Assembly (NCBI RefSeq): GCF_015560805.1
Contig: NZ_JADMSO010000010.1
Location: forward strand, 1 to 64,000
Source: Mediterraneibacter glycyrrhizinilyticus
Lineage (GTDB): Bacteria; Bacillota; Clostridia; Lachnospirales; Lachnospiraceae
Length of the DNA stretch: 64,000 nt
Reading direction: 5' to 3'
A program made the position numbers and the translations under genes. The notes below the pieces were generated by a model that made no database searches, was not told the DNA's origin, and saw nothing but the letters and a program-made list of their open reading frames with translations. Positions 1-64,000 of this stretch are shown one piece after another (within the stretch, counting starts at the first letter, position 1; each line of letters opens with the position of its first letter).

Positions 1-44
1 AGGCTTTTTATTATTATCCTACACGCTACTGCTTACTCCATTCT

Positions 45-61
45 CCCCAGCATAGCTGGGG
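45..61. other. Short GC-rich hairpin at window start
   Basis: CCCCAGC (45-51) and GCTGGGG (55-61) form a 7-bp stem with a three-base loop. There is no T-run on either side, so a terminator for a gene beyond the left edge is possible but not shown. Confidence 0.4.
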
Positions 62-84
62 GATTAGGATTTTCATTCACTTTC

Positions 85-147
85 ACACTTTAAAGTGTAT
101 TACAAATTTCTTGAAAATTCAAGCCGTTTTTGCAAGAAATTTGTAAT
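85..147. repeat. Nested inverted repeats upstream of the Spo0A_C-domain gene
   Basis: Three dyads are stacked just before the promoter: a perfect 14-bp palindrome (85-98), CTTGAA/TTCAAG with a two-base spacer (110-123), and a perfect 15-bp inverted repeat ATTACAAATTTCTTG (99-113) / CAAGAAATTTGTAAT (133-147) enclosing the second. They could be operators for a DNA-binding protein or a hairpin ending transcription from the left. Confidence 0.7.
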
Positions 148-152
148 TCTCG

Positions 153-181
153 TTGACATTTTTTGGTATTTATCGTAAACT
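153..181 (+). promoter_or_regulatory. Sigma-A-type promoter of the Spo0A_C-domain gene
   Basis: TTGACA (153-158), a 17-base spacer and TAAACT (176-181). The -35 is perfect. It starts 6 bases after the 15-bp inverted repeat, so a protein bound there could affect polymerase. Confidence 0.6.
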
Positions 182-226
182 ATAACTTGCACGATTCAAA
201 GAGAGAAACAAAGTGAGGTGCCACAA

Positions 227-709
227 ATGAGGGATAAAGTTATTGATGTACTACTAGATGTTGGAGTTCCGGCAGGTGTAAAGGGATTTTCGTATATATG
301 TGATGCAATTGAAATATTCGACACGGATCCATATTATGCAGATGGGAAAATGTCTGCATTGTATATTGACATTGCCAAGAAGAACGACACAACCTCTTCC
401 CGTGTTGAAAGGGCAATCCGTCATGCTTTTGAAACTGCTATTATGAAAGGGAATCAGGATATGGTCAACAAATATCTTGATACAGTTAATACACAGAATT
501 CGAATCTGCTGAAAACTCTCTACCTGAGATTAAAGCAGGAAGAACATCGTCGGAATGACTGCACTCCAGCCCATTGCTCTGTCCAGAACTGCGAGCTGAA
601 AGCTGAGATTTATATGGAAGCAATGCAGATTTTATCCGATGAAATCGAAACGCTTCTTGCAAGAACCTTATCTTCTGTAAAGAAAAGTATGGATAATGCA
701 ATCAAATGA
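227..709 (+). CDS. Stand-alone Spo0A C-terminal DNA-binding domain protein
   Basis: A 160-residue protein whose first ~85 residues match the Spo0A effector domain: IGVPA-like VGVPAGVKGF, then DIAKK..TTSSRVERAIRHAFE, which is the Spo0A recognition helix almost unchanged. There is no receiver domain with a phosphorylatable Asp. The C-terminal half has three spaced cysteines (CTPAHCSVQNC) and a helical tail. ATG 227 is chosen over GTG 218 because GTGAGG (213-218) sits 8 bases upstream as ribosome site. It has its own promoter and terminator. Known: this domain binds TTGTCGAA boxes. Inferred: a constitutive activator of, or competitor at, Spo0A sites. The conserved helix makes the fold assignment firm; the role is open. 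Confidence 0.85.
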   Translation: MRDKVIDVLLDVGVPAGVKGFSYICDAIEIFDTDPYYADGKMSALYIDIAKKNDTTSSRVERAIRHAFETAIMKGNQDMVNKYLDTVNTQNSNLLKTLYLRLKQEEHRRNDCTPAHCSVQNCELKAEIYMEAMQILSDEIETLLARTLSSVKKSMDNAIK

Positions 710-726
710 TCTTCCTGATTTTTTAA

Positions 727-776
727 GGGAGCATATCAACCGCAAAATCACACTGTTGATATGCTCCCTTTTTTAT
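727..776 (+). terminator. Intrinsic terminator after the Spo0A_C-domain gene
   Basis: Perfect 14-bp stem GGGAGCATATCAAC (727-740) / GTTGATATGCTCCC (755-768) followed by TTTTTTATT on the plus strand. The converging hydrolase gene ends at 787; its side of the stem lacks a good T-run. Confidence 0.85.
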
Positions 777-786
777 TCGTTGTTTA

Positions 787-1716
787 TTATTTGATCTTGC
801 TTTCCATCCAGCGATAGAAATCCTCATACACTTGATTCCGATCCCGTTCATTCAGCAATTCATGCCGATCTCCCTGATATAATTGAAGCGTCACATCTTG
901 TATTCCGGCAGCTCTGTATTTCTCATAGATACGCCGGACGCCTTTTCCAAACTTACCAACCGGATCTTCCGTTCCTGCCGCCATCAAGATCGGCATCGCC
1001 TTAGGAATTGTAAATACACTCTCCTTTTTCTGCATACCGATCATTCCGCTGAACATATGATAATAAGCATTCACAGTAAACATAAACGAACAAAGCGGAT
1101 CCGCCACATACTCATCTAGCTTTTCCTGATCACTTGTCACCCAATCAGCCCGTGTGCGAGCCGGCTTGAATTTTTTATTAAAAGATCCGACCACCATATT
1201 GTCAACCAGTTTGCTTTTAAAATGCCAGCCGCGCACCATTGCTATTCCACGGCACAGTCTTTTTCCAAACTTAAGGACAATTTGAGGACGTTCAGCCACA
1301 GCGCCGATGATCAGTGCCCCTGCCAGTCCGTTTCCATACATCTGAATATATTGACGAACCAGAGAAGATCCCATACTGTGCCCTAAAATAAAATACGGAA
1401 CTCCGGGATATTTTTTCATTGTGCGCTGTCGCAGTGTATGCATATCTCCCAACAGACATGCATTCCCATACTTTTCATGGAAAAATCCGTATTCACTCTT
1501 ACACTGTACAGACTTGCCGTGTCCCAAATGGTCATTTCCCACAACATAATATCCTTTTGAGCAGAGATACTCTGCAAACTCACGATACCTGTCTATATAT
1601 TCAACCATTCCGTGACTGATCTGTAGAATTGCTTTCACATCGCCTTCCGGTTTCCACTCAATCGTATGAATCTCTGTATTCCCATCTTTTGACGGGAAAT
1701 AAAATTCGTCTTTCAT
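787..1716 (-). CDS. Alpha/beta hydrolase, monoacylglycerol lipase / lysophospholipase-like
   Basis: A 309-residue cytoplasmic alpha/beta hydrolase of the serine aminopeptidase S33 / monoglyceride lipase type. The nucleophile elbow GHSMGS is visible around residue 114, the oxyanion stretch ISHGMVEY near residue 33, a late Asp in AGTEDPVGK and a C-terminal His in GDRHELLNE, giving a plausible Ser-Asp-His triad. Length is normal. It begins 8 bases after the citrate synthase stop, so the two are probably cotranscribed, although no metabolic link is obvious. The substrate (lipid ester or other carboxyl ester) cannot be read from sequence. Confidence 0.85.
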   Translation of the reverse strand: MKDEFYFPSKDGNTEIHTIEWKPEGDVKAILQISHGMVEYIDRYREFAEYLCSKGYYVVGNDHLGHGKSVQCKSEYGFFHEKYGNACLLGDMHTLRQRTMKKYPGVPYFILGHSMGSSLVRQYIQMYGNGLAGALIIGAVAERPQIVLKFGKRLCRGIAMVRGWHFKSKLVDNMVVGSFNKKFKPARTRADWVTSDQEKLDEYVADPLCSFMFTVNAYYHMFSGMIGMQKKESVFTIPKAMPILMAAGTEDPVGKFGKGVRRIYEKYRAAGIQDVTLQLYQGDRHELLNERDRNQVYEDFYRWMESKIK

Positions 1717-1724
1717 TTTATTCT

Positions 1725-3095
1725 CTACCTATCATCTAATTTTATATATTCCCGATGCGGTGCAAGCGGCTTATATGCCGGTCGAATAATCTTGTCTACA
1801 TTCTTCAGCTCTTCCAAACGATGTGCACTCCATCCTACGATACGCGCCGCAGCAAAAATCGGTGTGTATAATGCCGGCGGCAAGTTCAGCATACTGTAAA
1901 CAAGCCCACTGTAAAAGTCTACATTTGCATTAACCCCTTTATACATCTTACGCTTCTCACCGATAATAACCGGCGCCAGACGTTCTACTTTCTCATAAAG
2001 CGCATACTCTTGTTCACGATGCTTCTCTTTTGCAAGCTGCTGTACAAAGCCTTTGAAAATATCTGCTCTCGGATCGGAAATCGAATAAATCGCATGTCCC
2101 ATTCCATAGATCAGACCTTTCTGATCAAATGCTTTTTTATCAAGCAGTGCCTCAAGATAACGACGAATCTGATCTTCATCTTCCCAGTCTGTGAGCGTAT
2201 TCTTCATATCATCAAACATCTGTGTTACTTTTACATTCGCTCCGCCATGTTTTGGTCCTTTCAAGGAAGCCATCGCCGCGGCGATCGTCGAATATGTATC
2301 CGTACCGGAAGACGTTACAACGTGTGTTGTGAACGTAGAGTTATTTCCACCGCCGTGATCCATGTGAAGAACAAGAGCCATATCCAGAATCTTTGCCTCC
2401 AGTTCCGTATACTGCCGATCTTCCCGAAGCATCATCAAAATATTCTCCGCTGTGGAAAGCGACGGATCCGGAGCGTAAATATACAGATCTCTTCCTCTTC
2501 TGTAATTATATGCATGATATCCGTAAATCATCAGCATTGGGAACTGACTGATCAGGTTCAGACACTGCCGAAGAACATTCGGGATGGTTGTATCATCCGC
2601 TTTTGCATCATAGCTGTAAAGCTGGAGGATACATCTTGAAATGTTGTTCATCATATCCCTGCTTGGCGCTTTCATAATGATATCTCTTACAAAATTCGGA
2701 GGGAGCATTCTTCGCTCTGCCAACATCGCCTGAAAGTCTTTCAACTCACTCTGTGTCGGCAGTTCACCGAATAAAAGCAGGTACGCTGTCTCCTCAAATC
2801 CCGGATGATGTGCTTCCAAAAATCCTTTGACAATATCTTTGATATTGTACCCACGATAATAAAGATTTCCCTCGCACGGAACTTCTTCACCATTCACTAC
2901 TTTCTTTGCGCAGACATCTGAAATATTCGTCAATCCTGCAAGCACACCTTTTCCATTCAGATCCCGCAGTCCCCGCTTCACCTCATACTGAGTATACAGT
3001 TCTCTTTCTATTGCATTATTCTCTTCACACTTACGGGCCAGTTCCTGTATTCTGGGAGTATTCTCAAAGAAAATGCTGTCTACATCCTTTTGCAT
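1725..3095 (-). CDS. gltA: Citrate synthase
   Basis: A 456-residue citrate (or 2-methylcitrate) synthase condensing acetyl-CoA with oxaloacetate. Family landmarks: GVLAGLTNISDV and LYYRGYNIKDI near the N-terminus, the active-site histidine region LHMDHGGGNNSTFTTHVVTS, SLKGPKHGGAN, and the catalytic GMGHAIYSISDPRA loop. It is longer than the ~380-residue Gram-negative enzyme, with an N-terminal extension as in other Clostridia. Start supported by AAGGAGGAGCG upstream. With the aconitase-family gene at 8539-10806 it fits an oxidative half-TCA branch making 2-oxoglutarate; isocitrate dehydrogenase is not in the window. Confidence 0.93.
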   Translation of the reverse strand: MQKDVDSIFFENTPRIQELARKCEENNAIERELYTQYEVKRGLRDLNGKGVLAGLTNISDVCAKKVVNGEEVPCEGNLYYRGYNIKDIVKGFLEAHHPGFEETAYLLLFGELPTQSELKDFQAMLAERRMLPPNFVRDIIMKAPSRDMMNNISRCILQLYSYDAKADDTTIPNVLRQCLNLISQFPMLMIYGYHAYNYRRGRDLYIYAPDPSLSTAENILMMLREDRQYTELEAKILDMALVLHMDHGGGNNSTFTTHVVTSSGTDTYSTIAAAMASLKGPKHGGANVKVTQMFDDMKNTLTDWEDEDQIRRYLEALLDKKAFDQKGLIYGMGHAIYSISDPRADIFKGFVQQLAKEKHREQEYALYEKVERLAPVIIGEKRKMYKGVNANVDFYSGLVYSMLNLPPALYTPIFAAARIVGWSAHRLEELKNVDKIIRPAYKPLAPHREYIKLDDR

Positions 3096-3134
3096 ATATG
3101 CGCTCCTCCTTTTTCCGTTTTTATATACTTTTTT

Positions 3135-3164
3135 ATTATACTAAAAAACACATTTTTTGTACAA
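3135..3164 (-). promoter_or_regulatory. Promoter of the citrate synthase-hydrolase operon
   Basis: On the minus strand TTGTAC (3164-3159), an 18-base spacer and a perfect TATAAT (3140-3135), about 45 bases before the gltA start. Confidence 0.6.
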
Positions 3165-3205
3165 TAAAATGTTTATTAAGTATTTATGAGAAAATCGTTA
3201 CAAAA

Positions 3206-4096
3206 TCACTCTTTCGTACGCATTCTTTCACTTTCACACAAGAGGTTGGAAAGTGCGGCAAACTCTTCCAAGGTCAGCGCTTCCCCTCTCACACTGACAC
3301 TCTTTCCAATTCCCTCGATTGCTTTTTCTATTTCTTCTTTTGAAAATTGAAGCTCCAGAGAATTTTTCAGACCGTTTGCCAGTGTCTTTCTTCTCTGATT
3401 GAACGACGCCCGTATGATACGGAACATCAACTTTTCATCTTCTACCTGTACCGGCGGTTCGTCATACCGTTCCAGACGGATGACCGCAGATCCCACTTTC
3501 GGTCTCGGCATAAAGCAGTTCGGCGGAACATTCGCCACAATATAAGGCTTCGCATAATACTGGACTGCCAAAGAGAGCGCGCCGTAATCTTTTGTTCCGG
3601 GTCCTACCTGCATCCGGTCGGCTACTTCCTTTTGTACCATAACTGTGATACTTTTTAACGGTACATGATTTTCAAACAATCCCATAATGATGGGGGTGGT
3701 AATATAGTACGGCAAATTTGCAACCACTTTGATCGGTCGTCCGCCATTCTCTTCCTTCGCTAATTTTGCAATGTCAACTTTAAGTACGTCGTCATTGATA
3801 ACCTGCACATTCTCATATCCCTCCAGCGTATCTTCCAAAATCGGAATCAGCGCCTTATCAATCTCAATGGCAGCCACTTTCCCCGCCGCACATGCCAGAT
3901 ATTGTGTCATCGTTCCGATTCCCGGACCGATCTCAACAACCATATCCTCTTTTGTAATTTCTGCTGAACGGATGATCTTATCCAGTACATGTGTATCGAT
4001 CAGAAAATTCTGTCCGAATTTCTTTTGAAACGAAAAATTATACTTTTGGAGTACCGCAATTGTATTTTGCGGATTTCCCAGCGTTGGCTCTTTCAT
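3206..4096 (-). CDS. rsmA: 16S rRNA (adenine1518/1519-N6)-dimethyltransferase RsmA
   Basis: A 296-residue KsgA/RsmA methyltransferase that dimethylates two adenines in the 3' hairpin of 16S rRNA during small-subunit maturation. Visible motifs: KKFGQNFL near the start, SAM motif I VEIGPGIGTMTQ, acidic motif II AIEID, and the catalytic NLPYYITTPI. Length is usual. The start codon overlaps the tatD stop by four bases (ATGA), the common Firmicute tatD-(rnmV)-ksgA order; rnmV is absent between them here. Confidence 0.95.
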   Translation of the reverse strand: MKEPTLGNPQNTIAVLQKYNFSFQKKFGQNFLIDTHVLDKIIRSAEITKEDMVVEIGPGIGTMTQYLACAAGKVAAIEIDKALIPILEDTLEGYENVQVINDDVLKVDIAKLAKEENGGRPIKVVANLPYYITTPIIMGLFENHVPLKSITVMVQKEVADRMQVGPGTKDYGALSLAVQYYAKPYIVANVPPNCFMPRPKVGSAVIRLERYDEPPVQVEDEKLMFRIIRASFNQRRKTLANGLKNSLELQFSKEEIEKAIEGIGKSVSVRGEALTLEEFAALSNLLCESERMRTKE

Positions 4097-4854
4097 ATCC
4101 CGTATATCCTTTCTGCATTCTCCGATGTGATCTGAATCACTTCTTCCGGTGTAATTCCCTTTAACTCCGCGATTGCCGCTGCTACATATTTTAAATTCAG
4201 TGAAGAATTTCGCTTTCCCCGATTCGGTTCCGGCGAAAGATACGGGCAGTCTGTTTCAAGCACAAGAGATTCGATCGGAACTTCCTGAACAGTTTCTTTT
4301 AATTTCCGTCCGTTTTTAAATGTGACAACACCGCCGATCCCAATCGAATATCCCATCTTGACATATTCTGCCGCCATCTCCGGCGAATAGGAATAACAGT
4401 GTATGATCCCGCGCAGTCTTTTTCCATATTCACGCATGATCTCCATTGTATCCGCCGCCGCATCCCGGCTGTGGATATTGACAGGCTTTCCCAGCTTTTC
4501 TGCCAGTTCCAACTGTCGGACAAACCACTTTTTCTGCACATCGTGACTTTCCTGATCCCAATAATAATCCAGACCGATCTCGCCGACCGCGACGATCTTC
4601 TCTTCCTTGAGAAGCTGCTCCATCCTGAACAACTTCTCCTCATCCAGTCCTCCGACCTCATCCGGATGAACACCGATCATTCCATATACGAACGGATATC
4701 GCCTTGTCAATTCTATCACGCTGTCCCAGGATGAGATCGCGGCGCTCGCATTTACGATCTTCCCGATTCCGTTCTCCTGCATCATGCCGAGCAAAGCTTC
4801 CCTGTCCGCATCAAACTGCTCATCATCATAATGTGCATGTGTATCAATTATCAT
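4093..4854 (-). CDS. tatD: TatD family metal-dependent hydrolase (DNase)
   Basis: A 253-residue TatD-type TIM-barrel nuclease. Metal ligands are in place: DTHAHYD at the N-terminus, GEIGLDYYW, NIHSRDA, IIHCYS, and the terminal LETDCPYLSPEP. Ribosome site TGGAGGATC lies upstream of the ATG. Translationally coupled to rsmA. Two hairpins (4872-4891 and 4926-4974) sit just upstream, so the pair probably starts its own transcript there. In bacteria TatD proteins have 3'-5' exonuclease activity in DNA repair; the in vivo substrate is uncertain. Confidence 0.93.
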   Translation of the reverse strand: MIIDTHAHYDDEQFDADREALLGMMQENGIGKIVNASAAISSWDSVIELTRRYPFVYGMIGVHPDEVGGLDEEKLFRMEQLLKEEKIVAVGEIGLDYYWDQESHDVQKKWFVRQLELAEKLGKPVNIHSRDAAADTMEIMREYGKRLRGIIHCYSYSPEMAAEYVKMGYSIGIGGVVTFKNGRKLKETVQEVPIESLVLETDCPYLSPEPNRGKRNSSLNLKYVAAAIAELKGITPEEVIQITSENAERIYGI

Positions 4855-4871
4855 CGCTATGATCCTCCAGT

Positions 4872-4891
4872 GATCCGGTAAAAACCGGATC
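4872..4891. other. Hairpin in the tatD leader
   Basis: GATCCGGT (4872-4879), loop AAAA, ACCGGATC (4884-4891): perfect 8-bp stem within 20 bases of the tatD start codon, close to its ribosome site. Confidence 0.6.
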
Positions 4892-4925
4892 CAAAAAAAT
4901 ATTGTTTAAAAAACCGGGGAATTAT

Positions 4926-4974
4926 AAGGTCATAAAACCACCTATGTGCAAGCACAAGGTGGTTTTATGACCTT
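4926..4974. terminator. 49-bp near-perfect palindrome, likely bidirectional terminator
   Basis: AAGGTCATAAAACCACCT (4926-4943) pairs perfectly with AGGTGGTTTTATGACCTT (4957-4974), and the 13 bases between contain TGTGC-AA-GCACA. Only one base is bulged. Its inner AAAACC/GGTTTT arrangement fits a terminator for the propeller gene that ends at 4998 on the minus strand, but the symmetry is far greater than a terminator needs. Confidence 0.65.
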
Positions 4975-4997
4975 TTGACCCTGACATTTGAAATCTA

Positions 4998-6959
4998 TTA
5001 TAGCACAATGTCATCCAGCTTTTCAAATGTATGCACGTCGTAAGCTTCCACTGTATTTCCTGCAATAAGATAAAATCTATCCCCTACATAAAAAGCACGT
5101 ACATTTGTTGCATAACCTGTCATATCCCGCTGCATCAGGCATGTAAATCCATCTTCTCCATAAGAAAATACATAATAGCTGATCGTCTCTGCATTTACGG
5201 TAAATCCGATCAGGTTCTTTTCCGGATCCGCCAATACCACTTTATAATTGTAAGCAGCATCTGTGGAATACGCACCTTCGATCACATACTTTTGAATCTC
5301 CCTGACGTCTTTCGGGTCACTCACATCAAACATAGATAATTTCACCCCGTTTGTCGTCATTCCGGTTGGATCTGTATCCATTCCAATCCCGAGAAGCAGA
5401 CCGTCTCCATACGGATGAAGATACTCGGAAAATCCCGGAATCTTAAGTGCACCGAGTATTTCCGGCTTTTTCGGATCGGAAAGATCTACGGAAAACAACG
5501 GATCCATTTGACGGAATGTTACGAAATATCCGGTATTTCCGATAAACCGTGCGGAATATATACTTTCGTCCGGAGCGAGTTCTTCGATTCTGGACAATTC
5601 TTTTAACTTATCATCCAAAACATACAGTGTATTTGTAGTAACGGTCTTTTCCGTTGTCTGAACAGAGTCTTCCTCTTGTGAGATCGGCATAACGGAATTT
5701 CCGAATCCTGGCGTCACTGTTGTCACCAGACGAAGATTTCCCTCATATTCATCGATACTGAACGAATCATTCAATACACCTTGAACCTTTGCCTGTGCCA
5801 CAGCTTTTAATTCTCCGTTTTCATAAGATAATTTTCGGATCCATGTTGCGTCTGTCTCTGTTTCTTTTGATGCATACTCCGTCTCACAGATATAAATGTT
5901 CTTTCCGCTCACATAACAGAGACCTGCTGTTCCGAATACCGCTTTACTATCCGTCTCTTCCCCGGGATCCTGCAGCGAAAATGAAGTGATCACCGTATAG
6001 CTGCTTCCGCGTTTGACCGGTGGGATCACAATATTACTGCTGTCCATATATTCGCCCTGTATCGTCGGAATATATCCCGAAAGATCCGTTCTCAGCACCG
6101 ATATATCCGCGCGAAAATCACTGAACAGATACACATATCCGTCCACGATCCGCATCGTATGATAGCTTCCGCTCTGTGTGATCTTCCCCAATGAAACCGG
6201 ATTTTCCGGATCGCTGATGTCAAAAGTCTCTGCTGTCGTATATTCTCTGTACGGATACGAACCGGTGGGGCCTGTCTCCTCCGGATACTCTCCATACACG
6301 GCAACCAGACGGTCCCCCTCAACAAAAAATTCGGAAAAATGAACCTCTCCGTTCAGCGGAATCTCCCCGATCTTCTCCATCGTCTCCTGCTCGATCCCGA
6401 CGATCTCGATCGTCTGATTATTCAAAATATACAGCCGCTCTCCGTCTGTTTTCGCAATATCACCTTCTCCGACGCCATCCTGCCGGATATTCGTATCCGA
6501 ATATCCCGCACCGCCCGTACTGTCTGCCTCCATGGTCTGTGCACTTGAGGCAGTATCGCTCACGGCGTTCTTTTCCGCTCCGTAAGCCGCAGCATCCTTT
6601 TCCTGTGCATCCCTCTCTGCTTTTATAAATCCATAGATCTGATCAAAATCTTCCGCTGTATCAATCCTGCCGGCTGTGACCTCACCGCTTTCGGTCTTTT
6701 CCCCCTTGTCTGCTGTCTTATACAGGGTTTCTCCATCGTCCGGGCTGAGTCGATTCCACATACCGACTGCTCCGATCCCCAGTACGACCACGCCGCAGGC
6801 TGCAAACGCTGCCGCTTTCTTATAGTAGGATCTTCTCTTTTTCTTTGCTTTTTCTTCTAATCTTTCAACAACTGCTTCCGGCTGCAAAGAAGCAGGAACT
6901 TCTAATTTATCAGTCTGTTCATCAATCAGCTTTTTGATGTTTTTCCCATCCATCTCCAT
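4998..6959 (-). CDS. Membrane-anchored beta-propeller protein, putative ECF anti-sigma partner
   Basis: A 653-residue protein: ~45 cytoplasmic residues with a helical LIDEQTDKLEVP stretch, one membrane segment (about 47-66, AAAFAACGVVVLGIGAVGMW), an acidic low-complexity linker, then ~500 extracytoplasmic residues matching the secreted beta-propeller family distantly related to WD-40 (DGERLYILNNQTIEIV, DGYVYLFSDF, YVSGKNIYICETEY, GNTGYFVTFRQMDPLFSVDLSDP repeats). It starts 23 bases after an ECF sigma gene, the usual place of an anti-sigma factor, and has that topology. The N-terminus is short and no ASD/ZAS zinc motif is seen, so the anti-sigma role is inferred from position and topology. Confidence 0.8.
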   Translation of the reverse strand: MEMDGKNIKKLIDEQTDKLEVPASLQPEAVVERLEEKAKKKRRSYYKKAAAFAACGVVVLGIGAVGMWNRLSPDDGETLYKTADKGEKTESGEVTAGRIDTAEDFDQIYGFIKAERDAQEKDAAAYGAEKNAVSDTASSAQTMEADSTGGAGYSDTNIRQDGVGEGDIAKTDGERLYILNNQTIEIVGIEQETMEKIGEIPLNGEVHFSEFFVEGDRLVAVYGEYPEETGPTGSYPYREYTTAETFDISDPENPVSLGKITQSGSYHTMRIVDGYVYLFSDFRADISVLRTDLSGYIPTIQGEYMDSSNIVIPPVKRGSSYTVITSFSLQDPGEETDSKAVFGTAGLCYVSGKNIYICETEYASKETETDATWIRKLSYENGELKAVAQAKVQGVLNDSFSIDEYEGNLRLVTTVTPGFGNSVMPISQEEDSVQTTEKTVTTNTLYVLDDKLKELSRIEELAPDESIYSARFIGNTGYFVTFRQMDPLFSVDLSDPKKPEILGALKIPGFSEYLHPYGDGLLLGIGMDTDPTGMTTNGVKLSMFDVSDPKDVREIQKYVIEGAYSTDAAYNYKVVLADPEKNLIGFTVNAETISYYVFSYGEDGFTCLMQRDMTGYATNVRAFYVGDRFYLIAGNTVEAYDVHTFEKLDDIVL

Positions 6960-6982
6960 ACTGAAATCCCCTTTCTTTCACC

Positions 6983-7498
6983 CTAATTTTCAAGGATCCG
7001 GTGCATCTGTTCCAATGCTCTCGACTTCCGGGAACGAACCGTTGCCGGATTCATCTCCAGAATCTTCCCGATCTCCTCGCTGGAATATCCTCCGAGCACA
7101 GACCAGGCAACGATCAGCCGATCGTCTTCCCCAAGCAGCATCAAAGCTTCCCTCACATCATGGTCTGATGCGTGATCCGGCTCTTCTGCGATCAGCTCAT
7201 CACTCAGTTCCTCCGTCTCTCCTTTTCGTAAAAAACGCTTTTTGCATTGATTCGCCAGGATCGTAAAGATCCAGCTTCGGAAAGATTCCTCCTTTTTCAG
7301 ACGGTCGATGCCCTCGTAGGCTGCAACAACCGTCTCGCTTACCACATCTTCCGCGTCCTGCTTATGGCGCATCGTATACAATGCAAATCGGTAAAGTTCT
7401 TTATAAATCCTCCCATATAATACGCCGAATGCCTGAATATCTCCCCGGCGTGCTCTGCGGATCAATACTGTTTCCGAACAGTTTTCAAAATCTTTCAT
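6983..7498 (-). CDS. ECF-type RNA polymerase sigma factor
   Basis: A 171-residue sigma-70 family factor with only regions 2 and 4. Region 2: FGVLYGRIYKELYRFALYT..QDAEDVVSETVVAAYEGI; region 4: GEDDRLIVAWSVLGGYSSEEIGKILEMNPATVRSRKSRALEQM. The start at 7498 is chosen because AAAGGAGGGGAAC lies directly before that ATG, whereas the upstream in-frame extension to 7585 has none. Presumably controlled by the propeller membrane protein encoded next; the ligand sensed is unknown. Confidence 0.9.
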   Translation of the reverse strand: MKDFENCSETVLIRRARRGDIQAFGVLYGRIYKELYRFALYTMRHKQDAEDVVSETVVAAYEGIDRLKKEESFRSWIFTILANQCKKRFLRKGETEELSDELIAEEPDHASDHDVREALMLLGEDDRLIVAWSVLGGYSSEEIGKILEMNPATVRSRKSRALEQMHRILEN

Positions 7499-7630
7499 CC
7501 GTTCCCCTCCTTTCTTTCCGGACAAAATACGTCCGCTTCTACTGTTCTTATCTATTAGAGTCAAAAAAAGTCTGCTTTGTTGCAAAGAAATCCAAAAAAT
7601 TTATAATGCAATAAGATTTACAATTCCGGA

Positions 7631-8431
7631 TCACAGTTCCGGTTTTGTATCGTCCGGATTTTTATCATCCGTTTTCTTGTATTTCTCATATAAATCTTCC
7701 CCTGCCAGCTTCATAATATCCAAAATCTCTTCTTCGGACATCTTCATATATTTTGCCAGCTCGTCGATCGTTACCGCACGGCCTTTCTCGTCTGCAAGCT
7801 GATGAAGCGTATCATCCAGATGATTGACCTGTTGTTCCATCTTTCTGTCGCAACGCTTCTGTTCCTGCTGTTCTTCGATCATCTGTGCCATTCCCTGACG
7901 GATTTCATCCAGCAAAAATGCTTCCGCATTTTCCGCACCGTCCAGAAGATCCAGCGCAAGCAGAAGACTGACATTTCCCTCCTGTACCAGATCCCCTAAA
8001 AATACCTCTTTCGTGTGCATCTGCTCCGCAATGCCAAGCACCGTCATAAGGTACAATTCCGTCAGACGGCTCTTCGCAAGCCCATCTCCTGCCGCCGCAG
8101 CTTCAAAAAGTCTCTCCCTTTCTCCTGCTTCTGCCGGACGGATTCCGGAAAGTTCCCTGCGGTATTCTTCCAGATACTCTTTTTCTTCCGGCGTATATGC
8201 CGCCGCTGTCTCTTTCTCCGCTTTCTCCGTCAATTCCTGTCCTTTCATGTATCCGACCACAGAAATCTTCTGCGTGAGCAGGTAATCATATACAAGCAGC
8301 ATCTGCTCCTCTGACAATTCACTGTCCCCAAAGAATGCTCCGACCTCTTCTGTTGTGATCCGATTGCCGCTGACTGCCGCAATATCCAATAATTCTTTTA
8401 ATTTTTGCAGAAATTCTTTCTCGCTTCCCAT
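7631..8431 (-). CDS. Sigma-A-like protein lacking region 4
   Basis: A 266-residue protein resembling the housekeeping sigma factor but incomplete. Residues ~1-55 resemble region 1.1 (ELLDIAAVSG..ITTEEVGAFF..LSEEQMLLVYDYLL); ~95-165 resembles regions 1.2-2.2 (YTPEEKEYLEEYR, GLAKSRLTELYLMTVLGIAEQM, DLVQEGNVSLLLALDLLD); ~220-250 resembles region 3 (VTIDELAKYMKMSEEEILDIMKLA). The -10 binding helix (2.3/2.4) is unrecognisable, being QEQKRCDRKMEQQ-type sequence, and the protein ends without region 4. It may bind core RNA polymerase without recognising a normal promoter. Start 8431 is preferred (AAAGGTG upstream, weak); an in-frame extension to 8494 is possible. Confidence 0.75.
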   Translation of the reverse strand: MGSEKEFLQKLKELLDIAAVSGNRITTEEVGAFFGDSELSEEQMLLVYDYLLTQKISVVGYMKGQELTEKAEKETAAAYTPEEKEYLEEYRRELSGIRPAEAGERERLFEAAAAGDGLAKSRLTELYLMTVLGIAEQMHTKEVFLGDLVQEGNVSLLLALDLLDGAENAEAFLLDEIRQGMAQMIEEQQEQKRCDRKMEQQVNHLDDTLHQLADEKGRAVTIDELAKYMKMSEEEILDIMKLAGEDLYEKYKKTDDKNPDDTKPEL

Positions 8432-8480
8432 GCGCTTCGTACACCTTTCCCTTTTCAGATTATGATTCTTTAGACTATTA

Positions 8481-8503
8481 GAGCAGGGAATCACTCCCTG
8501 CTC
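8481..8503 (-). terminator. Hairpin after the aconitase-family gene
   Basis: GAGCAGGGA (8481-8489) / TCCCTGCTC (8495-8503), perfect 9-bp stem with 5-base loop in the gap between the hydratase stop and the sigma-like gene. The T-run is weak, so it may be a partial terminator or processing site. Confidence 0.55.
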
Positions 8504-8538
8504 CTTGTATCATCTCTTTTTGTATCGCTTATTCATCT

Positions 8539-10806
8539 CTAACCTTTGTAATAATTGATCAAGCATCCTTTTAAAATGATCTCTCTTTCCGCATCTGTCA
8601 TGTCGCCCAGGCGAAGTGTGATCTCTTTCAATTCTGCGCCGACCACATAAGCTTTTACCTCGGACTGCTTCTTTTCGATCACATTTCTCACATCCGGAAC
8701 GAACAGATACTCGCCGTTCTTAAACGGAAGCGCTTCGTGATCCGCATCTGTCAAAAACGGAAGCATTCCCCAGTTGATCAGATTCGAACGATACCGCTTT
8801 GTTGCGTATTCATTGGCAATATTTGCCCAGCCGCCAAGCACTTTCTGACAGGACGCCGCCTGTTCACGGGCGGATCCGTCTCCCGGTTTCACCGCAAAGA
8901 TCGTGCTTCCGACACCGATATTACCCTCTCCGACTTCGGGATACGCTTTCCGGATCGTCTCCATAACCGGTTTCAGTTCTTCCAGTGCATCTAAAGGACA
9001 ATTTCCTGCTTCGATCGCTTTCTGTGCTGCCTGTACCTCTTTCGCACGTCCCACATATGCCGGATCCTTTCTGGAAAGTGCGAATTCCGCAAGTCCCAGC
9101 GGATTAGAACGGTAAGAGGAAGTCTCTCCGGACGGGATCAGCTCATCGGTCGTCGTCACCGGATCATGAATCTCGGAAACAACTTTCAGGATCAGGTTCT
9201 CCGGCAGCGCGGACATTGCCGGCCAGTCTTTGATATTCGGTCCGAATTTGATCTCCACGGACGGATCTGCTACACCCTTACTGTCAAATACACGATTCGC
9301 ATAAATGCTGGAATCAAAATGATATTTCTGTCCTTTATATTCCACATCCATCGCCGTTGCCGGAGTCAGGAATCCTTTGTTTGCCGCCGTTGCCGCGATC
9401 GAACGTGCATCCATAAGCGCTACGGACGAAATCTGTCCGCTCTGCAGCTTGGATCCCTCACGGTTCGGGAAGTTTCTTGTCGAGTGACGGATGGAAAGCG
9501 CATTGTTGGCCGGCGTATCTCCCGCACCGAAGCACGGACCGCAGAATGCCGTCTTCACGATCGTTCCCGCTGCCATCAGATCTGCAACCGCTCCGTTTTT
9601 CACCAGTTCCATATAAATCGGCGTACTTGCCGGGTATACGCTGAATGTGAACTCGTCCGCACCGATATTCTTTCCGCGGATAATGTCTGCCGCTGCGCAG
9701 ATATTTTCAAATCCGCCGCCCGCGCATCCTGCGATGATTCCCTGCTCCACATACAGCTTTCCGTCTACGATCTTGTCCTGCAGTGTGTAATCGACCGCAC
9801 CGTCCAGACTGACAAGCGCTTTCTGCTCTACATCGTGAAGAATGTCTTTGAGGTTTGCATTCAGCTCATCGATCGTATATACGTTGCTCGGATGGAACGG
9901 CATCGCGATCATTGGTTTGATCTCGCTTAAGTTCACATAAACCATACCGTCATAATATGCGCATGCTCCCGGATTCAGTTCTTTATAATCGCCGCTTCTT
10001 CCGTGGATCTCATAAAATTCACGGATCTTTTCATCTGTCTTCCAGATCGAGGACAGACAAGTCGTCTCGGTCGTCATTACGTCGATTCCGATACGGAAAT
10101 CCGCGCTCAGTTTCTCAACGCCCGGTCCGACAAATTCCATTACTTTATTGTTTACATAGCCATTTTTAAATGTCGCCCCGATGATCGCCAGCGCCACATC
10201 CTGCGGACCAACGCCTTTCATCGGCTCGCCGTCCAGATAAATACCGATCACTCCCGGCATCTTGATATCATAAGTCTTGTTCAGAAGCTGTTTGACAAGC
10301 TCCGGACCGCCCTCGCCCATCGCCATCGTTCCGAGCGCACCGTAACGGGTATGGCTGTCGGAACCGAGGATCATCTTTCCTCCGCCTGCAAGCATCTCTC
10401 TTGCATACTGATGGATGACTGCCTGATGCGGCGGAACATATACGCCGCCGTATTTCTTTGCGCAAGTCAGTCCAAACATATGGTCATCTTCATTGATCGT
10501 ACCGCCGACCGCACAAAGCGAGTTGTGACAGTTTGTCAGCACATACGGGATCGGGAACTTCTCAAGACCTGACGCTCTGGCTGTCTGGATGATCCCGACA
10601 AATGTAATATCATGGGAAGTCAGCTTATCAAATTTGATCTGCAGATTCTCCATATTTCCCGATGTATTGTGCGCACTCAAAATACTGTATGCCATCGTAT
10701 TTTTCGCCGCTTCTTCTTTAGAAATCGGAGCCTGCACTCCCGCTTTGTCTTCTACAAGTTCTTTTCCGTTGAGCAGATATACTCCGTTGTCATATAATTT
10801 GATCAT
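8539..10806 (-). CDS. Aconitate hydratase family protein (hydratase)
   Basis: A 755-residue [4Fe-4S] hydratase of the aconitase superfamily, expected to interconvert citrate and isocitrate. Cluster-binding cysteines are visible in [15 protein letters not shown] and [18 protein letters not shown], and the family signature [20 protein letters not shown] near residue 147. The swivel domain occupies the C-terminal third ([23 protein letters not shown]). It belongs to the putative-aconitase branch common in Clostridia rather than classic AcnA. Ribosome site AAAGGAGGATTTAC. Probably cotranscribed with the FHA gene 50 bases upstream. Citrate synthase lies 5 kb away, supporting the TCA assignment. 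Confidence 0.88.
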
Positions 10807-10855
10807 GTAAATCCTCCTTTATTTTGCGCCGTATGCACGGTGTTTTTCTTTGCGT

Positions 10856-11467
10856 CTAATCTCTTTCGCGCAGTACTTTTTTTACCTCGATCTTTGTCTC
10901 TCCAACCCCGATCACATCATCTCTCTGGATCACAACCGGCTGCTGGATCCTGCGTCCGTTCAGATATGTACCGTTTCGGGAACCCATATCTTTCAGATAC
11001 AGCTTGTCCTCTTTCCGAATGACCGCGCAGTGCAGTTTTGACACTCTCGGATCATCCTGTACCGACAGGAACCTCTCAAATTCCGAACTGTTCCGGCTTC
11101 TTCCGATCCCGATATTGTCATAGAAAATGAAATCAAATTTTTCCCATGTATCGAGATTCTCCAGAATCAGTTTCCATTGCTTTTTCACCGGACCTTTGGA
11201 CGTAAGTTCTTTCCCACGCTCGCCTGCTGCCGGAAACGGCGTTGTCTGCCCCGGCACTTCCCTGTGATCCACTGTTTCTTTTACACGGCGCGGCTGGCGA
11301 TATTCTTCTTCGTACTCATAATCGTCATCTTCCAGATCATCTTCGTACTCCTCGTCGTAGTCATAACCGTCCTGCGTCTTTTTCTCTTTTTTCAGCGCTA
11401 CAATGATGATCACAATGAGCAGCACCGCAACAAAGATCAAAATCCCCATCACAATCCAATACCACAT
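10856..11467 (-). CDS. Membrane-anchored FHA domain protein
   Basis: A 203-residue protein with an N-terminal membrane segment (residues 3-26), a strongly acidic Tyr-rich linker (~33-58), and a cytoplasmic FHA domain (~115-200) keeping the phosphothreonine-binding residues: GIGRSRNS, VSKLHC and GSRNGTYLNG. It probably binds phosphothreonine on a partner, implying a Ser/Thr kinase elsewhere. Tad-associated DUF6382 proteins often carry an FHA domain, but the one here (27814-28650) does not, so a functional link is possible but speculative. Start supported by AAGGAGATGAACGT. Confidence 0.88.
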   Translation of the reverse strand: MWYWIVMGILIFVAVLLIVIIIVALKKEKKTQDGYDYDEEYEDDLEDDDYEYEEEYRQPRRVKETVDHREVPGQTTPFPAAGERGKELTSKGPVKKQWKLILENLDTWEKFDFIFYDNIGIGRSRNSSEFERFLSVQDDPRVSKLHCAVIRKEDKLYLKDMGSRNGTYLNGRRIQQPVVIQRDDVIGVGETKIEVKKVLRERD

Positions 11468-11525
11468 ACGTTCATCTCCTTTTAAACTTATTTTATCTTA
11501 CTATATTTTTTCACCGCAGGCAAGA

Positions 11526-11555
11526 AAAAACGGCGGGATCCTCTCCCACCGTTCT
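11526..11555 (-). terminator. Intrinsic terminator after the coiled-coil membrane protein gene
   Basis: Minus strand AACGGTGGG, loop, CCCGCCGTT followed by TTTTTC (plus coordinates about 11526-11555). It separates the 11739-12809 gene from the FHA gene. Confidence 0.75.
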
Positions 11556-11676
11556 CAATGTAATGTCACTCGAACTCTTTTCGTCCGCATTTCCGCAACC
11601 TCTTATTCATACTCATCCGCGGGCTTGTCCGTCACCCGCACATTTCCGCTCCCCTGTTTTTTACTTCGATATGCGT

Positions 11677-11730
11677 AGCGCAGGTGTACAAAGTGGAAAA
11701 CGGTCGTATTTTCCCTTGCGCACTGACGCC
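11677..11730. repeat. Palindromic intergenic repeat, copy A
   Basis: Contains AGCGCAGGTGTACAAAGTGG (11677-11696) and, facing it, the complement of GGCGTCAGTGCGCAAGGGAA (11730-11711). The halves pair imperfectly around GGTC. It starts 8 bases after the stop codon of the 11739-12809 gene. Same core as copies B-E. Confidence 0.6.
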
Positions 11731-11738
11731 AGACTCTG

Positions 11739-12809
11739 TCATGCCAGAAATTCCTCCAGGATCTGCCGGATCGCCGCCTCTTTCAACGCCGGCCGATCCT
11801 CCCCGTCTGTTTCCCGGCTCACACGTCTTTCTGCCGGAGAACGTCTCTTCTCCCCGTTCTCCACATTTCTTGGTTCCCCCTCAATATTGATCGGAAGTTC
11901 TGTCTCCGTTTCTTCTATATAATGAGCAGCTTCACTGTACCGCTCTTCCTGAAAGCGTTCTTCCTGCTCCTGCTCTGCCTGCAAAAATCCCTCTTCCGGA
12001 ACTCCCCGTTTCTGACGGGTTTCCTGCCGCCTTGCCTCCTGCACTTTTCTGCGGGAAACGGGACGTTCCTGTCCTCTTCCTGCCCGGGATCTCATTTCCT
12101 TTCGCTTCACACTTTTCAGCGGTCCTGCCGCCGGTTCATTGGCTGCGCTGCATTCCACAGCCTCTTTTTCCTGTACGCTCCCCGGCTGATTTCCCTGTAC
12201 ATTTCCCTGTGTATTTCCGGCGCCGCGCACAGCTGCTTCCGGCTGGATCACATCGATCCTTGCTTTTTGTTCCCGCTCGCTCTGACGCAGCTTTCGGTAC
12301 TTATAGGCACATACATTTTCCAGATAATCCACCATATAATTTTTGATCGCTTCCATCCGATACTGCTCGTCCGATACTTGACTGATCACAAACAGCAGGA
12401 CCATCTCCGCGGCTCCAAGCGCTGCGAACTGATACACACGTTCGCCCATTCCAAATGCAGTGTAATTGAAAACAGCTCCAAGCGCCGCCAGAATCCCCGC
12501 AAACCAGATGGACTGCACCTCCAACTGTCTCCAGGTATGGATCCGAAATCCCATCCCCCTGTATTCATATATGTATTTTTCCACAAATGCTTCTGCATTT
12601 TCTACTCTGTCGTGCAGCATGCACGCGTGCTCATATTTCGCGCGTACCAGTCTTATCAGTCTGTGTGTGCTCTTTGACATGTTGCCGGCTGCCCGTGCCA
12701 TCCGACGAAGCGTAAACAAATTTACAACTTTTGCCACGCCTCCGATGACTCCGACCGCTATCATCAGATAAAACATAATATCGGTGCCGGTGATGACTTC
12801 ATAAAACAT
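11739..12809 (-). CDS. Membrane protein with long charged coiled tail, unknown function
   Basis: A 356-residue protein I do not recognise. Membrane segments at about 8-28, 100-120 and 127-146; residues 30-95 between the first two are basic and helical (FTLRRMARAAG, RLIRLVRAKYEHA). From ~165 to the end it is hydrophilic, Gln/Glu/Arg-rich and probably coiled-coil or disordered, with a Gly/Asn/Gln stretch near 200. ATG 12809 is preferred over the in-frame TTG two codons earlier because AGGAGGATTTGGCT precedes it. A -10-like TATAAT lies near 12870 on the minus strand. It is monocistronic: its own terminator follows and the preceding operon ends at 13023. Confidence 0.7.
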   Translation of the reverse strand: MFYEVITGTDIMFYLMIAVGVIGGVAKVVNLFTLRRMARAAGNMSKSTHRLIRLVRAKYEHACMLHDRVENAEAFVEKYIYEYRGMGFRIHTWRQLEVQSIWFAGILAALGAVFNYTAFGMGERVYQFAALGAAEMVLLFVISQVSDEQYRMEAIKNYMVDYLENVCAYKYRKLRQSEREQKARIDVIQPEAAVRGAGNTQGNVQGNQPGSVQEKEAVECSAANEPAAGPLKSVKRKEMRSRAGRGQERPVSRRKVQEARRQETRQKRGVPEEGFLQAEQEQEERFQEERYSEAAHYIEETETELPINIEGEPRNVENGEKRRSPAERRVSRETDGEDRPALKEAAIRQILEEFLA

Positions 12810-13022
12810 AGCCAAATCCTCCTGTTATGAAATTTATGCACAATGATCCGGGATTGTGTCCGAAATCATTATATCTCAAATATCCGGCAATTTCTTCCAT
12901 AACCGTTTGACACATTTCTACATCTGCCGCAGTTTTTGTCTAAAAATACAGTTCCGTAGTTTCTATTTCCGTTTTCTCCTGACTTTCTTGTCAGATTTGT
13001 GCACTTCTTCGGGAAATTTGAC

Positions 13023-14084
13023 TTACGATTCCCTCCCATCTTTGCGGCTCTCCATCTGTTTTGGGCTGCCTGACGATACGAAGATTATTTCTGCCAAAAC
13101 CGTGAGCCCCGTAAACAGGATCGTATTTTTCAGATCAGAAAAGACCCGTTCGTCTCCCGGGCACAACAAGCAGCGCTGAAGTTCCCTAAATACTTCCCGT
13201 TTTTCGGCAATCAGCCGTGGAAAAAATCCCATATCCGACCACATTGTGGGCAGATAATCGCCGCTGAACCGAAATGTCCACGCAAGCCCTGCTGCCGTCA
13301 TCCCGCAAATTGCCCCTGCGACCAGCATTTTTGCCAAAAATCGGATGCCGGATCCTGAGATCCGGTTCAACTGGCGATATCCGTTTCTTATGTATACAAA
13401 AAACAATAGCCATAACGGAAGCGAAACAATAGCCCTTGCAAGTGCGCTGTACAAATTTCCCTCAAAAAAACCGTTTGCTTCCTTTCCGGTCATCTGCATC
13501 AAAAGACTTTGTGCGGAAGAAGCCGGCTTCGATTTCTCCCCGTATTCCAGAAAAATCCCGTTCAGTCCCTCTTCCTCTTCTGCCCGGACAGCCGCAAATA
13601 TACTTCCGTTTTTCACACATCCTCGAATGTAATACTCCATTCCCGCGATCGTGATCCGGTTTCCCTGTACGTTTTTTGTTCCAAATAATTTTTCCGCAAG
13701 CGCTGTACTCACCATACAGCCCTGCACATCGTCTTCCCATGGATAACTGCCGCCGGCGAGTTGTCCCGCAAAGAAGCTTTCCATACTTCCTGCGATCTTC
13801 CATACATCAGCTGTTACCACTTCCCGGACTTCACTGCTTACAGACTGCATTTCTTCCATGGACCATCCTGTCGTCTGCGGCAATACATCCGCCTGTTCTC
13901 CCGGTTCTTTCTGTTCTGCCTGTTCTGTGAACGCGGATAATGCGCTCCGGGTGAGAACGGGCGTATCATAATATGCATTGAAACATCCCGCTTTTTTTTC
14001 GGTCTCTCCATAAAACAGAAGTGCCAGAAACCAACACCCTGCTCCCAAAAAGACGATGCCTGTTTTGATCCATTTCTTTTTCAT
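13023..14084 (-). CDS. MacB-core-like membrane protein (ABC transporter permease-related)
   Basis: A 353-residue protein with one N-terminal membrane segment (~7-26), an extracytoplasmic domain of ~175 residues containing a MacB periplasmic-core-like stretch (GCMVSTALAEKLFGTKNV..NRITIAGMEYYIRGCVK), then three hydrophobic segments (~212-234, 248-268, 320-340). This is the MacB 1+3 topology, but the FtsX part is poorly conserved and no nucleotide-binding domain is fused or encoded nearby. Its ATG overlaps the adaptor gene stop by four bases. Expected to work with the HlyD-type adaptor; which ATPase energises it is unknown, or it may not transport at all. Confidence 0.65.
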   Translation of the reverse strand: MKKKWIKTGIVFLGAGCWFLALLFYGETEKKAGCFNAYYDTPVLTRSALSAFTEQAEQKEPGEQADVLPQTTGWSMEEMQSVSSEVREVVTADVWKIAGSMESFFAGQLAGGSYPWEDDVQGCMVSTALAEKLFGTKNVQGNRITIAGMEYYIRGCVKNGSIFAAVRAEEEEGLNGIFLEYGEKSKPASSAQSLLMQMTGKEANGFFEGNLYSALARAIVSLPLWLLFFVYIRNGYRQLNRISGSGIRFLAKMLVAGAICGMTAAGLAWTFRFSGDYLPTMWSDMGFFPRLIAEKREVFRELQRCLLCPGDERVFSDLKNTILFTGLTVLAEIIFVSSGSPKQMESRKDGRES

Positions 14085-15637
14085 TCTTCAAGCCTCACCT
14101 TATCTCCCGGCGCAATCTCTTTACTACTCCCGATGATCACCTTGTCATCCGGATCAAGCGCTGCGTTTACCGCCGCGCTGCTCCCATCCTTTTCAAGTAC
14201 CGTCACCGGAACCCGCTTTGCTTTATACTCATTTCCGAGTATCGTTTCCTCCTGTTCTGCCACAAGGCAGAATGTACCGTCCGAATCTTTTCTGACTGCC
14301 GAAAGCGGAAGAATCTGCTGATAAGCCGACTCCGTCTGTCTGCTGATCTCATACGAGACCTCACTGCCGTACATGGCTTCATTTTCTTCCAGCGGTACAT
14401 AGAATACTCCCGCCATATTTTGTCCGCCCGATGCGCTTCCACCTCCCTGTGCACTCTTCTCTCCCGCTGTTCCGAAAGAGGCATCCGCTCCAAACCGCAC
14501 TTCTTCTACATTCTTTTTCAATGCTTTTCCTTTTCCCGGAACCGTCACCGACACTTCGTCCCCCTGTTCGATCTTAGACAGATCTTCCGCCGTCAGAGCG
14601 CCCTTGATCCGGTATCCTCCACAGCCGAGCATCAGAAAGGAAGTATCATCCGTCACATTTCCCGCTGTCATGGAACTCTTTTTTAATACACCGTCCACAG
14701 GCGCTTTGACTTCTCCGTTTTCATTCTGCATCTGTACCAGTTTTTCCAGTTCTTTCCTTGCAAGATCCAGATCCACCTGCGCCGACTGTACACTGTAATT
14801 GCCAGCTTCCGCTGTCTTCTGGTCATTTTCCGCCGCGGCTGCGTCTTGCTCCTGCGCGCTCTGATACGCATTATACGACTGGGTTCTTGCCGACTCCTGA
14901 TTCTGAAGTTCCGTCTCCGCCTGTGTTTTCTGTGCCTCCAATTCCTGCACTGCTCCGTCGTAGACTGCCTGCGCCTGTGTTTTTCTTTCCACTGCCGCTG
15001 CTTCTGCCTGTTGGCGCAGCTTCTCTGCCTCTTCTGGTTTTCCCTCACTTTCCATCTGCTGTGCCTGCTGCATTGCCGCTTCTTTTTCCGTTTCCGCAGC
15101 CTGTATTTCCGCATCCAATATCTGCTGTTGCTGTGCGGTTCCCTCATTCCACGCACGCTCCGCCGAGGAATAGGCCTCCCATGCTTTGGAATAATTTTCC
15201 TCTGCCAGTTGTACGTCTCTTGCTGCACCCTCGGAAGCCTCCACTCTCGCCGGCGGTTCTCCCGTGAGCTGAGCCTGTCCGACTGCCAGCTCCAGTTTCG
15301 TGATCTCTGCCTGTTTCTTCTCTATGCTTTCCTGCAAATATGCCTTATCATACTGCAGGATCACGTCTCCCTGCTTTACAGCCGATCCGGTCGGTTGTAC
15401 CTTTTCCACACGCAGTCCGCGTTGCAGTGCAAGCAGATGTTCCGATCTTGTCTCCACCGTTCCGTTCCCACGGATCAGAATGTTGAGTTTTCCCTCCTGC
15501 ACCCTGCCTGTCGTCACCGTCGGCACGACCATAGATGCCGCCGCACGGGAAACCGCGGTGCAGACCGCCATCACAAGAAAAAATACGGCAAATGCGGTCG
15601 CCGCTGTCTTTTTTTTACTGATCTTCATTTTCTTCAT
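14081..15637 (-). CDS. HlyD/MacA-type membrane fusion adaptor
   Basis: A 518-residue adaptor: N-terminal membrane anchor (~11-32), a biotinyl-lipoyl-like half (VQEGKLNILIRGNGTVET..GSAVKQGDVILQYD), a long Ala/Gln/Glu coiled-coil hairpin (~105-295), the second lipoyl half (NGEVKAPVDGVLKKSSMTAGNVTDD) and C-terminal beta-barrel and membrane-proximal parts (LGNEYKAKRVPVTVLEKDG). The hairpin is unusually long and rich in Gln. AAGGAGTAAGTAC precedes the ATG inside the end of the upstream permease gene. Such adaptors normally serve exporters, which makes its place behind two importer permeases odd. Confidence 0.85.
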   Translation of the reverse strand: MKKMKISKKKTAATAFAVFFLVMAVCTAVSRAAASMVVPTVTTGRVQEGKLNILIRGNGTVETRSEHLLALQRGLRVEKVQPTGSAVKQGDVILQYDKAYLQESIEKKQAEITKLELAVGQAQLTGEPPARVEASEGAARDVQLAEENYSKAWEAYSSAERAWNEGTAQQQQILDAEIQAAETEKEAAMQQAQQMESEGKPEEAEKLRQQAEAAAVERKTQAQAVYDGAVQELEAQKTQAETELQNQESARTQSYNAYQSAQEQDAAAAENDQKTAEAGNYSVQSAQVDLDLARKELEKLVQMQNENGEVKAPVDGVLKKSSMTAGNVTDDTSFLMLGCGGYRIKGALTAEDLSKIEQGDEVSVTVPGKGKALKKNVEEVRFGADASFGTAGEKSAQGGGSASGGQNMAGVFYVPLEENEAMYGSEVSYEISRQTESAYQQILPLSAVRKDSDGTFCLVAEQEETILGNEYKAKRVPVTVLEKDGSSAAVNAALDPDDKVIIGSSKEIAPGDKVRLEE

Positions 15638-15641
15638 GTAC

Positions 15642-16487
15642 TTACTCCTTTAGCCCTGATGCAAGAATCCCCTGCTCCAGATAATCCTGCCCGCAGGCAA
15701 ACAAAAATACCGACGGCGCCATGATCAGGATCGAAGCCGCAAAAGCGGTTGCAACATCATTTGCCGTAATATTGGACAAATACAATGAGACCGGAAGCAG
15801 ACTTTTCGTCTTCAAAAATGTCATCGGCGCCTCGATCGCATTCCAGCATTCCATGAAATTCAGGATTAGCGAAGAGACGACTCCCGGCATTCCGAGAGGC
15901 AGTCCGATCCTGAAAAATACTTCCCATGTGCCCGCACCGTCCACTTTTGCAGCCTCAAGCAGCGAATCCGGTATCTGCTGAAAAAACTTCGTCATCAGAA
16001 ACACCGGAAAAGTGGAAAAAATCCCCGGAAGTATGACCGCCCAGTGTGTATCCAGTATCTTCAGAAAAGACAACACCGTATAACCGGAAACCATCGTGAC
16101 CTGAAACGGCAGTATCATTAAGATCATATACAGATAAAGCACGAGTTTTCGTCCTTTAAACCTGTACCGTCCAAGCGCCCACGCCGCCGGAAGCCCGACA
16201 CAAAGCTGTCCTGCCAGTACCGTAAACGTCTGTCTGCATGAATTCCAGAACATCACGAAAAAATCAGGACTGTCCAGCAAAAGCTGCAGATACGCTTTCA
16301 ATGTCGGATAAAGCGGAAATAATTTCCACTGAAGTTCACCGCCGCTTCCGTAAAGGACACTGCCGTAACTTTCCTTTAATTCTGCCGGTCCCATCAAAGA
16401 ACCTGCCGCCAAAAGCAGGATCGGAAAAATCAGGATCAGGACAAACAACGTTACGCCGATCCGGACTGCCGTTTTCTTTTTCCTCAC
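15642..16487 (-). CDS. Carbohydrate-type ABC transporter permease, MalG family
   Basis: A 281-residue inner-membrane permease with about six membrane segments and the EAA loop ESLLEAAKVDGAGTWEVFFRIGLPLGMPGV that docks to the ATPase. The start is a GTG overlapping the TGA stop of the MalF-type gene, so the two are coupled. Forms the heterodimeric channel with the product of 16484-17386. No ATPase gene is adjacent; Clostridia often share an MsmX-type ATPase among such importers. Confidence 0.9.
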   Translation of the reverse strand: MRKKKTAVRIGVTLFVLILIFPILLLAAGSLMGPAELKESYGSVLYGSGGELQWKLFPLYPTLKAYLQLLLDSPDFFVMFWNSCRQTFTVLAGQLCVGLPAAWALGRYRFKGRKLVLYLYMILMILPFQVTMVSGYTVLSFLKILDTHWAVILPGIFSTFPVFLMTKFFQQIPDSLLEAAKVDGAGTWEVFFRIGLPLGMPGVVSSLILNFMECWNAIEAPMTFLKTKSLLPVSLYLSNITANDVATAFAASILIMAPSVFLFACGQDYLEQGILASGLKE

Positions 16488-17386
16488 ATGTTCGTCCTCC
16501 GTTTCTCCTCGATCTTCTGGCTTCCGATCAGGATCAGCCCCAAAATGAAAGCAAGCATCACCGCAGCCGCCGTCATTTTCTGCATATCCAGCTTCAAAAA
16601 CCAGTTATTGAATAAATGCTGCAGCATATAAATACTGTCATGCGGATAATTTCCCGCGATCATATATGCCTCCCGAAATACTTTAAACGCATTGACCAGA
16701 GATAAGATTCCTGTAAGAAATGCCGTTGGGATCAAAAGCGGGCAAGTAATATGCCAAAAGCATTTTAAGCCGTCTGCTCCGTCCATCCTCGCCGCCTCAT
16801 ACAGACTGTCCGGTATCCCCAGCAGTCCCGAAAGCCAGAGGATCATATCATATCCGAGATTTTTCCAGATATATACCACGACCAATACGCCAAATGCTTT
16901 CGGTGTGTTCATATAATCCGGTCCATGGACTCCAAACTTCTGCAGCGCTTCATTCGGAATCCCTCCCTGATCAAAAAAAAGCTGCCAAAACAGAACGACC
17001 GATCCTGCCGGAACCGCCATCGGAAGTAAAAAACCGGATTTCAATATACCGCTTTTCCTGCCTGTATTCAAAAGCAGGATGCCGAAAAACAGCGAGCTGC
17101 CCAAAAGCAAGGGCAGGCAAACGATCAGAAACCTGACCGTATTGCCCGCTGCCAGCCGAAACGCTTCATTTTCCAGCACTCCCCGATAATTTTCCAGACC
17201 GACAAATTCACTGCCCACCGCATTGAAAAAAGATCTCCGCACCACATCTGCAAACGGAATGAGGATAAAGATCCCCACTCCGGTCAGACTGGGTGCCAGC
17301 AAAACCCACGGAATCCAGCTTTCCTTTTTACTCGGAAAGGTAAAGTTCCATTTTTTCACCCAATGTTTTCGCTGCTTCTTCCGCAC
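16484..17386 (-). CDS. Carbohydrate-type ABC transporter permease, MalF family
   Basis: A 300-residue permease with six membrane segments and the EAA loop DSLYEAARMDGADGLKCFWHITCPLLIP. Start chosen at GTG 17386 because GGAGGAACGATCA lies directly before it; this overlaps the end of the binding-protein gene by 59 bases, in another frame. An alternative GTG at 17416 has no ribosome site. The overlap implies tight coupling with the preceding lipoprotein gene. Confidence 0.85.
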   Translation of the reverse strand: MRKKQRKHWVKKWNFTFPSKKESWIPWVLLAPSLTGVGIFILIPFADVVRRSFFNAVGSEFVGLENYRGVLENEAFRLAAGNTVRFLIVCLPLLLGSSLFFGILLLNTGRKSGILKSGFLLPMAVPAGSVVLFWQLFFDQGGIPNEALQKFGVHGPDYMNTPKAFGVLVVVYIWKNLGYDMILWLSGLLGIPDSLYEAARMDGADGLKCFWHITCPLLIPTAFLTGILSLVNAFKVFREAYMIAGNYPHDSIYMLQHLFNNWFLKLDMQKMTAAAVMLAFILGLILIGSQKIEEKRRTNM

Positions 17387-19634
17387 TGATCGTTCCTCCA
17401 AAATACTGATCCGCACAATCTAAAAATGCCTCTCTCACTGACAGGTCTATGATGAGCGGTGTGTCTGCGCCCTTTGCCAGATCCAAGATCGGTGCGATCT
17501 GATCTCTGCTCGGATAACCATACGAATGCATTTCCCCATCGCTGAATCCAATGGAGAACAAATCTTCCTGCCCGCCTTTTTCCGCAATGTCTGCCTGCTT
17601 ATCCAGACTTTCCGTACGAACCGGAAGCCCCTCCATGAATTCCTGCTGCTGGATCTCATCACTCAGCATCGTTTCTATGAACTCCTGCGCCAGTTCCTTT
17701 TCGTCGGAAGACGCATTGATACCCATGCGGTTCATTGGTATATAGAGACCATGTGGGTTTACCACAGACAATCCCTGTTGTTTCTCCAAAATATCACACA
17801 CAAGTGCGATCCTGGATAATCCATATATTTCATCCACGCCCGCAATATCCGTTTGCTCATATAATTCCAACATGCCGATCCCAGAAAATGCCGATATCGT
17901 ATTGCCGGATGTCATAAGACCTCTGAAGTTCTCTGACCATGTATGTTCCATATCTTCTGACGGATTATTATCGACAAGTTGTTTGGACAATTCCAAAAGT
18001 TCCTGTATCTTTTCCTCTGAAAAGCTTCCGTCTTCTGTCTTCAATGCTTCATAATTGGACGCAAATAAAAGATATGCCATCTGTCCGTAAGCCGCGGCTC
18101 CGATCACCTTTCCATCCGGCTGTGCTTCTAAAAACTGCCGGACAGATTCCAGACTGTCCAGTCTTGCCAGTGCTTCCTCCGTTCCATAGAATACAGGCAT
18201 CCGGAAAGAAGCCGGAATCTCATAATTCTTTCCCTCTTTTTTTACTCCGTTTATTACTCCCTCCAGCAATGTCTTGTCTTTTACTTTTTTCTCTGCAAGA
18301 TCAGTCATGTCTTCCAGTATTCCTTTTTCGATATAAGAATCGACCGGAAGATCATCTAGGAACAGAACATCCGCCCCCTCTTTATTTAACAGGCTTGTAT
18401 TCAGCGCATCAATATAGTCTGCCGGATTTCCGTCTGCCCCTTGCCCGAGCGCATACTGATAATCGACGTCTACTTCCGGATGTTCTTTCTCAAATGCCCG
18501 GACTGCCGCCTCTGCCATCCTACTCTCATAAAGTCCGTATACCGACAATGTTTTCTCTGTTTTTGTACTGAGTTCGGCGTCATAATAATAACGGCAGATA
18601 TGGAATGTATTGGTCTGGTAATTCTCATAAACTCCATAGAGATTCTGATCGCCGTCCGCCATAAAATTCCTCATGACAAGACTGTTCTCGATCTCCCCTA
18701 AACTTCCGCGGCTTCCGTCATAAATCTGCTCGCCGATGCTTCCGTTCTCCTGATAAACAGAAATTCCGTTTTTCGTCGCAATATAATAAGTTCCGTTCTC
18801 ATCTGTTGTCAGAAAACCGATTCCGTTCTCCAGCGCCTCCACTTGTGTTGCCCCGGACTGCTTTCCTGTCAGCGCATCGTAGTTCAACAGATTTTCTTGA
18901 TCCTGTCCCAGTGTCACGATCGTATTTTCCCGAACCGCGATCATACCGTCATTGTTCGTCAGGATCTGGTGGCTCGGCAACGTATATTTTTCTTTTCCTG
19001 TCGCCCCGTCATACAATACAATATTGGTCGTTGCCGCCCCGACAACCGCAACATCTCCGTTTTCCACAACGCCCAGATAATACGGAAGAAAGCCGCCGTT
19101 TTGCTTCTGATATTCCAGATCCATACATTCCAGCATGACCTCCTGTGTTTCCCCCTCCGGCGTATGCCGATACAGATACGTCGGCTGCGGCGGAAGTACA
19201 AACTCTCCGTCCGTCGAAGTAATCTGGTCGGATTCCCCGGTATCTACAATGTCCGTCGTCATCAGATACAGGTTATCATCGGCTCCCCGCAAAAGATAAT
19301 TCACATAAGTATCTACATCGATCCGCTCTTCGACCCAAACTTCTTCTGTTTTTTCCCAGTCATCTTCCGCCTGCTGTGTATATGAATATACCTGCGGCTC
19401 TTCTCCTCCGGTCTGGGTATATACTTCCAGCTTCTTTTCCTCGTTTAAAAAGCTGCCGAGATAAATTTCCTCTTCTCCCCACGGTCCTTCGATTTCTTTC
19501 TCCACATAACCACCTTTTGCTTCTTTTTTACTTCCGTCTTCCTCCTTTTTATCTTCACTCCCGGAACATCCGCCAAGTAATCCGACGGTAATCGCCCCGC
19601 AAAGTACAAGTGCAAGTATTTTCTTTAATTTCAT
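17328..19634 (-). CDS. Lipoprotein: N-terminal propeller-like domain fused to extracellular solute-binding domain
   Basis: A 768-residue lipoprotein: signal peptide with lipobox LLGGC (Cys23), a ~340-residue N-terminal region of propeller-like repeats (VNYLLRGADDNLYLMTTD, NGDVAVVGAATTNIVLYDG, ENTIVTLGQDQENLLNYDA, ENGIGFLTTDENGTYYIAT), then from ~375 a family-1-type solute-binding domain (AAVRAFEKEHPEVDVDYQYA, LNKEGADVLFLDDLP..YIEKGILEDMTDL). This is nearly twice the usual binding-protein length. Start 19634 has AGGAG 8 bases upstream; the track-longest start at 19679 has none. First gene of an operon with two permeases, an HlyD adaptor and a MacB-core protein, divergent from a two-component system. 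The ligand is unknown. Confidence 0.85.
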   Translation of the reverse strand: MKLKKILALVLCGAITVGLLGGCSGSEDKKEEDGSKKEAKGGYVEKEIEGPWGEEEIYLGSFLNEEKKLEVYTQTGGEEPQVYSYTQQAEDDWEKTEEVWVEERIDVDTYVNYLLRGADDNLYLMTTDIVDTGESDQITSTDGEFVLPPQPTYLYRHTPEGETQEVMLECMDLEYQKQNGGFLPYYLGVVENGDVAVVGAATTNIVLYDGATGKEKYTLPSHQILTNNDGMIAVRENTIVTLGQDQENLLNYDALTGKQSGATQVEALENGIGFLTTDENGTYYIATKNGISVYQENGSIGEQIYDGSRGSLGEIENSLVMRNFMADGDQNLYGVYENYQTNTFHICRYYYDAELSTKTEKTLSVYGLYESRMAEAAVRAFEKEHPEVDVDYQYALGQGADGNPADYIDALNTSLLNKEGADVLFLDDLPVDSYIEKGILEDMTDLAEKKVKDKTLLEGVINGVKKEGKNYEIPASFRMPVFYGTEEALARLDSLESVRQFLEAQPDGKVIGAAAYGQMAYLLFASNYEALKTEDGSFSEEKIQELLELSKQLVDNNPSEDMEHTWSENFRGLMTSGNTISAFSGIGMLELYEQTDIAGVDEIYGLSRIALVCDILEKQQGLSVVNPHGLYIPMNRMGINASSDEKELAQEFIETMLSDEIQQQEFMEGLPVRTESLDKQADIAEKGGQEDLFSIGFSDGEMHSYGYPSRDQIAPILDLAKGADTPLIIDLSVREAFLDCADQYFGGTISAEEAAKTLGEKMELYLSE

Positions 19635-19670
19635 ACGTCCATCTCCTCTCTGACCCGCCTGTTTGCTGCT

Positions 19671-19720
19671 TAACATCAATGTACAGGAAATATTCCCCCT
19701 TGTACACCGACGCTAACGTT
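19671..19720. repeat. Palindromic intergenic repeat, copy B
   Basis: Ends TAAC (19671) and GTTA (19720). The minus strand reads AGCGTCGGTGTACAAGGGGG within it; the other arm has the matching TGTACA and CC. The element lies in the leader of the binding-protein operon. Confidence 0.65.
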
Positions 19721-19739
19721 ATCATTTATCATAAACAAA

Positions 19740-19792
19740 GATTCTCTAAAAATCTTTAAAGAATCCGAAATGTTTTTGGAGAATTTTTAGAG
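19740..19792. promoter_or_regulatory. Inverted-repeat operator region between the divergent regulator and transporter genes
   Basis: CTCTAAAAAT (19744-19753) is repeated inverted as ATTTTTAGAG (19783-19792), and GATTCT/AGAATC (19740-19745, 19760-19765) is nested with TCTTTAAAGA. About 60 bases before the response-regulator start and 105 before the lipoprotein start, a natural place for autoregulation and transporter control by the response regulator (inference). Confidence 0.55.
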
Positions 19793-19854
19793 ATTTGTAT
19801 GATACAATAATCTGAAACAAGTTTTTCATAACATTTCAGGAAAGGATTTTTCTT

Positions 19855-20562
19855 ATGAGAATTTTATTGATCGAAGATGATATCTCACTCTGCAACGCAC
19901 TGATGATTCATCTGCGCAGCGAGGGATATGAAACGGACGTCTGTCACAATGGTACGGACGGTCTTTCCTATGCCTTGCAAAACACTTATGATGTGATCAT
20001 TTTAGACCGTATGCTTCCGGAACTGGACGGTCTGACCCTTTTGTCCGCTATCCGCCGGAAAAATATTTTTACGCCGGTGATCATTGCCACTGCAATGGAC
20101 TCGCTTCAGGAAAAGATCAACGGATTGGACTGCGGTGCGGATGATTATATCACCAAACCGTTCGATGCCCAGGAACTTCTCGCAAGGATCCGGGCTCTAT
20201 CCAGACGTCCCGCAGTTCTGAATGACAGTCCGCTGCTTTCCTATGGAGACTTGTCTTTCAATCCGGAAAAACAGGAACTCACCGTATCGAACAAGACACT
20301 GTCCCTGTCCAAAAAAGAAGCCGGTCTCATGGAATATCTGCTGAAAAATAAAGAACAGAATCTGCGCAGAAATCTGATGCTTTCTTATGTCTGGGGAGCG
20401 GATGCAGAAGTCGAAGAAGGCAACCTCGACAATTATATTTATTTTTTACGCCGCAGACTGCGCACTTTGAAAAGTAACGTCCAAATAAAAACGATCCATG
20501 GCGTCGGCTACCGCCTGGAAGAAAAATCCGCTGAAGCAAATGCCTGCGGGGAGGATTTGTGA
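19855..20562 (+). CDS. OmpR-family response regulator
   Basis: A 235-residue regulator: receiver domain (1-~118) with acidic pocket EDD, phosphoacceptor Asp in DVIILDRMLPELDG and Lys in DYITKPF; winged-helix C-terminal domain (~130-225) with LSLSKKEAGLMEYLL and NLDNYIYFLRRRL, GVGYRLE. AGGAAAGGATTTTTCTT precedes the ATG. Paired with the kinase that overlaps its stop, and divergent from the propeller/binding-protein operon it probably controls. Confidence 0.93.
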   Translation: MRILLIEDDISLCNALMIHLRSEGYETDVCHNGTDGLSYALQNTYDVIILDRMLPELDGLTLLSAIRRKNIFTPVIIATAMDSLQEKINGLDCGADDYITKPFDAQELLARIRALSRRPAVLNDSPLLSYGDLSFNPEKQELTVSNKTLSLSKKEAGLMEYLLKNKEQNLRRNLMLSYVWGADAEVEEGNLDNYIYFLRRRLRTLKSNVQIKTIHGVGYRLEEKSAEANACGEDL

Positions 20563-21860
20563 TGTTTAAAAAACTTCAAAAAAAGCTGACTTTTTTATAC
20601 ACGCTGACCACCGGTACGATTCTGACCGTGATTCTCATTATCTGCTTTTTCTATATGAAAACTGCCGTAGAAGCACGATACAAAGCCGAATTTTCCGATA
20701 TTTTTCTCACAATATCCAATCGGTTTCAAACAGAGTCTTTTTTTACCGATTCTTGGCTGGCGCAAATGGAATCAGACAACCATCTCCTGATCCATATCGA
20801 AGAAAACGGAAAACCTTTATTTTTTCAGGGCGCATTTTCCCCTGATACGAAACGGGACGTCCTGCTGGAAAATGCCCGCAAAAAAGCCGCGGATATGGGG
20901 ATCACTTTGCAGACAGCTACTTTTTCTTCTCCCCTGCAGACCTCCTCTTTCACCGTAAAAGGAAATGCCAACGATTCCTATTTGTGTATGTATCTCGTGG
21001 AAGCAGGCATTTCCGGCGGTAAATCCCTGCTTGTCATGCAGGATGTCAGTTCCTTTTCCAGACAACTGTTGTGGCAGGTATGCTTCTTTCTTTTCACCGG
21101 AATCGCAGGGATTATTTTACTTTATCTGGCGAGCTGGCATACAGTGGGAAAAACGCTGATTCCTCTAAAAGAAAATCAAAAAAAACAGGCAGAATTTATC
21201 GCCGCCGCATCCCATGAACTCCGCTCCCCTCTTGCGGTCATTCAGGCAAGCGCTTCCGCTGTGCGCGCTTCCCCGGAAAATGCAGACCAAATGCTTTCCA
21301 ATATCGAAAAAGAGTGTACGCGCATGGGCAATCTGATCAAAGATCTCCTCGTGCTGGCGGCATCCGATTCAAGAAAATGGCAGCTTACATTGGAAACTTA
21401 CGACAGCGACACCCTGCTTTTGGATGTATACGAGACATTTGAACCTGTCTGCCGTCATAAAAACATCCGGCTGAATCTGCTTCTTCCGGATACCGAACTT
21501 CCCCATGTCCGCTGTGATAAAAACCGCGTCATTCAGATCCTCACAATTCTTCTGGATAACGCCATTGCCTACACCGCCCCCGATGAAACGATCGATCTGC
21601 AAATTTCATCAAAAAAGAAAAAAATCTGTTATCTGGTCGCCGATCACGGGAAAGGGATTCCCGACGAGGAAAAAGACAGGATTTTTGACCGCTTCTATCA
21701 AAGCGATAAATCCAGAAAAGAAAAAGAACATTTCGGGCTTGGACTTTCCATTGCCAGAGAACTTGCCGAACTGCAAAAAGGTTCTCTGACCTTAACAGAT
21801 ACCCCGGGCGGCGGATGCACATTTTTACTTCTTCTGCCGATTGCCGAAGATCATCTGTGA
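20562..21860 (+). CDS. Membrane sensor histidine kinase
   Basis: A 432-residue kinase: membrane segments ~8-29 and ~170-192 flanking a ~140-residue extracytoplasmic sensor; no clear HAMP; H-box ASHELRSPLAVI, N-box DNAIAYTAP, G-boxes DHGKGIPDEEKDRIFDRFY and FGLGLSIAREL. ATG 20562 overlaps the regulator stop (TGATG) with GGGGAGGAT upstream. The sensor domain has no recognised fold; being medium-sized it probably detects an external ligand or envelope stress rather than intramembrane cues. Confidence 0.92.
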   Translation: MFKKLQKKLTFLYTLTTGTILTVILIICFFYMKTAVEARYKAEFSDIFLTISNRFQTESFFTDSWLAQMESDNHLLIHIEENGKPLFFQGAFSPDTKRDVLLENARKKAADMGITLQTATFSSPLQTSSFTVKGNANDSYLCMYLVEAGISGGKSLLVMQDVSSFSRQLLWQVCFFLFTGIAGIILLYLASWHTVGKTLIPLKENQKKQAEFIAAASHELRSPLAVIQASASAVRASPENADQMLSNIEKECTRMGNLIKDLLVLAASDSRKWQLTLETYDSDTLLLDVYETFEPVCRHKNIRLNLLLPDTELPHVRCDKNRVIQILTILLDNAIAYTAPDETIDLQISSKKKKICYLVADHGKGIPDEEKDRIFDRFYQSDKSRKEKEHFGLGLSIARELAELQKGSLTLTDTPGGGCTFLLLLPIAEDHL

Positions 21861-21942
21861 AAAATACCGTGAAAAATCAATCTCTGAGAAATCCCCGAAA
21901 ATCACGTTCCTGAAAATCCGGAAATTTCTTCAAAAAGCGACA

Positions 21943-21971
21943 TTTACAGAAAATAAGAACTTTGTTATAAT
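21943..21971 (+). promoter_or_regulatory. Promoter of the TSCPD-domain gene
   Basis: TTTACA (21943-21948), 17-base spacer, perfect TATAAT (21966-21971). Confidence 0.7.
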
Positions 21972-21979
21972 CAACTCAT

Positions 21980-22011
21980 GTTCACACAATGTCCACACTG
22001 CAGTTGTGAAC
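21980..22011. other. Inverted repeat at the start of the TSCPD-gene leader
   Basis: GTTCACA (21980-21986) / TGTGAAC (22005-22011), starting 9 bases after the -10; a possible operator or leader hairpin. Confidence 0.45.
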
Positions 22012-22056
22012 AATTACATTTAATACAAACTTTTTTCAAAAAGGAGGAGTTTTCTC

Positions 22057-22299
22057 ATGCAGTATAGACCAAAGGGAGTCTGTTCCCAATCCATCGATTT
22101 TGATATCGAAGATAACAAAGTGAAAAACGTCTCATTTGTCGGCGGATGCAGCGGAAATCTTCAGGGAATTTCCCGTTTGATCGAGGGAATGGATGTCAAC
22201 GAAGCGATTTCCAGAATCGAGGGAATCCGTTGCGGTTTTAAAAGCACATCCTGCCCGGATCAGCTCGCAAAAGCATTAAAAGAAGCAACCGGCAAATAA
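22057..22299 (+). CDS. TSCPD domain-containing small protein (TIGR03905 type)
   Basis: An 80-residue protein with the TSCPD signature near its end (KSTSCPDQLAKAL) and an early CSQSIDFDI; NVSFVGGCSGNLQGISRLIEGM is typical of this family of stand-alone domains, also found at the C-terminus of some vitamin B12-dependent ribonucleotide reductases. The conserved cysteines suggest metal binding. AAGGAGGAG ribosome site and own promoter; monocistronic. Function of the isolated domain is unknown. Confidence 0.88.
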   Translation: MQYRPKGVCSQSIDFDIEDNKVKNVSFVGGCSGNLQGISRLIEGMDVNEAISRIEGIRCGFKSTSCPDQLAKALKEATGK

Positions 22300-22320
22300 T
22301 CACGGTTGCTTCTTTCTTAT
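22284..22320 (+). terminator. Terminator of the TSCPD gene overlapping its stop codon
   Basis: AGCAACCG (22284-22291) / CGGTTGCT (22303-22310) followed by TCTTTCTTATTTTT; the stop codon lies in the loop. Confidence 0.8.
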
Positions 22321-22370
22321 TTTTATGGAGTTGTCTGCCTTTTTATTTGCGCTGTCTTCCCACGCGTTCC

Positions 22371-22508
22371 TTTAAGCAATGAGAGCAGTCACTGTTATGT
22401 AGCACGGAATTGTGGCGTTCCCGGTACAAGCTGCTATACTCTTTTTCATCTTATTTTTATAGTTGCTTCATGTGCTTACGAATACAGTGACTGCTCTCAT
22501 TGCTTAAA
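22371..22508. repeat. 138-bp element with perfect 25-bp terminal inverted repeats
   Basis: The first 20 bases of the left arm are TTTAAGCAATGAGAGCAGTC (arm 22371-22395); its exact 25-bp complement occupies 22484-22508. Beyond the arms TTCCCAC is again present in inverted form on both sides. The 88-base interior has no ORF but holds a smaller TAGCA/TGCTA dyad. It lies between two convergent genes. MITE-like or a very long bidirectional hairpin. Confidence 0.75.
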
Positions 22509-22529
22509 CTTGTGGGAAATCAAGCTTGT

Positions 22530-23030
22530 CTAGTCTACTTTGATACCATCGGTGAAAGAATACGCTTCATCGTATGGAAGATCATCTACATTTCCGGCAT
22601 AGTGATAGCAATGCACTCGATAATAATATCCTCGTGGCACTTGTAATGTTTTTCCGGTTGACACATAATATGTATTTTCCGCATCTTTTGCCCAAGAATA
22701 AATCTGTTCCCAATCACCTGTCTCTTCGTTATACTGATCCACATAAACAAGTACAGCCAATTTATCCACATCATGGTTCGCCGTCGTTGCCCCATACGCA
22801 TAAATCCTTCCTCTTCCGGATTTTGAAATTGCGCTTTCTCCGTCCATCAGATGCTTTCCTCTTAAAAGCGCATCTTCCGAAACCGTTCCTCGCGATTCTT
22901 CGGCATCCGTCAGATAAGAGCCATCCACTATCTTTTCCTTATCCTGTGCGGATACTCCCAGTACGTTTCCTGCAATCAACAAGCACAACATAGTCATTGT
23001 TCCAAGCATCGATATAAGTCTCTTTTTCAT
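22530..23030 (-). CDS. Small secreted protein, possibly DUF6147 type
   Basis: A 166-residue protein with a signal peptide (MKKRLISMLG..AGNVLGVSAQ, cleavage near residue 29). The mature part has an aromatic-rich beta domain, GRGRIYAYGATTANHDVDKL..VLVYVDQYNEETGDW, and VPRGYYYRVHCYHY, which resembles the DUF6147 family of exported Firmicute proteins (recognition moderate). No catalytic motif, sortase signal or membrane anchor is seen. Convergent with the TSCPD gene. Confidence 0.7.
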   Translation of the reverse strand: MKKRLISMLGTMTMLCLLIAGNVLGVSAQDKEKIVDGSYLTDAEESRGTVSEDALLRGKHLMDGESAISKSGRGRIYAYGATTANHDVDKLAVLVYVDQYNEETGDWEQIYSWAKDAENTYYVSTGKTLQVPRGYYYRVHCYHYAGNVDDLPYDEAYSFTDGIKVD

Positions 23031-23111
23031 GCTACTTTTCCCCTACTTCTCATATATATTCAATTCGTTACATTAATATGACAACTGAAAAGCAAAAAAC
23101 TTACGCATTTT

Positions 23112-23909
23112 TTATAAAAAATATAAATTTTTTAAAATTTTATCAAATTCCTGCCTTTCCATCGTCCCCTTTAGCTCATAATGTATCCCCTGATATTCAA
23201 ATGATCCCACATATCTACTTTCATTTTCTGGAAGCTTATATACATCTACTTCTATTTTCGTCTTATCTGAATCAACAACGTAATGCTCAACTAATTCATC
23301 CTCTTCTTTCGCTCCTTTAGATGAATCCTCATTATTCGCATAAATAGTATATCGTATAGATTCATCCTTATACTTATAAAACAACTTAGCTTGCCCGATT
23401 TCTTCTTCAATAGAATAATCCACAAGTTTCATTCTCTGCGGTTTATTTAGAAGTTGAACTACTGTAATCCCCAACTGTTCATTAATTTCACTATACGCTT
23501 TTGCTTCATCAACATCTCCTGTGCTTTGTTTATCCATGTCCTCCACATTGATCACTTTTACAGATTCATCACCCACGATCACATCCAGCAATTCTTTCCA
23601 ATAAGACTTGCTGCCAACACTGACACTTCCAAAAGCAAACACCAGCACAAGTACTGCCGCCAGAACAAGATACCAGTGTTTTGTCCTTTTTCTCCGGTAT
23701 CTCTTTTCAGGCTCACTTACTCTATTTTCTTGTTCTTCTTTTCGATACTCCTTTTCTTCCAATTCACGGATTTTTGCAAAAAGGGCATCGTCCATTTCTT
23801 TTGTCACCTGAATGTTATCTAACTCAGGATGATCGTCCAGTTCTTTTTCAATCTGCCGAACTTCTTGTTCTGATTCGTCTTTTATCGATAATTTTCTTGT
23901 TTTTTCCAT
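23112..23909 (-). CDS. Single-pass membrane protein with DUF4367-like domain, putative anti-sigma factor
   Basis: A 265-residue protein: ~79 very charged cytoplasmic residues (ELDDHPELDNIQVTKEMDDALFAKIRELEEKEY), one membrane segment (~81-100), then an extracytoplasmic domain of the DUF4367 kind (QAKLFYKYKDESIRYTIYANNE..VYKLPENESRYVGSFEYQGIHYELKGTMERQEFDKILKNLYF). Proteins of this build usually follow an ECF sigma gene as its anti-sigma partner. Here the nearest ECF gene (25212-25757, same strand) is separated by murG on the other strand. AAGGGGCAGCAGA precedes the ATG. Confidence 0.72.
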   Translation of the reverse strand: MEKTRKLSIKDESEQEVRQIEKELDDHPELDNIQVTKEMDDALFAKIRELEEKEYRKEEQENRVSEPEKRYRRKRTKHWYLVLAAVLVLVFAFGSVSVGSKSYWKELLDVIVGDESVKVINVEDMDKQSTGDVDEAKAYSEINEQLGITVVQLLNKPQRMKLVDYSIEEEIGQAKLFYKYKDESIRYTIYANNEDSSKGAKEEDELVEHYVVDSDKTKIEVDVYKLPENESRYVGSFEYQGIHYELKGTMERQEFDKILKNLYFL

Positions 23910-24072
23910 TCTGCTGCCCCTTAATTCTATCGTTACTTTCTTCTTGACTTTTCTTTAAATAAGGTTAATATGAATCTAGGACTTTTCGTTTTTTCACTTC
24001 TGCCGAGCACATACAGCAAAATGAATACGATCTATTTGTCCTAAAGAATATATTCTATCTGGAGGATTTTAT

Positions 24073-25137
24073 ATGAAACGGATCATACTCACCGGCGGTG
24101 GAACTGCCGGTCATGTCACTCCGAATATTGCACTGATTCCTAAACTTCGCGAACTAGGTTACGATATTCAATACATCGGTTCCTATAACGGGATTGAAAA
24201 AGAACTCATTGAACCTTTCGGTATTCCATATCACGGAATCTCATCCGGTAAATTACGCCGCTATTTCAGTCTGCAAAATTTCACGGATCCATTCCGTGTA
24301 TTAAAAGGATTGAGCGAAGCTAAAAAACTGATACGCGAACTCAAGCCTGATATCATTTTCTCAAAAGGCGGCTTTGTATCCGTTCCGGTTGTTCTTGCCG
24401 GAAAGAAAAATAAAGTTCCGGTCATTATCCATGAATCGGATATGACACCCGGTCTGGCTAATAAACTTGCCATTCCCTCCGCAACAAAGGTATGCTGCAA
24501 CTTTCCTGAGACTATGAACTATCTTCCTGCCGAAAAAGCTGTGCTTACCGGTTCTCCGATCCGTCAGGAACTTTTAACAGGAAATCGCATCACTGCACTG
24601 GACTTATGTGGATTTACCGCGGACAAACCGGTTATCCTCGTAATCGGCGGAAGCCTTGGTTCTGTCGCAGTCAATACCGCAGTCCGTGCTGCGCTTCCTG
24701 AACTGCTTAAAACATTCCAGATCATCCATCTCTGCGGAAAAGGAAAACTGGATGAATCACTGACCGACCAAAAAGGATATAAACAATTTGAGTACATCAG
24801 TGAAGAACTTCGTGATATTTTTGCTTTGGCAGATATTGTGATTTCCCGTGCCGGTGCAAATGCGATCTGCGAGTTATTAGCACTGCGCAAACCGAATCTC
24901 CTGATTCCGCTTTCCGCAAATGCAAGCCGCGGAGATCAGATTCTCAATGCCCGTTCTTTTGAACGTCAGGGATTCAGCATGGTTCTGGAAGAAGAAGCTG
25001 TCAATAAAGAAACGCTTCTTTCTGCTGTACAACAGTTGTATCAAAACCGTGAGGTCTTCACCGATGCGATGAAAAACTCCGGTCAGCAAAACTCCATTGA
25101 TACCATTATCAAGCTGATCCAGGATCATTCCAAATAA
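24073..25137 (+). CDS. murG: UDP-GlcNAc: undecaprenyl-PP-MurNAc-pentapeptide GlcNAc transferase
   Basis: A 354-residue GT28 glycosyltransferase making lipid II from lipid I at the inner face of the membrane. Motifs: N-terminal GGGTAGHVTPNIAL, FSKGGFVSVPVVLA, HESDMTPGLANK, the UDP-GlcNAc site VIGGSLGSVAVNTAV, and SRAGANAICELLALRKPNLLIPL. It stands outside any dcw cluster, as often in Lachnospiraceae, and on the opposite strand to its neighbours, between a putative sigma/anti-sigma pair. GGAGGATTTTAT precedes the ATG; own terminator. Confidence 0.94.
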   Translation: MKRIILTGGGTAGHVTPNIALIPKLRELGYDIQYIGSYNGIEKELIEPFGIPYHGISSGKLRRYFSLQNFTDPFRVLKGLSEAKKLIRELKPDIIFSKGGFVSVPVVLAGKKNKVPVIIHESDMTPGLANKLAIPSATKVCCNFPETMNYLPAEKAVLTGSPIRQELLTGNRITALDLCGFTADKPVILVIGGSLGSVAVNTAVRAALPELLKTFQIIHLCGKGKLDESLTDQKGYKQFEYISEELRDIFALADIVISRAGANAICELLALRKPNLLIPLSANASRGDQILNARSFERQGFSMVLEEEAVNKETLLSAVQQLYQNREVFTDAMKNSGQQNSIDTIIKLIQDHSK

Positions 25138-25180
25138 ACCAGTATTGCATTGTCGTATCTTAGACCATTTCAATCTGAAA

Positions 25181-25211
25181 GAAAACAGGTGCTTTCCCCG
25201 CACCTGTTTTC
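25181..25211 (+). terminator. Terminator of murG
   Basis: GAAAACAGGTGC (25181-25192) / GCACCTGTTTTC (25200-25211), 12-bp perfect stem with T-run in the stem, usable in both directions; the converging sigma gene ends at 25212. Confidence 0.85.
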
Positions 25212-25757
25212 TTATAAGTGCTTCAACTCTTCGTATTCCACACTAAATGTCTTTTTGATCCACTTTCTTGCCCTGTACAGTAAAACATAAAAGGCGTCTT
25301 TCTTCATCCCCATTTTCCTTGCCGCCTCTTCCTGCGGATATTCCATAAGACATACCAGCATAACTGCCTCGTACCACTTCGGATTCTTTTCCAGCAATGC
25401 TGTCATAATCGTTTCATGAAGCTTTGCTCTTTGCTTTTCCGTATACTCACCCATATATTCTTCCTCTGAGCTTTCCCTCATCGATTCTGTAAATGATATC
25501 TTTTCTTCCGAAGTGCTCTCCGCAAACTCACGGGAAAACCGTTTTTTATAATTGAGTGCGCGATGCTTTGCTTTCAGGCAGAGCCATGCTTTTATATTCC
25601 GATATTCCGTTCCCTGTTCTTTGTATAAAGTCAAAAATATATCCTGCATAATATCTTCTGCAGCCTGCAGATCACCGCTAACCTGATATGCCACTTTCAG
25701 AACAAGATTCTTATATTTCTCATAAATCTCGTTAAACTCGTGATTCTCTATCAACAT
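25212..25757 (-). CDS. ECF-type RNA polymerase sigma factor
   Basis: A 181-residue sigma-70 family protein with region 2 (FNEIYEKYKNLVLKVAYQVSG..AAEDIMQDIFLTLYKE) and region 4 (LEKNPKWYEAVMLVCLMEYPQEEAARKMGMKKDAFYVLLYRARKWIKKTF). CGGAGATAGA precedes the ATG. It starts 19 bases after the HIT gene stop. A plausible partner is the DUF4367-type membrane protein at 23112-23909, displaced by murG. Confidence 0.88.
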   Translation of the reverse strand: MLIENHEFNEIYEKYKNLVLKVAYQVSGDLQAAEDIMQDIFLTLYKEQGTEYRNIKAWLCLKAKHRALNYKKRFSREFAESTSEEKISFTESMRESSEEEYMGEYTEKQRAKLHETIMTALLEKNPKWYEAVMLVCLMEYPQEEAARKMGMKKDAFYVLLYRARKWIKKTFSVEYEELKHL

Positions 25758-25776
25758 TCTATCTCCGGTAGTTCTG

Positions 25777-26187
25777 CTATTTTTTCAACTTCATTAAAAT
25801 CTCTTCTTTGTCTGTCTCTGTAAGTTCTCCCATTTTCCATCCCAAGCCAACCTGATCGCCCTCGTATCTCGGGATCAGGTGCATATGAAAATGAAAAACG
25901 GTCTGACCTGCCACTTCTTCATTATTCTGTACAATGTTATATCCATCACATCCAAGAACATCTTTCAGTTGATTGACCATCTTCTTTGCCAAAACCATTA
26001 CTTTTGCAGCAAGTTCATCATCCAGATCAAACAAATTTCTGTAATGTTCCTTCGGCAGGATCAGCGCATGTCCTTTCGACGCCGGTCCCAGATCAAGGAT
26101 CACCCTGAAATCATCATCTTCATAAAGTGTTGCCGACGGGATCTCTCCTGCCGCTATTTTGCAGAAAATACAATTGTCATCTCTCAT
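25777..26187 (-). CDS. HIT family nucleotide-binding hydrolase
   Basis: A 136-residue histidine-triad protein with N-terminal CIFCKIAAGEIPS and the triad VFHFHMHLIPRY, where the middle-to-last histidines form the AMP-transfer site. Start 26187 gives the normal family length; an in-frame extension to 26244 adds non-homologous residues. HIT proteins of this kind hydrolyse adenosine phosphoramidates or dinucleoside polyphosphates; the substrate here is unknown. Confidence 0.92.
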   Translation of the reverse strand: MRDDNCIFCKIAAGEIPSATLYEDDDFRVILDLGPASKGHALILPKEHYRNLFDLDDELAAKVMVLAKKMVNQLKDVLGCDGYNIVQNNEEVAGQTVFHFHMHLIPRYEGDQVGLGWKMGELTETDKEEILMKLKK

Positions 26188-26316
26188 AGTATCCACTCTC
26201 TTTCTGTAACTTTTATTTCTTGTAGTATATCCTATTTCTTCCAAAAAGAGAAGTCAAAATCAATTTCCCGGCTCTTCTTCCCACTCTTCAATCTGTTGCT
26301 TTTCCCGGCAAAATTC

Positions 26317-26324
26317 TTGTCGAA
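26317..26324 (+). promoter_or_regulatory. Perfect Spo0A box upstream of the orphan kinase
   Basis: TTGTCGAA, identical to the Bacillus 0A-box consensus, about 104 bases before the kinase start and in the divergent gap with the HIT gene. Confidence 0.55.
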
Positions 26325-26427
26325 ATATGTCTCACTGATTTTATTGAATCCCACACGTCCGCATGCTAGACTGAGGGTGTTATCAGTTAAACTTACCACT
26401 TTTACTACGAATACGAAAGGAAATACT

Positions 26428-27168
26428 ATGTTACATAATATCGATTTAAACAAAATGAATCAACTCATGAAAGAAAATAAAGACGCAAAACAGATTATCA
26501 GCCAGCTGCTCGAAAACCACCATACCGCAGTTTCTACCATTGCGCATGAAATACGAAACCCGCTGACCCTTGTTTCTTCCGCACTTCAAGTCATGGAAAT
26601 ACAGCATCCGGAAGTAAAAGATTTTTCACACTGGTCACAGATGCATGAAGATGTTGATTTTATGTGCAGTTTGCTGAATGAATTATCCTCGTTCAACAAC
26701 AGTGATTCTCTGCACTATTCTGTTTTTTCCATCGGGCAGCTTTTAAAAAATATTGCCGTTTCATTTGCGATCTCTCTGGATGAGCACGACAACCATATTG
26801 AATTTTCTTCTGATATAGCCCCGGATCTTCACGACTTTACAGGTGACAAGATCAAGTTGGAAGAAGTCCTGCTGAATATTTTGAAAAATGCACAGGAAGC
26901 AATTCCGACGGACACTTTACATGGTTCTATCCATATGAAAGCCGAACAGATCGCCGATATGCTTATCATCAAAATCACTGACAATGGATGTGGAATTTCC
27001 GCAGATCACTTAGAATCCATTTTTGAACCCTTTACTACCTACAAGCAAAATGGAACCGGTCTCGGACTTTCCCTCTCCAAACGGATCATTGAAGCTCATG
27101 GCGGAACTATTTCTGTGAACTCTGTTCCCGGAAAAGAAACCTTATTCACTTTAAGACTCCCTATGTGA
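26428..27168 (+). CDS. Orphan soluble histidine kinase
   Basis: A 246-residue kinase with no membrane segment and almost no sensor part: a short helical N-terminus (MLHNIDLNKMNQLMKENKDA), DHp domain with H-box STIAHEIRNPLTLVSSAL, and HATPase with NAQEAIP, DNGCGISADHLESIFEPFTT, TGLGLSLSKRIIEAHGG. No response regulator is nearby. The architecture and G-box sequence resemble Bacillus/Clostridium sporulation kinases. Start set at ATG 26428 with AAAGGAAATACT; the upstream in-frame stretch is not coding-like. A perfect 0A box lies upstream, so phosphorylation of Spo0A is a reasonable guess. Confidence 0.85.
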   Translation: MLHNIDLNKMNQLMKENKDAKQIISQLLENHHTAVSTIAHEIRNPLTLVSSALQVMEIQHPEVKDFSHWSQMHEDVDFMCSLLNELSSFNNSDSLHYSVFSIGQLLKNIAVSFAISLDEHDNHIEFSSDIAPDLHDFTGDKIKLEEVLLNILKNAQEAIPTDTLHGSIHMKAEQIADMLIIKITDNGCGISADHLESIFEPFTTYKQNGTGLGLSLSKRIIEAHGGTISVNSVPGKETLFTLRLPM

Positions 27169-27774
27169 TCTGTATCTGCTTCTACGAAAAATCTGCCATA
27201 TTTCCCCAAGCACCGCTTCCAGCAGAAATCCACAGATCAAGCCACCAATATGAGCAGCATTGTCAACTCCACTGCTGCTCAGACCAAAATAGAGGCTTAA
27301 AGCAACCATGAAGAACAATCCTCTTCTGCTCACTCTCCCAACATGTCCCCGATTACGGATCGCGGCAAATAATAACGCTCCCATCAACCCGAATACCGCG
27401 CCGGACGCTCCCGCTGAGACAACATACACTCCCGAATTTCTATTCAGAAAAAGTGAAAGCAGATTTCCTCCGATCCCACTGAACATATAAATCAAAATAA
27501 AACGTATTTTTCCTGTGACAGCCTCTAAATTCCAGCCGAGAGCACCAAGCATTACCATATTATTTAATAAATGCTGCATCCCAAAATGCAGAAACATACT
27601 GGTCACCAGACGATAATACTCTTTCCCCTCCAGAACATATGGGGCGTACATCGCTCCATGTTCCAGCAAAAACATCGTATCTCCGTCTTTACCGATCAAC
27701 ATGATTCCTAAAAAGATCCCGATATTGACAATAATAAATCCCGTTGTACAAATGGCTTTTTTCTTTCCCTGCAA
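27151..27774 (-). CDS. Rhomboid family intramembrane serine protease
   Basis: A 207-residue six-to-seven-segment membrane protein with rhomboid signatures: catalytic Ser in SAGASGAVFGLMGA, His in NAAHIGGLICGFLL, HFGMQHLLNNMVMLGALG (oxyanion His-Asn region) and LYFGLS. Cuts membrane helices near their outer side. Start is TTG 27774 with GAGGATAGGTT before it. It follows the last Tad gene by 40 bases on the same strand and overlaps the kinase gene tail-to-tail by 18 bases, so it may be cotranscribed with the pilus operon. Confidence 0.92.
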   Translation of the reverse strand: MQGKKKAICTTGFIIVNIGIFLGIMLIGKDGDTMFLLEHGAMYAPYVLEGKEYYRLVTSMFLHFGMQHLLNNMVMLGALGWNLEAVTGKIRFILIYMFSGIGGNLLSLFLNRNSGVYVVSAGASGAVFGLMGALLFAAIRNRGHVGRVSRRGLFFMVALSLYFGLSSSGVDNAAHIGGLICGFLLEAVLGEIWQIFRRSRYRSHRES

Positions 27775-27813
27775 AACCTATCCTCTTTCTCTTATTTCAA
27801 TTCAATGATTCTA

Positions 27814-28650
27814 TTATAGGTTAGTGGATTCTTCTTGTCCATCTGTTTCCGTCATCAGATCATCCCATTCCCCCCAGCTTTTTCCGGGTGAATGCCATAT
27901 GGATCGCTTCCAGGGATTGTACCATCCATCTTCTTCTCGTATCATCTCCGCATGGGAAATAACTTTATGCCTCCATTTCTGATGAAACTGTCTTTTAAGT
28001 ACATATTCTTCTTCCTCACATTCCTCCTCATCTGACAGCATAAATACATTCCCGAATTCCTGCTGTACATCCGGTTCCTGTATCTCTTCTTTTTTTCGCT
28101 CTTCCTCATGAATCTCATATTCCTCCATAATTGTCTTCAAATCATATTTTTCCTGTAATGTTGCTTTATGAAGTTCATATGCCAAAAAAATTCCTTCGAC
28201 ATCTTCATAATCTAAAGTCTTCACAAAATATTCGGACAGTTCATGAAAAGACTGCAACAGTTTTTTCTTTTGTACCGGCAAATAACAGAACCACCATTTT
28301 CCTGCTTTCCGAAAAAGATACTCCGGTTCCAGCATGAGACAATCCGGATTCAACATATGTTTTTGTAAAATTTCAATCACCTCGAGCAGTCGTCCGATCA
28401 ATTCCTGAATATCTGCTTTTTTCATACAATCTTTCGCATACAGATCACTCATAGAAGCGCATCCGCCTACACCATATGTATAGCAGCTTGCACCGTTCAC
28501 TCCGCACCCCTCTATGGGTAAAATCCCATCTATTGGATTCCTTTGCAGCATAGGCATCTGGTAATCTTCTGTATACGGTTCTGCCACCGTCACTCTGAAA
28601 AAAGCCTGACTCAAATTTGTCTCATACTCCATGTGGATATGCTCTTCCAT
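27814..28650 (-). CDS. DUF6382-like protein at the end of the Tad operon
   Basis: A 278-residue cytoplasmic protein whose first ~160 residues resemble DUF6382 (LSQAFFRVTVAEPYTEDYQ, VNGASCYTYGVGGCASMSDLYA, EPEYLFRKAGKWWFCYLPVQKKKLLQSFHELSEYFVKTLDYED). Homologues near Gram-positive Tad loci usually continue into an FHA domain; here the C-terminal ~110 residues are acidic, then Trp-rich (GWYNPWKRSIWHSPGKSWGEWDDL), with no FHA motif. AGGAGGGATGTAAAA precedes the ATG, inside the end of the preceding gene. Role in pilus assembly unknown. Confidence 0.72.
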   Translation of the reverse strand: MEEHIHMEYETNLSQAFFRVTVAEPYTEDYQMPMLQRNPIDGILPIEGCGVNGASCYTYGVGGCASMSDLYAKDCMKKADIQELIGRLLEVIEILQKHMLNPDCLMLEPEYLFRKAGKWWFCYLPVQKKKLLQSFHELSEYFVKTLDYEDVEGIFLAYELHKATLQEKYDLKTIMEEYEIHEEERKKEEIQEPDVQQEFGNVFMLSDEEECEEEEYVLKRQFHQKWRHKVISHAEMIREEDGWYNPWKRSIWHSPGKSWGEWDDLMTETDGQEESTNL

Positions 28651-28652
28651 TT

Positions 28653-29132
28653 TTACATCCCTCCTCTTTCTTTTTCCACTGTACTTTCACTTCCTATGCT
28701 GTCTTTCACCTCTTCCAGCAACCGCTTTCTGCGTATTTTTCTCTCCGGTTCTACAATCGAGGCACTCTGTCTGATCTGTAATTTCATCCTTTTTCGCTCT
28801 GCATATACATTCACACGGACTCGCTTTTCACTTTCTTCAATAGAAACTTCTGTGTGAGGAAATAAAATCAATTTTCCTTGTATGCGTTCCCGATAAAATT
28901 CTGTAAGATCCGCTTTTCCATCTGTCTCCGGCTTTCTGGTCATCTGAACTGCCACGACCGCAGTCTCTCCCGCCGCACCTATTAAAATATTTTTATCATG
29001 ATAATAAAATACGGTGTATATGATCATTACAAAAATAAAAAATATCATAGGCACAATGTATGTCATCTCCACGGTGATCACTCCGCTCACCGTTCTCTTT
29101 GCTTTACTTTTCTTATCTTTCATATGATTCAT
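28653..29132 (-). CDS. TadE-like minor pseudopilin
   Basis: A 159-residue protein with a TadE-type N-terminus: basic leader, then SGVITVEMTYIVPMIFFIFVMIIYTVFYYHD (shown in part as its key Glu in TVEMTY), a single hydrophobic helix and an extracytoplasmic basic domain. Overlaps the prepilin peptidase gene stop by ATGA, with GGAGGTGTGGG before it. Probably processed by that peptidase and built into or helping assemble the Flp pilus. Confidence 0.82.
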   Translation of the reverse strand: MNHMKDKKSKAKRTVSGVITVEMTYIVPMIFFIFVMIIYTVFYYHDKNILIGAAGETAVVAVQMTRKPETDGKADLTEFYRERIQGKLILFPHTEVSIEESEKRVRVNVYAERKRMKLQIRQSASIVEPERKIRRKRLLEEVKDSIGSESTVEKERGGM

Positions 29133-29563
29133 CCCACACCTCCAAGTACTCTTACAAAAAAATATCCAATCCCCAAGAATGGTACAAATGGAACTGTCGT
29201 TTTTCTATGAAATTTTCCAAATACCAATGCCGCAGCAGAAACCACTGCTGACAGAAAAAATGCGATTGCCAGCAAACTGATCAGATTCCAAAATCCAACG
29301 GCCACACCTAACAGCAAGATCAATAAACTGTCTCCGTATCCAAAACTTTCCCGCGTCATTTTACTTATCATTAAAAAAATACAGCCTGCTGCCGCCCCGA
29401 ATAAACAAAGTTCCCATGGAGTCTCTCTTCTGATAAGCTGAGAAAGTATGACACAGATCCCACCAGCCGCCAATAACCACATCGGCAGTTTTCTGGTTCG
29501 TATATCCAACACAGAAAGTATGACAAGATATATAAAAAACGTGATCTGGATTATTTTCCACAT
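29129..29563 (-). CDS. A24 family prepilin peptidase (TadV/CpaA-like)
   Basis: A 144-residue polytopic membrane aspartyl protease with the two catalytic Asp contexts: LSVLDIRTRKLP in the first loop and ESFGYGDSLL (the GxGD motif). Short form without the N-methyltransferase domain, as usual for TadV. Overlaps the preceding TadE-like gene by 13 bases. Cleaves the Flp and TadE-like prepilins. Confidence 0.9.
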   Translation of the reverse strand: MWKIIQITFFIYLVILSVLDIRTRKLPMWLLAAGGICVILSQLIRRETPWELCLFGAAAGCIFLMISKMTRESFGYGDSLLILLLGVAVGFWNLISLLAIAFFLSAVVSAAALVFGKFHRKTTVPFVPFLGIGYFFVRVLGGVG

Positions 29564-30360
29564 TTATTGCATGCCCCCATTCCCGCAACCTCTGATTTTT
29601 TCACTGCCCGGATTGAACGCTTCAAGCCACTGCAGTTGAGTGAATTATGATATTTAGTTCCATAATTTGTAATATAAACCCCCGCCATCGATTCTCCGTG
29701 AACACATTTGTCACACGCATGATAAATTCCTCCCGATTCATTCCTGAGATCTTCTACTGACGCTGCCGGAACAAACTGAACGGATAGCTGAAGATAAGAG
29801 CACCGATAATCGGTATGATACACAATCCCTGTCTCCGTAATATAAACAATACGTTCCTCCCCTTCCGCTTCATTCTGATCGGCATATCCCGTCCATGCTT
29901 TTACTTGAAACTCATGTTCCTGTTTTAACCGGATCCCTGTATATTCAGGAAACGGAAGCTGCAGTTTATACGAAACTTTAATGTGCAGCACTTCGTCGTT
30001 CGAATCATAATATGTCGCCCAACAGCGGATACCGCTGCTTCCTCCTGATATAATGCTCCGGTCCAACCGTTCCGCTTCCGCTAGATTCACCAGATCTGCC
30101 TGAAATTTGACCGGATTAAAAAATGGGTGAATGGCAGCATCTTCCGCTGCGATTTTTGCCGCTCCATGCGCTGCCGTTCCGATTGAAAACCGAATAGCCT
30201 GTATTTCCAAGAGATAAACCAGACACATAATCGCGAATAAAAATAATGGAATTGTCAATGCCGACTCTACGGTTACACTGCCTTTGATCCTTGTCTTTGA
30301 ATCTGATGCAGACGCCCTTTCCCGATCGGATATGGATGGGTTTCTATTTATTTGTGTCAT
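29551..30360 (-). CDS. TadE-like pseudopilin with two C-terminal His/Cys metal-site repeats
   Basis: A 269-residue protein with a TadE-type start (IKGSVTVESALTIPLFLFA, hydrophobic helix ~32-52), a middle beta-rich domain, and from ~172 a duplicated unit: VYITETGIVYHTDYRC..HACDKC (172-221) and VYITNYGTKYHNSLNC..GACNKC (228-269). Each unit has H-x4-C followed by C-x2-C, a zinc-ribbon-like HC3 set. Such units at the tip of a pilus protein could bind metal or form disulfides. Preceded by a 195-base gap holding repeat copy C. Confidence 0.8.
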   Translation of the reverse strand: MTQINRNPSISDRERASASDSKTRIKGSVTVESALTIPLFLFAIMCLVYLLEIQAIRFSIGTAAHGAAKIAAEDAAIHPFFNPVKFQADLVNLAEAERLDRSIISGGSSGIRCWATYYDSNDEVLHIKVSYKLQLPFPEYTGIRLKQEHEFQVKAWTGYADQNEAEGEERIVYITETGIVYHTDYRCSYLQLSVQFVPAASVEDLRNESGGIYHACDKCVHGESMAGVYITNYGTKYHNSLNCSGLKRSIRAVKKSEVAGMGACNKCGK

Positions 30361-30482
30361 CGCAGTCTTCCTTTCTTTTTATTTTTGTAGTAACTTTGGC
30401 GTTTCTATCTGTGGGGAACAGACAGTCTCGGGATGAAAAGGCGCCTGCATCAGATTCAAAGATTTGTTACAGCAGCAATGTG

Positions 30483-30545
30483 CAAAGAACAATGTGCCCT
30501 TTACACACTGCCGCCAGCGTCGATGTACAACGGGAAATACGCTTG
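30483..30545. repeat. Palindromic intergenic repeat, copy C
   Basis: AGCGTCGATGTACAACGGGA (30517-30536) and, back to back on the other strand, GGCGGCAGTGTGTAAAGGGC (about 30514-30495). It lies within the Tad operon between the DUF5702 and TadE-like genes. Confidence 0.55.
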
Positions 30546-30555
30546 TTCATCAACG

Positions 30556-31926
30556 CTAAGAATATCCGAAATATGCCGGAAATGAATATGTGATCCCTGT
30601 TCGTATTTCGGCAGTACTTTTTACCTTTAATTTTGTAACGCATTGGTCTGCATGAAAATGAGAATGTCCCTTTTCAAATCTGATATTTTGCTCAATTCGG
30701 TCCAAAGTCCGCATTGTCAGTTCTTCTTCTCCTTTCATAAAAAGCAAGATCTGTAAATACTGCATATAAGTCATTCCATCCTCTGCATCCATCCCCTCCA
30801 TCCCGTCTTCCCCCGAACCGATCCGGAATACAGACTCCAATGACAGCTGCCATGTCTCTTCCGACTTCATCAAAGCTGCTCGCTTTCCCGAGAGAAGTGC
30901 CCGCAGATCCATCACACTTTCCCCAAAGCACCATAAGAGCAACAAAATCTGTTTTAACCCCTCTGCCGCCTCCGGATGCAATGCAACTGCTGCCAAGGCA
31001 AGCGCCAAGGCTCCCGCTTCGCCTTGCTTCTTTGCATCAGACAACAAATACACATAATTCATCGCTAACCGGAAACAGAAAAGCTGCCGGACTACGGACC
31101 TTAAATTTTCTTCATCGCTACTTTTACCACTGATCATATATTCGATCTCGTAATCCAGATTTCGATTTTTTCCGTGCGGTTCTGTTGCAGATCCGAACGT
31201 TTCCAGAATATATTGTTCATACAATACTTTTCCCTTGACTCCCCCGGTATTGGAGCGCTGGGGAAAACTCCCCCAGCCCGACTCCTTATTTCCGGCAGAC
31301 AACATTTCTGCCGGATTTATCGATTTTGATGATAAAATGAATGTTTTCGGCAGTACCAATGACAACAGACCAGACTTTTTCGCCTCTGTGATTCCATCAA
31401 ACTCTTCCGGAAGTATCTCCTCATTCTGCCCGATCAACTGATCGATCTCCTCCGATACCGCTTCACCTTTGATCTCTTGTTCTTCCCATTTTTCCGATAA
31501 TCCGACAAGATTCTGAATCAGGTCAATTCCGTCCTTACTTTCCATATACGCGAGCACTTGCTCACGAAATGCCTGTCCACCATTATCTGTCAGAAGCTGA
31601 AGATCTGTGATTTCCTGTTCTATTCCCGGATTTCCGTAATATGCCATCCGATTTAATAACAGATCTTCCTCGAATTGCCCGCTTCCGTATGACATATCAA
31701 ATGCAAAAATATCATAGTCCTCCAATAAATCTTTCTGATATTCCCCGAAAACAGAATAGAGCGCCCGATCTACATCCATTCGTTTTTGATTCTTTGAAGT
31801 TTGGATCATGGAACTTTCTGTCAATGCCAGGATAAAAGATACCAGCAGTACAAAAACCAGACTTAAAAATGCCGTAATCTCACCTCGTACTGTCCTTTTC
31901 TTTTCTCTTTCCCGATTACTCTTCAT
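30556..31926 (-). CDS. DUF5702 protein of the Tad locus
   Basis: A 456-residue protein with an N-terminal TadG/TadE-like leader and helix (RGEITAFLSLVFVLLVSFILAL), then a large extracytoplasmic domain (YSVFGEYQKDLLEDYDIFAFDMSYG is the recognisable DUF5702 start) with an acidic central part and a second Ala/Leu-rich helical stretch ~300-345. DUF5702 proteins occur in Lachnospiraceae Tad loci, apparently in place of TadG. Nine bases after the pilin gene stop. Function unknown beyond pilus association. Confidence 0.82.
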   Translation of the reverse strand: MKSNREREKKRTVRGEITAFLSLVFVLLVSFILALTESSMIQTSKNQKRMDVDRALYSVFGEYQKDLLEDYDIFAFDMSYGSGQFEEDLLLNRMAYYGNPGIEQEITDLQLLTDNGGQAFREQVLAYMESKDGIDLIQNLVGLSEKWEEQEIKGEAVSEEIDQLIGQNEEILPEEFDGITEAKKSGLLSLVLPKTFILSSKSINPAEMLSAGNKESGWGSFPQRSNTGGVKGKVLYEQYILETFGSATEPHGKNRNLDYEIEYMISGKSSDEENLRSVVRQLFCFRLAMNYVYLLSDAKKQGEAGALALALAAVALHPEAAEGLKQILLLLWCFGESVMDLRALLSGKRAALMKSEETWQLSLESVFRIGSGEDGMEGMDAEDGMTYMQYLQILLFMKGEEELTMRTLDRIEQNIRFEKGHSHFHADQCVTKLKVKSTAEIRTGITYSFPAYFGYS

Positions 31927-31934
31927 TCTCTTTC

Positions 31935-32144
31935 CTAAATGCCTGCACTTTCGCTTGTGATCTTATCAAAAATCGTATTGACTAAATCGATCAGTTGATT
32001 TTTGAATATCAAAATCAGGGCGATGATCACCACCAAAATAAGCAGCATTTCTATCACTGATAACCCCGAGTTGTCCTTTAAAATCGCAATCCCTTCCCGG
32101 AATTTTCTTTGGATCATCCGTCTCATTTTCTGTATTTTTTTCAT
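31935..32144 (-). CDS. Flp1-family type IVb pilin
   Basis: A 69-residue major pilin: basic leader ending LKDNSG, then a processed hydrophobic helix starting LSVIEMLLILVVIIALILIF with the conserved Glu five residues after the predicted cut, and a short tail. Start 32144 is chosen for the GGAGGGAAGCTT ribosome site; the longer form to 32177 lacks one. Only one pilin gene is present. Confidence 0.88.
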   Translation of the reverse strand: MKKIQKMRRMIQRKFREGIAILKDNSGLSVIEMLLILVVIIALILIFKNQLIDLVNTIFDKITSESAGI

Positions 32145-32186
32145 AAGCTTCCCTCCATCTTCCGCCTTTACCGGCACAACAGCCTT

Positions 32187-33422
32187 TTAAATCTGTACGG
32201 AAAAGAATGCCGGAACAACGATGATAACAAGCACAACTCCCAGCATCAGGAACATAGGAGCCAGCATTTTTGTTCCTGCTTCTTCTCCAAGTTTTTTTGC
32301 AAAGTCTTTCCGTTCTTCAAATGCCTGAAATGCTTCCTGCTTCAGCAGTTCAGAAATTCCTCTGGAACCTTTTTTCAGATTCTGTGAAAGCAATGTTCCG
32401 AATTTCCGATACTTCGTGAGTCCACATCGTTCTCCAAACCGTTCATAACATTCGCTTTCCGACGCTCCACTGCTGATTTCATGCATTGTATATGCCATTT
32501 CCTCATAAATTTCCCTGCGCCCGTTTCTTTTTTCCTCTTCTTCATAAGACTGGACAATTTTACTCCATGCATTTCTCACCGGTAAACCAGCCCCCAAATA
32601 AAGCGTAAATCTGCTGATCAACTGTGGATAGTCGAATTCCATCTGCTTTTTCCGCGCCTTGTCTTCTTCTTTTTTCCTTTGTCCTTCCGCCGCATAACAC
32701 AACATCGCAAGTATGGTTCCAAGCAGAAGGATCCCCACAGCCCGAAAATCCGTCACATATTTCCATATGACCTGCTGTCCGTCCACACTGGTCGGAAGAG
32801 ACATCTTGTCCTTTGTTGCCTGTTCTTTATCCAGTCTTTCCGTTTCTGCTTTCAGATCCTGTAACCATCTCTCCGCCTTTGTAAGTTTCGTGGGATATAT
32901 ATGCACATAAAATGTATGATAAAATGTTTCTTCCCCATAACTTAACACAGCATCCAACTTCAACAATATTCCCGATGCATCCACCACCTCCTGACGCAGT
33001 TTTCCCTGTTGATCCATCACCTCATAATTATCCAATTCCCACGCGATCGTTATCCCTGTTTCCGGTATCTCCGTAATCAGATCCAGATCGCTTCTTACCT
33101 CATCCAGACTTTTGTTTTCTCCCAGAATAAGTGTTTCCAGTTTCCTTGCAGCTTCTTCAAATACATTCTCCAACTCTTCTTTGGTATATTTTTCCTCGCT
33201 GACTTTCACAGTCACGGATTCTTTCACATCCCCGATCTGCACTTCCAGATCTTCTTCCCGGCTTCCCATCCCGGGCGCATTTCTCTGCAAAACGCTCTGC
33301 CCATGTTCATCCTGCAAAAGTTTCTTTCCGTTATCCGACATAAATACAAGAAATGCGATTCCTACCGTGCCAAGAAAAATCAAGATTATTTTTCTGCAAA
33401 GTTCTTTTCCCGGTTTCTTCAT
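32187..33422 (-). CDS. TadC-like type II secretion F protein with extracytoplasmic insert
   Basis: A 411-residue membrane protein. The C-terminal ~190 residues are a T2SSF domain (FTLYLGAGLPVRNAWSKIVQSYEEE, MHEISSGASESECYERFGERCGL, LKKGSRGISELLKQEAFQAFEERKDFAKKLGEEAGTKM, parts shown by key words). In front are a membrane segment (~13-31), ~190 extracytoplasmic residues (SEEKYTKEELENVFEEAARKLE, FYVHIYPTKLTKAERWL) and another segment (~223-241). Usual TadC proteins lack this outer domain. Starts five bases after tadB with GAGGTATAGAAGA. Confidence 0.83.
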   Translation of the reverse strand: MKKPGKELCRKIILIFLGTVGIAFLVFMSDNGKKLLQDEHGQSVLQRNAPGMGSREEDLEVQIGDVKESVTVKVSEEKYTKEELENVFEEAARKLETLILGENKSLDEVRSDLDLITEIPETGITIAWELDNYEVMDQQGKLRQEVVDASGILLKLDAVLSYGEETFYHTFYVHIYPTKLTKAERWLQDLKAETERLDKEQATKDKMSLPTSVDGQQVIWKYVTDFRAVGILLLGTILAMLCYAAEGQRKKEEDKARKKQMEFDYPQLISRFTLYLGAGLPVRNAWSKIVQSYEEEEKRNGRREIYEEMAYTMHEISSGASESECYERFGERCGLTKYRKFGTLLSQNLKKGSRGISELLKQEAFQAFEERKDFAKKLGEEAGTKMLAPMFLMLGVVLVIIVVPAFFSVQI

Positions 33423-33426
33423 TCTT

Positions 33427-34125
33427 CTATACCTCAATTTTTATGATCCGATTTCCAAGCCGGTAGGCAAACAGATATACGACCATACATCCCGTCATCA
33501 ATAATACTCCCGGAATGTTTCCATACAATACATTTAGAAACTCCGGGAATGCCATGCGCATATAACCGATCATCCCAAGAGGAATCACACACATCACATG
33601 AAATTCCAATCGTTTTGCTGCCAGAACCGTCTGTATTTCGCGTTCTGTCTCTATCTTTCCGCCTATGATCCGAACCGTTTCTTTCAATATAGAGATACTG
33701 TCCCCTCCTGTTCTTTTCGCCGCCGCAAATACCGTCACAAAGTTATTCACATCCTCCTGATTTACTCTTTTTGAAAATGAAGTCAAAACTTGTTCCGCCG
33801 TAAGATTCATATCAAGTTCTCTGACCATTCTTTCAAATTCTGTCCGTATCCGACTGCCCTCCCGGTACAATGGACGCAAATCTTTTTCCGTCTCGCGTAT
33901 CGCATTTTCAACAGAATATCCTGCCTTTAAAAGAGACGATAAAATCTGGATCCCATTTTGAAATTGTTCACGAAAAAGTTGTTCTTTTCTTTTACAACAC
34001 TCCTCTCTCCACTCATGCCAGTACCAGATTCCGACCGGAAGAAGCGCCGTGACCGCTAACCATGTATTATAAAAAAGCCATGCCGCAGTCCCCACCAGTA
34101 ACACAGACTGCACTGCTGCCGCCAC
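33427..34125 (-). CDS. tadB: TadB-like type II secretion F protein
   Basis: A 232-residue inner-membrane platform protein with N-terminal hydrophobic segments (VLLVGTAAWLFYNTWLAVTALLPVGIWYW region), a T2SSF domain (FQNGIQILSSLLKAGYSVENAIRETEKDL, TGGDSISILKETVRIIGGKIETEREIQTVLAAKR in part) and C-terminal membrane segments. Start is GTG 34125 with GGAGGGAGTAT before it, overlapping the ATPase gene by 59 bases in another frame. Confidence 0.88.
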   Translation of the reverse strand: MAAAVQSVLLVGTAAWLFYNTWLAVTALLPVGIWYWHEWREECCKRKEQLFREQFQNGIQILSSLLKAGYSVENAIRETEKDLRPLYREGSRIRTEFERMVRELDMNLTAEQVLTSFSKRVNQEDVNNFVTVFAAAKRTGGDSISILKETVRIIGGKIETEREIQTVLAAKRLEFHVMCVIPLGMIGYMRMAFPEFLNVLYGNIPGVLLMTGCMVVYLFAYRLGNRIIKIEV

Positions 34126-35341
34126 ATACTCCCTCCGGCTGATATCCTGCTGCCAGCAACTTGTCCCAAAAAGCCAGTTCTTCCACCTTCACCAATGTTC
34201 CCTTAATTTTTCCATTCTCCATTCCCTCCTCCCGAAATTCATACAAAGTCCGCAGCCTGATCTGACCATCCTCAACTCCCATGACCTCTGCTATCTCCAA
34301 AACTCTCCGGCTCTTATCCCGAAGTCTTCCAAGATGAACGATAATATCCAGTGCCGAAGCAATCTGCCGCTGAATTGCAGCAAGCGGCAATTCAATCCCC
34401 ATCATCATCATTGTTTCCAGACGGTGCAGCATATCTGCCGGATTATTGGCATGCCCGGTCGACATAGATCCGCTATGTCCGTTCAGCATCGCGGAAGAAA
34501 TCATATCTACAGTCTCTTCTCCCCGAACTTCTCCTACAATGATCCGGTCCGGACGCATTCTCAGCGCAGACCGGATCAAATCCCGGATCGTAACCGCGCC
34601 TTCTCCTTCCAGATTTGCATTTCTCGCTTCCAACCGTACCAGATTCGGAACTCCATGTATCTGTAGTTCCGCATTATCTTCGATCGTTATGATCCGTTCT
34701 TCTTTCGGAATAAAATCAGACAACACATTTAAAAACGTTGTCTTTCCAGCTCCGGTTCCTCCACTCACAAAAATGTTATATTTGGCACGCACCAGAATTT
34801 TCAAAAAGTCAGCCGCCTCTTTCGGGAGACTTCCCCATAAGATCAGTTGTTCCATCGTAACAGCCTCTTTCGGAAACTTCCTGATCGTCACGATCGGTCC
34901 GTTCAATGCGACCGGTTTCAGCACAACATTTACCCGTGATCCATCTTCCAGACGCGCATCTGCGATCGGAGAACTCTCATTTACATAGCGGTTCGTACCG
35001 GCAACGATCTGCTGTATCACATCCTCCAATCTGTTTTGTGATAAAAAACGCCGGTCAGAACGCACGATCCGACCATCCCGTTCCAGAAAAATCTCATCCG
35101 TACCATTGATCATAATCTCCGTGATCGTGTCATCCTCAATCAGTTCCTGCAAAATATCCAGCTTTCGAAATGAATGAAACAACTGACGGCTCAGCAAAAT
35201 CTGTCTGCGCAACGGTATATATTCTTCCTCGGCCGCTTCCTGAAGCACTTCTCTGATCAGATCGGTAAGTTCCTCGTCCGATATATCCCGTGTCAGATCG
35301 ATCCGCTCTAATACGCGTTCATATAATTGCTCTTCCCTCAC
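34067..35341 (-). CDS. cpaF: CpaF/TadA-type pilus assembly ATPase
   Basis: A 424-residue secretion ATPase powering Flp pilus assembly. N-terminal helical domain, then the ATPase core with Walker A FVSGGTGAGKTTFLNVL, Asp box IITIEDNAELQI, Walker B DRIIVGEVRGEETVDMI and the His box STGHANNPADMLHRLETM. Ends with GGDCGMAFL. Its ATG overlaps the tadZ-like gene stop by four bases. Confidence 0.94.
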   Translation of the reverse strand: MREEQLYERVLERIDLTRDISDEELTDLIREVLQEAAEEEYIPLRRQILLSRQLFHSFRKLDILQELIEDDTITEIMINGTDEIFLERDGRIVRSDRRFLSQNRLEDVIQQIVAGTNRYVNESSPIADARLEDGSRVNVVLKPVALNGPIVTIRKFPKEAVTMEQLILWGSLPKEAADFLKILVRAKYNIFVSGGTGAGKTTFLNVLSDFIPKEERIITIEDNAELQIHGVPNLVRLEARNANLEGEGAVTIRDLIRSALRMRPDRIIVGEVRGEETVDMISSAMLNGHSGSMSTGHANNPADMLHRLETMMMMGIELPLAAIQRQIASALDIIVHLGRLRDKSRRVLEIAEVMGVEDGQIRLRTLYEFREEGMENGKIKGTLVKVEELAFWDKLLAAGYQPEGVCGGSSAVCVTGGDCGMAFL

Positions 35342-36273
35342 TTCTTTTTCCCTGCTCCGATCTTTCTCCGCATCTTCACCTGTACCGTTTTCTCCAAAAC
35401 TTCTTCAAGACCCATTTTCCGCAAATTCTCCGTATACTGTGACATCTTTGCCAGTGCGGCTGCCTCCTCGATCACCGGAGTATATATCGTATCGCATCGC
35501 ATCAGAATAGAATATAACCCTGTAATGCTGTCTCCAAGATCCAGAATCACTTTTCCGTAAACGCACTGATCTAAAATGCACTCAAGCAATGTCAGCCACT
35601 CCCGCTCTTCTACTGCCCGAAGATCCTGTACACAGGCAATCGGATACACGTAATCCAGCTTTCCCGCCTGTCCTGTCATGGAACTGATACGAAGACCGAA
35701 ATCTTTTCTTTCTTGACTGCAGTAATAAAGAAGATCGCCCAACGTCTGATCCTGTTCCCCCGGAAAATACAAATTCCCACCGGAATATTCCTCCAGATTC
35801 AAATAGATCGACGGTTCTTTTTCCGCCAGTCTCTTGCCTAATTCAATTGCAAACCGGGTTTTCCCAATGCGGTGTATCGGAGAATATACTCCGATCAGTT
35901 CTCCCTCTGTTTCCTCCTCCGGAAAATACTTCTTATCGATACACTGCTTTTCTGCCTCCATCATACGATTCCAGATTGCTTCCGCACTTTGGTAGCGATA
36001 GATTTCCCGACCTCCCGCTCCAGCCTTTTCAGAAAGTTCTCTCGTCAGCAAAAAGCAGGTCTTCGCAGGGATCGGAGATTCCAGTTTCTGAAAATATTCG
36101 CCGGCGATCAGAAGAACATGTATCGTCTCTTTTTCTGAAAATTCTGCCGCCTCCTCTACTGTATCGAACAGATACAAGCGAATCCCGGCTACCTTTTTCC
36201 CACTGAATATTTGCAGAAGATTTTTTGCATACTGCTTTTCACAGTCGCAGATCACAATATTTTTTACATACAA
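35338..36273 (-). CDS. TadZ/CpaE-like MinD-fold ATPase
   Basis: A 311-residue cytoplasmic protein: a receiver-like N-terminal domain (~1-100), then a MinD/ParA-like domain with an atypical Walker A, GVYSPIHRIGKTRFA, keeping GKT but not the KGG signature lysine, and a Switch-like ILDLGDSITGLYSIL. TadZ proteins place the pilus apparatus at the pole. Start is TTG 36273 with GGAGGGATAGG just before it; GTG 36300 is an alternative. First gene of the Tad operon; a minus-strand TATAAT at 36451-36446 is its likely -10. Confidence 0.82.
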   Translation of the reverse strand: MYVKNIVICDCEKQYAKNLLQIFSGKKVAGIRLYLFDTVEEAAEFSEKETIHVLLIAGEYFQKLESPIPAKTCFLLTRELSEKAGAGGREIYRYQSAEAIWNRMMEAEKQCIDKKYFPEEETEGELIGVYSPIHRIGKTRFAIELGKRLAEKEPSIYLNLEEYSGGNLYFPGEQDQTLGDLLYYCSQERKDFGLRISSMTGQAGKLDYVYPIACVQDLRAVEEREWLTLLECILDQCVYGKVILDLGDSITGLYSILMRCDTIYTPVIEEAAALAKMSQYTENLRKMGLEEVLEKTVQVKMRRKIGAGKKK

Positions 36274-36445
36274 CCTATCCCTCCTGTTCTTCTTTTTCAC
36301 TTTCTAATTCGAATAATTTTGCTGCGAATATGCAGCATGATCCTTACATGACGGCTGAATTCAGATCTATATCAGCCTAAGATATATCTGTCTCAAAAAC
36401 GAAAACAGATGTGACAGCAGCACTGATGTCTGCTGTGTGAGTTGT

Positions 36446-36451
36446 ATTATA
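36446..36451 (-). promoter_or_regulatory. -10 element of the Tad operon
   Basis: Minus-strand TATAAT preceded by TGTT; no good -35 at 17 bases, so an activator may be needed. The ~170-base leader that follows contains a CAGCAG/CTGCTG hairpin (around 36410-36430). Confidence 0.4.
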
Positions 36452-36510
36452 AACACGTCATTCTGAAATGTCCATAGCCATTTCTAAATTTGTAGCTTTT
36501 TGTTAAATAC

Positions 36511-36720
36511 TTACAAATTTTGATAGAATAAAATTCCATAAAGGAGGCACACCCCGGGAATTCCAAGAGTTCCGGATGTTAAAACAGATAATGCATTCAG
36601 ACCGACATTCAATATTTTCTGATCGGTAAGAATATACTGATTGATAAAAATAATAAGACCCGATCCAAAAATTGCACGAATGATAAAATTCACCACCATT
36701 GTTGATAACTTATGTTCCAT
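36511..36720 (-). CDS. bofA: BofA family pro-sigma-K processing inhibitor
   Basis: A 69-residue membrane protein with family features: NFIIRAIFGSGLIIFIN, VGLNALSVLTSGTLGIPGVCLLYGI. In Bacillus, BofA holds the SpoIVFB protease inactive in the outer forespore membrane so sigma-K is released on time. Clostridia often keep bofA. Nothing nearby encodes SpoIVFA/B. Located between a terminator and the Tad operon leader. Confidence 0.88.
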   Translation of the reverse strand: MEHKLSTMVVNFIIRAIFGSGLIIFINQYILTDQKILNVGLNALSVLTSGTLGIPGVCLLYGILFYQNL

Positions 36721-36756
36721 GTGTTTCCCCTCCCTTCATATGTTTCATTTATATTC

Positions 36757-36807
36757 AAAAAGATCCGCATTTATTCACACCACTGTGAACAAATGCGGAT
36801 CTTTTTT
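36757..36807. terminator. Bidirectional terminator after the dCMP deaminase gene
   Basis: AAAAAGATCCGCATTT (36757-36772) / AAATGCGGATCTTTTTT (36791-36807), with TTCACA/TGTGAA closing the loop: a 51-base hairpin with A- and T-tracts. Confidence 0.9.
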
Positions 36808-37303
36808 ATAAGCCTATTTCGATATTCCGACCGGTTCGTTCATATTTACGATACTCTACACCTGCCGCGTCCAGCATCCTTTTTGATGCGATCACCGCAG
36901 CCGTATCTGCGTATTTATCACAATCATAGATCAGTTCCCTGATTCCACACTGGATGATCGCTTTTGCGCACTCATTGCATGGAAACAATGTTACATACAT
37001 TTTAGCGCCAACCAGTTCTCTTCCCGGACCACTGTAATTTAATATGGCATTCAACTCGCTGTGCGTAGAATAAACATATTTTGTTTCCAGAGGATCCTCA
37101 CCATCTCTTGTCCATGGAAAAGCATCATCGGAACACCCCAGCGGAAATCCGTTATATCCCATAGATAAGATCTTATTATCCTGACTGACAATACAACAGC
37201 CCACCTGTGTTCCCGGATCTTTTGAACGCATCCCGGAAAGCATCGCAACCCCCATAAAATACTCGTCCCAGGACAAGTAATCCCGTCTCTTATCCGACAT
37301 CAT
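36806..37303 (-). CDS. Deoxycytidylate (dCMP) deaminase
   Basis: A 165-residue zinc enzyme making dUMP from dCMP for thymidylate synthesis. Motifs: SWDEYFMGVAML, VGCCIVSQDNKILSMGYNGFP, zinc/catalytic THSELNAIL (His and Glu) and FPCNECAKAIIQ (two Cys). Start 37303 chosen for AAAGGAGGACAGG; the extension to 37384 overlaps upp. Last gene of the GH18-amidase-tsaC-upp operon, with the terminator at its stop. Confidence 0.94.
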   Translation of the reverse strand: MMSDKRRDYLSWDEYFMGVAMLSGMRSKDPGTQVGCCIVSQDNKILSMGYNGFPLGCSDDAFPWTRDGEDPLETKYVYSTHSELNAILNYSGPGRELVGAKMYVTLFPCNECAKAIIQCGIRELIYDCDKYADTAAVIASKRMLDAAGVEYRKYERTGRNIEIGL

Positions 37304-37319
37304 CCTGTCCTCCTTTATT

Positions 37320-37949
37320 TTATTTTGTGCCGAAAATACGGTCTCCCGCATCTCCCAGTCCCGGCAGAATATACGCATGTTCATTCAAACGCTCGTCCAG
37401 AGCGCCGATATACAGCGGAACATCCGGATGATCTTCCTCCATACGCTTTACGCCCTCCGGAGCAGCGATGATACACAAAAAGCGAATATGTTTGACCCCT
37501 TTTTCTTTTAACATCTGGATCGCAGCAGAACAGGATCCGCCTGTTGCCAGCATCGGATCTACCACAAAAACTTCCCGTTCACTGCAGTCTGCCGGAAGTT
37601 TACAGTAGTATTCTACCGGCTCATGCGTTTCCGGATCTCTGTAAAGTCCGATATGTCCCACCTTTGCAGCCGGGATCAGGGATAAGATCCCGTCCACCAT
37701 TCCAAGACCCGCACGAAGAATCGGCACAACCGCCAGCTTCTTTCCTGTCAGTTCCTTTCCTACCATCTCGCAAAGCGGCGTTTTGATCTTAACATCCTGT
37801 AATTTCAAATCTCTTGTTGCCTCATAACACATCAGACCTGCGATCTCGCTGACAACCTCCCGGAATTCTTTTGTACCCACATCTGTTTTCCGGATATGTG
37901 TGATCTTGTGCTGAATCAGCGGATGATCCATTACATATACTTCTGACAT
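37320..37949 (-). CDS. upp: Uracil phosphoribosyltransferase
   Basis: A 209-residue salvage enzyme forming UMP from uracil and PRPP. PRPP loop [21 protein letters not shown], flexible-loop region [14 protein letters not shown], uracil site [20 protein letters not shown]. Its ATG overlaps the tsaC stop by one base (TAATG), so translation is coupled. Confidence 0.96.
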
Positions 37950-39484
37950 TATGCTCCTCCTTCTGTAAATGAATTTAATTTTTCTGTCAATTTATGAATT
38001 AACTTGGAAAGTGTTTCCAGACATTCCCCGTATACATTCAGCGGTTTCCCGTATGGATTCGGTATGTCTGTCTCTTCCCCCGTAAATTCTTTAAGTGTGT
38101 AAATATTACCATTATCACCATACTGTTCTGTCAGCTTTATTTTCTGCTCTTCGTCCATGGTCAATAACAGAATATCCCCCTCCATCTCTGCCTCAGACAA
38201 TGCAACGGCAGTATGAGAAGCCATCGTCATCTGCGCACTTTTCATCACGGCTTCTGCTTTTTGATTCACCGGTTCCGGGAATAGAACGACCATCCCCCTG
38301 GAATCGATCACATATTCCTGATGCAGATCTTCTCTTCGCAGCATTTCCGCAGCCATTGGTCCCCGGCAGGTATCTGTCATACTTACAAATATAATTCTCC
38401 TGTATTTCTGCTGTTTTACAACAGACGCGGCGGAAATTCGCAGATGTCCCGCGGCTTTTTCCAGACGGTTCATGATCGCGTTCCCGATTCCCTGAAGGGC
38501 AAAAGATTCGCTGTAAATCTCGTCAACTTCTTCGTCGTCAAATTCACGCAGTACCGCATACAGATTCCTTGCGATTGTTTTTTCATTTTCACGGGTTCCG
38601 ATATTTTTTACGACTCCGTTTGTATAATAGCTATAAGTCTCATTTGTTGCGATGACGCCGACCCGTTTTCCCTCCCGGACGGCTGCGTAACACAACTGTC
38701 GGATTGCAAGAACTTCTTCTTTTACATTTCCCTCAACGATCATCAATTTTGCTTTCGGCGCGTAATGGCGGTATTTCATTCCCGGCGCTTTCGGCGCCTT
38801 ATCTGTCTCCCTGCCGAGAAGCGTCTCGTCAATACTGACATGCCCCACAACAGGTTCCATCATATCTGCGGTGATCGCTCCCGGTCTTAAGATCATCGGC
38901 GGTGTGACCGTCATATCTAAAATGGTAGATTCCAAACCGATATCTACGCTTCCTCCATCCAAAATCATTTCAATCTTACCGTCCAGATCTTCTCTGACAT
39001 GCTCCGCTGCTGTCGGACTTGGTCGCCCGGATGTATTAGCGCTCGGCGCAGACACATATCCGCCCACCGCCCGGATCAGTTCTCTGGCGATCGAATCACT
39101 CGGCATGCGCACTGCTACCGTGTCCAACCCTCCGGTTGTCCCGTAAGGCACTTCATCGCTTTTTTCCAGGATCAATGTCAGCGGACCCGGCCAGAACTTT
39201 TCCGCAAGCCGCCCCACTTCTTCGGGAATGTTCACTGCGATCCGATTTAATGCATCAACTTCACAAATGTGTACGATCAGCGGGTTATCCGATGGTCTTC
39301 CTTTGGCTGCGTACGTTTTTCTGGCCGCCTCCTCGTCCAGTGCGTTCGCTCCCAGCCCATATACGGTTTCCGTCGGAAATGCCACAAGACCGCCCTTTTT
39401 CAGTATCTCGCCAGCTTCCTGTATCGTCTTCTGGTCTATATTCATTTTATCTATTTTTTTTATTATTGTCTCCATGTTTTTCAT
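37949..39484 (-). CDS. Threonylcarbamoyl-AMP synthase (TsaC/Sua5) fused to degenerate low-molecular-weight phosphatase domain
   Basis: About 511 residues. N-terminal YrdC domain ([44 protein letters not shown]), Sua5 linker and C-domain ([29 protein letters not shown]), making TC-AMP for tRNA t6A37. From ~360 a low-molecular-weight protein phosphatase/arsenate-reductase fold, but its P-loop reads [13 protein letters not shown], with Ser (AGT) where the nucleophilic Cys should be, and the general-acid motif reads IPNPYG with Asn for Asp. In Bacillus, ywlC (sua5) and ywlE (arginine phosphatase) are separate near genes. Start uncertain: 39484 (MKN) or 39475; no good ribosome site. Confidence 0.9.
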
Positions 39485-39512
39485 TATACCATTATTATGG
39501 CAGAAAGACGAA

Positions 39513-40250
39513 CTAAATTTGCAAATACGATAAAATTCCGTTTGCAATCCCCTCCGCAAGCTTCTCCTGATATGCATCCTCGCAAAGTAACGCTTCTTCT
39601 TCCGGATTACTCAAAAAACCACATTCAACGATCAGCACCGGAGGTTCTGTCTTTTTCAGCATATAATATGTATCGTTTGCTTTTATTTCCCTGTTTTTCT
39701 GCAGTTCCACTTTCTGAAGTGCTTCCTGTACGACCTTTGCGGCATTTTCTCCCTCCCTTGAATGTGTATAATAAAAAATCTGTGTTCCGAAAACGCTTGG
39801 ATCCGGATAGCTGTTCTGATGGATACTGACTGCAAGCACCGGTTTCGTTTCATTGATCAGTTTTACTCTCTCTTTCAAATCTTCCACCTGTGAATCTGCC
39901 ATCCCGGCATCGTCCGTTCTCGTCATGATCACCGTGATCCCAGCTTCTTTCAGATGCCGTTCTACTTTTTTTGCGATGCACAGGTTCATTTCCTTTTCCT
40001 TTGTTCCCTGTGTCCCAATTTTTCCGGGATCGCGCCCCCCATGCCCGGAATCCAAAATAACCGTCTGTTCTTCTTTCTCTGCTTTCTCCTTTAATTTTCC
40101 GCTTGTTTCCACCTCTTTTTTATTTCGGGAATTCAGATATTCCCCGGTTTTCTGACTGACTACGATGATCCCGGCAAGCGCAGCCATTAATAACAGAATC
40201 CCCATTTTCCTGACGACTACTATTTTTTTCCCTTTGATCTTCTCTTTCAT
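39513..40250 (-). CDS. N-acetylmuramoyl-L-alanine amidase (Amidase_3)
   Basis: About 245 residues. N-terminal signal-anchor (VVVRKMGILLLMAALAGIIVV), charged linker, then a zinc amidase domain with LDSGHGGRDPGKIG, a Glu in KEKEMNL, SIHQNSYPD and the catalytic Glu of VECGFLSNPEEE. Cuts the lactyl bond between MurNAc and L-Ala; resembles the CwlC/CwlD group. Start 40250 has AAAGG before it; upstream in-frame starts reach 40301 and cannot be excluded. In an operon behind a GH18 enzyme, suggesting joint cell-wall or spore-cortex work. Confidence 0.88.
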   Translation of the reverse strand: MKEKIKGKKIVVVRKMGILLLMAALAGIIVVSQKTGEYLNSRNKKEVETSGKLKEKAEKEEQTVILDSGHGGRDPGKIGTQGTKEKEMNLCIAKKVERHLKEAGITVIMTRTDDAGMADSQVEDLKERVKLINETKPVLAVSIHQNSYPDPSVFGTQIFYYTHSREGENAAKVVQEALQKVELQKNREIKANDTYYMLKKTEPPVLIVECGFLSNPEEEALLCEDAYQEKLAEGIANGILSYLQI

Positions 40251-40331
40251 TTTTCCTTTAAAACGCAAAAAAACATCCCCTTTCGCATACATATATTCCA
40301 TATATATGCCAAAAGGAGATGTCCTTTTCCG

Positions 40332-42518
40332 TTAATTTACATATTGGAGAATCAAATCCCATATGCTGGAATTTTCCCAGCCAAGTTTCCACTCTGCAAC
40401 ACCTGCAAGCTGATTGCTCTTGATCAGTTTCAGTTTTTCTTCCAGAGAAGCGGTATCTTCCAGCCAGATCTTATAGACTCCGCCGTCTGCTTCCCATTCC
40501 GCATAGTATTGCTTGTCTGTATCATTCCATTCTGCCTGTACGCCGGCCGACTGCAAAATCTGCTGTGCTTCATCCATACCCATCGCTGTGCTTGTGACTT
40601 TATTGGCATAATTTGCTGCCTCTCCCTCACTCGCATCCATCTCTGCATCCGTTTTCGGTGTTTCAAACCATAACCGTGTATACAATGGAACGCCGATAAC
40701 CACTTTCTCTTTCGGCACAGATTTCAAAGCATCTTTGATTCCCTGTTCTACATAACCATACGATGCCACTGAGCCGGCTTCATAAGATCCCTCTGTATGT
40801 TCATCATATGCCATGATCACAACATAATCTGCCATGATTCCCTGTTCTTCCAGACTATAATGTCCATTGTACGGCTGCGGTACATAATTATCCACTGAAA
40901 ATACAAGTCCATTCTGACGGCATTTTACCGACAGTTCACGGACGAACTGGATATAATGCTCGCCGCACTCTTCGGAGATCAGTTCAAAATCCAGATTGAT
41001 CCCGTCGATTCCCGACTGAAGAGCTGCTGCGATCACCTGATTGATCAATGTCTCGCGCTTTGACGTATAGCTGAGCACTTCATACGTCTCCTCATATGAG
41101 TTGATTCCTCCATGGAAATCTCGAAGCACTGCCCATACATCCAAATTAGACTGATGCGCATAATTCACATAATCCGAACTTGCAAGAGAATTGATATTAC
41201 CGTTTGTATCGGCAATACTGAACCAAGTCGGAGCGATCGTCGTCAAACCTTTGGTTCCTGCGATCGTCTCCAGTACATAGCTGTTGGCTTCTGCATTGTC
41301 CACATTGTGCCATGCCATATTGATCGTCTGATTCATTGAAATATTCGTATACTCCAGTTCTGTAAACTCTCTGGAAGTTTCTTCCTCCACAACTTTTTTC
41401 AAAGCGTTCGTCTTCACATATCCGATAAATCCATCCGCTGTCGCTACTTTCTTCCAATCATCTTCATCTTCTAGCACCGTAACTTTATCTGCTTTCTTGA
41501 CTTCCGTCAGAATCGGGCTCTTTACTCCGCCTTGATAACGTACTTCTGTATCCCGTTTTAATACCGAAGTCTGGATCTTACCCCAGTCACTCGTAACGAC
41601 GACTCTGTCCGGATTCTTATAAACACTGTAATCCAGATTGGTGTACTGCTGAATAAACGGAAGTGCGATATATGCTGTTCTTCCTTCAGTTTTCAGGATT
41701 ATAAAATCTTCACTTTTCTTTTCTGTAACTTCTGTATACTCTTTGCTGCCGACAGTAACCGAAACATTCCCATTCGGTAACGTATAAAGCATAACACTTT
41801 CGTTCGGATCCCAGTAAAAACGTTCATTGATAAACTTTCTTACCACAGAATATTCAATATACGGCTCTCCATCGATCATCTTTCCGACTACATGACCGCT
41901 GTCTTCTCCTTTTATCACCTGATCGTTGACAACAAGTGCAAGAGAGTCTTCTCCTGTCAGCCCGTAATATTGTTCTAAATCAGCTTTCTCTTTCGACGGA
42001 CCGTATCGCTGCCAGATAAAAACGCCTCCTGCAATTCCTACGATGACAGCAATCAGCAAAAACATCCTGATCAGAAGATTGCGTCTTCTTCTCCTCGCCC
42101 GGCTGCTTCTTCTCTTTGGACGCTGACCGCCCGGCTGTGCTCCTGCACTACCCCTGCTGCGACTGACATTTCTGCTTCGATTTCCGCCCGCATTCGCAGA
42201 TCCGCTTCTCGAAGATCCGGAATTTGTACTGCCATTCCTCATAGGCTCTGCACCGGTTCCGCCAATCCGCTGTCTGTTTCCAGCATTCACTCTGCTCCAT
42301 TCTTTTCCGTCCTGCGTATAAGATGCTGACGGATTCCGGCTCGACATTCCGCGCCAGCTTTCATCGTGCTGGGTCGTTTCCCTGCTGCCTGATATTCTAT
42401 ATTCTCCTGTTCCTGAACTTCCCGGTCTTTGGTCGCTGCTGCCTGGGCGTCTGACTGTACCCTGCTGCCTGGTCCTCTGATTCAGGAAATCATTTTCTCT
42501 GTTTCCTCTTTCGTCCAT
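40332..42518 (-). CDS. Membrane-anchored GH18 glycosidase with SH3b domain
   Basis: A 728-residue type II membrane protein: ~145 cytoplasmic residues that are Ser/Gly/Arg/Asn-rich and end in a poly-Arg stretch, a membrane segment (~148-168), a copper-amine-oxidase-N-like region (~190-325), an SH3b domain (~335-395, VKSPILTEVKKADKVTVLED..GFIGYVKT) and a GH18 domain (~400-728) with the catalytic DGINLDFELISEE and YDEHTEGSYE. Resembles spore-cortex/germination hydrolases such as YaaH/YdhD. The long disordered cytoplasmic tail is unusual. Minus-strand TATAAT at 42546-42541 is its probable -10. Confidence 0.87.
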   Translation of the reverse strand: MDERGNRENDFLNQRTRQQGTVRRPGSSDQRPGSSGTGEYRISGSRETTQHDESWRGMSSRNPSASYTQDGKEWSRVNAGNRQRIGGTGAEPMRNGSTNSGSSRSGSANAGGNRSRNVSRSRGSAGAQPGGQRPKRRSSRARRRRRNLLIRMFLLIAVIVGIAGGVFIWQRYGPSKEKADLEQYYGLTGEDSLALVVNDQVIKGEDSGHVVGKMIDGEPYIEYSVVRKFINERFYWDPNESVMLYTLPNGNVSVTVGSKEYTEVTEKKSEDFIILKTEGRTAYIALPFIQQYTNLDYSVYKNPDRVVVTSDWGKIQTSVLKRDTEVRYQGGVKSPILTEVKKADKVTVLEDEDDWKKVATADGFIGYVKTNALKKVVEEETSREFTELEYTNISMNQTINMAWHNVDNAEANSYVLETIAGTKGLTTIAPTWFSIADTNGNINSLASSDYVNYAHQSNLDVWAVLRDFHGGINSYEETYEVLSYTSKRETLINQVIAAALQSGIDGINLDFELISEECGEHYIQFVRELSVKCRQNGLVFSVDNYVPQPYNGHYSLEEQGIMADYVVIMAYDEHTEGSYEAGSVASYGYVEQGIKDALKSVPKEKVVIGVPLYTRLWFETPKTDAEMDASEGEAANYANKVTSTAMGMDEAQQILQSAGVQAEWNDTDKQYYAEWEADGGVYKIWLEDTASLEEKLKLIKSNQLAGVAEWKLGWENSSIWDLILQYVN

Positions 42519-42676
42519 GCGGCACCTCCTGTTAGACCTTATTATATCATATTTTTTTTATACGTCATTATAATTTTACTATTTTAGCAAAGATTTTGTA
42601 ACATTTCAGCCAATTCAAACTATTTCTAACGAACTTCTTTACATGTTACGCTTTTTATTCCTCGAATACAGAGTCT

Positions 42677-42964
42677 TCAACCATTCTGAATAAAGGGGGA
42701 ATTGCGTCTGGCTGCTCTTTGACCTTTCTGTCTTCTGTTCTTTCGATACTTTTCGTTGATATTTACAAAAGAAAGTGATTCAATATGACCCTCCGGATCA
42801 ATTTCATAATCCCGCATATAACTTCCGGCTTCACGAACCATATGCTGCCGTACTACCTGCATCGGACTCGCACTGTTCCCGTCAATCAATATACAGACTC
42901 CTTTCTTCTCATAATCCTCCAGTTCCGTATACAGGTTTTCATATACCGCACTATCTTTTTTCAT
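42677..42964 (-). CDS. Small protein of unknown function behind a structured leader
   Basis: A 95-residue protein I do not recognise: acidic N-terminal half (YENLYTELEDYEKKGVCILIDGNSASPMQVV), then REAGSYMRDYEIDPEGHIESLSFVNI, and a very basic C-terminus (RKNRRQKGQRAARR). No membrane segment or signal. The basic tail suggests nucleic-acid or ribosome contact. Start 42964 has AAAGGAGCAGTGTA. Transcribed from a promoter ~285 bases upstream through the leader described separately. Confidence 0.7.
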   Translation of the reverse strand: MKKDSAVYENLYTELEDYEKKGVCILIDGNSASPMQVVRQHMVREAGSYMRDYEIDPEGHIESLSFVNINEKYRKNRRQKGQRAARRNSPFIQNG

Positions 42965-43240
42965 TACACTGCTCCTTTCCATAACGACTCGGATCAGCTA
43001 TAAAAACTGCATCTTACAGACCAACCGGAAGTTTCGTGACATACCGCTGAATGTTCATGCAGCAGGAAGATAGCAGAGTCGTTCTTTAACTTCTCACATT
43101 CTTTTGATTTGTTCCAGAAAACGGAACATCGAAATATATTGAACTATTAACAGAATATTGCCAGATTCACTGATACAGCAATCTCCGTGCCCCTCCTTTC
43201 ATGATTTTTTGACACTCACTGATCAAAAGCTATCCTCTGT
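42965..43240 (-). ncRNA. Long structured 5' leader of unknown class
   Basis: The transcript from the 43247-43276 promoter has ~275 bases before the start codon. An 8-bp stem AACGACTC/GAGTCGTT (plus coordinates 42983-42990 with 43076-43083) closes a ~101-base domain that ends directly before the ribosome site, and a GTTCC/GGAAC hairpin (43111-43127) lies further 5'. The layout is riboswitch-like, but no known class consensus was recognised. Confidence 0.4.
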
Positions 43241-43246
43241 GCCGCT

Positions 43247-43276
43247 ATTATATATCCGCATTTTTCTCTTTTTCAA
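43247..43276 (-). promoter_or_regulatory. Promoter of the structured leader
   Basis: Minus strand TTGAAA (43276-43271), 18-base spacer, TATAAT (43252-43247). Between this and the mecA promoter the remaining bases up to 43394 are AT-rich with no gene. Confidence 0.65.
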
Positions 43277-43394
43277 TGTGTTTCTTGTTTAAAACCGTTG
43301 TGAATTTGTTGATAAATACGTTGCACGGAATTTCATTTTATTCACATCATGTGTAAAGAAATCTCCAATGTCAATTTCTTCCTTTTCTTTTTTC

Positions 43395-43423
43395 TTTACA
43401 TCCTGCAAATTTTTGTTTATACT
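43395..43423 (+). promoter_or_regulatory. Promoter of mecA
   Basis: TTTACA (43395-43400), 17-base spacer, TATACT (43418-43423), 45 bases before the start codon. Confidence 0.65.
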
Positions 43424-43468
43424 ATTATGGAATAAATATATTTTCTAATCATTGAAGGATGTGATCAT

Positions 43469-44197
43469 ATGAAGATTGAAAAACTGAATGAAAATCAGAT
43501 TCGCTGCACTTTGACACATGCTGATCTGGCGGAACGCCATCTAAAACTAAGTGAACTTGCATATGGTACGGAAAAAGCGAAGTCATTGTTTCGTGACATG
43601 ATGCAGCAGGCATCTTTTGACTTTGGTTTTGAAGCTGAAGATATTCCACTGATGATCGAAGCGATTCCTGCTTCTGCTGATTCGATTGTCCTGATCATAA
43701 CGAAAGTGGAGGATCCGGAAGAATTAGACACCAGATTTTCCAAGTTTACTTCTGCCGGAGATGCGGATGGAAAGACCCGCGAACCGCTCAGCAAGCTGGA
43801 GGGTGCAGAAGAATTTATGGATCTGCTCAACAAAGTAAAAGATGCAGCGTCCAGCGTAGAAAAATCTGCTTCCAGGAAAACAGACAGTGCAGAACCTACA
43901 CCGATCCCTGTAAAGCTTTTCTCCTTTGAGACGATCGATCTGGTCATCTGTGCAGCACGCCTGATCGCACCGATGTATCAGGGCGCCAACACTTTATATC
44001 GTGATTCGGCAAATGACATGTATCTTCTTGCTCTTACGCCATCCGAGCACACAAAACAGGAGTTCAGCAAAGTCTGCAACATGCTCTCTGAATTCGGCGC
44101 TCAGGAAAAAGCAAGTGCTTCCGTGCTCGCTTTTCTGGAAGAGCATTGTGAAATCACCATTGCGGCTGATGCAATCCAAAAATTATCCGCACTCTAA
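43469..44197 (+). CDS. mecA: Adaptor protein MecA
   Basis: A 242-residue ClpC adaptor. N-terminal substrate domain starting MKIEKLNENQIRCTLTHADL, acidic linker, and a C-terminal domain (~145-240, KLFSFETIDLVICAARLI..NTLYRDSANDMYLLALTP) that drives ClpC hexamer assembly. In Bacillus it targets ComK and other proteins to ClpCP. GAAGGATGTGATCAT precedes the ATG; single-gene transcript with own promoter and terminator. Confidence 0.93.
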   Translation: MKIEKLNENQIRCTLTHADLAERHLKLSELAYGTEKAKSLFRDMMQQASFDFGFEAEDIPLMIEAIPASADSIVLIITKVEDPEELDTRFSKFTSAGDADGKTREPLSKLEGAEEFMDLLNKVKDAASSVEKSASRKTDSAEPTPIPVKLFSFETIDLVICAARLIAPMYQGANTLYRDSANDMYLLALTPSEHTKQEFSKVCNMLSEFGAQEKASASVLAFLEEHCEITIAADAIQKLSAL

Positions 44198-44227
44198 GTT
44201 AAAAACATATCGGTTATTCACATAACG

Positions 44228-44300
44228 AAAACCGCAACAGAAATCAAAAACAAAAGATCCTTTGTGACCTCCGAAATGATTTCTGCTGCGGTTTTTCTTA
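44228..44300. terminator. Bidirectional terminator after mecA
   Basis: AAAACCGCAACAGAAATC (44228-44245) / GATTTCTGCTGCGGTTTT (44278-44295), 18-bp stem with one mismatch, followed by TCTTATT. Serves the converging mecA and DUF1858 genes. Confidence 0.85.
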
Positions 44301-44327
44301 TTCGATATTTTTCTTTAAATTTTAAGA

Positions 44328-44537
44328 TTAAGCCTGCATCGCTTTCTTTGCAGCATTAATCTTCTCTACGAGCAGATCTGCATCGATTCCATGGACCATT
44401 GCAGCCTCTTCCAAAGATTCCATCTGTGCAGACGGGCAGCCAAGACAGTGCATTCCAATCTCCATCAGGATCGGAGCAGCCTCCGGAAATACTGTTAACA
44501 GTTCACCGATTGTTGTATTCTTAGAAATCTCTGCCAT
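44328..44537 (-). CDS. DUF1858 redox-type small protein
   Basis: A 69-residue protein of the hybrid-cluster-associated DUF1858 family ([46 protein letters not shown]). The CLGC pair resembles a redox or iron-sulfur-related site; the family often lies by hybrid cluster or nitroreductase genes, none of which is here. AAAGGAGGAAATAGAA precedes the ATG. Confidence 0.9.
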
Positions 44538-44585
44538 TTCTATTTCCTCCTTTATTGTTCAGTTGTTTTAACAACACTACGGTTT

Positions 44586-44614
44586 ATTATAATCTCTAAT
44601 TTTAAAATTATCAA
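44586..44614 (-). promoter_or_regulatory. Promoter of the DUF1858 gene
   Basis: Minus strand TTGATA (44614-44609), 17-base spacer, perfect TATAAT (44591-44586). Confidence 0.7.
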
Positions 44615-44706
44615 CCACGAACTATAAGTATGTGAATATTCTGAATTGTCTATATTCTGCATATCACTTTTAGACTACTTAAAAGTCAACATCTTTCTTT
44701 CTTTTT

Positions 44707-44714
44707 TTCGACAA
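44707..44714 (-). promoter_or_regulatory. Perfect Spo0A box in the DnaA-box region
   Basis: TTGTCGAA on the minus strand, 80 bases from the first DnaA box, in a 536-base gene-free AT-rich gap (44538-45073). Confidence 0.55.
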
Positions 44715-44793
44715 AATATAATTTTCATGATATGTAACCAAAACACGCGTTCTTTTTTTATTCAAAGTAATTCACATAATTCACACCTTTTTA

Positions 44794-44865
44794 TGTGGAT
44801 AATGTGGATAACTTTTGTATAACACACTTTTTTTCCACATTTTTTGATATTTTGAATGTGGATAA
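44794..44865. promoter_or_regulatory. Cluster of three perfect DnaA boxes
   Basis: TGTGGATAA (complement of the TTATCCACA consensus) occurs at 44794-44802, immediately again at 44803-44811, and at 44857-44865; TTTTCCACA at 44831-44839 is a one-mismatch box facing the other way. The surroundings are very AT-rich. No dnaA, dnaN or rpmH is in the window and gene strand bias does not flip here, so a DnaA-titrating or regulatory cluster is likelier than the main origin. Confidence 0.75.
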
Positions 44866-45028
44866 GTTGAAAACTATTCTTTTCGTTCATTCGACTTTTT
44901 TTTACATTTTCACCTTAATTTGTGCACTTTGCATATTATCATTTTTTCATGCATTTAAAACTGCAAAATACTTTTTCTTTTTTCATAAAACAAGTTATCT
45001 GTGAATTTCTTTTTCTACTTATAAAAGA

Positions 45029-45059
45029 AAGACATCACCTCATAAAAAAGTGATGTCTT
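45029..45059 (-). terminator. Terminator of the C40 peptidase gene
   Basis: AAGACATCAC (45029-45038) / GTGATGTCTT (45050-45059), perfect 10-bp stem followed on the minus strand by TCTTTTAT. Confidence 0.8.
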
Positions 45060-45073
45060 CCTGTTTTCTCTTC

Positions 45074-46201
45074 TTATAAAACCCGGCGTATTGTGACGAT
45101 CGGCGCATACTGCGCACTGCAGATTCCAATTCCATCTGTCTCATTCATCGCATTGACGATATTTCCATCTCCCATATAGAGACCCACATGCCCATCGTAA
45201 AGAACGATGTCACCCGGCAACGCTTCATCGTAACTTACCTCATAACCTACCCCGACCATATCCCATGTCGTTCTTGGAAGACTGATTCCGAAATTCGCAT
45301 ATACAGCCTGAACAAATCCGGAACAATCCGCCCCATTTGTCAGGCTCGTCCCACCCCACACATAGGGATTTCCGATAAACTGACATGCAAAGTCGATCAC
45401 CGCCTGACCTCCGGTCGCATTTTCTGTATTCCCGACCCCGGAAGTCACTTTTCCTGCCAAAACTGCCTCGGTATCTATAGCTTCTGTAGAAGAGACCGTA
45501 ACCGCCGCTGTTTCTTCCGCGATCCGTCTACTCTCCTCTTCTCTTGTTTCTCCATAAGAATAATCTGTTGATATTTCTATATATTCTCCGCTTACCCAGC
45601 CATCCGTAGCTCCTGCTTTCACCGGATACCAGTTATCCACCGCATCTCCGGTCACTTCATACTGCTGACCGAATGTGACCTGTGTAAGAATTGCAGTATC
45701 CGTTCCCTGCCCGCTTCTCACATTCAATACCTGCGCGAGAACAGTCGCTTCCGGCTTTTCATATTCTTCCGCGCGTCTTTGCGCTTCATCTCCTGTATAT
45801 AATGCTGAATCCGGAACATATCCGACTGCATTTCCCGATTGGATCTTTATCCAGCCGTCGCTGTACTCCAACACCGTTGCCGTCGAATCACTGTAAAGTT
45901 TTCCGGTCCAGTCACTTGTTTCATCCGGGGCACTTCTAATATAAGTAAAATCACTTGTATTAGAAAATGCCCTGTTCACATACTCACCCTGTTCTGTCGG
46001 TACCAGATACAAATCTATATTTTCTTTCACATTTACTTCATAACACTCTTCCAGTACCGATTCGATCCCTGCAATCGGCAAAGGTGAAGAAGTTCCATGT
46101 TCTTCCTCCGCTGCCTGAGCCGTCATTGCACTCCCCGGGATCATCACTGCCCCTACGATTGCGGGCAGAATCCAATTTTGCCTTTTGTGTGTAGTTCTCA
46201 T
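45074..46201 (-). CDS. Secreted C40 (NlpC/P60) peptidase with two SH3b domains
   Basis: A 375-residue exported cell-wall endopeptidase: signal peptide (~1-30, ending MTAQAAEE), a short N-terminal domain, SH3b 1 (~88-137, FTYIRSAPDETSDWTGKLY..WIKIQSGNAVGYVP), SH3b 2 (~152-210, VLNVRSGQGTDTAIL..GWVSGEYI), linker, and NlpC/P60 (~265-375) with catalytic Cys in NGADCSGFVQ and His in YDGHVGLYMG; the third polar residue appears to be Asn in IVNAMN. Expected to cut D-Glu-diamino acid links. AGGAGG before the ATG and a consensus promoter imply high expression. Confidence 0.92.
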   Translation of the reverse strand: MRTTHKRQNWILPAIVGAVMIPGSAMTAQAAEEEHGTSSPLPIAGIESVLEECYEVNVKENIDLYLVPTEQGEYVNRAFSNTSDFTYIRSAPDETSDWTGKLYSDSTATVLEYSDGWIKIQSGNAVGYVPDSALYTGDEAQRRAEEYEKPEATVLAQVLNVRSGQGTDTAILTQVTFGQQYEVTGDAVDNWYPVKAGATDGWVSGEYIEISTDYSYGETREEESRRIAEETAAVTVSSTEAIDTEAVLAGKVTSGVGNTENATGGQAVIDFACQFIGNPYVWGGTSLTNGADCSGFVQAVYANFGISLPRTTWDMVGVGYEVSYDEALPGDIVLYDGHVGLYMGDGNIVNAMNETDGIGICSAQYAPIVTIRRVL

Positions 46202-46284
46202 ATAAAACCTCCTGCCTTGTTCTGTCTTTATCTTTTGTAGGAAGTTCTAAATGTTACACATTTATTAAATTTTATTACGTTGTC

Positions 46285-46313
46285 ATTATAACAACTCACT
46301 CACTCTATGTCAA
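46285..46313 (-). promoter_or_regulatory. Consensus promoter of the C40 peptidase gene
   Basis: Minus strand perfect TTGACA (46313-46308), 17-base spacer, perfect TATAAT (46290-46285). Confidence 0.8.
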
Positions 46314-46433
46314 CCTGTTTAAAGCCTTTTTCATACATCACAGCTCGACATTTTCTATAATTATTTTTAACATTTCTTATCAAAAAGAAATGATTATTAA
46401 TTATTTTGTAACATTTTGAAAATTTTATTCTTC

Positions 46434-46440
46434 TGTCGAA
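46434..46440 (+). promoter_or_regulatory. Spo0A-box-like heptamer
   Basis: TGTCGAA followed by AAAA, preceded by C, in the 520-base gap (46202-46721) between the C40 and perR genes. Confidence 0.35.
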
Positions 46441-46459
46441 AAAAATGTATTTCTTCTAT

Positions 46460-46607
46460 ATTAAGATGTCAGCGGCAAAAGATCGCAAACTACGTTGCGT
46501 CGGAGTACAAGGGGAAATACCCGCGGTTGAGGTCTGCGAGTCGAAAAGAGACTGAGATTTGCTCTTCATCGACCGTTTCTCCCCTTGTACCCCGACGCTA
46601 TCTTAAT
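46460..46607. repeat. Palindromic intergenic repeat, copy D (complete 148-bp element)
   Basis: Bounded by ATTAAGAT (46460-46467) and ATCTTAAT (46600-46607). Inside, GCGTCGGAGTACAAGGGG starts at 46497 and its near-complement CCCCTTGTACCCCGACGC ends at 46599, with AAA/TTTC extending the stem; the ~60-base centre is GC-richer than the surroundings. No ORF. Most complete copy of the family. Confidence 0.75.
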
Positions 46608-46645
46608 GTGATAAAAATTTTTACTGAATTTTTGAAAAAAATAGG

Positions 46646-46674
46646 TTGACATTTCCCTCTTAATCATGTATATT
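46646..46674 (+). promoter_or_regulatory. Promoter of perR-rubrerythrin
   Basis: TTGACA (46646-46651), 17-base spacer, TATATT (46669-46674). Confidence 0.75.
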
Positions 46675-46676
46675 TT

Positions 46677-46695
46677 AATTACAGTAATTGTTACT
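46677..46695 (+). promoter_or_regulatory. Probable PerR operator
   Basis: Two overlapping 13-bp palindromes, AATTACAGTAATT (46677-46689) and AGTAATTGTTACT (46683-46695), right after the -10. The layout matches Per/Fur boxes and predicts autoregulation with the rubrerythrin gene. Confidence 0.6.
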
Positions 46696-46721
46696 ATTAT
46701 TGTTTTAAAGGAGGATTCCCG

Positions 46722-47117
46722 ATGGCTAATTTAAAATATAGCCGGCAAAGAGAATCCATCAAACATTTTCTAGCGACTACGAAAGAACATCCAACTGCCG
46801 ACACAGTTTACACACATGTGAAGGAGGAGTTTCCAAACATCAGTCTGGGAACAGTTTATAGAAACCTAAAGCTTCTGACCGACTTAGGCGAAGCGATCAA
46901 GATTACCGCCCCTGACGGCGGTGACCGGTTTGATGGATGCACTCAGCCGCACAATCATTTTTATTGCACAAAGTGCAAACGAATTCTGGATTTGGATCTG
47001 GATATGAAAAAGATCGAGATGATCAACCAGGCTGCCGCAGATAACTTCGACGGCATCATCCATTCCAGCAACACCATCTTTTTTGGTGAATGCAGTGACT
47101 GCATTAAGAAGTCATAA
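46722..47117 (+). CDS. perR: Fur-family peroxide regulator PerR
   Basis: A 131-residue metal-dependent repressor. Winged helix with SLGTVYRNLKLL; regulatory metal ligands aligned with Bacillus PerR: His23, Asp71 (RFDG), His77 and His79 (PHNHFYC); structural zinc Cys82/Cys85 (CTKC) and Cys124/Cys127 (CSDC). The Asp in the RFD position favours PerR over Fur. AAAGGAGGATTCCCG ribosome site. Cotranscribed with the reverse rubrerythrin 33 bases downstream. Confidence 0.92.
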   Translation: MANLKYSRQRESIKHFLATTKEHPTADTVYTHVKEEFPNISLGTVYRNLKLLTDLGEAIKITAPDGGDRFDGCTQPHNHFYCTKCKRILDLDLDMKKIEMINQAAADNFDGIIHSSNTIFFGECSDCIKKS

Positions 47118-47150
47118 CAATATATTTTATAAGAAAAGGAGATCAAAACT

Positions 47151-47693
47151 ATGAAAAAATTTGTATGTACAGTATGTGGTTATGTTTACGAAGGAGAAGC
47201 AGCACCGGCAGAATGTCCACAGTGCCATGTTGGAGCTGATAAATTTAAAGAGATGACAGGAGACAGAGAGTGGGCTGCAGAGCACGTTGTAGGTGTTGCT
47301 CAGGGCGTTAGCGAAGACATCCTTGCTGACTTAAGAGCTAACTTCGAGGGAGAATGTTCCGAAGTTGGAATGTATCTTGCTATGGCTAGAGTTGCTCACA
47401 GAGAAGGATATCCGGAAATCGGACTGTACTGGGAGAAAGCAGCTTACGAAGAGGCTGAGCACGCAGCAAAATTCGCTGAGCTTCTTGGAGAAGTTGTAAC
47501 AGACAGCACAAAGAAAAACCTTGAAATGAGAGTAGAAGCTGAGAACGGCGCTACCGCTGGTAAATTTGACCTTGCTAAACGTGCGAAAGCTGCAAACCTT
47601 GACGCTATCCACGATACAGTTCACGAGATGGCTAGAGACGAAGCTCGTCACGGAAAAGCTTTCGAGGGACTTCTGAAGAGATACTTCGGCTAA
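47151..47693 (+). CDS. Reverse rubrerythrin (peroxide reductase)
   Basis: A 180-residue non-haem iron protein. The rubredoxin-like FeCys4 part is N-terminal ([22 protein letters not shown]), followed by the four-helix di-iron domain with Glu/His ligands ([44 protein letters not shown]). This swapped order defines the reverse rubrerythrins of Clostridia, which scavenge H2O2 and O2 using NADH-derived electrons. AAAGGAGATC precedes the ATG; PerR control is expected. Confidence 0.94.
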
Positions 47694-47710
47694 GATTCAG
47701 CTGAATAAAG

Positions 47711-47755
47711 AGAGAGAAGACTGAGAATTGTATATCTTGGTCTTCTCTCTTCTTA
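47711..47755. terminator. Terminator of the perR-rubrerythrin operon
   Basis: AGAGAGAAGAC (47711-47721) / GTCTTCTCTCT (47740-47750), perfect stem, then TCTTATTT; the reverse direction may end the fucoside operon. Confidence 0.75.
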
Positions 47756-47767
47756 TTTCTCACTGTT

Positions 47768-48829
47768 TCAACGCTCTATTTCGTACATTGCCACTTCATC
47801 TGTCTCTCTGTTTGTCGACACAATCACATCTTTTCCATCCCTCACAAAATGCCAGACATTTGCCGGACCGCAGTCATGATCAATAACATCACTTTGATAT
47901 GTTTGTTTTTCCTTATCATAAGAAAAGCAAAGTAAATCTCTGTTTCCTTTTCGATGTCCGATCACAAGCGCATTTTCACCGCACAAGGAACCACCATAAA
48001 TCGCATGACAAAACTCTGCCGTTTTTTCATATGAGTAAATACATTCAAAATTTCCTGTCTCTTTCGCCCTTTTGTATATTTTGATCTGATCCCCATGAAA
48101 TGGGGCGATTACCGCAAGCTCCTCTTCGCCATCCTCATCAAGATCTACGAGCACTGCATCACTTGCCGGTATCGTAAGTAATGTTTCGGTCTTCCATTCC
48201 CCTCCGGCTTTTTCCGGCGGTATAAAACGAAATATTCCGTTCTCTGACGAGATCACACTGGTATCATATCCATTTTCACGGACCCGATAATATCCATGAT
48301 TCTTTAACATCTGATCTTTGATCACAAAAAGTTCCAAAGCATGTTCCTCTCCGGTTTCTCCCAAGTTTTCAGGTAATACCGCCCCATATACTTTTCCCGG
48401 AGATGACCAGTCATCCTTATATTCATGTCCCGATTTTAATGTACAGGCAATCAAATAATGAATACCGTTCCGCTCTATAATATCAAATCGGTGTACATGT
48501 GGCAGCGAAACCAGTGTTTCCACGCTCCACTGTTTCTCCTTTTCTTTTGGCGGTCTGACAAGAACGATCGATGCTTCTTTTGAATCATTTGGAGAATAGA
48601 AGCGGTGTGTCGCAAGAAATACACCATCGCTACCCGGAACTTGAACCATACTCATAACGCCACCCGGCTGTTCCCATATTGTATCAACTTCATTTCCTTC
48701 TAAATCAAATAGAATACAGCGATCTGTTTTCTCCGCCGCCACAAGGAAAAAATCCTTTCCTTTATAATGAAGCGGTGCTATTGAATAACATTTTGTTAAA
48801 TTTGAAATAATCTTTTTGTTAATCTTCAC
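47768..48829 (-). CDS. Unknown repeat-domain (FG-GAP/propeller-like) protein of the fucoside locus
   Basis: About 353 residues, no signal peptide, probably cytoplasmic. The sequence suggests a propeller: repeated strands such as KGKDFFLVAAEKTDRCILFD, GVFLATHRFYSPNDSKEASIVLVRP, an FG-GAP-like DAVLVDLDEDGEEELAVIAPFHGDQIKIYK and ALVIGHRKGNRDLLCFSYD. No catalytic family recognised. Start at GTG 48829 has GAGAGGGGAAAAGT before it; 48856 is an alternative. Last gene of the locus after the lactonase, so it may be an epimerase-, lyase- or sensor-like partner; function unknown. Confidence 0.72.
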   Translation of the reverse strand: MKINKKIISNLTKCYSIAPLHYKGKDFFLVAAEKTDRCILFDLEGNEVDTIWEQPGGVMSMVQVPGSDGVFLATHRFYSPNDSKEASIVLVRPPKEKEKQWSVETLVSLPHVHRFDIIERNGIHYLIACTLKSGHEYKDDWSSPGKVYGAVLPENLGETGEEHALELFVIKDQMLKNHGYYRVRENGYDTSVISSENGIFRFIPPEKAGGEWKTETLLTIPASDAVLVDLDEDGEEELAVIAPFHGDQIKIYKRAKETGNFECIYSYEKTAEFCHAIYGGSLCGENALVIGHRKGNRDLLCFSYDKEKQTYQSDVIDHDCGPANVWHFVRDGKDVIVSTNRETDEVAMYEIER

Positions 48830-48846
48830 ACTTTTCCCCTCTCTTT

Positions 48847-49950
48847 CTACATACAAGAACGAAACGGGATATTTTGCGGCGCTTCAAAGCAGTCTTCAAA
48901 CCCCCGTCTGTGATGATATGCTTTCTTATCCTTATCGGTTGGATATACATATTTTCCTCCAACTTCCCAGAAAAATGGATGAAACTTATAATTCAGTCGA
49001 TCTTTTTTCATTTCATACAACATTTTGATCTCGTCAACATCCGCCATAAAGTTGGTCCACACATCATAATGTACCGGTATCACAACTTCACACCGCAGTG
49101 CTTCCGCCATGCGAAGAATATCTACGGATGTCATTTTGTCCATAATTCCCGGAGGATTCTCACCATATGATCCAAGCGCAACATCAATGTCATAATCTTT
49201 TCCGTGTTTTGCATAATAAATGGAATAATGAGAATCTCCACTGTGATAAATATTTCCCCCCGGAGTTTTTATCAAATAATTTACAGCTTTATCGTCCATA
49301 TCTGTCGGACAAATTCCGGTCAGTTCCTCTCTGTTCTCATCGGTACGGTCTGTTGTCACAAGGCAGGTCCGATCAAATGAATCCAGAACCACAATCTCGA
49401 TATCTTTGATCTTGATCGTATCTCCCGGCTTCACAGTTATGCATCGCTCTTCCGGAACCCCCCACTTCATCCATGTTTCTACTGATTTTTTCGGACCAAT
49501 AAATGGAACCGGAATTTTCTTTCCATCTTCATCAACTGTTGTCAATTCAGCTTTGATCACATGAGATGCATACTCTGCACTCATATGATCCTGATGATAG
49601 TGTGTTGCAAGAACCGCATCCACTTTTTGAATTGCAAACGGATCAAGTACAAACGGAACTGCCCGAAGATTCGGCTGCATCATCCGTGCACCACTCATAT
49701 TTGCCATTTGATGACCAACTGCCATCTTTCCATTTCCATGAGTACGCTTTCCATTCCCACACCAAAGATCAATACTGATATTACAATCTTCCGGTGTCTT
49801 GACCCAGATTCCGGTACAGCCAAGCCACCACATCGCAACAGTTCCCGGTTTTACATCTTCCATTTCGATTTCTTCGTTTAGCCACGTTCCCCATTCCGGA
49901 AATGTATTCAATATCCAATTTTCTCTTGTGATCTCCTCAATTCTACTCAT
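48847..49950 (-). CDS. UlaG-like metallo-beta-lactamase-fold lactonase
   Basis: A 367-residue MBL-fold enzyme close to L-ascorbate-6-phosphate lactonase Ula[20 protein letters not shown], metal motif [51 protein letters not shown] and [13 protein letters not shown]. Overlaps the kinase stop by ATGA, with GGAGGCAGAATT before it. No ascorbate PTS or other ula genes are near, so the substrate is probably a phosphorylated sugar lactone made in this pathway rather than ascorbate-6-phosphate. Confidence 0.85.
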
Positions 49951-51467
49951 AATTCTGCCTCCTTCTTTTCATATGACTCATAAAATGCTTCATAGTAATT
50001 TCTTAATTTATTTGTGTTTTGATATAAAATTTCTGTATCCGGATCTGGTTCATAACAAAGATCCTCTCCATTCTCAGCGTAACGTTCATATCCCTCCTGA
50101 TAATTATCCACATTTCCCAACGTTTTTTGTGCAGAAATCCACGCACCTAGCCCGGTTGCTTCCATTTCTTTTGGTTTTTTCACCTCTTTTTGAAACATAT
50201 CCGAAAGAATCTGGCAATAAACCGGATTTCCTGTCATTCCACCCGCAGCCAGAATACTTTTTTGATTTCCGCCAACGACACGCTCTACTTCTTTCACACA
50301 TTCCGAAAGTTCTGCTGCAATTCCCTCTAAGAGTGCACGTACCAAATCTCCCTTATTGTTCTCAAATCCAATTCCCATAAATCCTGCCCGTACACTTGGA
50401 TTCCAACGTGGTGTCCCTTTTCCTGAAAATGATGTAGACGCAATTACGCCATTCGCTCCCGGACAGGATTCTTCCAACACTTTTGAAAATTCTTTAAAAT
50501 CTCCCTTTGACTCCGGGAAAAACTGTTCATTCATCCACGCCGCTGCTTTTCCTGCGCTCAATACTGCGCCCTCCACAATCCATTTTCCGGGTATTGCTGA
50601 AACATTACAATTTACACTCATCTTTTTATCCAAAACCGGAACATCTGATAATCCGATCACATATGCCCCCGTTCCTGAATTCACTTCCATATCCCCATGT
50701 TCCAGACATCCAAGACCAAGCGCTGCACACTGCTGATCCCCTCCGGCTGAAATTACCGGGATCGATGTTCTTTGTTTCAAACACTTGGAAACTTCATCTA
50801 TCGTATTTCCAACAATCCCACCAACCGGTATCAACGAACACAACTTTTCTTTTTTTACACCAAATATTAAAAGAAGTTCCTCTGACCATTCCAACTTTTT
50901 AATGTCAAAAAGTGATGTCCTGCTGGCTATGGAATGATCCGTTGCAAATTGGTGGGTAAGCTGATAAATCACATATTCCTGAAATCCAATCAACTTATAC
51001 GCTCTTTGATATACCTCCGGTTTATTTTTTTTGAGCCAGACCATTTTGGGCGCAGAAAACACCGGCGATAATTTCATTCCCGTAATCTGATAGATTTTTT
51101 TCCATTCGTTCTTATATTCTAAGCAAATCTCCGCCGCACGCCGGTCTTGCCATGAAATTGCCTCCGTCATTGCACTTCCGTACTCATCTACCGGAATAAC
51201 AGAAGAACGCTGCCCCGTCACCGAAATCACTTCGGCTTCCATTTGATTCTGCCCCAGCCATTCTCCTGCAGCTTTTAACATTTCCCATATTTTTTTCATA
51301 ACCTCTTCCGGCTTTTGAATAGCCGTACTTTCATTCAGAACATACAGCGGATAATTTTTCTGAAATTTTGTACAAATCACTCCTTTCCGGTCAATAACAA
51401 GAAGTCTTGCACTTGATGTTCCGATATCGATCACGAGAGTTGCACACCTTTTTTCGTTTTGCTCCAT
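49947..51467 (-). CDS. FGGY family carbohydrate kinase
   Basis: A 506-residue sugar kinase of the xylulokinase/gluconokinase superfamily: [16 protein letters not shown] (phosphate 1), [25 protein letters not shown] with catalytic-site Asp, [25 protein letters not shown] and the adenosine motif [21 protein letters not shown]. Closest by eye to erythritol/xylulose-type kinases; the sugar is unassigned. Between the permeases and the lactonase, coupled to both. Confidence 0.88.
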
Positions 51468-51474
51468 ATCTCTC

Positions 51475-52302
51475 TCATCCTTTCACAGAACCGGAAAGCA
51501 TCCCCGCCTGTACTTTTTCATGGAACATCAAATAGATAATCGTCAAAGGAAGTACCGCCAAAACGATCGATGCAAAAATCGGTCCCATTCGTACGGAAAA
51601 ATCACCTTTAAAATACATCAGACTTCTGGATACCGGGTACTTATCCGGCGTTGACAACAGAATAACCGAAAAGATCAATTCACTGTATGCATATACAAAA
51701 GAAATGATAGATACTGTTGCAATGATCGGTTTGGAAATCGGTAAAATGATCTTAAAAAGAATCTGCGTCATACTGCATCCATCGATCACGGCAGCTTCAT
51801 CCAATTCACGGCTGATTCCTCTGATATATCCCGTCATCAAAAAAATAGCCTGTGGAAGTTGAAATGTCGTATATACAAGAACAAGCATCCAATATTTATC
51901 ATATCCACCTAAATTTGCCGCAATCCTTGAAATTGGGATTACCGTCGTATGGATCGGAATCATAACGCCCAGCATAAACAACATAAAACATGGTGTCAAA
52001 AATTTATACTTCATCCTTGCAAAAATATAGGAAGCCAACATTCCCACAATAACAACTAAAAGCGTTGTAGAAATAGCAAGCAACAATGAATTTCCTATTG
52101 CCCGCAGCATATTTGCCGATAAGAGAGCATCTTTGTAATTCGCAAACTCCCACTTTTCCGGAAATGCAAACATATTCCCATAAATTCCATTGTTGTCTTT
52201 AAATGAACAAAGCACGGTTACAAGCAGAGGATAAAGCGTTACGATCGCCCAAAACCATGCAAATATACGAAATATAACATCTGATATTTTTAATTTTTTC
52301 AT
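51475..52302 (-). CDS. Carbohydrate ABC transporter permease, MalG family
   Basis: A 275-residue permease with six membrane segments and EAA loop RELDEAAVIDGCSMTQILFKIILPISKPIIATV. Partner of the MalF-type product of 52316-53194. Fourteen bases separate the two genes. No ATPase gene in the locus; a shared MsmX-type subunit is expected. Confidence 0.93.
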   Translation of the reverse strand: MKKLKISDVIFRIFAWFWAIVTLYPLLVTVLCSFKDNNGIYGNMFAFPEKWEFANYKDALLSANMLRAIGNSLLLAISTTLLVVIVGMLASYIFARMKYKFLTPCFMLFMLGVMIPIHTTVIPISRIAANLGGYDKYWMLVLVYTTFQLPQAIFLMTGYIRGISRELDEAAVIDGCSMTQILFKIILPISKPIIATVSIISFVYAYSELIFSVILLSTPDKYPVSRSLMYFKGDFSVRMGPIFASIVLAVLPLTIIYLMFHEKVQAGMLSGSVKG

Positions 52303-52315
52303 GGTATTTTCCTCC

Positions 52316-53194
52316 TTAATCTTCTGATTTCATCGCTTTATTCAAACCAATACTCAAAACCATTCCGAGCACCAGGATCACAACCCCGATCGCATTTCCC
52401 CGTCCGAAATTCTTAGAACTAAACGCTTCCGTATACAATAATGTAGCAGGAACTTCCGATGTGTGATTCGGTCCGCCGCCTGTCATTGCAAACATCAGAT
52501 CAAACGTCTTCAAACATCCGCAGATACAAAGAACAGAAAATACTTTAAATGATTCTTTCATCAACGGAAGCGTAATATAGATTAATGTTTTAAACTTGCT
52601 TGCTCCGTCGATTTTTGCTGATTCATACACATCCTGCGGAATCGAAACAAGACCCGCCGCAAAAATCAGCATATTAAATCCGGCAAAAATCCATTCATTG
52701 ACAAGAACAACCGAAACAACATTTAATGTTGGCGTTCCCAGCCAATTCATTGCCCATTCACTAAGTCCAACCTTTTCCAAAAGAGAATTGACCAATCCCC
52801 AATCCGGCTGAAGCATATAAACCCATATCAAGCCAACTGCTGTTACCGGAAGCATGACCGGAAGATAATAAGATACTTTAAAAAATTTCACTCCACGGAT
52901 ACTTGATGTAATAATTTTTGCCAGCAAAAACGCAAGCGGCATCAAAATTAAAAATCCTCCAATCATAAAGAACAAGGCGTTTCGCATCGACAGCCAGAAA
53001 TTTGGCGACTGAAATACTGCCTTATAGTTTTCCAATCCGATAAAAATCGGTTTGGCACTTGCGATTCCCGTCCACTTATAAAAGGAAAGTTTTACCGCCT
53101 CAAAAACGGGATAAAGCAAAAATACAAATAACAAGCTGAGGGCCGGCAAGATAAATGCAATCGACCAGACAAGATTCTTCCTCTTCTTTACCAT
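52316..53194 (-). CDS. Carbohydrate ABC transporter permease, MalF family
   Basis: A 292-residue permease with N-terminal WSIAFILPALSLLFVFLLYPVF, about six membrane segments and EAA loop DVYESAKIDGASKFKTLIYITLPLMKESF. GAGAGAAGATC-type ribosome site. Forms the channel for the sugar captured by the lipoprotein of 54683-56002. Confidence 0.93.
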   Translation of the reverse strand: MVKKRKNLVWSIAFILPALSLLFVFLLYPVFEAVKLSFYKWTGIASAKPIFIGLENYKAVFQSPNFWLSMRNALFFMIGGFLILMPLAFLLAKIITSSIRGVKFFKVSYYLPVMLPVTAVGLIWVYMLQPDWGLVNSLLEKVGLSEWAMNWLGTPTLNVVSVVLVNEWIFAGFNMLIFAAGLVSIPQDVYESAKIDGASKFKTLIYITLPLMKESFKVFSVLCICGCLKTFDLMFAMTGGGPNHTSEVPATLLYTEAFSSKNFGRGNAIGVVILVLGMVLSIGLNKAMKSED

Positions 53195-53208
53195 GATCTT
53201 CTCTCCTT

Positions 53209-54516
53209 TCAGTATTCTTCTTTTAACTCAATTTCCAGCACCGTATCAATTTCATTTTCCAAAAGAAATGTTCCCTGAATCGGTTCTTGAAAATTAATGA
53301 ATGTATACTCTGGAAATAGCTCCGTCACCCACGGTCTGACGATCAATACCTCAGATCCATCTGATACTCTTCTGATTTTTTTTATTTTTTCTGTCGGTAT
53401 ATTCAAGGCGATCGGTCCTATTTCCTGTTGAAGTAAATGCGCATATACATAATTTCCATTTCTTGTATAATATCCCCAATCCGGTTTTCCAAGCCCTGCT
53501 TTTCCGCAATTCCAGATAGATTTTCCATAATCTTCAAACCATTCCGCCATATCACTCAACACTTTCATTGCCGGTTTCGGAAATTTTCCACGCGCATTCG
53601 GTCCGATATTAACAAGAAGATTGCCTCCTTTACTGACACATTCCACTAATTTACGGATCAGACATTTCGCATCTTTATAATTATACGGATTCGGAGTATA
53701 GCACCAACTATTATTCATCGTGCAGCAAGCTTCCCACGGAAGATCATTCCCCATATCATCCAGAATCCCCTCCGGTGGAATAATCTGTTCCGGCGCCACA
53801 AAATCACCGGCATATACCGTAGGATTTGCAGTGCTGATACTGCCTTTTGCCGAAGCATTACATTCCAATCGGTTGTTTATGACTATATCCGGCTGAAGAC
53901 TTCGGATCATAGAAACCAGTTCTGTTGCTTTCCATTTTTCTCCCCGCATTTCTCCATAGGAATTATCAAACCATAAGATATCTATTTTCCCGTAATTCGT
54001 GCACAGTTCACGGATCTGATTATGCATATATTCCAGATACCGGTTAAAATCATATTGATAATCTTTATACGCTTCATTATCCCTCATTGGATGATACAGA
54101 TCTCCATAATGATGATAATCCGGATGATGCCAGTCAAACAACGAGTAATAAAATCCCACACCAAGTCCCTCTGCCCGAAAGGCTTCCGCGAACTCTCTTG
54201 CAAGATCGCGCCCGCATTTTGTATTTGTTGATTTATAATCCGTGTATGCTGAATCAAAAAGACAAAATCCTTCATGGTGTTTGACTGTCAAAACCGCATA
54301 CCGCATCCCTGCTTCTCTAGCCATCTTCGCCCATTCTCTCGGATTAAAGTCAACCGGATTAAATTCCTCAAAATATTGTTCGTATTCTTCTATCGATAAA
54401 CGTTCATAGGAGCGCTTCCACTCCGTCACACCATTGATGCAATATAGCCCCCAATGAATAAACAAACCAAATCTGGCGTCCATCATCCATTTTACATGTT
54501 GAAATCTCTTATCCAT
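53209..54516 (-). CDS. GH29 alpha-L-fucosidase, cytoplasmic
   Basis: A 435-residue GH29 enzyme: VKWMMDARFGLFIHWGLYC, AKMAREAGMRYAVLTVKHHEGFCLFDS, FYYSLFDWHHPDY, the nucleophile region YGKIDILWFDNSYGE and GGNLLVNIGPNARGKFP. No signal peptide, so hydrolysis is intracellular after uptake. It lacks the extra C-terminal domains of secreted gut fucosidases. Start 54516 has AAGGAGAGGAAGA; the extension to 54642 has none and would run across repeat copy E. Specificity (fucoside or another 6-deoxyhexoside) cannot be told. Confidence 0.92.
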   Translation of the reverse strand: MDKRFQHVKWMMDARFGLFIHWGLYCINGVTEWKRSYERLSIEEYEQYFEEFNPVDFNPREWAKMAREAGMRYAVLTVKHHEGFCLFDSAYTDYKSTNTKCGRDLAREFAEAFRAEGLGVGFYYSLFDWHHPDYHHYGDLYHPMRDNEAYKDYQYDFNRYLEYMHNQIRELCTNYGKIDILWFDNSYGEMRGEKWKATELVSMIRSLQPDIVINNRLECNASAKGSISTANPTVYAGDFVAPEQIIPPEGILDDMGNDLPWEACCTMNNSWCYTPNPYNYKDAKCLIRKLVECVSKGGNLLVNIGPNARGKFPKPAMKVLSDMAEWFEDYGKSIWNCGKAGLGKPDWGYYTRNGNYVYAHLLQQEIGPIALNIPTEKIKKIRRVSDGSEVLIVRPWVTELFPEYTFINFQEPIQGTFLLENEIDTVLEIELKEEY

Positions 54517-54555
54517 TCTTCCTCTCCTTACAATTTTCCTTACGATCGGAGCAAA

Positions 54556-54590
54556 ATGGCATTCCGCCCCTTGTACACCGACACTATCCT
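54556..54590. repeat. Intergenic repeat core, copy E
   Basis: The minus strand reads AGTGTCGGTGTACAAGGGGC with GGAATGCC next to it, 45-75 bases before the fucosidase start codon. Only one good arm; possibly a truncated copy of the A-D family. Confidence 0.6.
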
Positions 54591-54593
54591 CTT

Positions 54594-54649
54594 TTTTGTA
54601 AAAAACAGGAGCTGCTGCGAAACCTGTCTGGTATTGTTGCAACAGCTCC
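54594..54649 (-). terminator. Intercistronic hairpin between binding protein and fucosidase genes
   Basis: Minus strand GGAGCTGTTGC / GCAGCAGCTCC (plus 54639-54649 and 54608-54618), one mismatch, followed by TGTTTTTT. A partial terminator or mRNA-end stabiliser here would give more binding protein than permeases and enzymes. Confidence 0.7.
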
Positions 54650-54682
54650 CCTCTCTGCTAATTTTATATACTCTTGCGTGCT

Positions 54683-56002
54683 TTACTTTACTTCTTCTTG
54701 TGAAACGATTTCTTCTCCGCAACTCTCCGGTGTTCCATCAAGGAATAATCCCTGCAGCGCGGTTCTTACTGTATTTAACATATGTGTTTCCGGATCGATT
54801 TCCTGCATATCACCGTGAAATTCTTCTGCTTCATCTACAATCCCTTTGATTTTTACGGTCATATCGTCAATCTCTGTTTCCGGATCTGACTCAAATTTCA
54901 CCGGATAAATACCGCCATTGCTTGCCTTTTCCAATCCGGCATAATAGTCTTTCGATGTCAGATATTTTACAACTTCAACTGCGGCGTCATTCACTGCTTC
55001 ATCTCCGCTGTCCGTGATGGAAAATCCCTGTCCGGATCCGCCCTGTACACAAGCTTTATATTCTTCTTTCTCTGCAAAATACGGAAATGCAGTTACATCT
55101 ACTTTTCCATCTACCTCTGTTCCGGTAATCTCACCTACAAACCATGCTCCATCATAGCGAAAAGCACTTTCACCGGAAAGAAACGCTGCTTTCTCACCAT
55201 TATTGTCTACACTAAGTGGATTACTTCCAAAATACCCCTTCTCGTTCCATTCCTGAATCTTTGCATACATCTCCAACATTTCTTCTGAATCATAATTTAT
55301 TTCTCTGCTTGCCAGCTTATCAGCAATGTCTCCGCCGTATGCTTTATAACAAAGATTATTCAATAAATGTCCCGCCCGGAAATTACTGCTTTCTCCTAAC
55401 TGGAATGGTGTAATTCCTGCTGCAACTAATTTATCACAGGCAGCTTCCAGTTCCTCGATTGTTTTAGGCTCTTCAATTCCATTTGCACTCAGAATATCCG
55501 TATTGTAATATAACAAAATCTGATACAACATTACCGGAACGCCATAAGTTGCCTCTCCATCCTGCCAGTTATCAAACAATGGAAGAAATGAATCACGCCA
55601 CTCCGGATCTTCCTCAAAATATGGTTCCAAATCTAACAGGACACCACCGTCTATGTAGTCCTTAATGCTTGTTCCACCATAGTTGATAAAAACATTAGGC
55701 TGTGTTCCTGCACCAAACTGAGAACTCAACTTATCAAAGTATTGCTGTTCGTCCGTTACATTGTCCGCTACAATTGTAATTCCATTATCAAGTTCATTAA
55801 ATTCTTCTATCTTCTGATTAAAATACTTAGACAATGTTTCCTCTCCACCCCAACGTGACGTTAAGCGAATCTCAATATTTTCGCCTTTTGATCCATCACC
55901 TTTTTCCGATCCATTGCCAGAACTACCTCCACAAGCTGTGAGTGAAAATATCATTGCAGCTCCCAGCGTACAGGCAATCCCTTTTTTCAATGCTTTTTTC
56001 AT
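54683..56002 (-). CDS. Extracellular solute-binding lipoprotein (family 1)
   Basis: A 439-residue binding protein with lipobox FSLTAC (Cys24), a Gly/Ser linker, then a sugar-binding fold: IEIRLTSRWGGEETLSKYF, GTQPNVFINYGGTSIKDYIDGGVLLDLEPYF, LYYNTDILSANGIEEPKTIEELEAACDKL (in parts), AFRYDGAWFVGEI and GSGQGFSITDSG. AAAGGAGGAAACA precedes ATG 56002. First gene of the fucoside operon, with its own strong promoter. Confidence 0.92.
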   Translation of the reverse strand: MKKALKKGIACTLGAAMIFSLTACGGSSGNGSEKGDGSKGENIEIRLTSRWGGEETLSKYFNQKIEEFNELDNGITIVADNVTDEQQYFDKLSSQFGAGTQPNVFINYGGTSIKDYIDGGVLLDLEPYFEEDPEWRDSFLPLFDNWQDGEATYGVPVMLYQILLYYNTDILSANGIEEPKTIEELEAACDKLVAAGITPFQLGESSNFRAGHLLNNLCYKAYGGDIADKLASREINYDSEEMLEMYAKIQEWNEKGYFGSNPLSVDNNGEKAAFLSGESAFRYDGAWFVGEITGTEVDGKVDVTAFPYFAEKEEYKACVQGGSGQGFSITDSGDEAVNDAAVEVVKYLTSKDYYAGLEKASNGGIYPVKFESDPETEIDDMTVKIKGIVDEAEEFHGDMQEIDPETHMLNTVRTALQGLFLDGTPESCGEEIVSQEEVK

Positions 56003-56067
56003 TGTTTCCTCCTTTTCTCTGTTCAAAACAGTCTTTACGAATCTATAATTGTTCTTTTGTTGTTTTA

Positions 56068-56096
56068 ATTGTATCTTTTTACTAATGTTTCGTCAA
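56068..56096 (-). promoter_or_regulatory. Promoter of the fucoside operon
   Basis: Minus strand TTGACG (56096-56091), 17-base spacer, TACAAT (56073-56068). Confidence 0.65.
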
Positions 56097-56162
56097 TTGT
56101 CATCAGTTACGAATTATTATTTCCAGAGATATTCTAATTTTATTGTTTTTTCACAATTTATT

Positions 56163-56186
56163 GTTCTTAACCCATTTTTTAAGAAC
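56163..56186. promoter_or_regulatory. Candidate operator in the divergent DeoR/fucoside gap
   Basis: GTTCTTA (56163-56169) / TAAGAAC (56180-56186), perfect 7-bp dyad in the 347-base AT-rich gap (56003-56349), which otherwise holds only the promoter and T-rich tracts. TATACT at 56271-56276 may be the regulator -10. Confidence 0.45.
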
Positions 56187-56349
56187 TTTTTATTTACTTT
56201 TATTATTTTTGCACAAAAAACAGTTGGAAAATTTATGCATTTTTTTGTTTTCCTTTTATATATTTCCATGTATACTTATAGCTGAAGACATCTTTGCAAA
56301 CATTCATAAAACTCTACAAAAGTACATTTATTTGAACAGGAGAGGACTC

Positions 56350-57138
56350 ATGAAACAAAGCAAAAAGCAAATTGAAGAAAGACGGCGCAATCTGATCACT
56401 TTATTGCAGGAACATTCCAGTTGTCGTGTTTCTTTTCTCTCAGATATACTGCAAGTATCTGAACTGACTATACGCCGTGACCTTGAAGAATTAGAAAAAG
56501 AACATGTAATCGAACGTTTCCACGGCGGAGCTCGTCTGATCCAAATTGGAAACGAACAACCTGCCGATGCAAAAAAACTGGATTACTCCGTTGAAAAAGA
56601 TTTGATCGGCAAAGCTGCTGCCGACCTTGTTCCCAACAACTCTACCATTTTCCTTGGTTCAGGTACCACTACATTGAGCATTATCAAACATTTAGGAAAC
56701 AAACGTGTTACGATTGTTACCAATAACGCGCTCGCTCCAACCTGCACTGAAAATGAACATATCACGTTAATTTTATGTGGTGGAGAATGTCGGTTAAAAG
56801 CAAAATCGCTCATCGGTCCTTATACGGAACATGTCATCAATTCCATTTTTGTAGACATGGCATTTCTGGGTGCCAATGGAATTGACGCTGTAAACGGAGT
56901 CACCACAAATATTTATCAGGAAGCGAAAATATATGAAAATATCGCCCGCAATTGTACCGGAAAAATTGTTCTTGTTGCCACCGGAAACAAGCTTGGCAAA
57001 ACATACACATTCAAAAGTCTGGATTTAAATGCAATCGATCTGTTGATTACAGATTCAACTGCCGACCGAAATCCTCTTTCAGATTTGAAAGCGGAGGGAA
57101 TGCAGGTATGTTTTGCAGATTCACTTTCTTCTCTTTAA
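56350..57138 (+). CDS. DeoR-family transcriptional regulator
   Basis: A 262-residue sugar-responsive repressor: HTH (LITLLQEHSSCRVSFLSDILQVSELTIRRDLEELEKEHVIERFHGGARLI in parts, with the family TIRRDL helix) and DeoR sensor domain (GKAAADLVPNNSTIFLGSGTTT, VTIVTNNA, LILCGGECR). Start at ATG 56350 with AGGAGAGGACTC; the longer frame upstream is AT-rich non-coding. Divergent from, and likely controlling, the fucoside operon in response to a phosphorylated sugar. Confidence 0.9.
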   Translation: MKQSKKQIEERRRNLITLLQEHSSCRVSFLSDILQVSELTIRRDLEELEKEHVIERFHGGARLIQIGNEQPADAKKLDYSVEKDLIGKAAADLVPNNSTIFLGSGTTTLSIIKHLGNKRVTIVTNNALAPTCTENEHITLILCGGECRLKAKSLIGPYTEHVINSIFVDMAFLGANGIDAVNGVTTNIYQEAKIYENIARNCTGKIVLVATGNKLGKTYTFKSLDLNAIDLLITDSTADRNPLSDLKAEGMQVCFADSLSSL

Positions 57139-57144
57139 AAAAAT

Positions 57145-57192
57145 AACGTTCTGCCGGATCATCACTTTTCCTGCAGAACGTTGTTTTTTTTA
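57145..57192 (+). terminator. Terminator of the DeoR-family gene
   Basis: AACGTTCTGC (57145-57154) / GCAGAACGTT (57173-57182) then GTTTTTTTT. The last codons of the converging GIY-YIG gene run through its distal arm. Confidence 0.9.
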
Positions 57193-57443
57193 TTTTCCCC
57201 TCTCCACTTTTCAATCAATTCCGTCTTCTTTTTCCGATTCAGCTGTTTGATCGCATACTCCCTTTTCATCGCCTCTTCTTTTGTCGCGAACATCTCATAA
57301 TACATAAGCGTCACCGGTCTTCGCGTTTTTGTGTACTTTGCGCCCTTTCCGGTGTTATGAGCGTCAAGCCGCTTCTCAAGATCGTTGGTCCAGCCTGTAT
57401 AATAAGTTCCGTCACTGCACTGTAAAATATATGTATAATTCAT
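57162..57443 (-). CDS. GIY-YIG nuclease superfamily protein (UPF0213/YhbQ-like)
   Basis: A 93-residue single-domain protein: YTYILQCSDGTYYTGWTNDLEKRLDAHNTGKGAKYTKTRRPVTLMYYE (in parts), with the GIY-YIG-like YIL..YTG, the Arg of EKRL, and a later Glu in TKEEAMKREYAIKQLNRKKK. Length is usual. The final residues NKKNNVLQEK are encoded by the DeoR-gene terminator. Catalytic role in DNA metabolism is unproven for this family. Confidence 0.9.
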   Translation of the reverse strand: MNYTYILQCSDGTYYTGWTNDLEKRLDAHNTGKGAKYTKTRRPVTLMYYEMFATKEEAMKREYAIKQLNRKKKTELIEKWRGENKKNNVLQEK

Positions 57444-57487
57444 TTCTCATTATCCTCTGTCATCTTTCCGTTTCTTTTGGCATCACC

Positions 57488-57547
57488 GGTCAGAAATATG
57501 AAAATCCACGCGTTTTCTCTTTTCTTCGGAATTTCACATTTCTGACC
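57488..57547. repeat. 60-bp inverted repeat between GIY-YIG and spoIIQ-like genes
   Basis: GGTCAGAAATATGAAAATCC (57488-57507) pairs with GGAATTTCACATTTCTGACC (57528-57547) at 18 of 20 positions. No T-run follows on either strand. Located downstream of the spoIIQ-like stop (57602) and upstream of the GIY-YIG gene. Confidence 0.7.
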
Positions 57548-57601
57548 TTGTGCCGGGTTCATCTGCTCTGATCCGTATGATCTTACACACGTTACAGCAT
57601 T

Positions 57602-58366
57602 TTACCCCTCCATAAAATCCATTGGATTTACCGGAGCTCCGTCTTTCTGTACTTCAAAATACAGATTTGCTCCCTCTGTTGCAAAATATTTCGTAGGCTC
57701 GCTCAGATAACCGATCGTCTCCCCTGTATTGACATAGGCCCCCACTTCCAGTGGCACTTCTTTCAACTGACCGTAGATCGCGCTATAACCATTTCCCATA
57801 TCCAGAGTCACCGTGAGACCGGTCTGTGCATCCTGCTCGATGTTCGTCACAACACCCGGTGCCGACGCGCCGATCATCTCTCCCACTTCACCGCCTACGA
57901 TCAGAGCCGGATTGTATTTATACTGTTCCAATGTTGCAAAATAAACAGTCTTGTCCATACTGTAATTGATCAGAACCGCTCCGCTCGCCGGCCATTCAAG
58001 GATACTCTCCTCACTGAACCACACATCGGCTGCCGCCCCCGCTGTTTCTGCGCTGCCATCTTCCAACGAAAGCGCATCGTTTGCAGCTTGTCCTGCATCT
58101 TCCGCAGCGTCTTCCTCCGCTGTCTCTGCATCTTCCGTTCCCTCTGCTTCCGGCAAAACGATCTCGTTCGTCGCGGTCTCTTCGCTGTTCTCTTTTGTCT
58201 CCTCGTCAGCCGCCGTCTCTGCTTTGGCAAGTTCCTGCTCCATCCGGTTTTGATAATTCCGAAATGTAAATGCACCTACCATTGTGATCACTGCAACAAA
58301 ACAGATGACCGTCGCAACTGCTGCGCCTTTCCCTTTTAAGAAAGACGGCTTTTCATTTTTATTCAT
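57602..58366 (-). CDS. SpoIIQ-like M23-fold protein with degenerate active site
   Basis: A 254-residue type II membrane protein: membrane segment (~18-38), a long acidic Ala/Glu linker (~45-115), then a LytM/M23 fold (~120-254: WPASGAVLINYSMDKTVY, ASAPGVVTNIEQD..GNGYSAIYGQLKEV, VGAYVNTGETIGYL). The usual zinc ligands are missing: the final HLHFE is replaced by NLYFEV and no HxxxD occurs. Next to spoIID, as in Bacillus, where SpoIIQ binds SpoIIIAH across the septum during engulfment. Start 58366 is preferred (AGAGGTGATGAAT). Confidence 0.85.
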   Translation of the reverse strand: MNKNEKPSFLKGKGAAVATVICFVAVITMVGAFTFRNYQNRMEQELAKAETAADEETKENSEETATNEIVLPEAEGTEDAETAEEDAAEDAGQAANDALSLEDGSAETAGAAADVWFSEESILEWPASGAVLINYSMDKTVYFATLEQYKYNPALIVGGEVGEMIGASAPGVVTNIEQDAQTGLTVTLDMGNGYSAIYGQLKEVPLEVGAYVNTGETIGYLSEPTKYFATEGANLYFEVQKDGAPVNPMDFMEG

Positions 58367-58478
58367 ATTCATCACCTCTGCCTGTATTTTTGCCAGAAAT
58401 GAGGTGACTTATACTCTTTGCATGGTAACTTTTCTTCCGAAATATTATACCATATTTCTTTCCGCTTTTATCTCATTT

Positions 58479-59510
58479 TCATTTTTCAGATGCCTCTCCG
58501 GGATGAACCATTGTCTCCATATCCCCACCGTCCGCTAATTCTGTTCCCTCAAAGAAGAACTGCAGGATCTCTTCATACGTCTTCCCCTCTTTTGCCATCT
58601 CATTTGCAGTCCACTGACTCATTCCCAGTCCATGCCCGTTTCCCATTGTTGTGATTTTTAACCCCTCCTCCCCCTCCTGCAGGGAAAATGCGCTCGAAGA
58701 AAGAGACAATGCGTCCCGGAACTGATCTCCGGTACAGACGGTCTCGCCGATCCGCAATTCCGTCACATATCCTGCCGAATCGTAGGAAAGGATTTCAAAA
58801 TCCGGAAATGTATAGGTTTTTCCTGCCTGTTCCTCTTCCACCGCAACAAGAAAAGGCTGACATTTTGTCTGTACTTCCTTATAAGGAAGTTCTAAAATCT
58901 GCATTTCGTCGTTTGCTTCCTTATCCAGCGGACATTCCCGCACAGCCAGATAGGGAAAGTTCTCCTCTCCGGTCACTTCCTGCGCGCTTCTCGTCATTCC
59001 GCTGCTCGACTGATGAAACGGCGTCCATGCATAATTCCCCTGATAAAACAAAACCTGATTTTCCGTTTCCTCCATCGCCCGTCTTAATTCTTTATAATAT
59101 GTTTTATAATCTTCTCCGCCTTTCTGTTCTAATTCTTCCATACTTAAATACCGATCCGTCAAAATAAGATCTTCACCGGCAGTTCGTTTTCTATTCAGTT
59201 CTTCATACAATTTCGTCCGGATCAGCACTGCCTGCGCTTTGCAAAATTCCGTCTCTTTTTTCTCCGGAAGTTCCAGTGCAAGCACCCCGAGAAAATATTC
59301 CTGCCACGGAACAGCCCGTAATTCGTTCCCATTTTCCCCATCGATCTTCACATTGACATAACAGTCCCTATTCTCAGTCAGACTTCGTCTGTCCGCCCCA
59401 TGGATCAATACGGTCGCCACATAGGGAAGCAAGATCAAAATCAAAAGAAACGCTCCCATCGAACGCATTTTTTGCTGTATTCTTCTTTGCCGCATCATTT
59501 CCTGTCTCAT
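58479..59510 (-). CDS. spoIID: Stage II sporulation protein D (SpoIID/LytB)
   Basis: A 343-residue membrane-anchored lytic transglycosylase for engulfment. Membrane segment (~18-37), VPWQEYFLGVLALELPEKKETEFCKAQAVLIRTKLY (in parts, with the catalytic Glu of ALELP), SSGMTRSAQEV, YLAVRECP and GNGHGLGMSQWTANEMAKEGKTYEEIL. Works in the mother cell with the SpoIIQ-like product. The ribosome site is unclear, since hairpins lie just before the ATG. Confidence 0.92.
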   Translation of the reverse strand: MRQEMMRQRRIQQKMRSMGAFLLILILLPYVATVLIHGADRRSLTENRDCYVNVKIDGENGNELRAVPWQEYFLGVLALELPEKKETEFCKAQAVLIRTKLYEELNRKRTAGEDLILTDRYLSMEELEQKGGEDYKTYYKELRRAMEETENQVLFYQGNYAWTPFHQSSSGMTRSAQEVTGEENFPYLAVRECPLDKEANDEMQILELPYKEVQTKCQPFLVAVEEEQAGKTYTFPDFEILSYDSAGYVTELRIGETVCTGDQFRDALSLSSSAFSLQEGEEGLKITTMGNGHGLGMSQWTANEMAKEGKTYEEILQFFFEGTELADGGDMETMVHPGEASEK

Positions 59511-59526
59511 AAATAAGAATTCTGCT

Positions 59527-59566
59527 CCGCAGGATTCTCCGCCTGCGGCAGGGCTGTAAAACAGCC
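59527..59566. other. Two hairpins in the spoIID leader
   Basis: CCGCAGG (59527-59533) / CCTGCGG (59542-59548) and GGCTGT (59552-59557) / ACAGCC (59561-59566), the first ending 17 bases before the spoIID ATG. CAATAGG/CCTATTG (around 59613-59635) is a third. Possible translation control or remnants of terminators. Confidence 0.5.
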
Positions 59567-59639
59567 ATATTCTACTCTGACACAGTGCGATCCCACGGAG
59601 TGTCTTTATTCACAATAGGTCTCATTTTCCTATTGAATA

Positions 59640-59677
59640 AAAACAGCCCTCCATACCATACGATATGAAGAGCTGTC
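59640..59677 (-). terminator. Terminator of the ileS-glgP-membrane protein cluster
   Basis: Minus strand ACAGCTCTTCATA..TATGGAGGGCTGT followed by TTTTATT; stem with a few mismatches. Confidence 0.75.
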
Positions 59678-59682
59678 TTTGA

Positions 59683-60594
59683 TTATTCTGCTTTATTTCC
59701 TTCCGGATTTTCTGATACATTTTCCATATCCGAATTTTCTGACAGGTCGGGTAATTCGATCACCGGAGCATTCTCCTTTGCAGACTGCTCCGATACCGAT
59801 GGCTTCTCCGGCATACCGTTCAAAAGCCCTCGCTGCGGTACAAAACCACTTTCCTGCCGCGTCTCAGCACTCGATTCAAATCGAGCTTCCTGTGCATTTT
59901 CTCCCTGCATGTTCTGCCCGGATCCGTCTCCGTTCATTCCCCCGAATCCGAATGTCATCCCCTCCGGTTCCATTCCCGGACGGAACGGTTTATTCCGCAT
60001 CACAAAGAAACAGATCGGCTCATAAAGCGGGATCACCGCGGACAGTACGCCATGAGCAATGGACATATTTTTTGAAGTAAATCTTTCCAAAATCTGATGA
60101 TCCACCAACACTTGGAGCATCTTATAAATTCCGGAATATACGACCATCACTCCGATAAACAAAACGCCCACAACAAGCAGTGCGATAACAGATCCGACTC
60201 CCGGTCCGCTGTAACTGTTCATTGCGGAGATCAAAGCTCCGATCCCGACTGCCCACAAAATAATATAAAATATAAAGAAAATTGCTCCGTGGATAAACGG
60301 CAGCGCCAGAAGCCAGATTCCCGGATTCTGGATTTTTTTGTCTTTCAATACGATCTCTCCGCCCAGTTCTCCCTGCAGATATGCGCGGGCAAACGGGACA
60401 TAGGCAAGCCACGGATAATCCATTCCACGCCGTTTTGCGATCGTGTACATTCCGATCCCTTTTAAAATATAACCTGCCAGCGAAACAAGTCCCCATACAA
60501 GTAAAACGATCAGATAAATCAATAATATCGTTATGCCGACGGCGTCACCGCCTGACACGGTCGTTTCATAACTGTAACCATCATAGTATCCCAT
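59683..60594 (-). CDS. Polytopic membrane protein with disordered tail, unknown function
   Basis: A 303-residue protein with about four membrane segments (~20-45, 100-130, 132-165, 195-210) including IAKRRGMDYPWLAYVPFARAYLQGELGG, a pattern seen in small uncharacterised Firmicute membrane proteins, then a cytoplasmic Gly/Asn/Glu/Ser-rich tail from ~215. ATG 60594 with AGGAGGTGCCT is preferred. It starts 9 bases after glgP, so it is cotranscribed. Function unknown. Confidence 0.75.
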   Translation of the reverse strand: MGYYDGYSYETTVSGGDAVGITILLIYLIVLLVWGLVSLAGYILKGIGMYTIAKRRGMDYPWLAYVPFARAYLQGELGGEIVLKDKKIQNPGIWLLALPFIHGAIFFIFYIILWAVGIGALISAMNSYSGPGVGSVIALLVVGVLFIGVMVVYSGIYKMLQVLVDHQILERFTSKNMSIAHGVLSAVIPLYEPICFFVMRNKPFRPGMEPEGMTFGFGGMNGDGSGQNMQGENAQEARFESSAETRQESGFVPQRGLLNGMPEKPSVSEQSAKENAPVIELPDLSENSDMENVSENPEGNKAE

Positions 60595-60603
60595 AGGCAC
60601 CTC

Positions 60604-63099
60604 CTATTCCGGCTGTTTGGACGCAACCTCTACTTTTTCCAGTTTCCAGATATCCCTTACATATTCCTCGATCGTTCTGTCTGATGAGAACTTTCCGCAG
60701 CTTGCCGTGTTGAGCAGCGCCATTCTCGCCCATCTGTCTTTATCTCTGTATGCTTCCTCCACACGTCTCTGCGCATCTGCATAAGAACGGAAATCTTTCA
60801 GGATGAAATACATATCCGGGCGGTCTGTACACTGTGTATTCAAAAGAGAATTATACAGATTTTTGTACATATTGTGGTCGCCATTCGCATAAGTGCCATC
60901 CATCAACTGATCGATCACCCGTTTCAGTTCCCAGTCATTGAAATAAATATCCGTCGGATTATAGCCGCCGTTATTCTCATAATTGATGACTTCTTCCGAG
61001 CTCATTCCGAAGATAAATGCGTTCTCCGCTCCGACTTCTTCCACGATCTCCACATTTGCTCCGTCCATTGTTCCGAGCGTCGGCGCTCCGTTCAGCATAA
61101 ATTTCATGTTTCCGGTACCGGATGCCTCTTTCGACGCCGTAGAAATCTGTTCGCTGACATCTGCCGCCGCAAAGATCAGTTCCGCATTCGATACACGGTA
61201 GTCTTCGATAAATACGACTTTCAGTTTTCCGTTGATACTTCTGTCATTGTTGACTACGTCTGCAACGGAATTGATCAGCTTGATCGTCTCTTTTGCACGC
61301 AGATACCCTGCCGCAGCCTTTGCGCCGAAGATAAATGTTCTCGGATAGAAAGACAATTCCGGATGCTCTTTGATCTGATTATACAGATACATCACATGCA
61401 GGATATTTAAAAACTGACGTTTATACTCATGCAGACGTTTTACCTGCACGTCAAAGATCGAACGTGGATCCACATCGATTCCGTTATGTTCTTTGATGTA
61501 TTTTGCAAGCCGTACTTTATTCTGATATTTGATCTGCATAAATTCATCTCTTGATTTCGGATCGTCCGCCAGCGGTTTCAACTTGGACAGCTGCGACAGA
61601 TCCGTGATCCATCCGTTGCCGATCTTCTCCGTCACCCAGTTTGCAAGAAGCGGATTTCCGTGTGCAAGGAATCGTCTCTGTGTGATACCATTTGTTTTAT
61701 TGTTGAATTTCTCCGGCATCATCTCATAAAAATCTTTTAACTGTTCATGCTTTAAGATCTCTGTGTGGAGCGCTGCAACGCCGTTTACGGAAAATCCGGC
61801 GATGATCGCCATATTGGCCATACGCACCTGACCGTCCCAGAGGATCGCCATCTTACGCACTTTTTCCTCATTGCCCGGATATTTCGCACGCACCTCATTT
61901 ACAAAGCGGCGGTCGATCTCCTGTACGATCTGATAAATACGCGGAAGCAGTCTGGAGAACAGATCGATCGGCCATTTTTCCAATGCCTCGGCCATGATCG
62001 TGTGGTTGGTATATGCGCACGTCTTCGTCGTTACATCCCATGCTTCTTCCCATGTCAGTCCCTCTTCGTCGATCAAAAGATGCATCAGTTCCGGAACCGC
62101 AACCGTCGGATGCGTATCGTTCATCTGGATCACAACTTTTTCATGCAGCTTGCGGATGTCTCCGTGCTCTTTTTTATAACGCTCGATCAATGCCTGCAAA
62201 CTTGCGGAAATGAAGAAGTACTGCTGTTTCAGTCGCAGTTCTTTTCCCGCATAATGATTGTCGTTCGGATACAGTACCTCGACGATCGTCTTCGCAAGAT
62301 TCTCCTGCTCAACCGCTTTGTGATAATCTCCTCTGTCAAAAGAATCCAGCTGGAAGTCTGTGATCGCTTTCGCATCCCAGATACGCAGTGTGTTCACGAC
62401 ATGATTTCCATATCCTACGATCGGCATATCATAAGGGATCGCAAGTACAGACTCAAAATCTTCCTGGATAAATTTGTCTCTTCCGGTCTCCGGATCTCTT
62501 TCAAACCGTACTTTTCCGCCGAAACGCACTTCTTTTGTATACTCGTCTCTGCGCAGTTCAAACGGATTGCCATCTTTAAGCCAGTTATCCGGTGTTTCCA
62601 CCTGATAACCGTCTTTGATCTTCTGCTTGAACATGCCGTAGCGATACCGGATTCCGCATCCATACGCCGGATAGTTCAGTGTTGCCAGCGAATCCAGAAA
62701 GCATGCCGCCAGTCTTCCGAGACCGCCGTTTCCAAGAGCCGCATCCGGCTCCTGGTCTTCGATCACATTCAGATCCAGTCCCAATTCTTCCAGGGCTTCT
62801 TTTACACCGTCATAAACTGTCAGATTGATCAGGTTATTTCCAAGCGCACGCCCCATCAGAAACTCCATGGACATATAATAAACGGTCTTCGCATCACTTT
62901 TCTTGTAAGCTTCCTGTGTTGCCAGCCAGTCGTCGATGATCGCCTCTTTTACCGCGTAAGAAACGGCCTGAAACAACTGCTGCTGTGTCGCCTCGTCAAT
63001 CGTCCGGCGGTACAAAGTCTTCACATTTTCTTTGACCATCTCTTTGAATGTTTCTTTATCAAATTCTTTTCTAAGCTGAATATCGCTCTTTTCTGCCAT
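60604..63099 (-). CDS. glgP: Glycogen/starch/maltodextrin phosphorylase
   Basis: An 831-residue GT35 enzyme releasing glucose-1-phosphate from alpha-1,4-glucans. DAALGNGGLGRLAACFLDSLATL, YGCGIRYRYGMF, MNDTHPTVAVPELM, QVKRLHEYKRQFLN and the pyridoxal-phosphate lysine motif SKEASGTGNMKFMLNG are all present. Start 63099 with GAGGAG upstream. No other glycogen genes adjoin; it follows ileS by four bases, an unusual partnership. Confidence 0.96.
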   Translation of the reverse strand: MAEKSDIQLRKEFDKETFKEMVKENVKTLYRRTIDEATQQQLFQAVSYAVKEAIIDDWLATQEAYKKSDAKTVYYMSMEFLMGRALGNNLINLTVYDGVKEALEELGLDLNVIEDQEPDAALGNGGLGRLAACFLDSLATLNYPAYGCGIRYRYGMFKQKIKDGYQVETPDNWLKDGNPFELRRDEYTKEVRFGGKVRFERDPETGRDKFIQEDFESVLAIPYDMPIVGYGNHVVNTLRIWDAKAITDFQLDSFDRGDYHKAVEQENLAKTIVEVLYPNDNHYAGKELRLKQQYFFISASLQALIERYKKEHGDIRKLHEKVVIQMNDTHPTVAVPELMHLLIDEEGLTWEEAWDVTTKTCAYTNHTIMAEALEKWPIDLFSRLLPRIYQIVQEIDRRFVNEVRAKYPGNEEKVRKMAILWDGQVRMANMAIIAGFSVNGVAALHTEILKHEQLKDFYEMMPEKFNNKTNGITQRRFLAHGNPLLANWVTEKIGNGWITDLSQLSKLKPLADDPKSRDEFMQIKYQNKVRLAKYIKEHNGIDVDPRSIFDVQVKRLHEYKRQFLNILHVMYLYNQIKEHPELSFYPRTFIFGAKAAAGYLRAKETIKLINSVADVVNNDRSINGKLKVVFIEDYRVSNAELIFAAADVSEQISTASKEASGTGNMKFMLNGAPTLGTMDGANVEIVEEVGAENAFIFGMSSEEVINYENNGGYNPTDIYFNDWELKRVIDQLMDGTYANGDHNMYKNLYNSLLNTQCTDRPDMYFILKDFRSYADAQRRVEEAYRDKDRWARMALLNTASCGKFSSDRTIEEYVRDIWKLEKVEVASKQPE

Positions 63100-63103
63100 A
63101 CTG

Positions 63104-64000
63104 CTATCTCTCCTCTTTTTGAACGCCAAGATTTACGGCTTCGCCATTGATCTTCCACTCTTTTACATATCCCGCCGGCTGCGCTTTTGTCACTGCAACT
63201 GCCAGAACTTCGTTTCCGATCTCTTCTCCGTGCTTTTCAAAAACAGACTCTGCTTTTTCACTGCCCTCATAAGTTACCGTGATCTTATCCATCACTTCAA
63301 ATCCTGCTTCTTTACGCATTGTCTGGATCTTGCTGACGATCTCACGCACAAATCCCTCTTCCAGAAGTTCTTCTGTCAGATTGGTATCCAGTACTACGGT
63401 GATTCCGTTGTCATTTTCAGAAACGTAACCCGGGATCTGCGCAGTATCGATCAGAAGATCTTCTTTAAATAATGTGATCTCCTGTCCGTTTACATCCAGT
63501 TTCAGGGAACCGGTCTCATTGATCTCATCCATTGCCGCATTTCCGTCCAGCTGTTCCAGTCCCTGACGGATTCCGCCCAGCATTTTTCCGTATTTCGGTC
63601 CGACCGTCTTAAGCTGTGGTTTGAAGCTGTAAGAAGTAAAGTCGCGCACATCTTCTGTAAATTTCACATTCTTCACATTCAGCTCATCCGCAACGATCTC
63701 CTGATAGAACTCCGGCAGCTCGAATCCTGCTTTTACAAACATCTGACCGATCGGCTGACGGTTCTTGATATTTGATGTATTACGGCATGCACGTCCCATC
63801 ACAACCAGTTTCAATACATGATCCATGTTCGCTTCCAGTTCCGCATCGATGAACTCTTCCTTGACTGTCGGGAAGTCACACAGATGGATACTTTCCGGTG
63901 CGGATGCGTCAATGCTTCCGACCAGATTCTGATAGATCTGCTCTGTCATGAACGGGATCATCGGAGCTGCCACTTTCGATACGGTCACAAGCGCTGTGTA
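63104..64000 (-). CDS. ileS: Isoleucine--tRNA ligase, C-terminal part (cut by window edge)
   Basis: The last 298 codons of ileS; the catalytic HIGH/KMSKS parts lie beyond 64000. Visible: the anticodon-binding helical domain start VSKVAAPMIPFMTEQIYQNLV, VVMGRACRNTSNIKNRQPIGQ, and the C-terminal domain FKPQLKTVGPKYGKMLGGIRQ, IVSKIQTMRKEAGFEVMDKITV characteristic of the eukaryote-like (type 2) IleRS without a C-terminal zinc finger. The frame is open to the window end. Confidence 0.92.
   Translation of the reverse strand, partial: YTALVTVSKVAAPMIPFMTEQIYQNLVGSIDASAPESIHLCDFPTVKEEFIDAELEANMDHVLKLVVMGRACRNTSNIKNRQPIGQMFVKAGFELPEFYQEIVADELNVKNVKFTEDVRDFTSYSFKPQLKTVGPKYGKMLGGIRQGLEQLDGNAAMDEINETGSLKLDVNGQEITLFKEDLLIDTAQIPGYVSENDNGITVVLDTNLTEELLEEGFVREIVSKIQTMRKEAGFEVMDKITVTYEGSEKAESVFEKHGEEIGNEVLAVAVTKAQPAGYVKEWKINGEAVNLGVQKEER

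Follow-up and report, generated by a model that had tools for sequence, protein, structure and literature searches.

The multitask ATPases MsmX of B. subtilis and MsmK of S. pneumoniae energise CUT1 sugar importers, and binding-protein-dependent MalFG relatives that work with UgpC ATPases generally act as importers. In SBP-kinase three-component systems, a loaded binding protein gates a histidine kinase. HlyD-type adaptors in bacteria without an outer membrane are, to our knowledge, known only alongside exporters. The Gram-positive MacAB-type pumps YknXYZ and Spr0693-0695, which are type VII ABC proteins, have an HlyD-like adaptor followed by a four-TM protein with a MacB ectodomain. The role of such adaptors in cells lacking an outer membrane is presented as an open question in PMC4446572 and PMC5985334. 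In the Cua system of Ruminiclostridium cellulolyticum, an ATPase-less sugar importer is under the control of a two-component system whose genes adjoin that of a binding protein (PMC10384115).

The window, a stretch of 64,000 nucleotides from Mediterraneibacter glycyrrhizinilyticus (contig NZ_JADMSO010000010.1, positions 1 to 64,000), holds a locus in which parts of these systems are combined. Seven genes, five co-directional and a divergent response regulator (RR)/histidine kinase (HK) pair, lie where the initial annotation placed them (Table 1), and its description of importer and exporter parts facing a two-component system holds for genes, overlaps and domains alike. Start and stop codons overlap by 4 nt between MalF and MalG (16484-16487), HlyD and the MacB-like protein, here called Mac (14081-14084), and RR and HK (20559-20562), while 4 nt separate MalG from HlyD. 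The MalF frame overlaps the binding-protein gene at the latter's 3' end; the coordinates given for MalF take the first in-frame start, the true start possibly lying further 3'. As had also been claimed, the locus encodes no ATPase, the nearest PF00005 matches on the contig being more than 74 kb away. The combination of importer, HlyD and MacB-like protein was likewise said to match no described transporter class; no earlier description was found in the open-licence PMC literature, which is weak evidence of absence. Together the importer and exporter parts look like one undescribed machine of gut Clostridia.

Table 1. Features of the hybrid locus, with positions in the window
Feature	Position	Strand	Basis
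MacB-like 4-TM protein (Mac)	13023..14084	-	MacB_PCD family matches, YknZ ectodomain, AlphaFold, Foldseek
HlyD/RND-type adaptor	14081..15637	-	PF13437 (HlyD_3) 1.1e-4, barely over its cut-off
MalG-type permease	15642..16487	-	PF00528 4e-19 (above gathering); EAA loop EAAKVDGA
MalF-type permease	16484..17416	-	PF00528 2.4e-13 (above gathering); EAA loop EAARMDGA
Propeller/binding-protein lipoprotein, 768 aa	17328..19634	-	Pfam, profile matches, AlphaFold, Foldseek
Second opposed operator-like repeat, TCTCTAA-N3-TCTTTAA	19743..19759	+	Sequence reading; inverted-repeat pairs I5/I6
Predicted RR operator, direct repeat TCTCTAA-N4-TCTCCAA (11 bp)	19776..19793	-	Conserved gap pattern
OmpR/PhoB-type response regulator (RR)	19855..20562	+	PF00072 2.3e-27, PF00486 1.5e-16
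Sensor histidine kinase (HK)	20559..21860	+	PF00512 1.7e-14, PF02518 7.9e-25; two TM helices

With the multitask-ATPase CUT1 importers the locus shares MalF and MalG with EAA loops, a sugar-type binding lipoprotein, an ATPase presumably encoded elsewhere and the presence of an orphan MsmX-like ATPase in the genome; unlike them, it has near-obligate HlyD and MacB-like genes and a propeller on its binding protein. The adaptor gene followed by a four-TM MacB-ectodomain protein recalls the MacAB-type and type VII pumps, from which the locus differs in having MalF and MalG, and in lacking a nucleotide-binding domain (NBD), a MacB-type ATPase in or directly after the core, and a recognisable FtsX-type coupling region. 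As in CuaD-CuaS-CuaR with CuaABC, the binding-protein gene adjoins two-component genes, but here a single binding protein bears a propeller, the regulator is of OmpR type, the layout is divergent, and HlyD and Mac are added.

The binding protein carries a lipobox-like LLGGC, as read from the sequence, and has an N-terminal beta-propeller (approximately residues 42-352) that is followed in the same chain by a sugar-type solute-binding protein (approximately 361-768). Pfam gave SBP_bac_8 at 3.3e-16 over residues 376-678, with SBP_bac_1 also matched, and profile searches matched WD40/PQQ propellers as well as CbpC (7x0o). The N-terminal propeller had been proposed from the letters alone, and the AlphaFold model (pLDDT 89.8) agrees, with a beta-only part (strands 42-352) preceding the binding protein. 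Foldseek returned 7x0o at E 3.4e-15, and its top matches were mostly sugar-binding proteins.

The MalF permeases belong to one importer clade. In place of the GGP...GyAsA region usual in the MalF of CUT1 importers, which is absent here, the family has FREAYxxAGxYP...QHxxNNWF, in full FREAYxxAGxYPxxSIYMLQHLFNNWF in an alignment of 27 members. MalF scores fall into three groups (387-473, 249-324 and 80-198 bits) whose ranges do not meet, and in the MalF tree the ordinary proteins stand apart from all others (local support 0.993). EAA loops, the docking sites of UgpC/MsmX-type ATPases, are found in 117/118 MalF and 113/115 MalG of the window's branch (branch I), and in 30/39 MalF and 33/37 MalG of branch II, by a simple, crude pattern that matches only 6/24 ordinary MalG.

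The two halves of the locus travel together. At least 576 relatives were found, of which 80 were kept. For the linkage count, duplicates were recognised by comparing the final 200 residues of the MalF frame and removed, and loci with less than 5.5 kb downstream of MalF were set aside. Where MalF belongs to the two high-scoring groups, HlyD is present in 128 of 129 loci and HlyD with Mac in 123, no Mac being detected in six, one of which also lacks HlyD; neither gene accompanies any of 21 ordinary MalF loci (MalF below 200 bits; 17 fetched, the remainder being additional MalF genes of L049, L205, L211 and the window). Because of this difference, 123/129 against 0/21, chance adjacency of two transporters was ruled out. 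The co-occurrence check suggested by the initial annotation thus found both halves linked, and the pattern it had named as refuting, halves lying apart with a separate ATPase for each, was looked for and the opposite seen, any ATPase in or just after the core being of UgpC type. Even at MalF scores of 290-325 bits (L170-L184, n=15), HlyD accompanies 14 and Mac 13, the other two being on short contigs. Distances of all seven proteins covary (Mantel r 0.74-0.90 over 64 complete loci, partly reflecting shared ancestry), with partial r given RR of 0.29-0.55 for the eight pairs computed in the same loci. The hybrid importer clade occurs in 43 of 391 genomes of a class-wide sample, about a tenth. 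As a separate observation, ordinary MalF genes with HlyD and Mac nearby occur in L038 (which is the L122 site) and in L232, each beside a family operon; both were excluded from the count by the length/duplicate filter.

Where an ATPase gene follows the core, it is of a single type. None lies inside the core in any of the 129 loci; within 2.5 kb downstream one is present in 13, and 13/13 are of UgpC/MsmX type. Four of these were compared with NCBIfam, where UgpC was the best match in all, the curated cut-off being passed by two and missed by the other two. In six of 129 loci an ABC ATPase that is not of UgpC type lies up to 3.5 kb upstream in the same orientation, and in the sole case inspected (L176) it belongs to a separate ATPase/10-TM pair. 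Loss of a MacB ATPase in the window's genome only was rejected, as the 129 loci have none within the core or immediately behind it. That genome encodes one full-length MsmX-like ATPase, an orphan with best PDB matches to 7x0q and to MsmX 6yir, which may serve the hybrid locus. It also contains, by the author's reading of domain searches, 11 permease pairs without an ATPase match within 5 kb, so that an ATPase-less locus is ordinary for this importer class.

The preferred reading, given a probability of roughly 0.58, is of one type I (CUT1-like) importer powered by an MsmX/UgpC-type ATPase, with HlyD and Mac as obligate extracytoplasmic parts and its own two-component system. It draws on near-obligate linkage, the single ATPase type, the absence from Mac of an NBD and recognisable coupling region, the folds, and operator conservation, all of which were computed; a physical complex, its geometry, the direction of import, the ligand and the kinase input are proposed on that basis. 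MalF-MalG and the propeller-bearing binding lipoprotein would draw on a shared MsmX/UgpC-type ATPase whose gene lies elsewhere, with ATP used solely at the MalFG coupling loops. An HlyD oligomer may rest on the Mac ectodomain and the outer face of MalFG, forming a sleeve, or a platform for docking, at the level of the cell wall; the propeller would bind either a partner or a ligand that is large or attached to the wall, and the binding lipoprotein would pass substrate to MalFG within the sleeve. The two-component system may respond to substrate, or to the binding protein once loaded, and switch the operon on via the direct-repeat operators. Counted against a single machine are the gaps in branch II EAA loops, the six of 129 loci without Mac, the six with an ABC ATPase of another type upstream, the stretches with a binding protein but no MalF of this family, and a WSDF motif of Mac that does not extend to branch II. 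No recurrent catabolic enzyme was seen beside the locus in the neighbourhoods read (by reading rather than systematic domain annotation), which is odd for a nutrient importer. More tentatively, the locus might represent a separate ABC class in which a trans-wall HlyD/MacB-like superstructure is mechanically coupled to MalFG and an MsmX-type motor, an exporter architecture run inward or worked from below by the importer ATPase, with the propeller lipoprotein feeding large wall or glycan ligands. HlyD is here near-invariably found with one importer clade and a motorless MacB-like protein; should the parts assemble into a single complex, importers and exporters would not be worlds apart in architecture, and deleting the adaptor from an importer would test directly what it does in a thick-walled cell.

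The initial annotation suggested that the locus could serve in sensing or signalling instead of transport. Close relatives of the kinase pair lie within 8.5 kb in 81/118 loci of the window's branch and in 1/39 of branch II, where MalF-MalG-HlyD-Mac is kept although these relatives are mostly absent; a more distant regulator and kinase occur somewhere in 5/38 branch II stretches (L199, L200 and L225-L227). The two TM helices of HK flank an extracytoplasmic segment whose length, estimated by eye from the translation, is about 135 residues. The strong dyads reported for the divergent gap are real, with perfect 11-nt arms at 19743-19753 and 19783-19793, and the predicted operator pattern is found on at least one strand in 44/66 divergent gaps. 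In a narrower form of the pattern, the gap site is the sole perfect match in the genome. A wider RR regulon was rejected: allowing up to one mismatch gave 12 genome sites against 23 for a backward control pattern, and only the perfect gap site is therefore trusted as a putative operator. The kinase pair is characteristic of branch I, and the gap holds a conserved predicted operator.

A transceptor, in which the ligand-loaded binding protein engages HlyD, Mac and MalFG and so gates HK, with transport secondary or lost, would accommodate the frequency of the pair in the window's branch and the local predicted operator. A scan using the binding protein alone gave no relatives, and a search begun from it gave 40 stretches, 10 without MalF of the hybrid-locus family; six (L046, L054, L058, L063, L067 and L068) carry only the binding protein and the kinase pair, with no permeases, and these keep sensing as a rival. 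CuaD-CuaSR offers a precedent for coupling a binding protein to a two-component system (PMC10384115). The transceptor is nevertheless unlikely, and the sensing proposal is the less supported part of the initial annotation, because close kinase-pair relatives are absent in 38/39 branch II loci, and because the UgpC-type ATPases after the core in 13 operons and the conserved EAA loops of branch I suggest an importer that functions.

The exporter half consists of the HlyD adaptor and Mac. The adaptor has one N-terminal TM helix and, to judge from its sequence, a long coiled-coil hairpin, and it matches TIGR01730 at 9.3e-8, under the cut-off. Mac of the window matches MacB_PCD only at 0.0057 in Pfam, under the cut-off, but 43/53 aligned family members match at E <= 0.1, and 8/8 branch II proteins tested do so above the cut-off, with FtsX in 0/8. 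Its ectodomain matches that of YknZ at 1.8e-7, its AlphaFold model (pLDDT 92.5, pTM 0.88) has four TM helices and a MacB-type ectodomain, and Foldseek gave MacB 5gko at 8.8e-11. It contains no NBD, and in the model TM2 and TM3 are joined by residues 240-244 only. The FtsX (PF02687) C-terminal region was found in 0/11 Mac proteins tested singly and in at most 1/53 of the aligned set, among the best 25 of 30 families listed, whereas 4/4 MacB_PCD-bearing proteins found in the window's genome, picked by MacB_PCD alone, match PF02687, three above cut-off. The FtsX/MacB-type coupling motif occurred in 0/137 Mac proteins and in 4/5 canonical permeases, the latter a biased control in that four of the five were picked by a piece of the motif. 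WSDF is present in 90/102 Mac proteins of branch I and 1/35 of branch II. Mac thus retains a MacB-type ectodomain and four helices, without an NBD and without a recognisable FtsX-type coupling region.

If one regulator controlled two machines, with MalFG as an importer and a distinct MacA/MacB-like pump whose MacB half borrowed an ATPase in trans, this would explain an adaptor and MacB-like permease in the layout of YknXYZ and Spr0693-0695 (PMC5985334, PMC5768738), and other ABC ATPases are abundant in the genome. Such an arrangement is improbable given the absence of an ATPase from all 129 cores, the UgpC type being the sole ATPase within 2.5 kb after the core, the lack of an FtsX-type region in the Mac proteins tested singly, and the five-residue TM2-TM3 link in the Mac model.

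Export or surface assembly, with MalFG and HlyD/Mac handing a cell-envelope component outward and the binding protein as extracytoplasmic chaperone, is very improbable in view of the importer rule for MalFG relatives with UgpC ATPases and of a binding-protein fold resembling sugar-binding proteins. In its favour are the apparent lack of a recurring catabolic gene nearby and the standing of HlyD and MacB relatives as export parts (PMC5985334, PMC4446572). A phage-defence role was also rejected: PADLOC matched none of Mac, HlyD and the binding protein, its only two matches being to PDC-M43B over the kinase catalytic region.

The core locus encodes a propeller/binding-protein lipoprotein, the permeases MalF and MalG, an HlyD adaptor and Mac, a MacB-like protein with four transmembrane segments, and it lies divergent to genes for a response regulator (RR) and a histidine kinase (HK). 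The stop/start overlaps described in the initial annotation amount to 4 bases each at MalF/MalG, HlyD/Mac and RR/HK and, as it also held, no ABC ATPase gene lies within or adjoining the locus in the window.

Coordinates of the core genes and the divergent regulatory pair in the window
Feature	Position	Strand
768-aa propeller/binding-protein lipoprotein gene	17328-19634	minus
MalF	16484-17416	minus
MalG	15642-16487	minus
HlyD adaptor	14081-15637	minus
Mac, 353-aa MacB-like gene	13023-14084	minus
OmpR-type regulator	19855-20562	plus
Histidine kinase	20559-21860	plus

Scores against the family MalF profile define the window's branch (group I, 387-473 bits), a second branch (group II, 249-324 bits) and ordinary MalF (group III, 80-198 bits). 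After removal of duplicates and of loci with <5.5 kb downstream, HlyD and Mac were both found in 91/97 group I loci, some of which had been gathered via the binding protein and from which the HlyD and Mac profiles were derived, and in 32/32 group II loci, picked, like those of group III, on MalF score alone. HlyD itself was present in 96/97 and 32/32 loci, respectively. The co-occurrence of parts across genomes that the initial annotation had suggested checking is thereby seen in 123/129 group I and II loci, whereas neither HlyD nor Mac was found in any of 21 group III loci. In the MalF tree, group III splits from I and II with local support of 0.993, and group I from all others with 1.0. Groups I and II share the C-terminal stretch FRE.YL..G.YP...iYmLQH..NN.F, the place of which is taken in ordinary MalF by GGP and G.As motifs. 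Across 64 complete group I loci the seven proteins are correlated in their pairwise distances (r 0.74-0.90), and correlations of 0.29-0.55 remain when RR is held constant (eight protein pairs tested).

A profile from 27 MalF proteins, run on the GTDB contig collection, yielded at least 576 relatives, of which the best 80 were taken with flanks of up to 10 kb; MalF, MalG, HlyD and Mac were all present in 71, the remaining nine being short or truncated stretches (3.8-10.5 kb). The genera include Blautia, Dorea, Hungatella, Faecalicatena, Sedimentibacter and Negativibacillus, with Oscillospiraceae also represented, and 70-75 % of MalF residues are shared with the nearest Candidatus Blautia species. 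In an even class sample 43/391 genomes match the MalF profile at E <= 1e-70 (weakest match 248 bits), six of them, the window's genome included, reaching the group I range; a match of at least 290 bits occurs in 5/299 genomes of a phylum sample (next-best 196.5 bits), and such a match in 6/12 genomes of the genus. The binding protein was detected in 45/200 genomes of the same family. Among 40 stretches fetched around its matches, 23 carry MalF, MalG, HlyD and Mac together and 10 lack the family MalF; the remaining stretches are partial or ended by contig ends. Six of the 10 (L046, L054, L058, L063, L067 and L068) hold just the binding protein and the kinase pair, with no family permeases, HlyD or Mac in the stretch.

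The N-terminal propeller attributed to the binding protein is borne out by a model (pLDDT 89.8) in which a beta-only half (strands 42-352) precedes a binding-protein half (361-768), and by profile matches to WD40/PQQ propellers. The profile also matches CbpC, a sugar-binding protein of Clostridium thermocellum, and frames of at least 600 aa occur in 101/110 group I and 18/26 group II matches. Two or three binding-protein genes per locus are present in L060, L089 and L133; in L053 and L062 the propeller/binding protein is followed on the same strand by a 629-640-aa ABC protein.

The Mac family profile matches the YknZ ectodomain (1.8e-7) and MacB, and MacB_PCD is matched at E <= 0.1 by 43/53 members and above its cut-off by 8/8 group II proteins scanned singly. 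The AlphaFold model (pLDDT 92.5, pTM 0.88), which retrieves MacB (8.8e-11), YknZ and LolE in Foldseek, has its first helix at residues 2-29 and three more membrane helices around 209-239, 245-270 and 309-338, together with an ectodomain of alpha/beta type. In MacB the major coupling helix, which transmits NBD movements to the membrane helices, sits between membrane helices 2 and 3 (PMC5985334), whereas in the Mac model only the five non-helical residues 240-244 join these helices; hydropathy puts this gap at 16 residues, versus 29-43 in five canonical permeases. PF02687, the C-terminal family of FtsX, is matched by each of the four proteins in the genome that bear MacB_PCD (three above cut-off) and by 0/11 Mac proteins scanned singly (three group I, eight group II); when 53 group I members were scanned, FtsX was not among the matches listed (25 of 30 families, the last with one member each). 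A stricter coupling motif (EIG..KA.GA-like) was found in 0 of 102 + 35 Mac proteins. Mac thus appears to lack an ATPase of its own.

Across the 129 loci of groups I and II, the core is free of ATPase genes. Over the 2.5 kb downstream, the ATPase gene encountered first is of UgpC type in 13/129 loci and of other types in none; an ABC ATPase of non-UgpC type lies within 3.5 kb upstream in 6/129. Four downstream ATPases have UgpC (NF008653) as best NCBIfam match, two above and two below the curated cut-off. In L097, from [Clostridium] asparagiforme, no ATPase is called after MalG, at the place occupied by one in the similar loci L108 and L110; in L085 and L147 an ATPase-HlyD-MacB exporter set is oriented convergently to the kinase gene, and L104 and L133 appear to be arranged likewise. 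The sole full-length match in the window's genome is on contig 24 (169926-171017, 49 % identity), with no PF00528 match within 19 kb; among solved structures it is matched best by 7x0q (titled 'ABC transporter related protein') and by MsmX of B. subtilis (6yir). By our reading, the genome has 11 ATPase-less permease pairs, including the present locus (adjacent PF00528 pairs with no PF00005 match within 5 kb). Multitask ATPases serving ATPase-less importers are described for MsmX and MsmK in PMC7658222, the same situation of permease pairs without their own ATPase as here.

RR and HK lie within 8.5 kb (matches of at least 200 bits) in 81/118 group I loci, a lower bound because many contigs are short, and in 1/39 group II loci; more distant versions of both are present in 5/38 group II stretches. 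The dyads noted in the divergent gap correspond to two opposed sites. A direct repeat, TCT[CTA]nAA-N4-TCT[CTA]nAA, occurs in 44/66 gaps (on one strand in 32, on the opposite strand in 16 and on both in 4) versus ~0.1 expected from base shuffles, a count that is no independent test, the pattern having been derived by inspecting 22 gaps, most of them within the 66. The window's copy is the sole perfect match in the genome to a narrower pattern, and the repeat would fit a predicted site for a locally acting activator, close to the -35 region of the divergent promoters. Between HK and the next minus-strand gene there is a perfect 25-nt inverted repeat (22371-22395 and 22484-22508, 88 nt between arms), which may be a small element of mobile or structured kind.

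The simplest account is that the locus encodes one assembly, with a dedicated two-component system in the window's branch. The MalFG importer would draw power from an MsmX-type ATPase, and HlyD and the NBD-less Mac would serve it as extracytoplasmic parts. Computation establishes the linkage, the type of ATPase, the folds and the operators, and from these we infer that the parts would form a complex and act in import, as well as its ligand and geometry. The main rival to this account is the reading of the initial annotation, a sensing complex rather than a transporter, for which CuaDSR, as described in PMC10384115, is a precedent. Every part of the locus belongs to an already known family; if the complex is confirmed, the importer assembly would merit the name of a new class. 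The initial annotation saw no match to any described transporter class, in agreement with a search of open-licence papers in which neither this combination nor such a class was found, and we know of no described class with this gene set.

A second ATPase-less sugar importer in the window (49947-56026) combines a pair of PF00528 permeases with a probable binding protein and an FGGY kinase; its MalF is ordinary (140 bits), and HlyD/Mac are absent. A cluster at 29129-35341 with a prepilin peptidase (Peptidase_A24) and a T2SSE ATPase is presumably Tad/Flp-pilus-like, and a protein encoded at 40332-42518 combines GH18 and SH3 domains.
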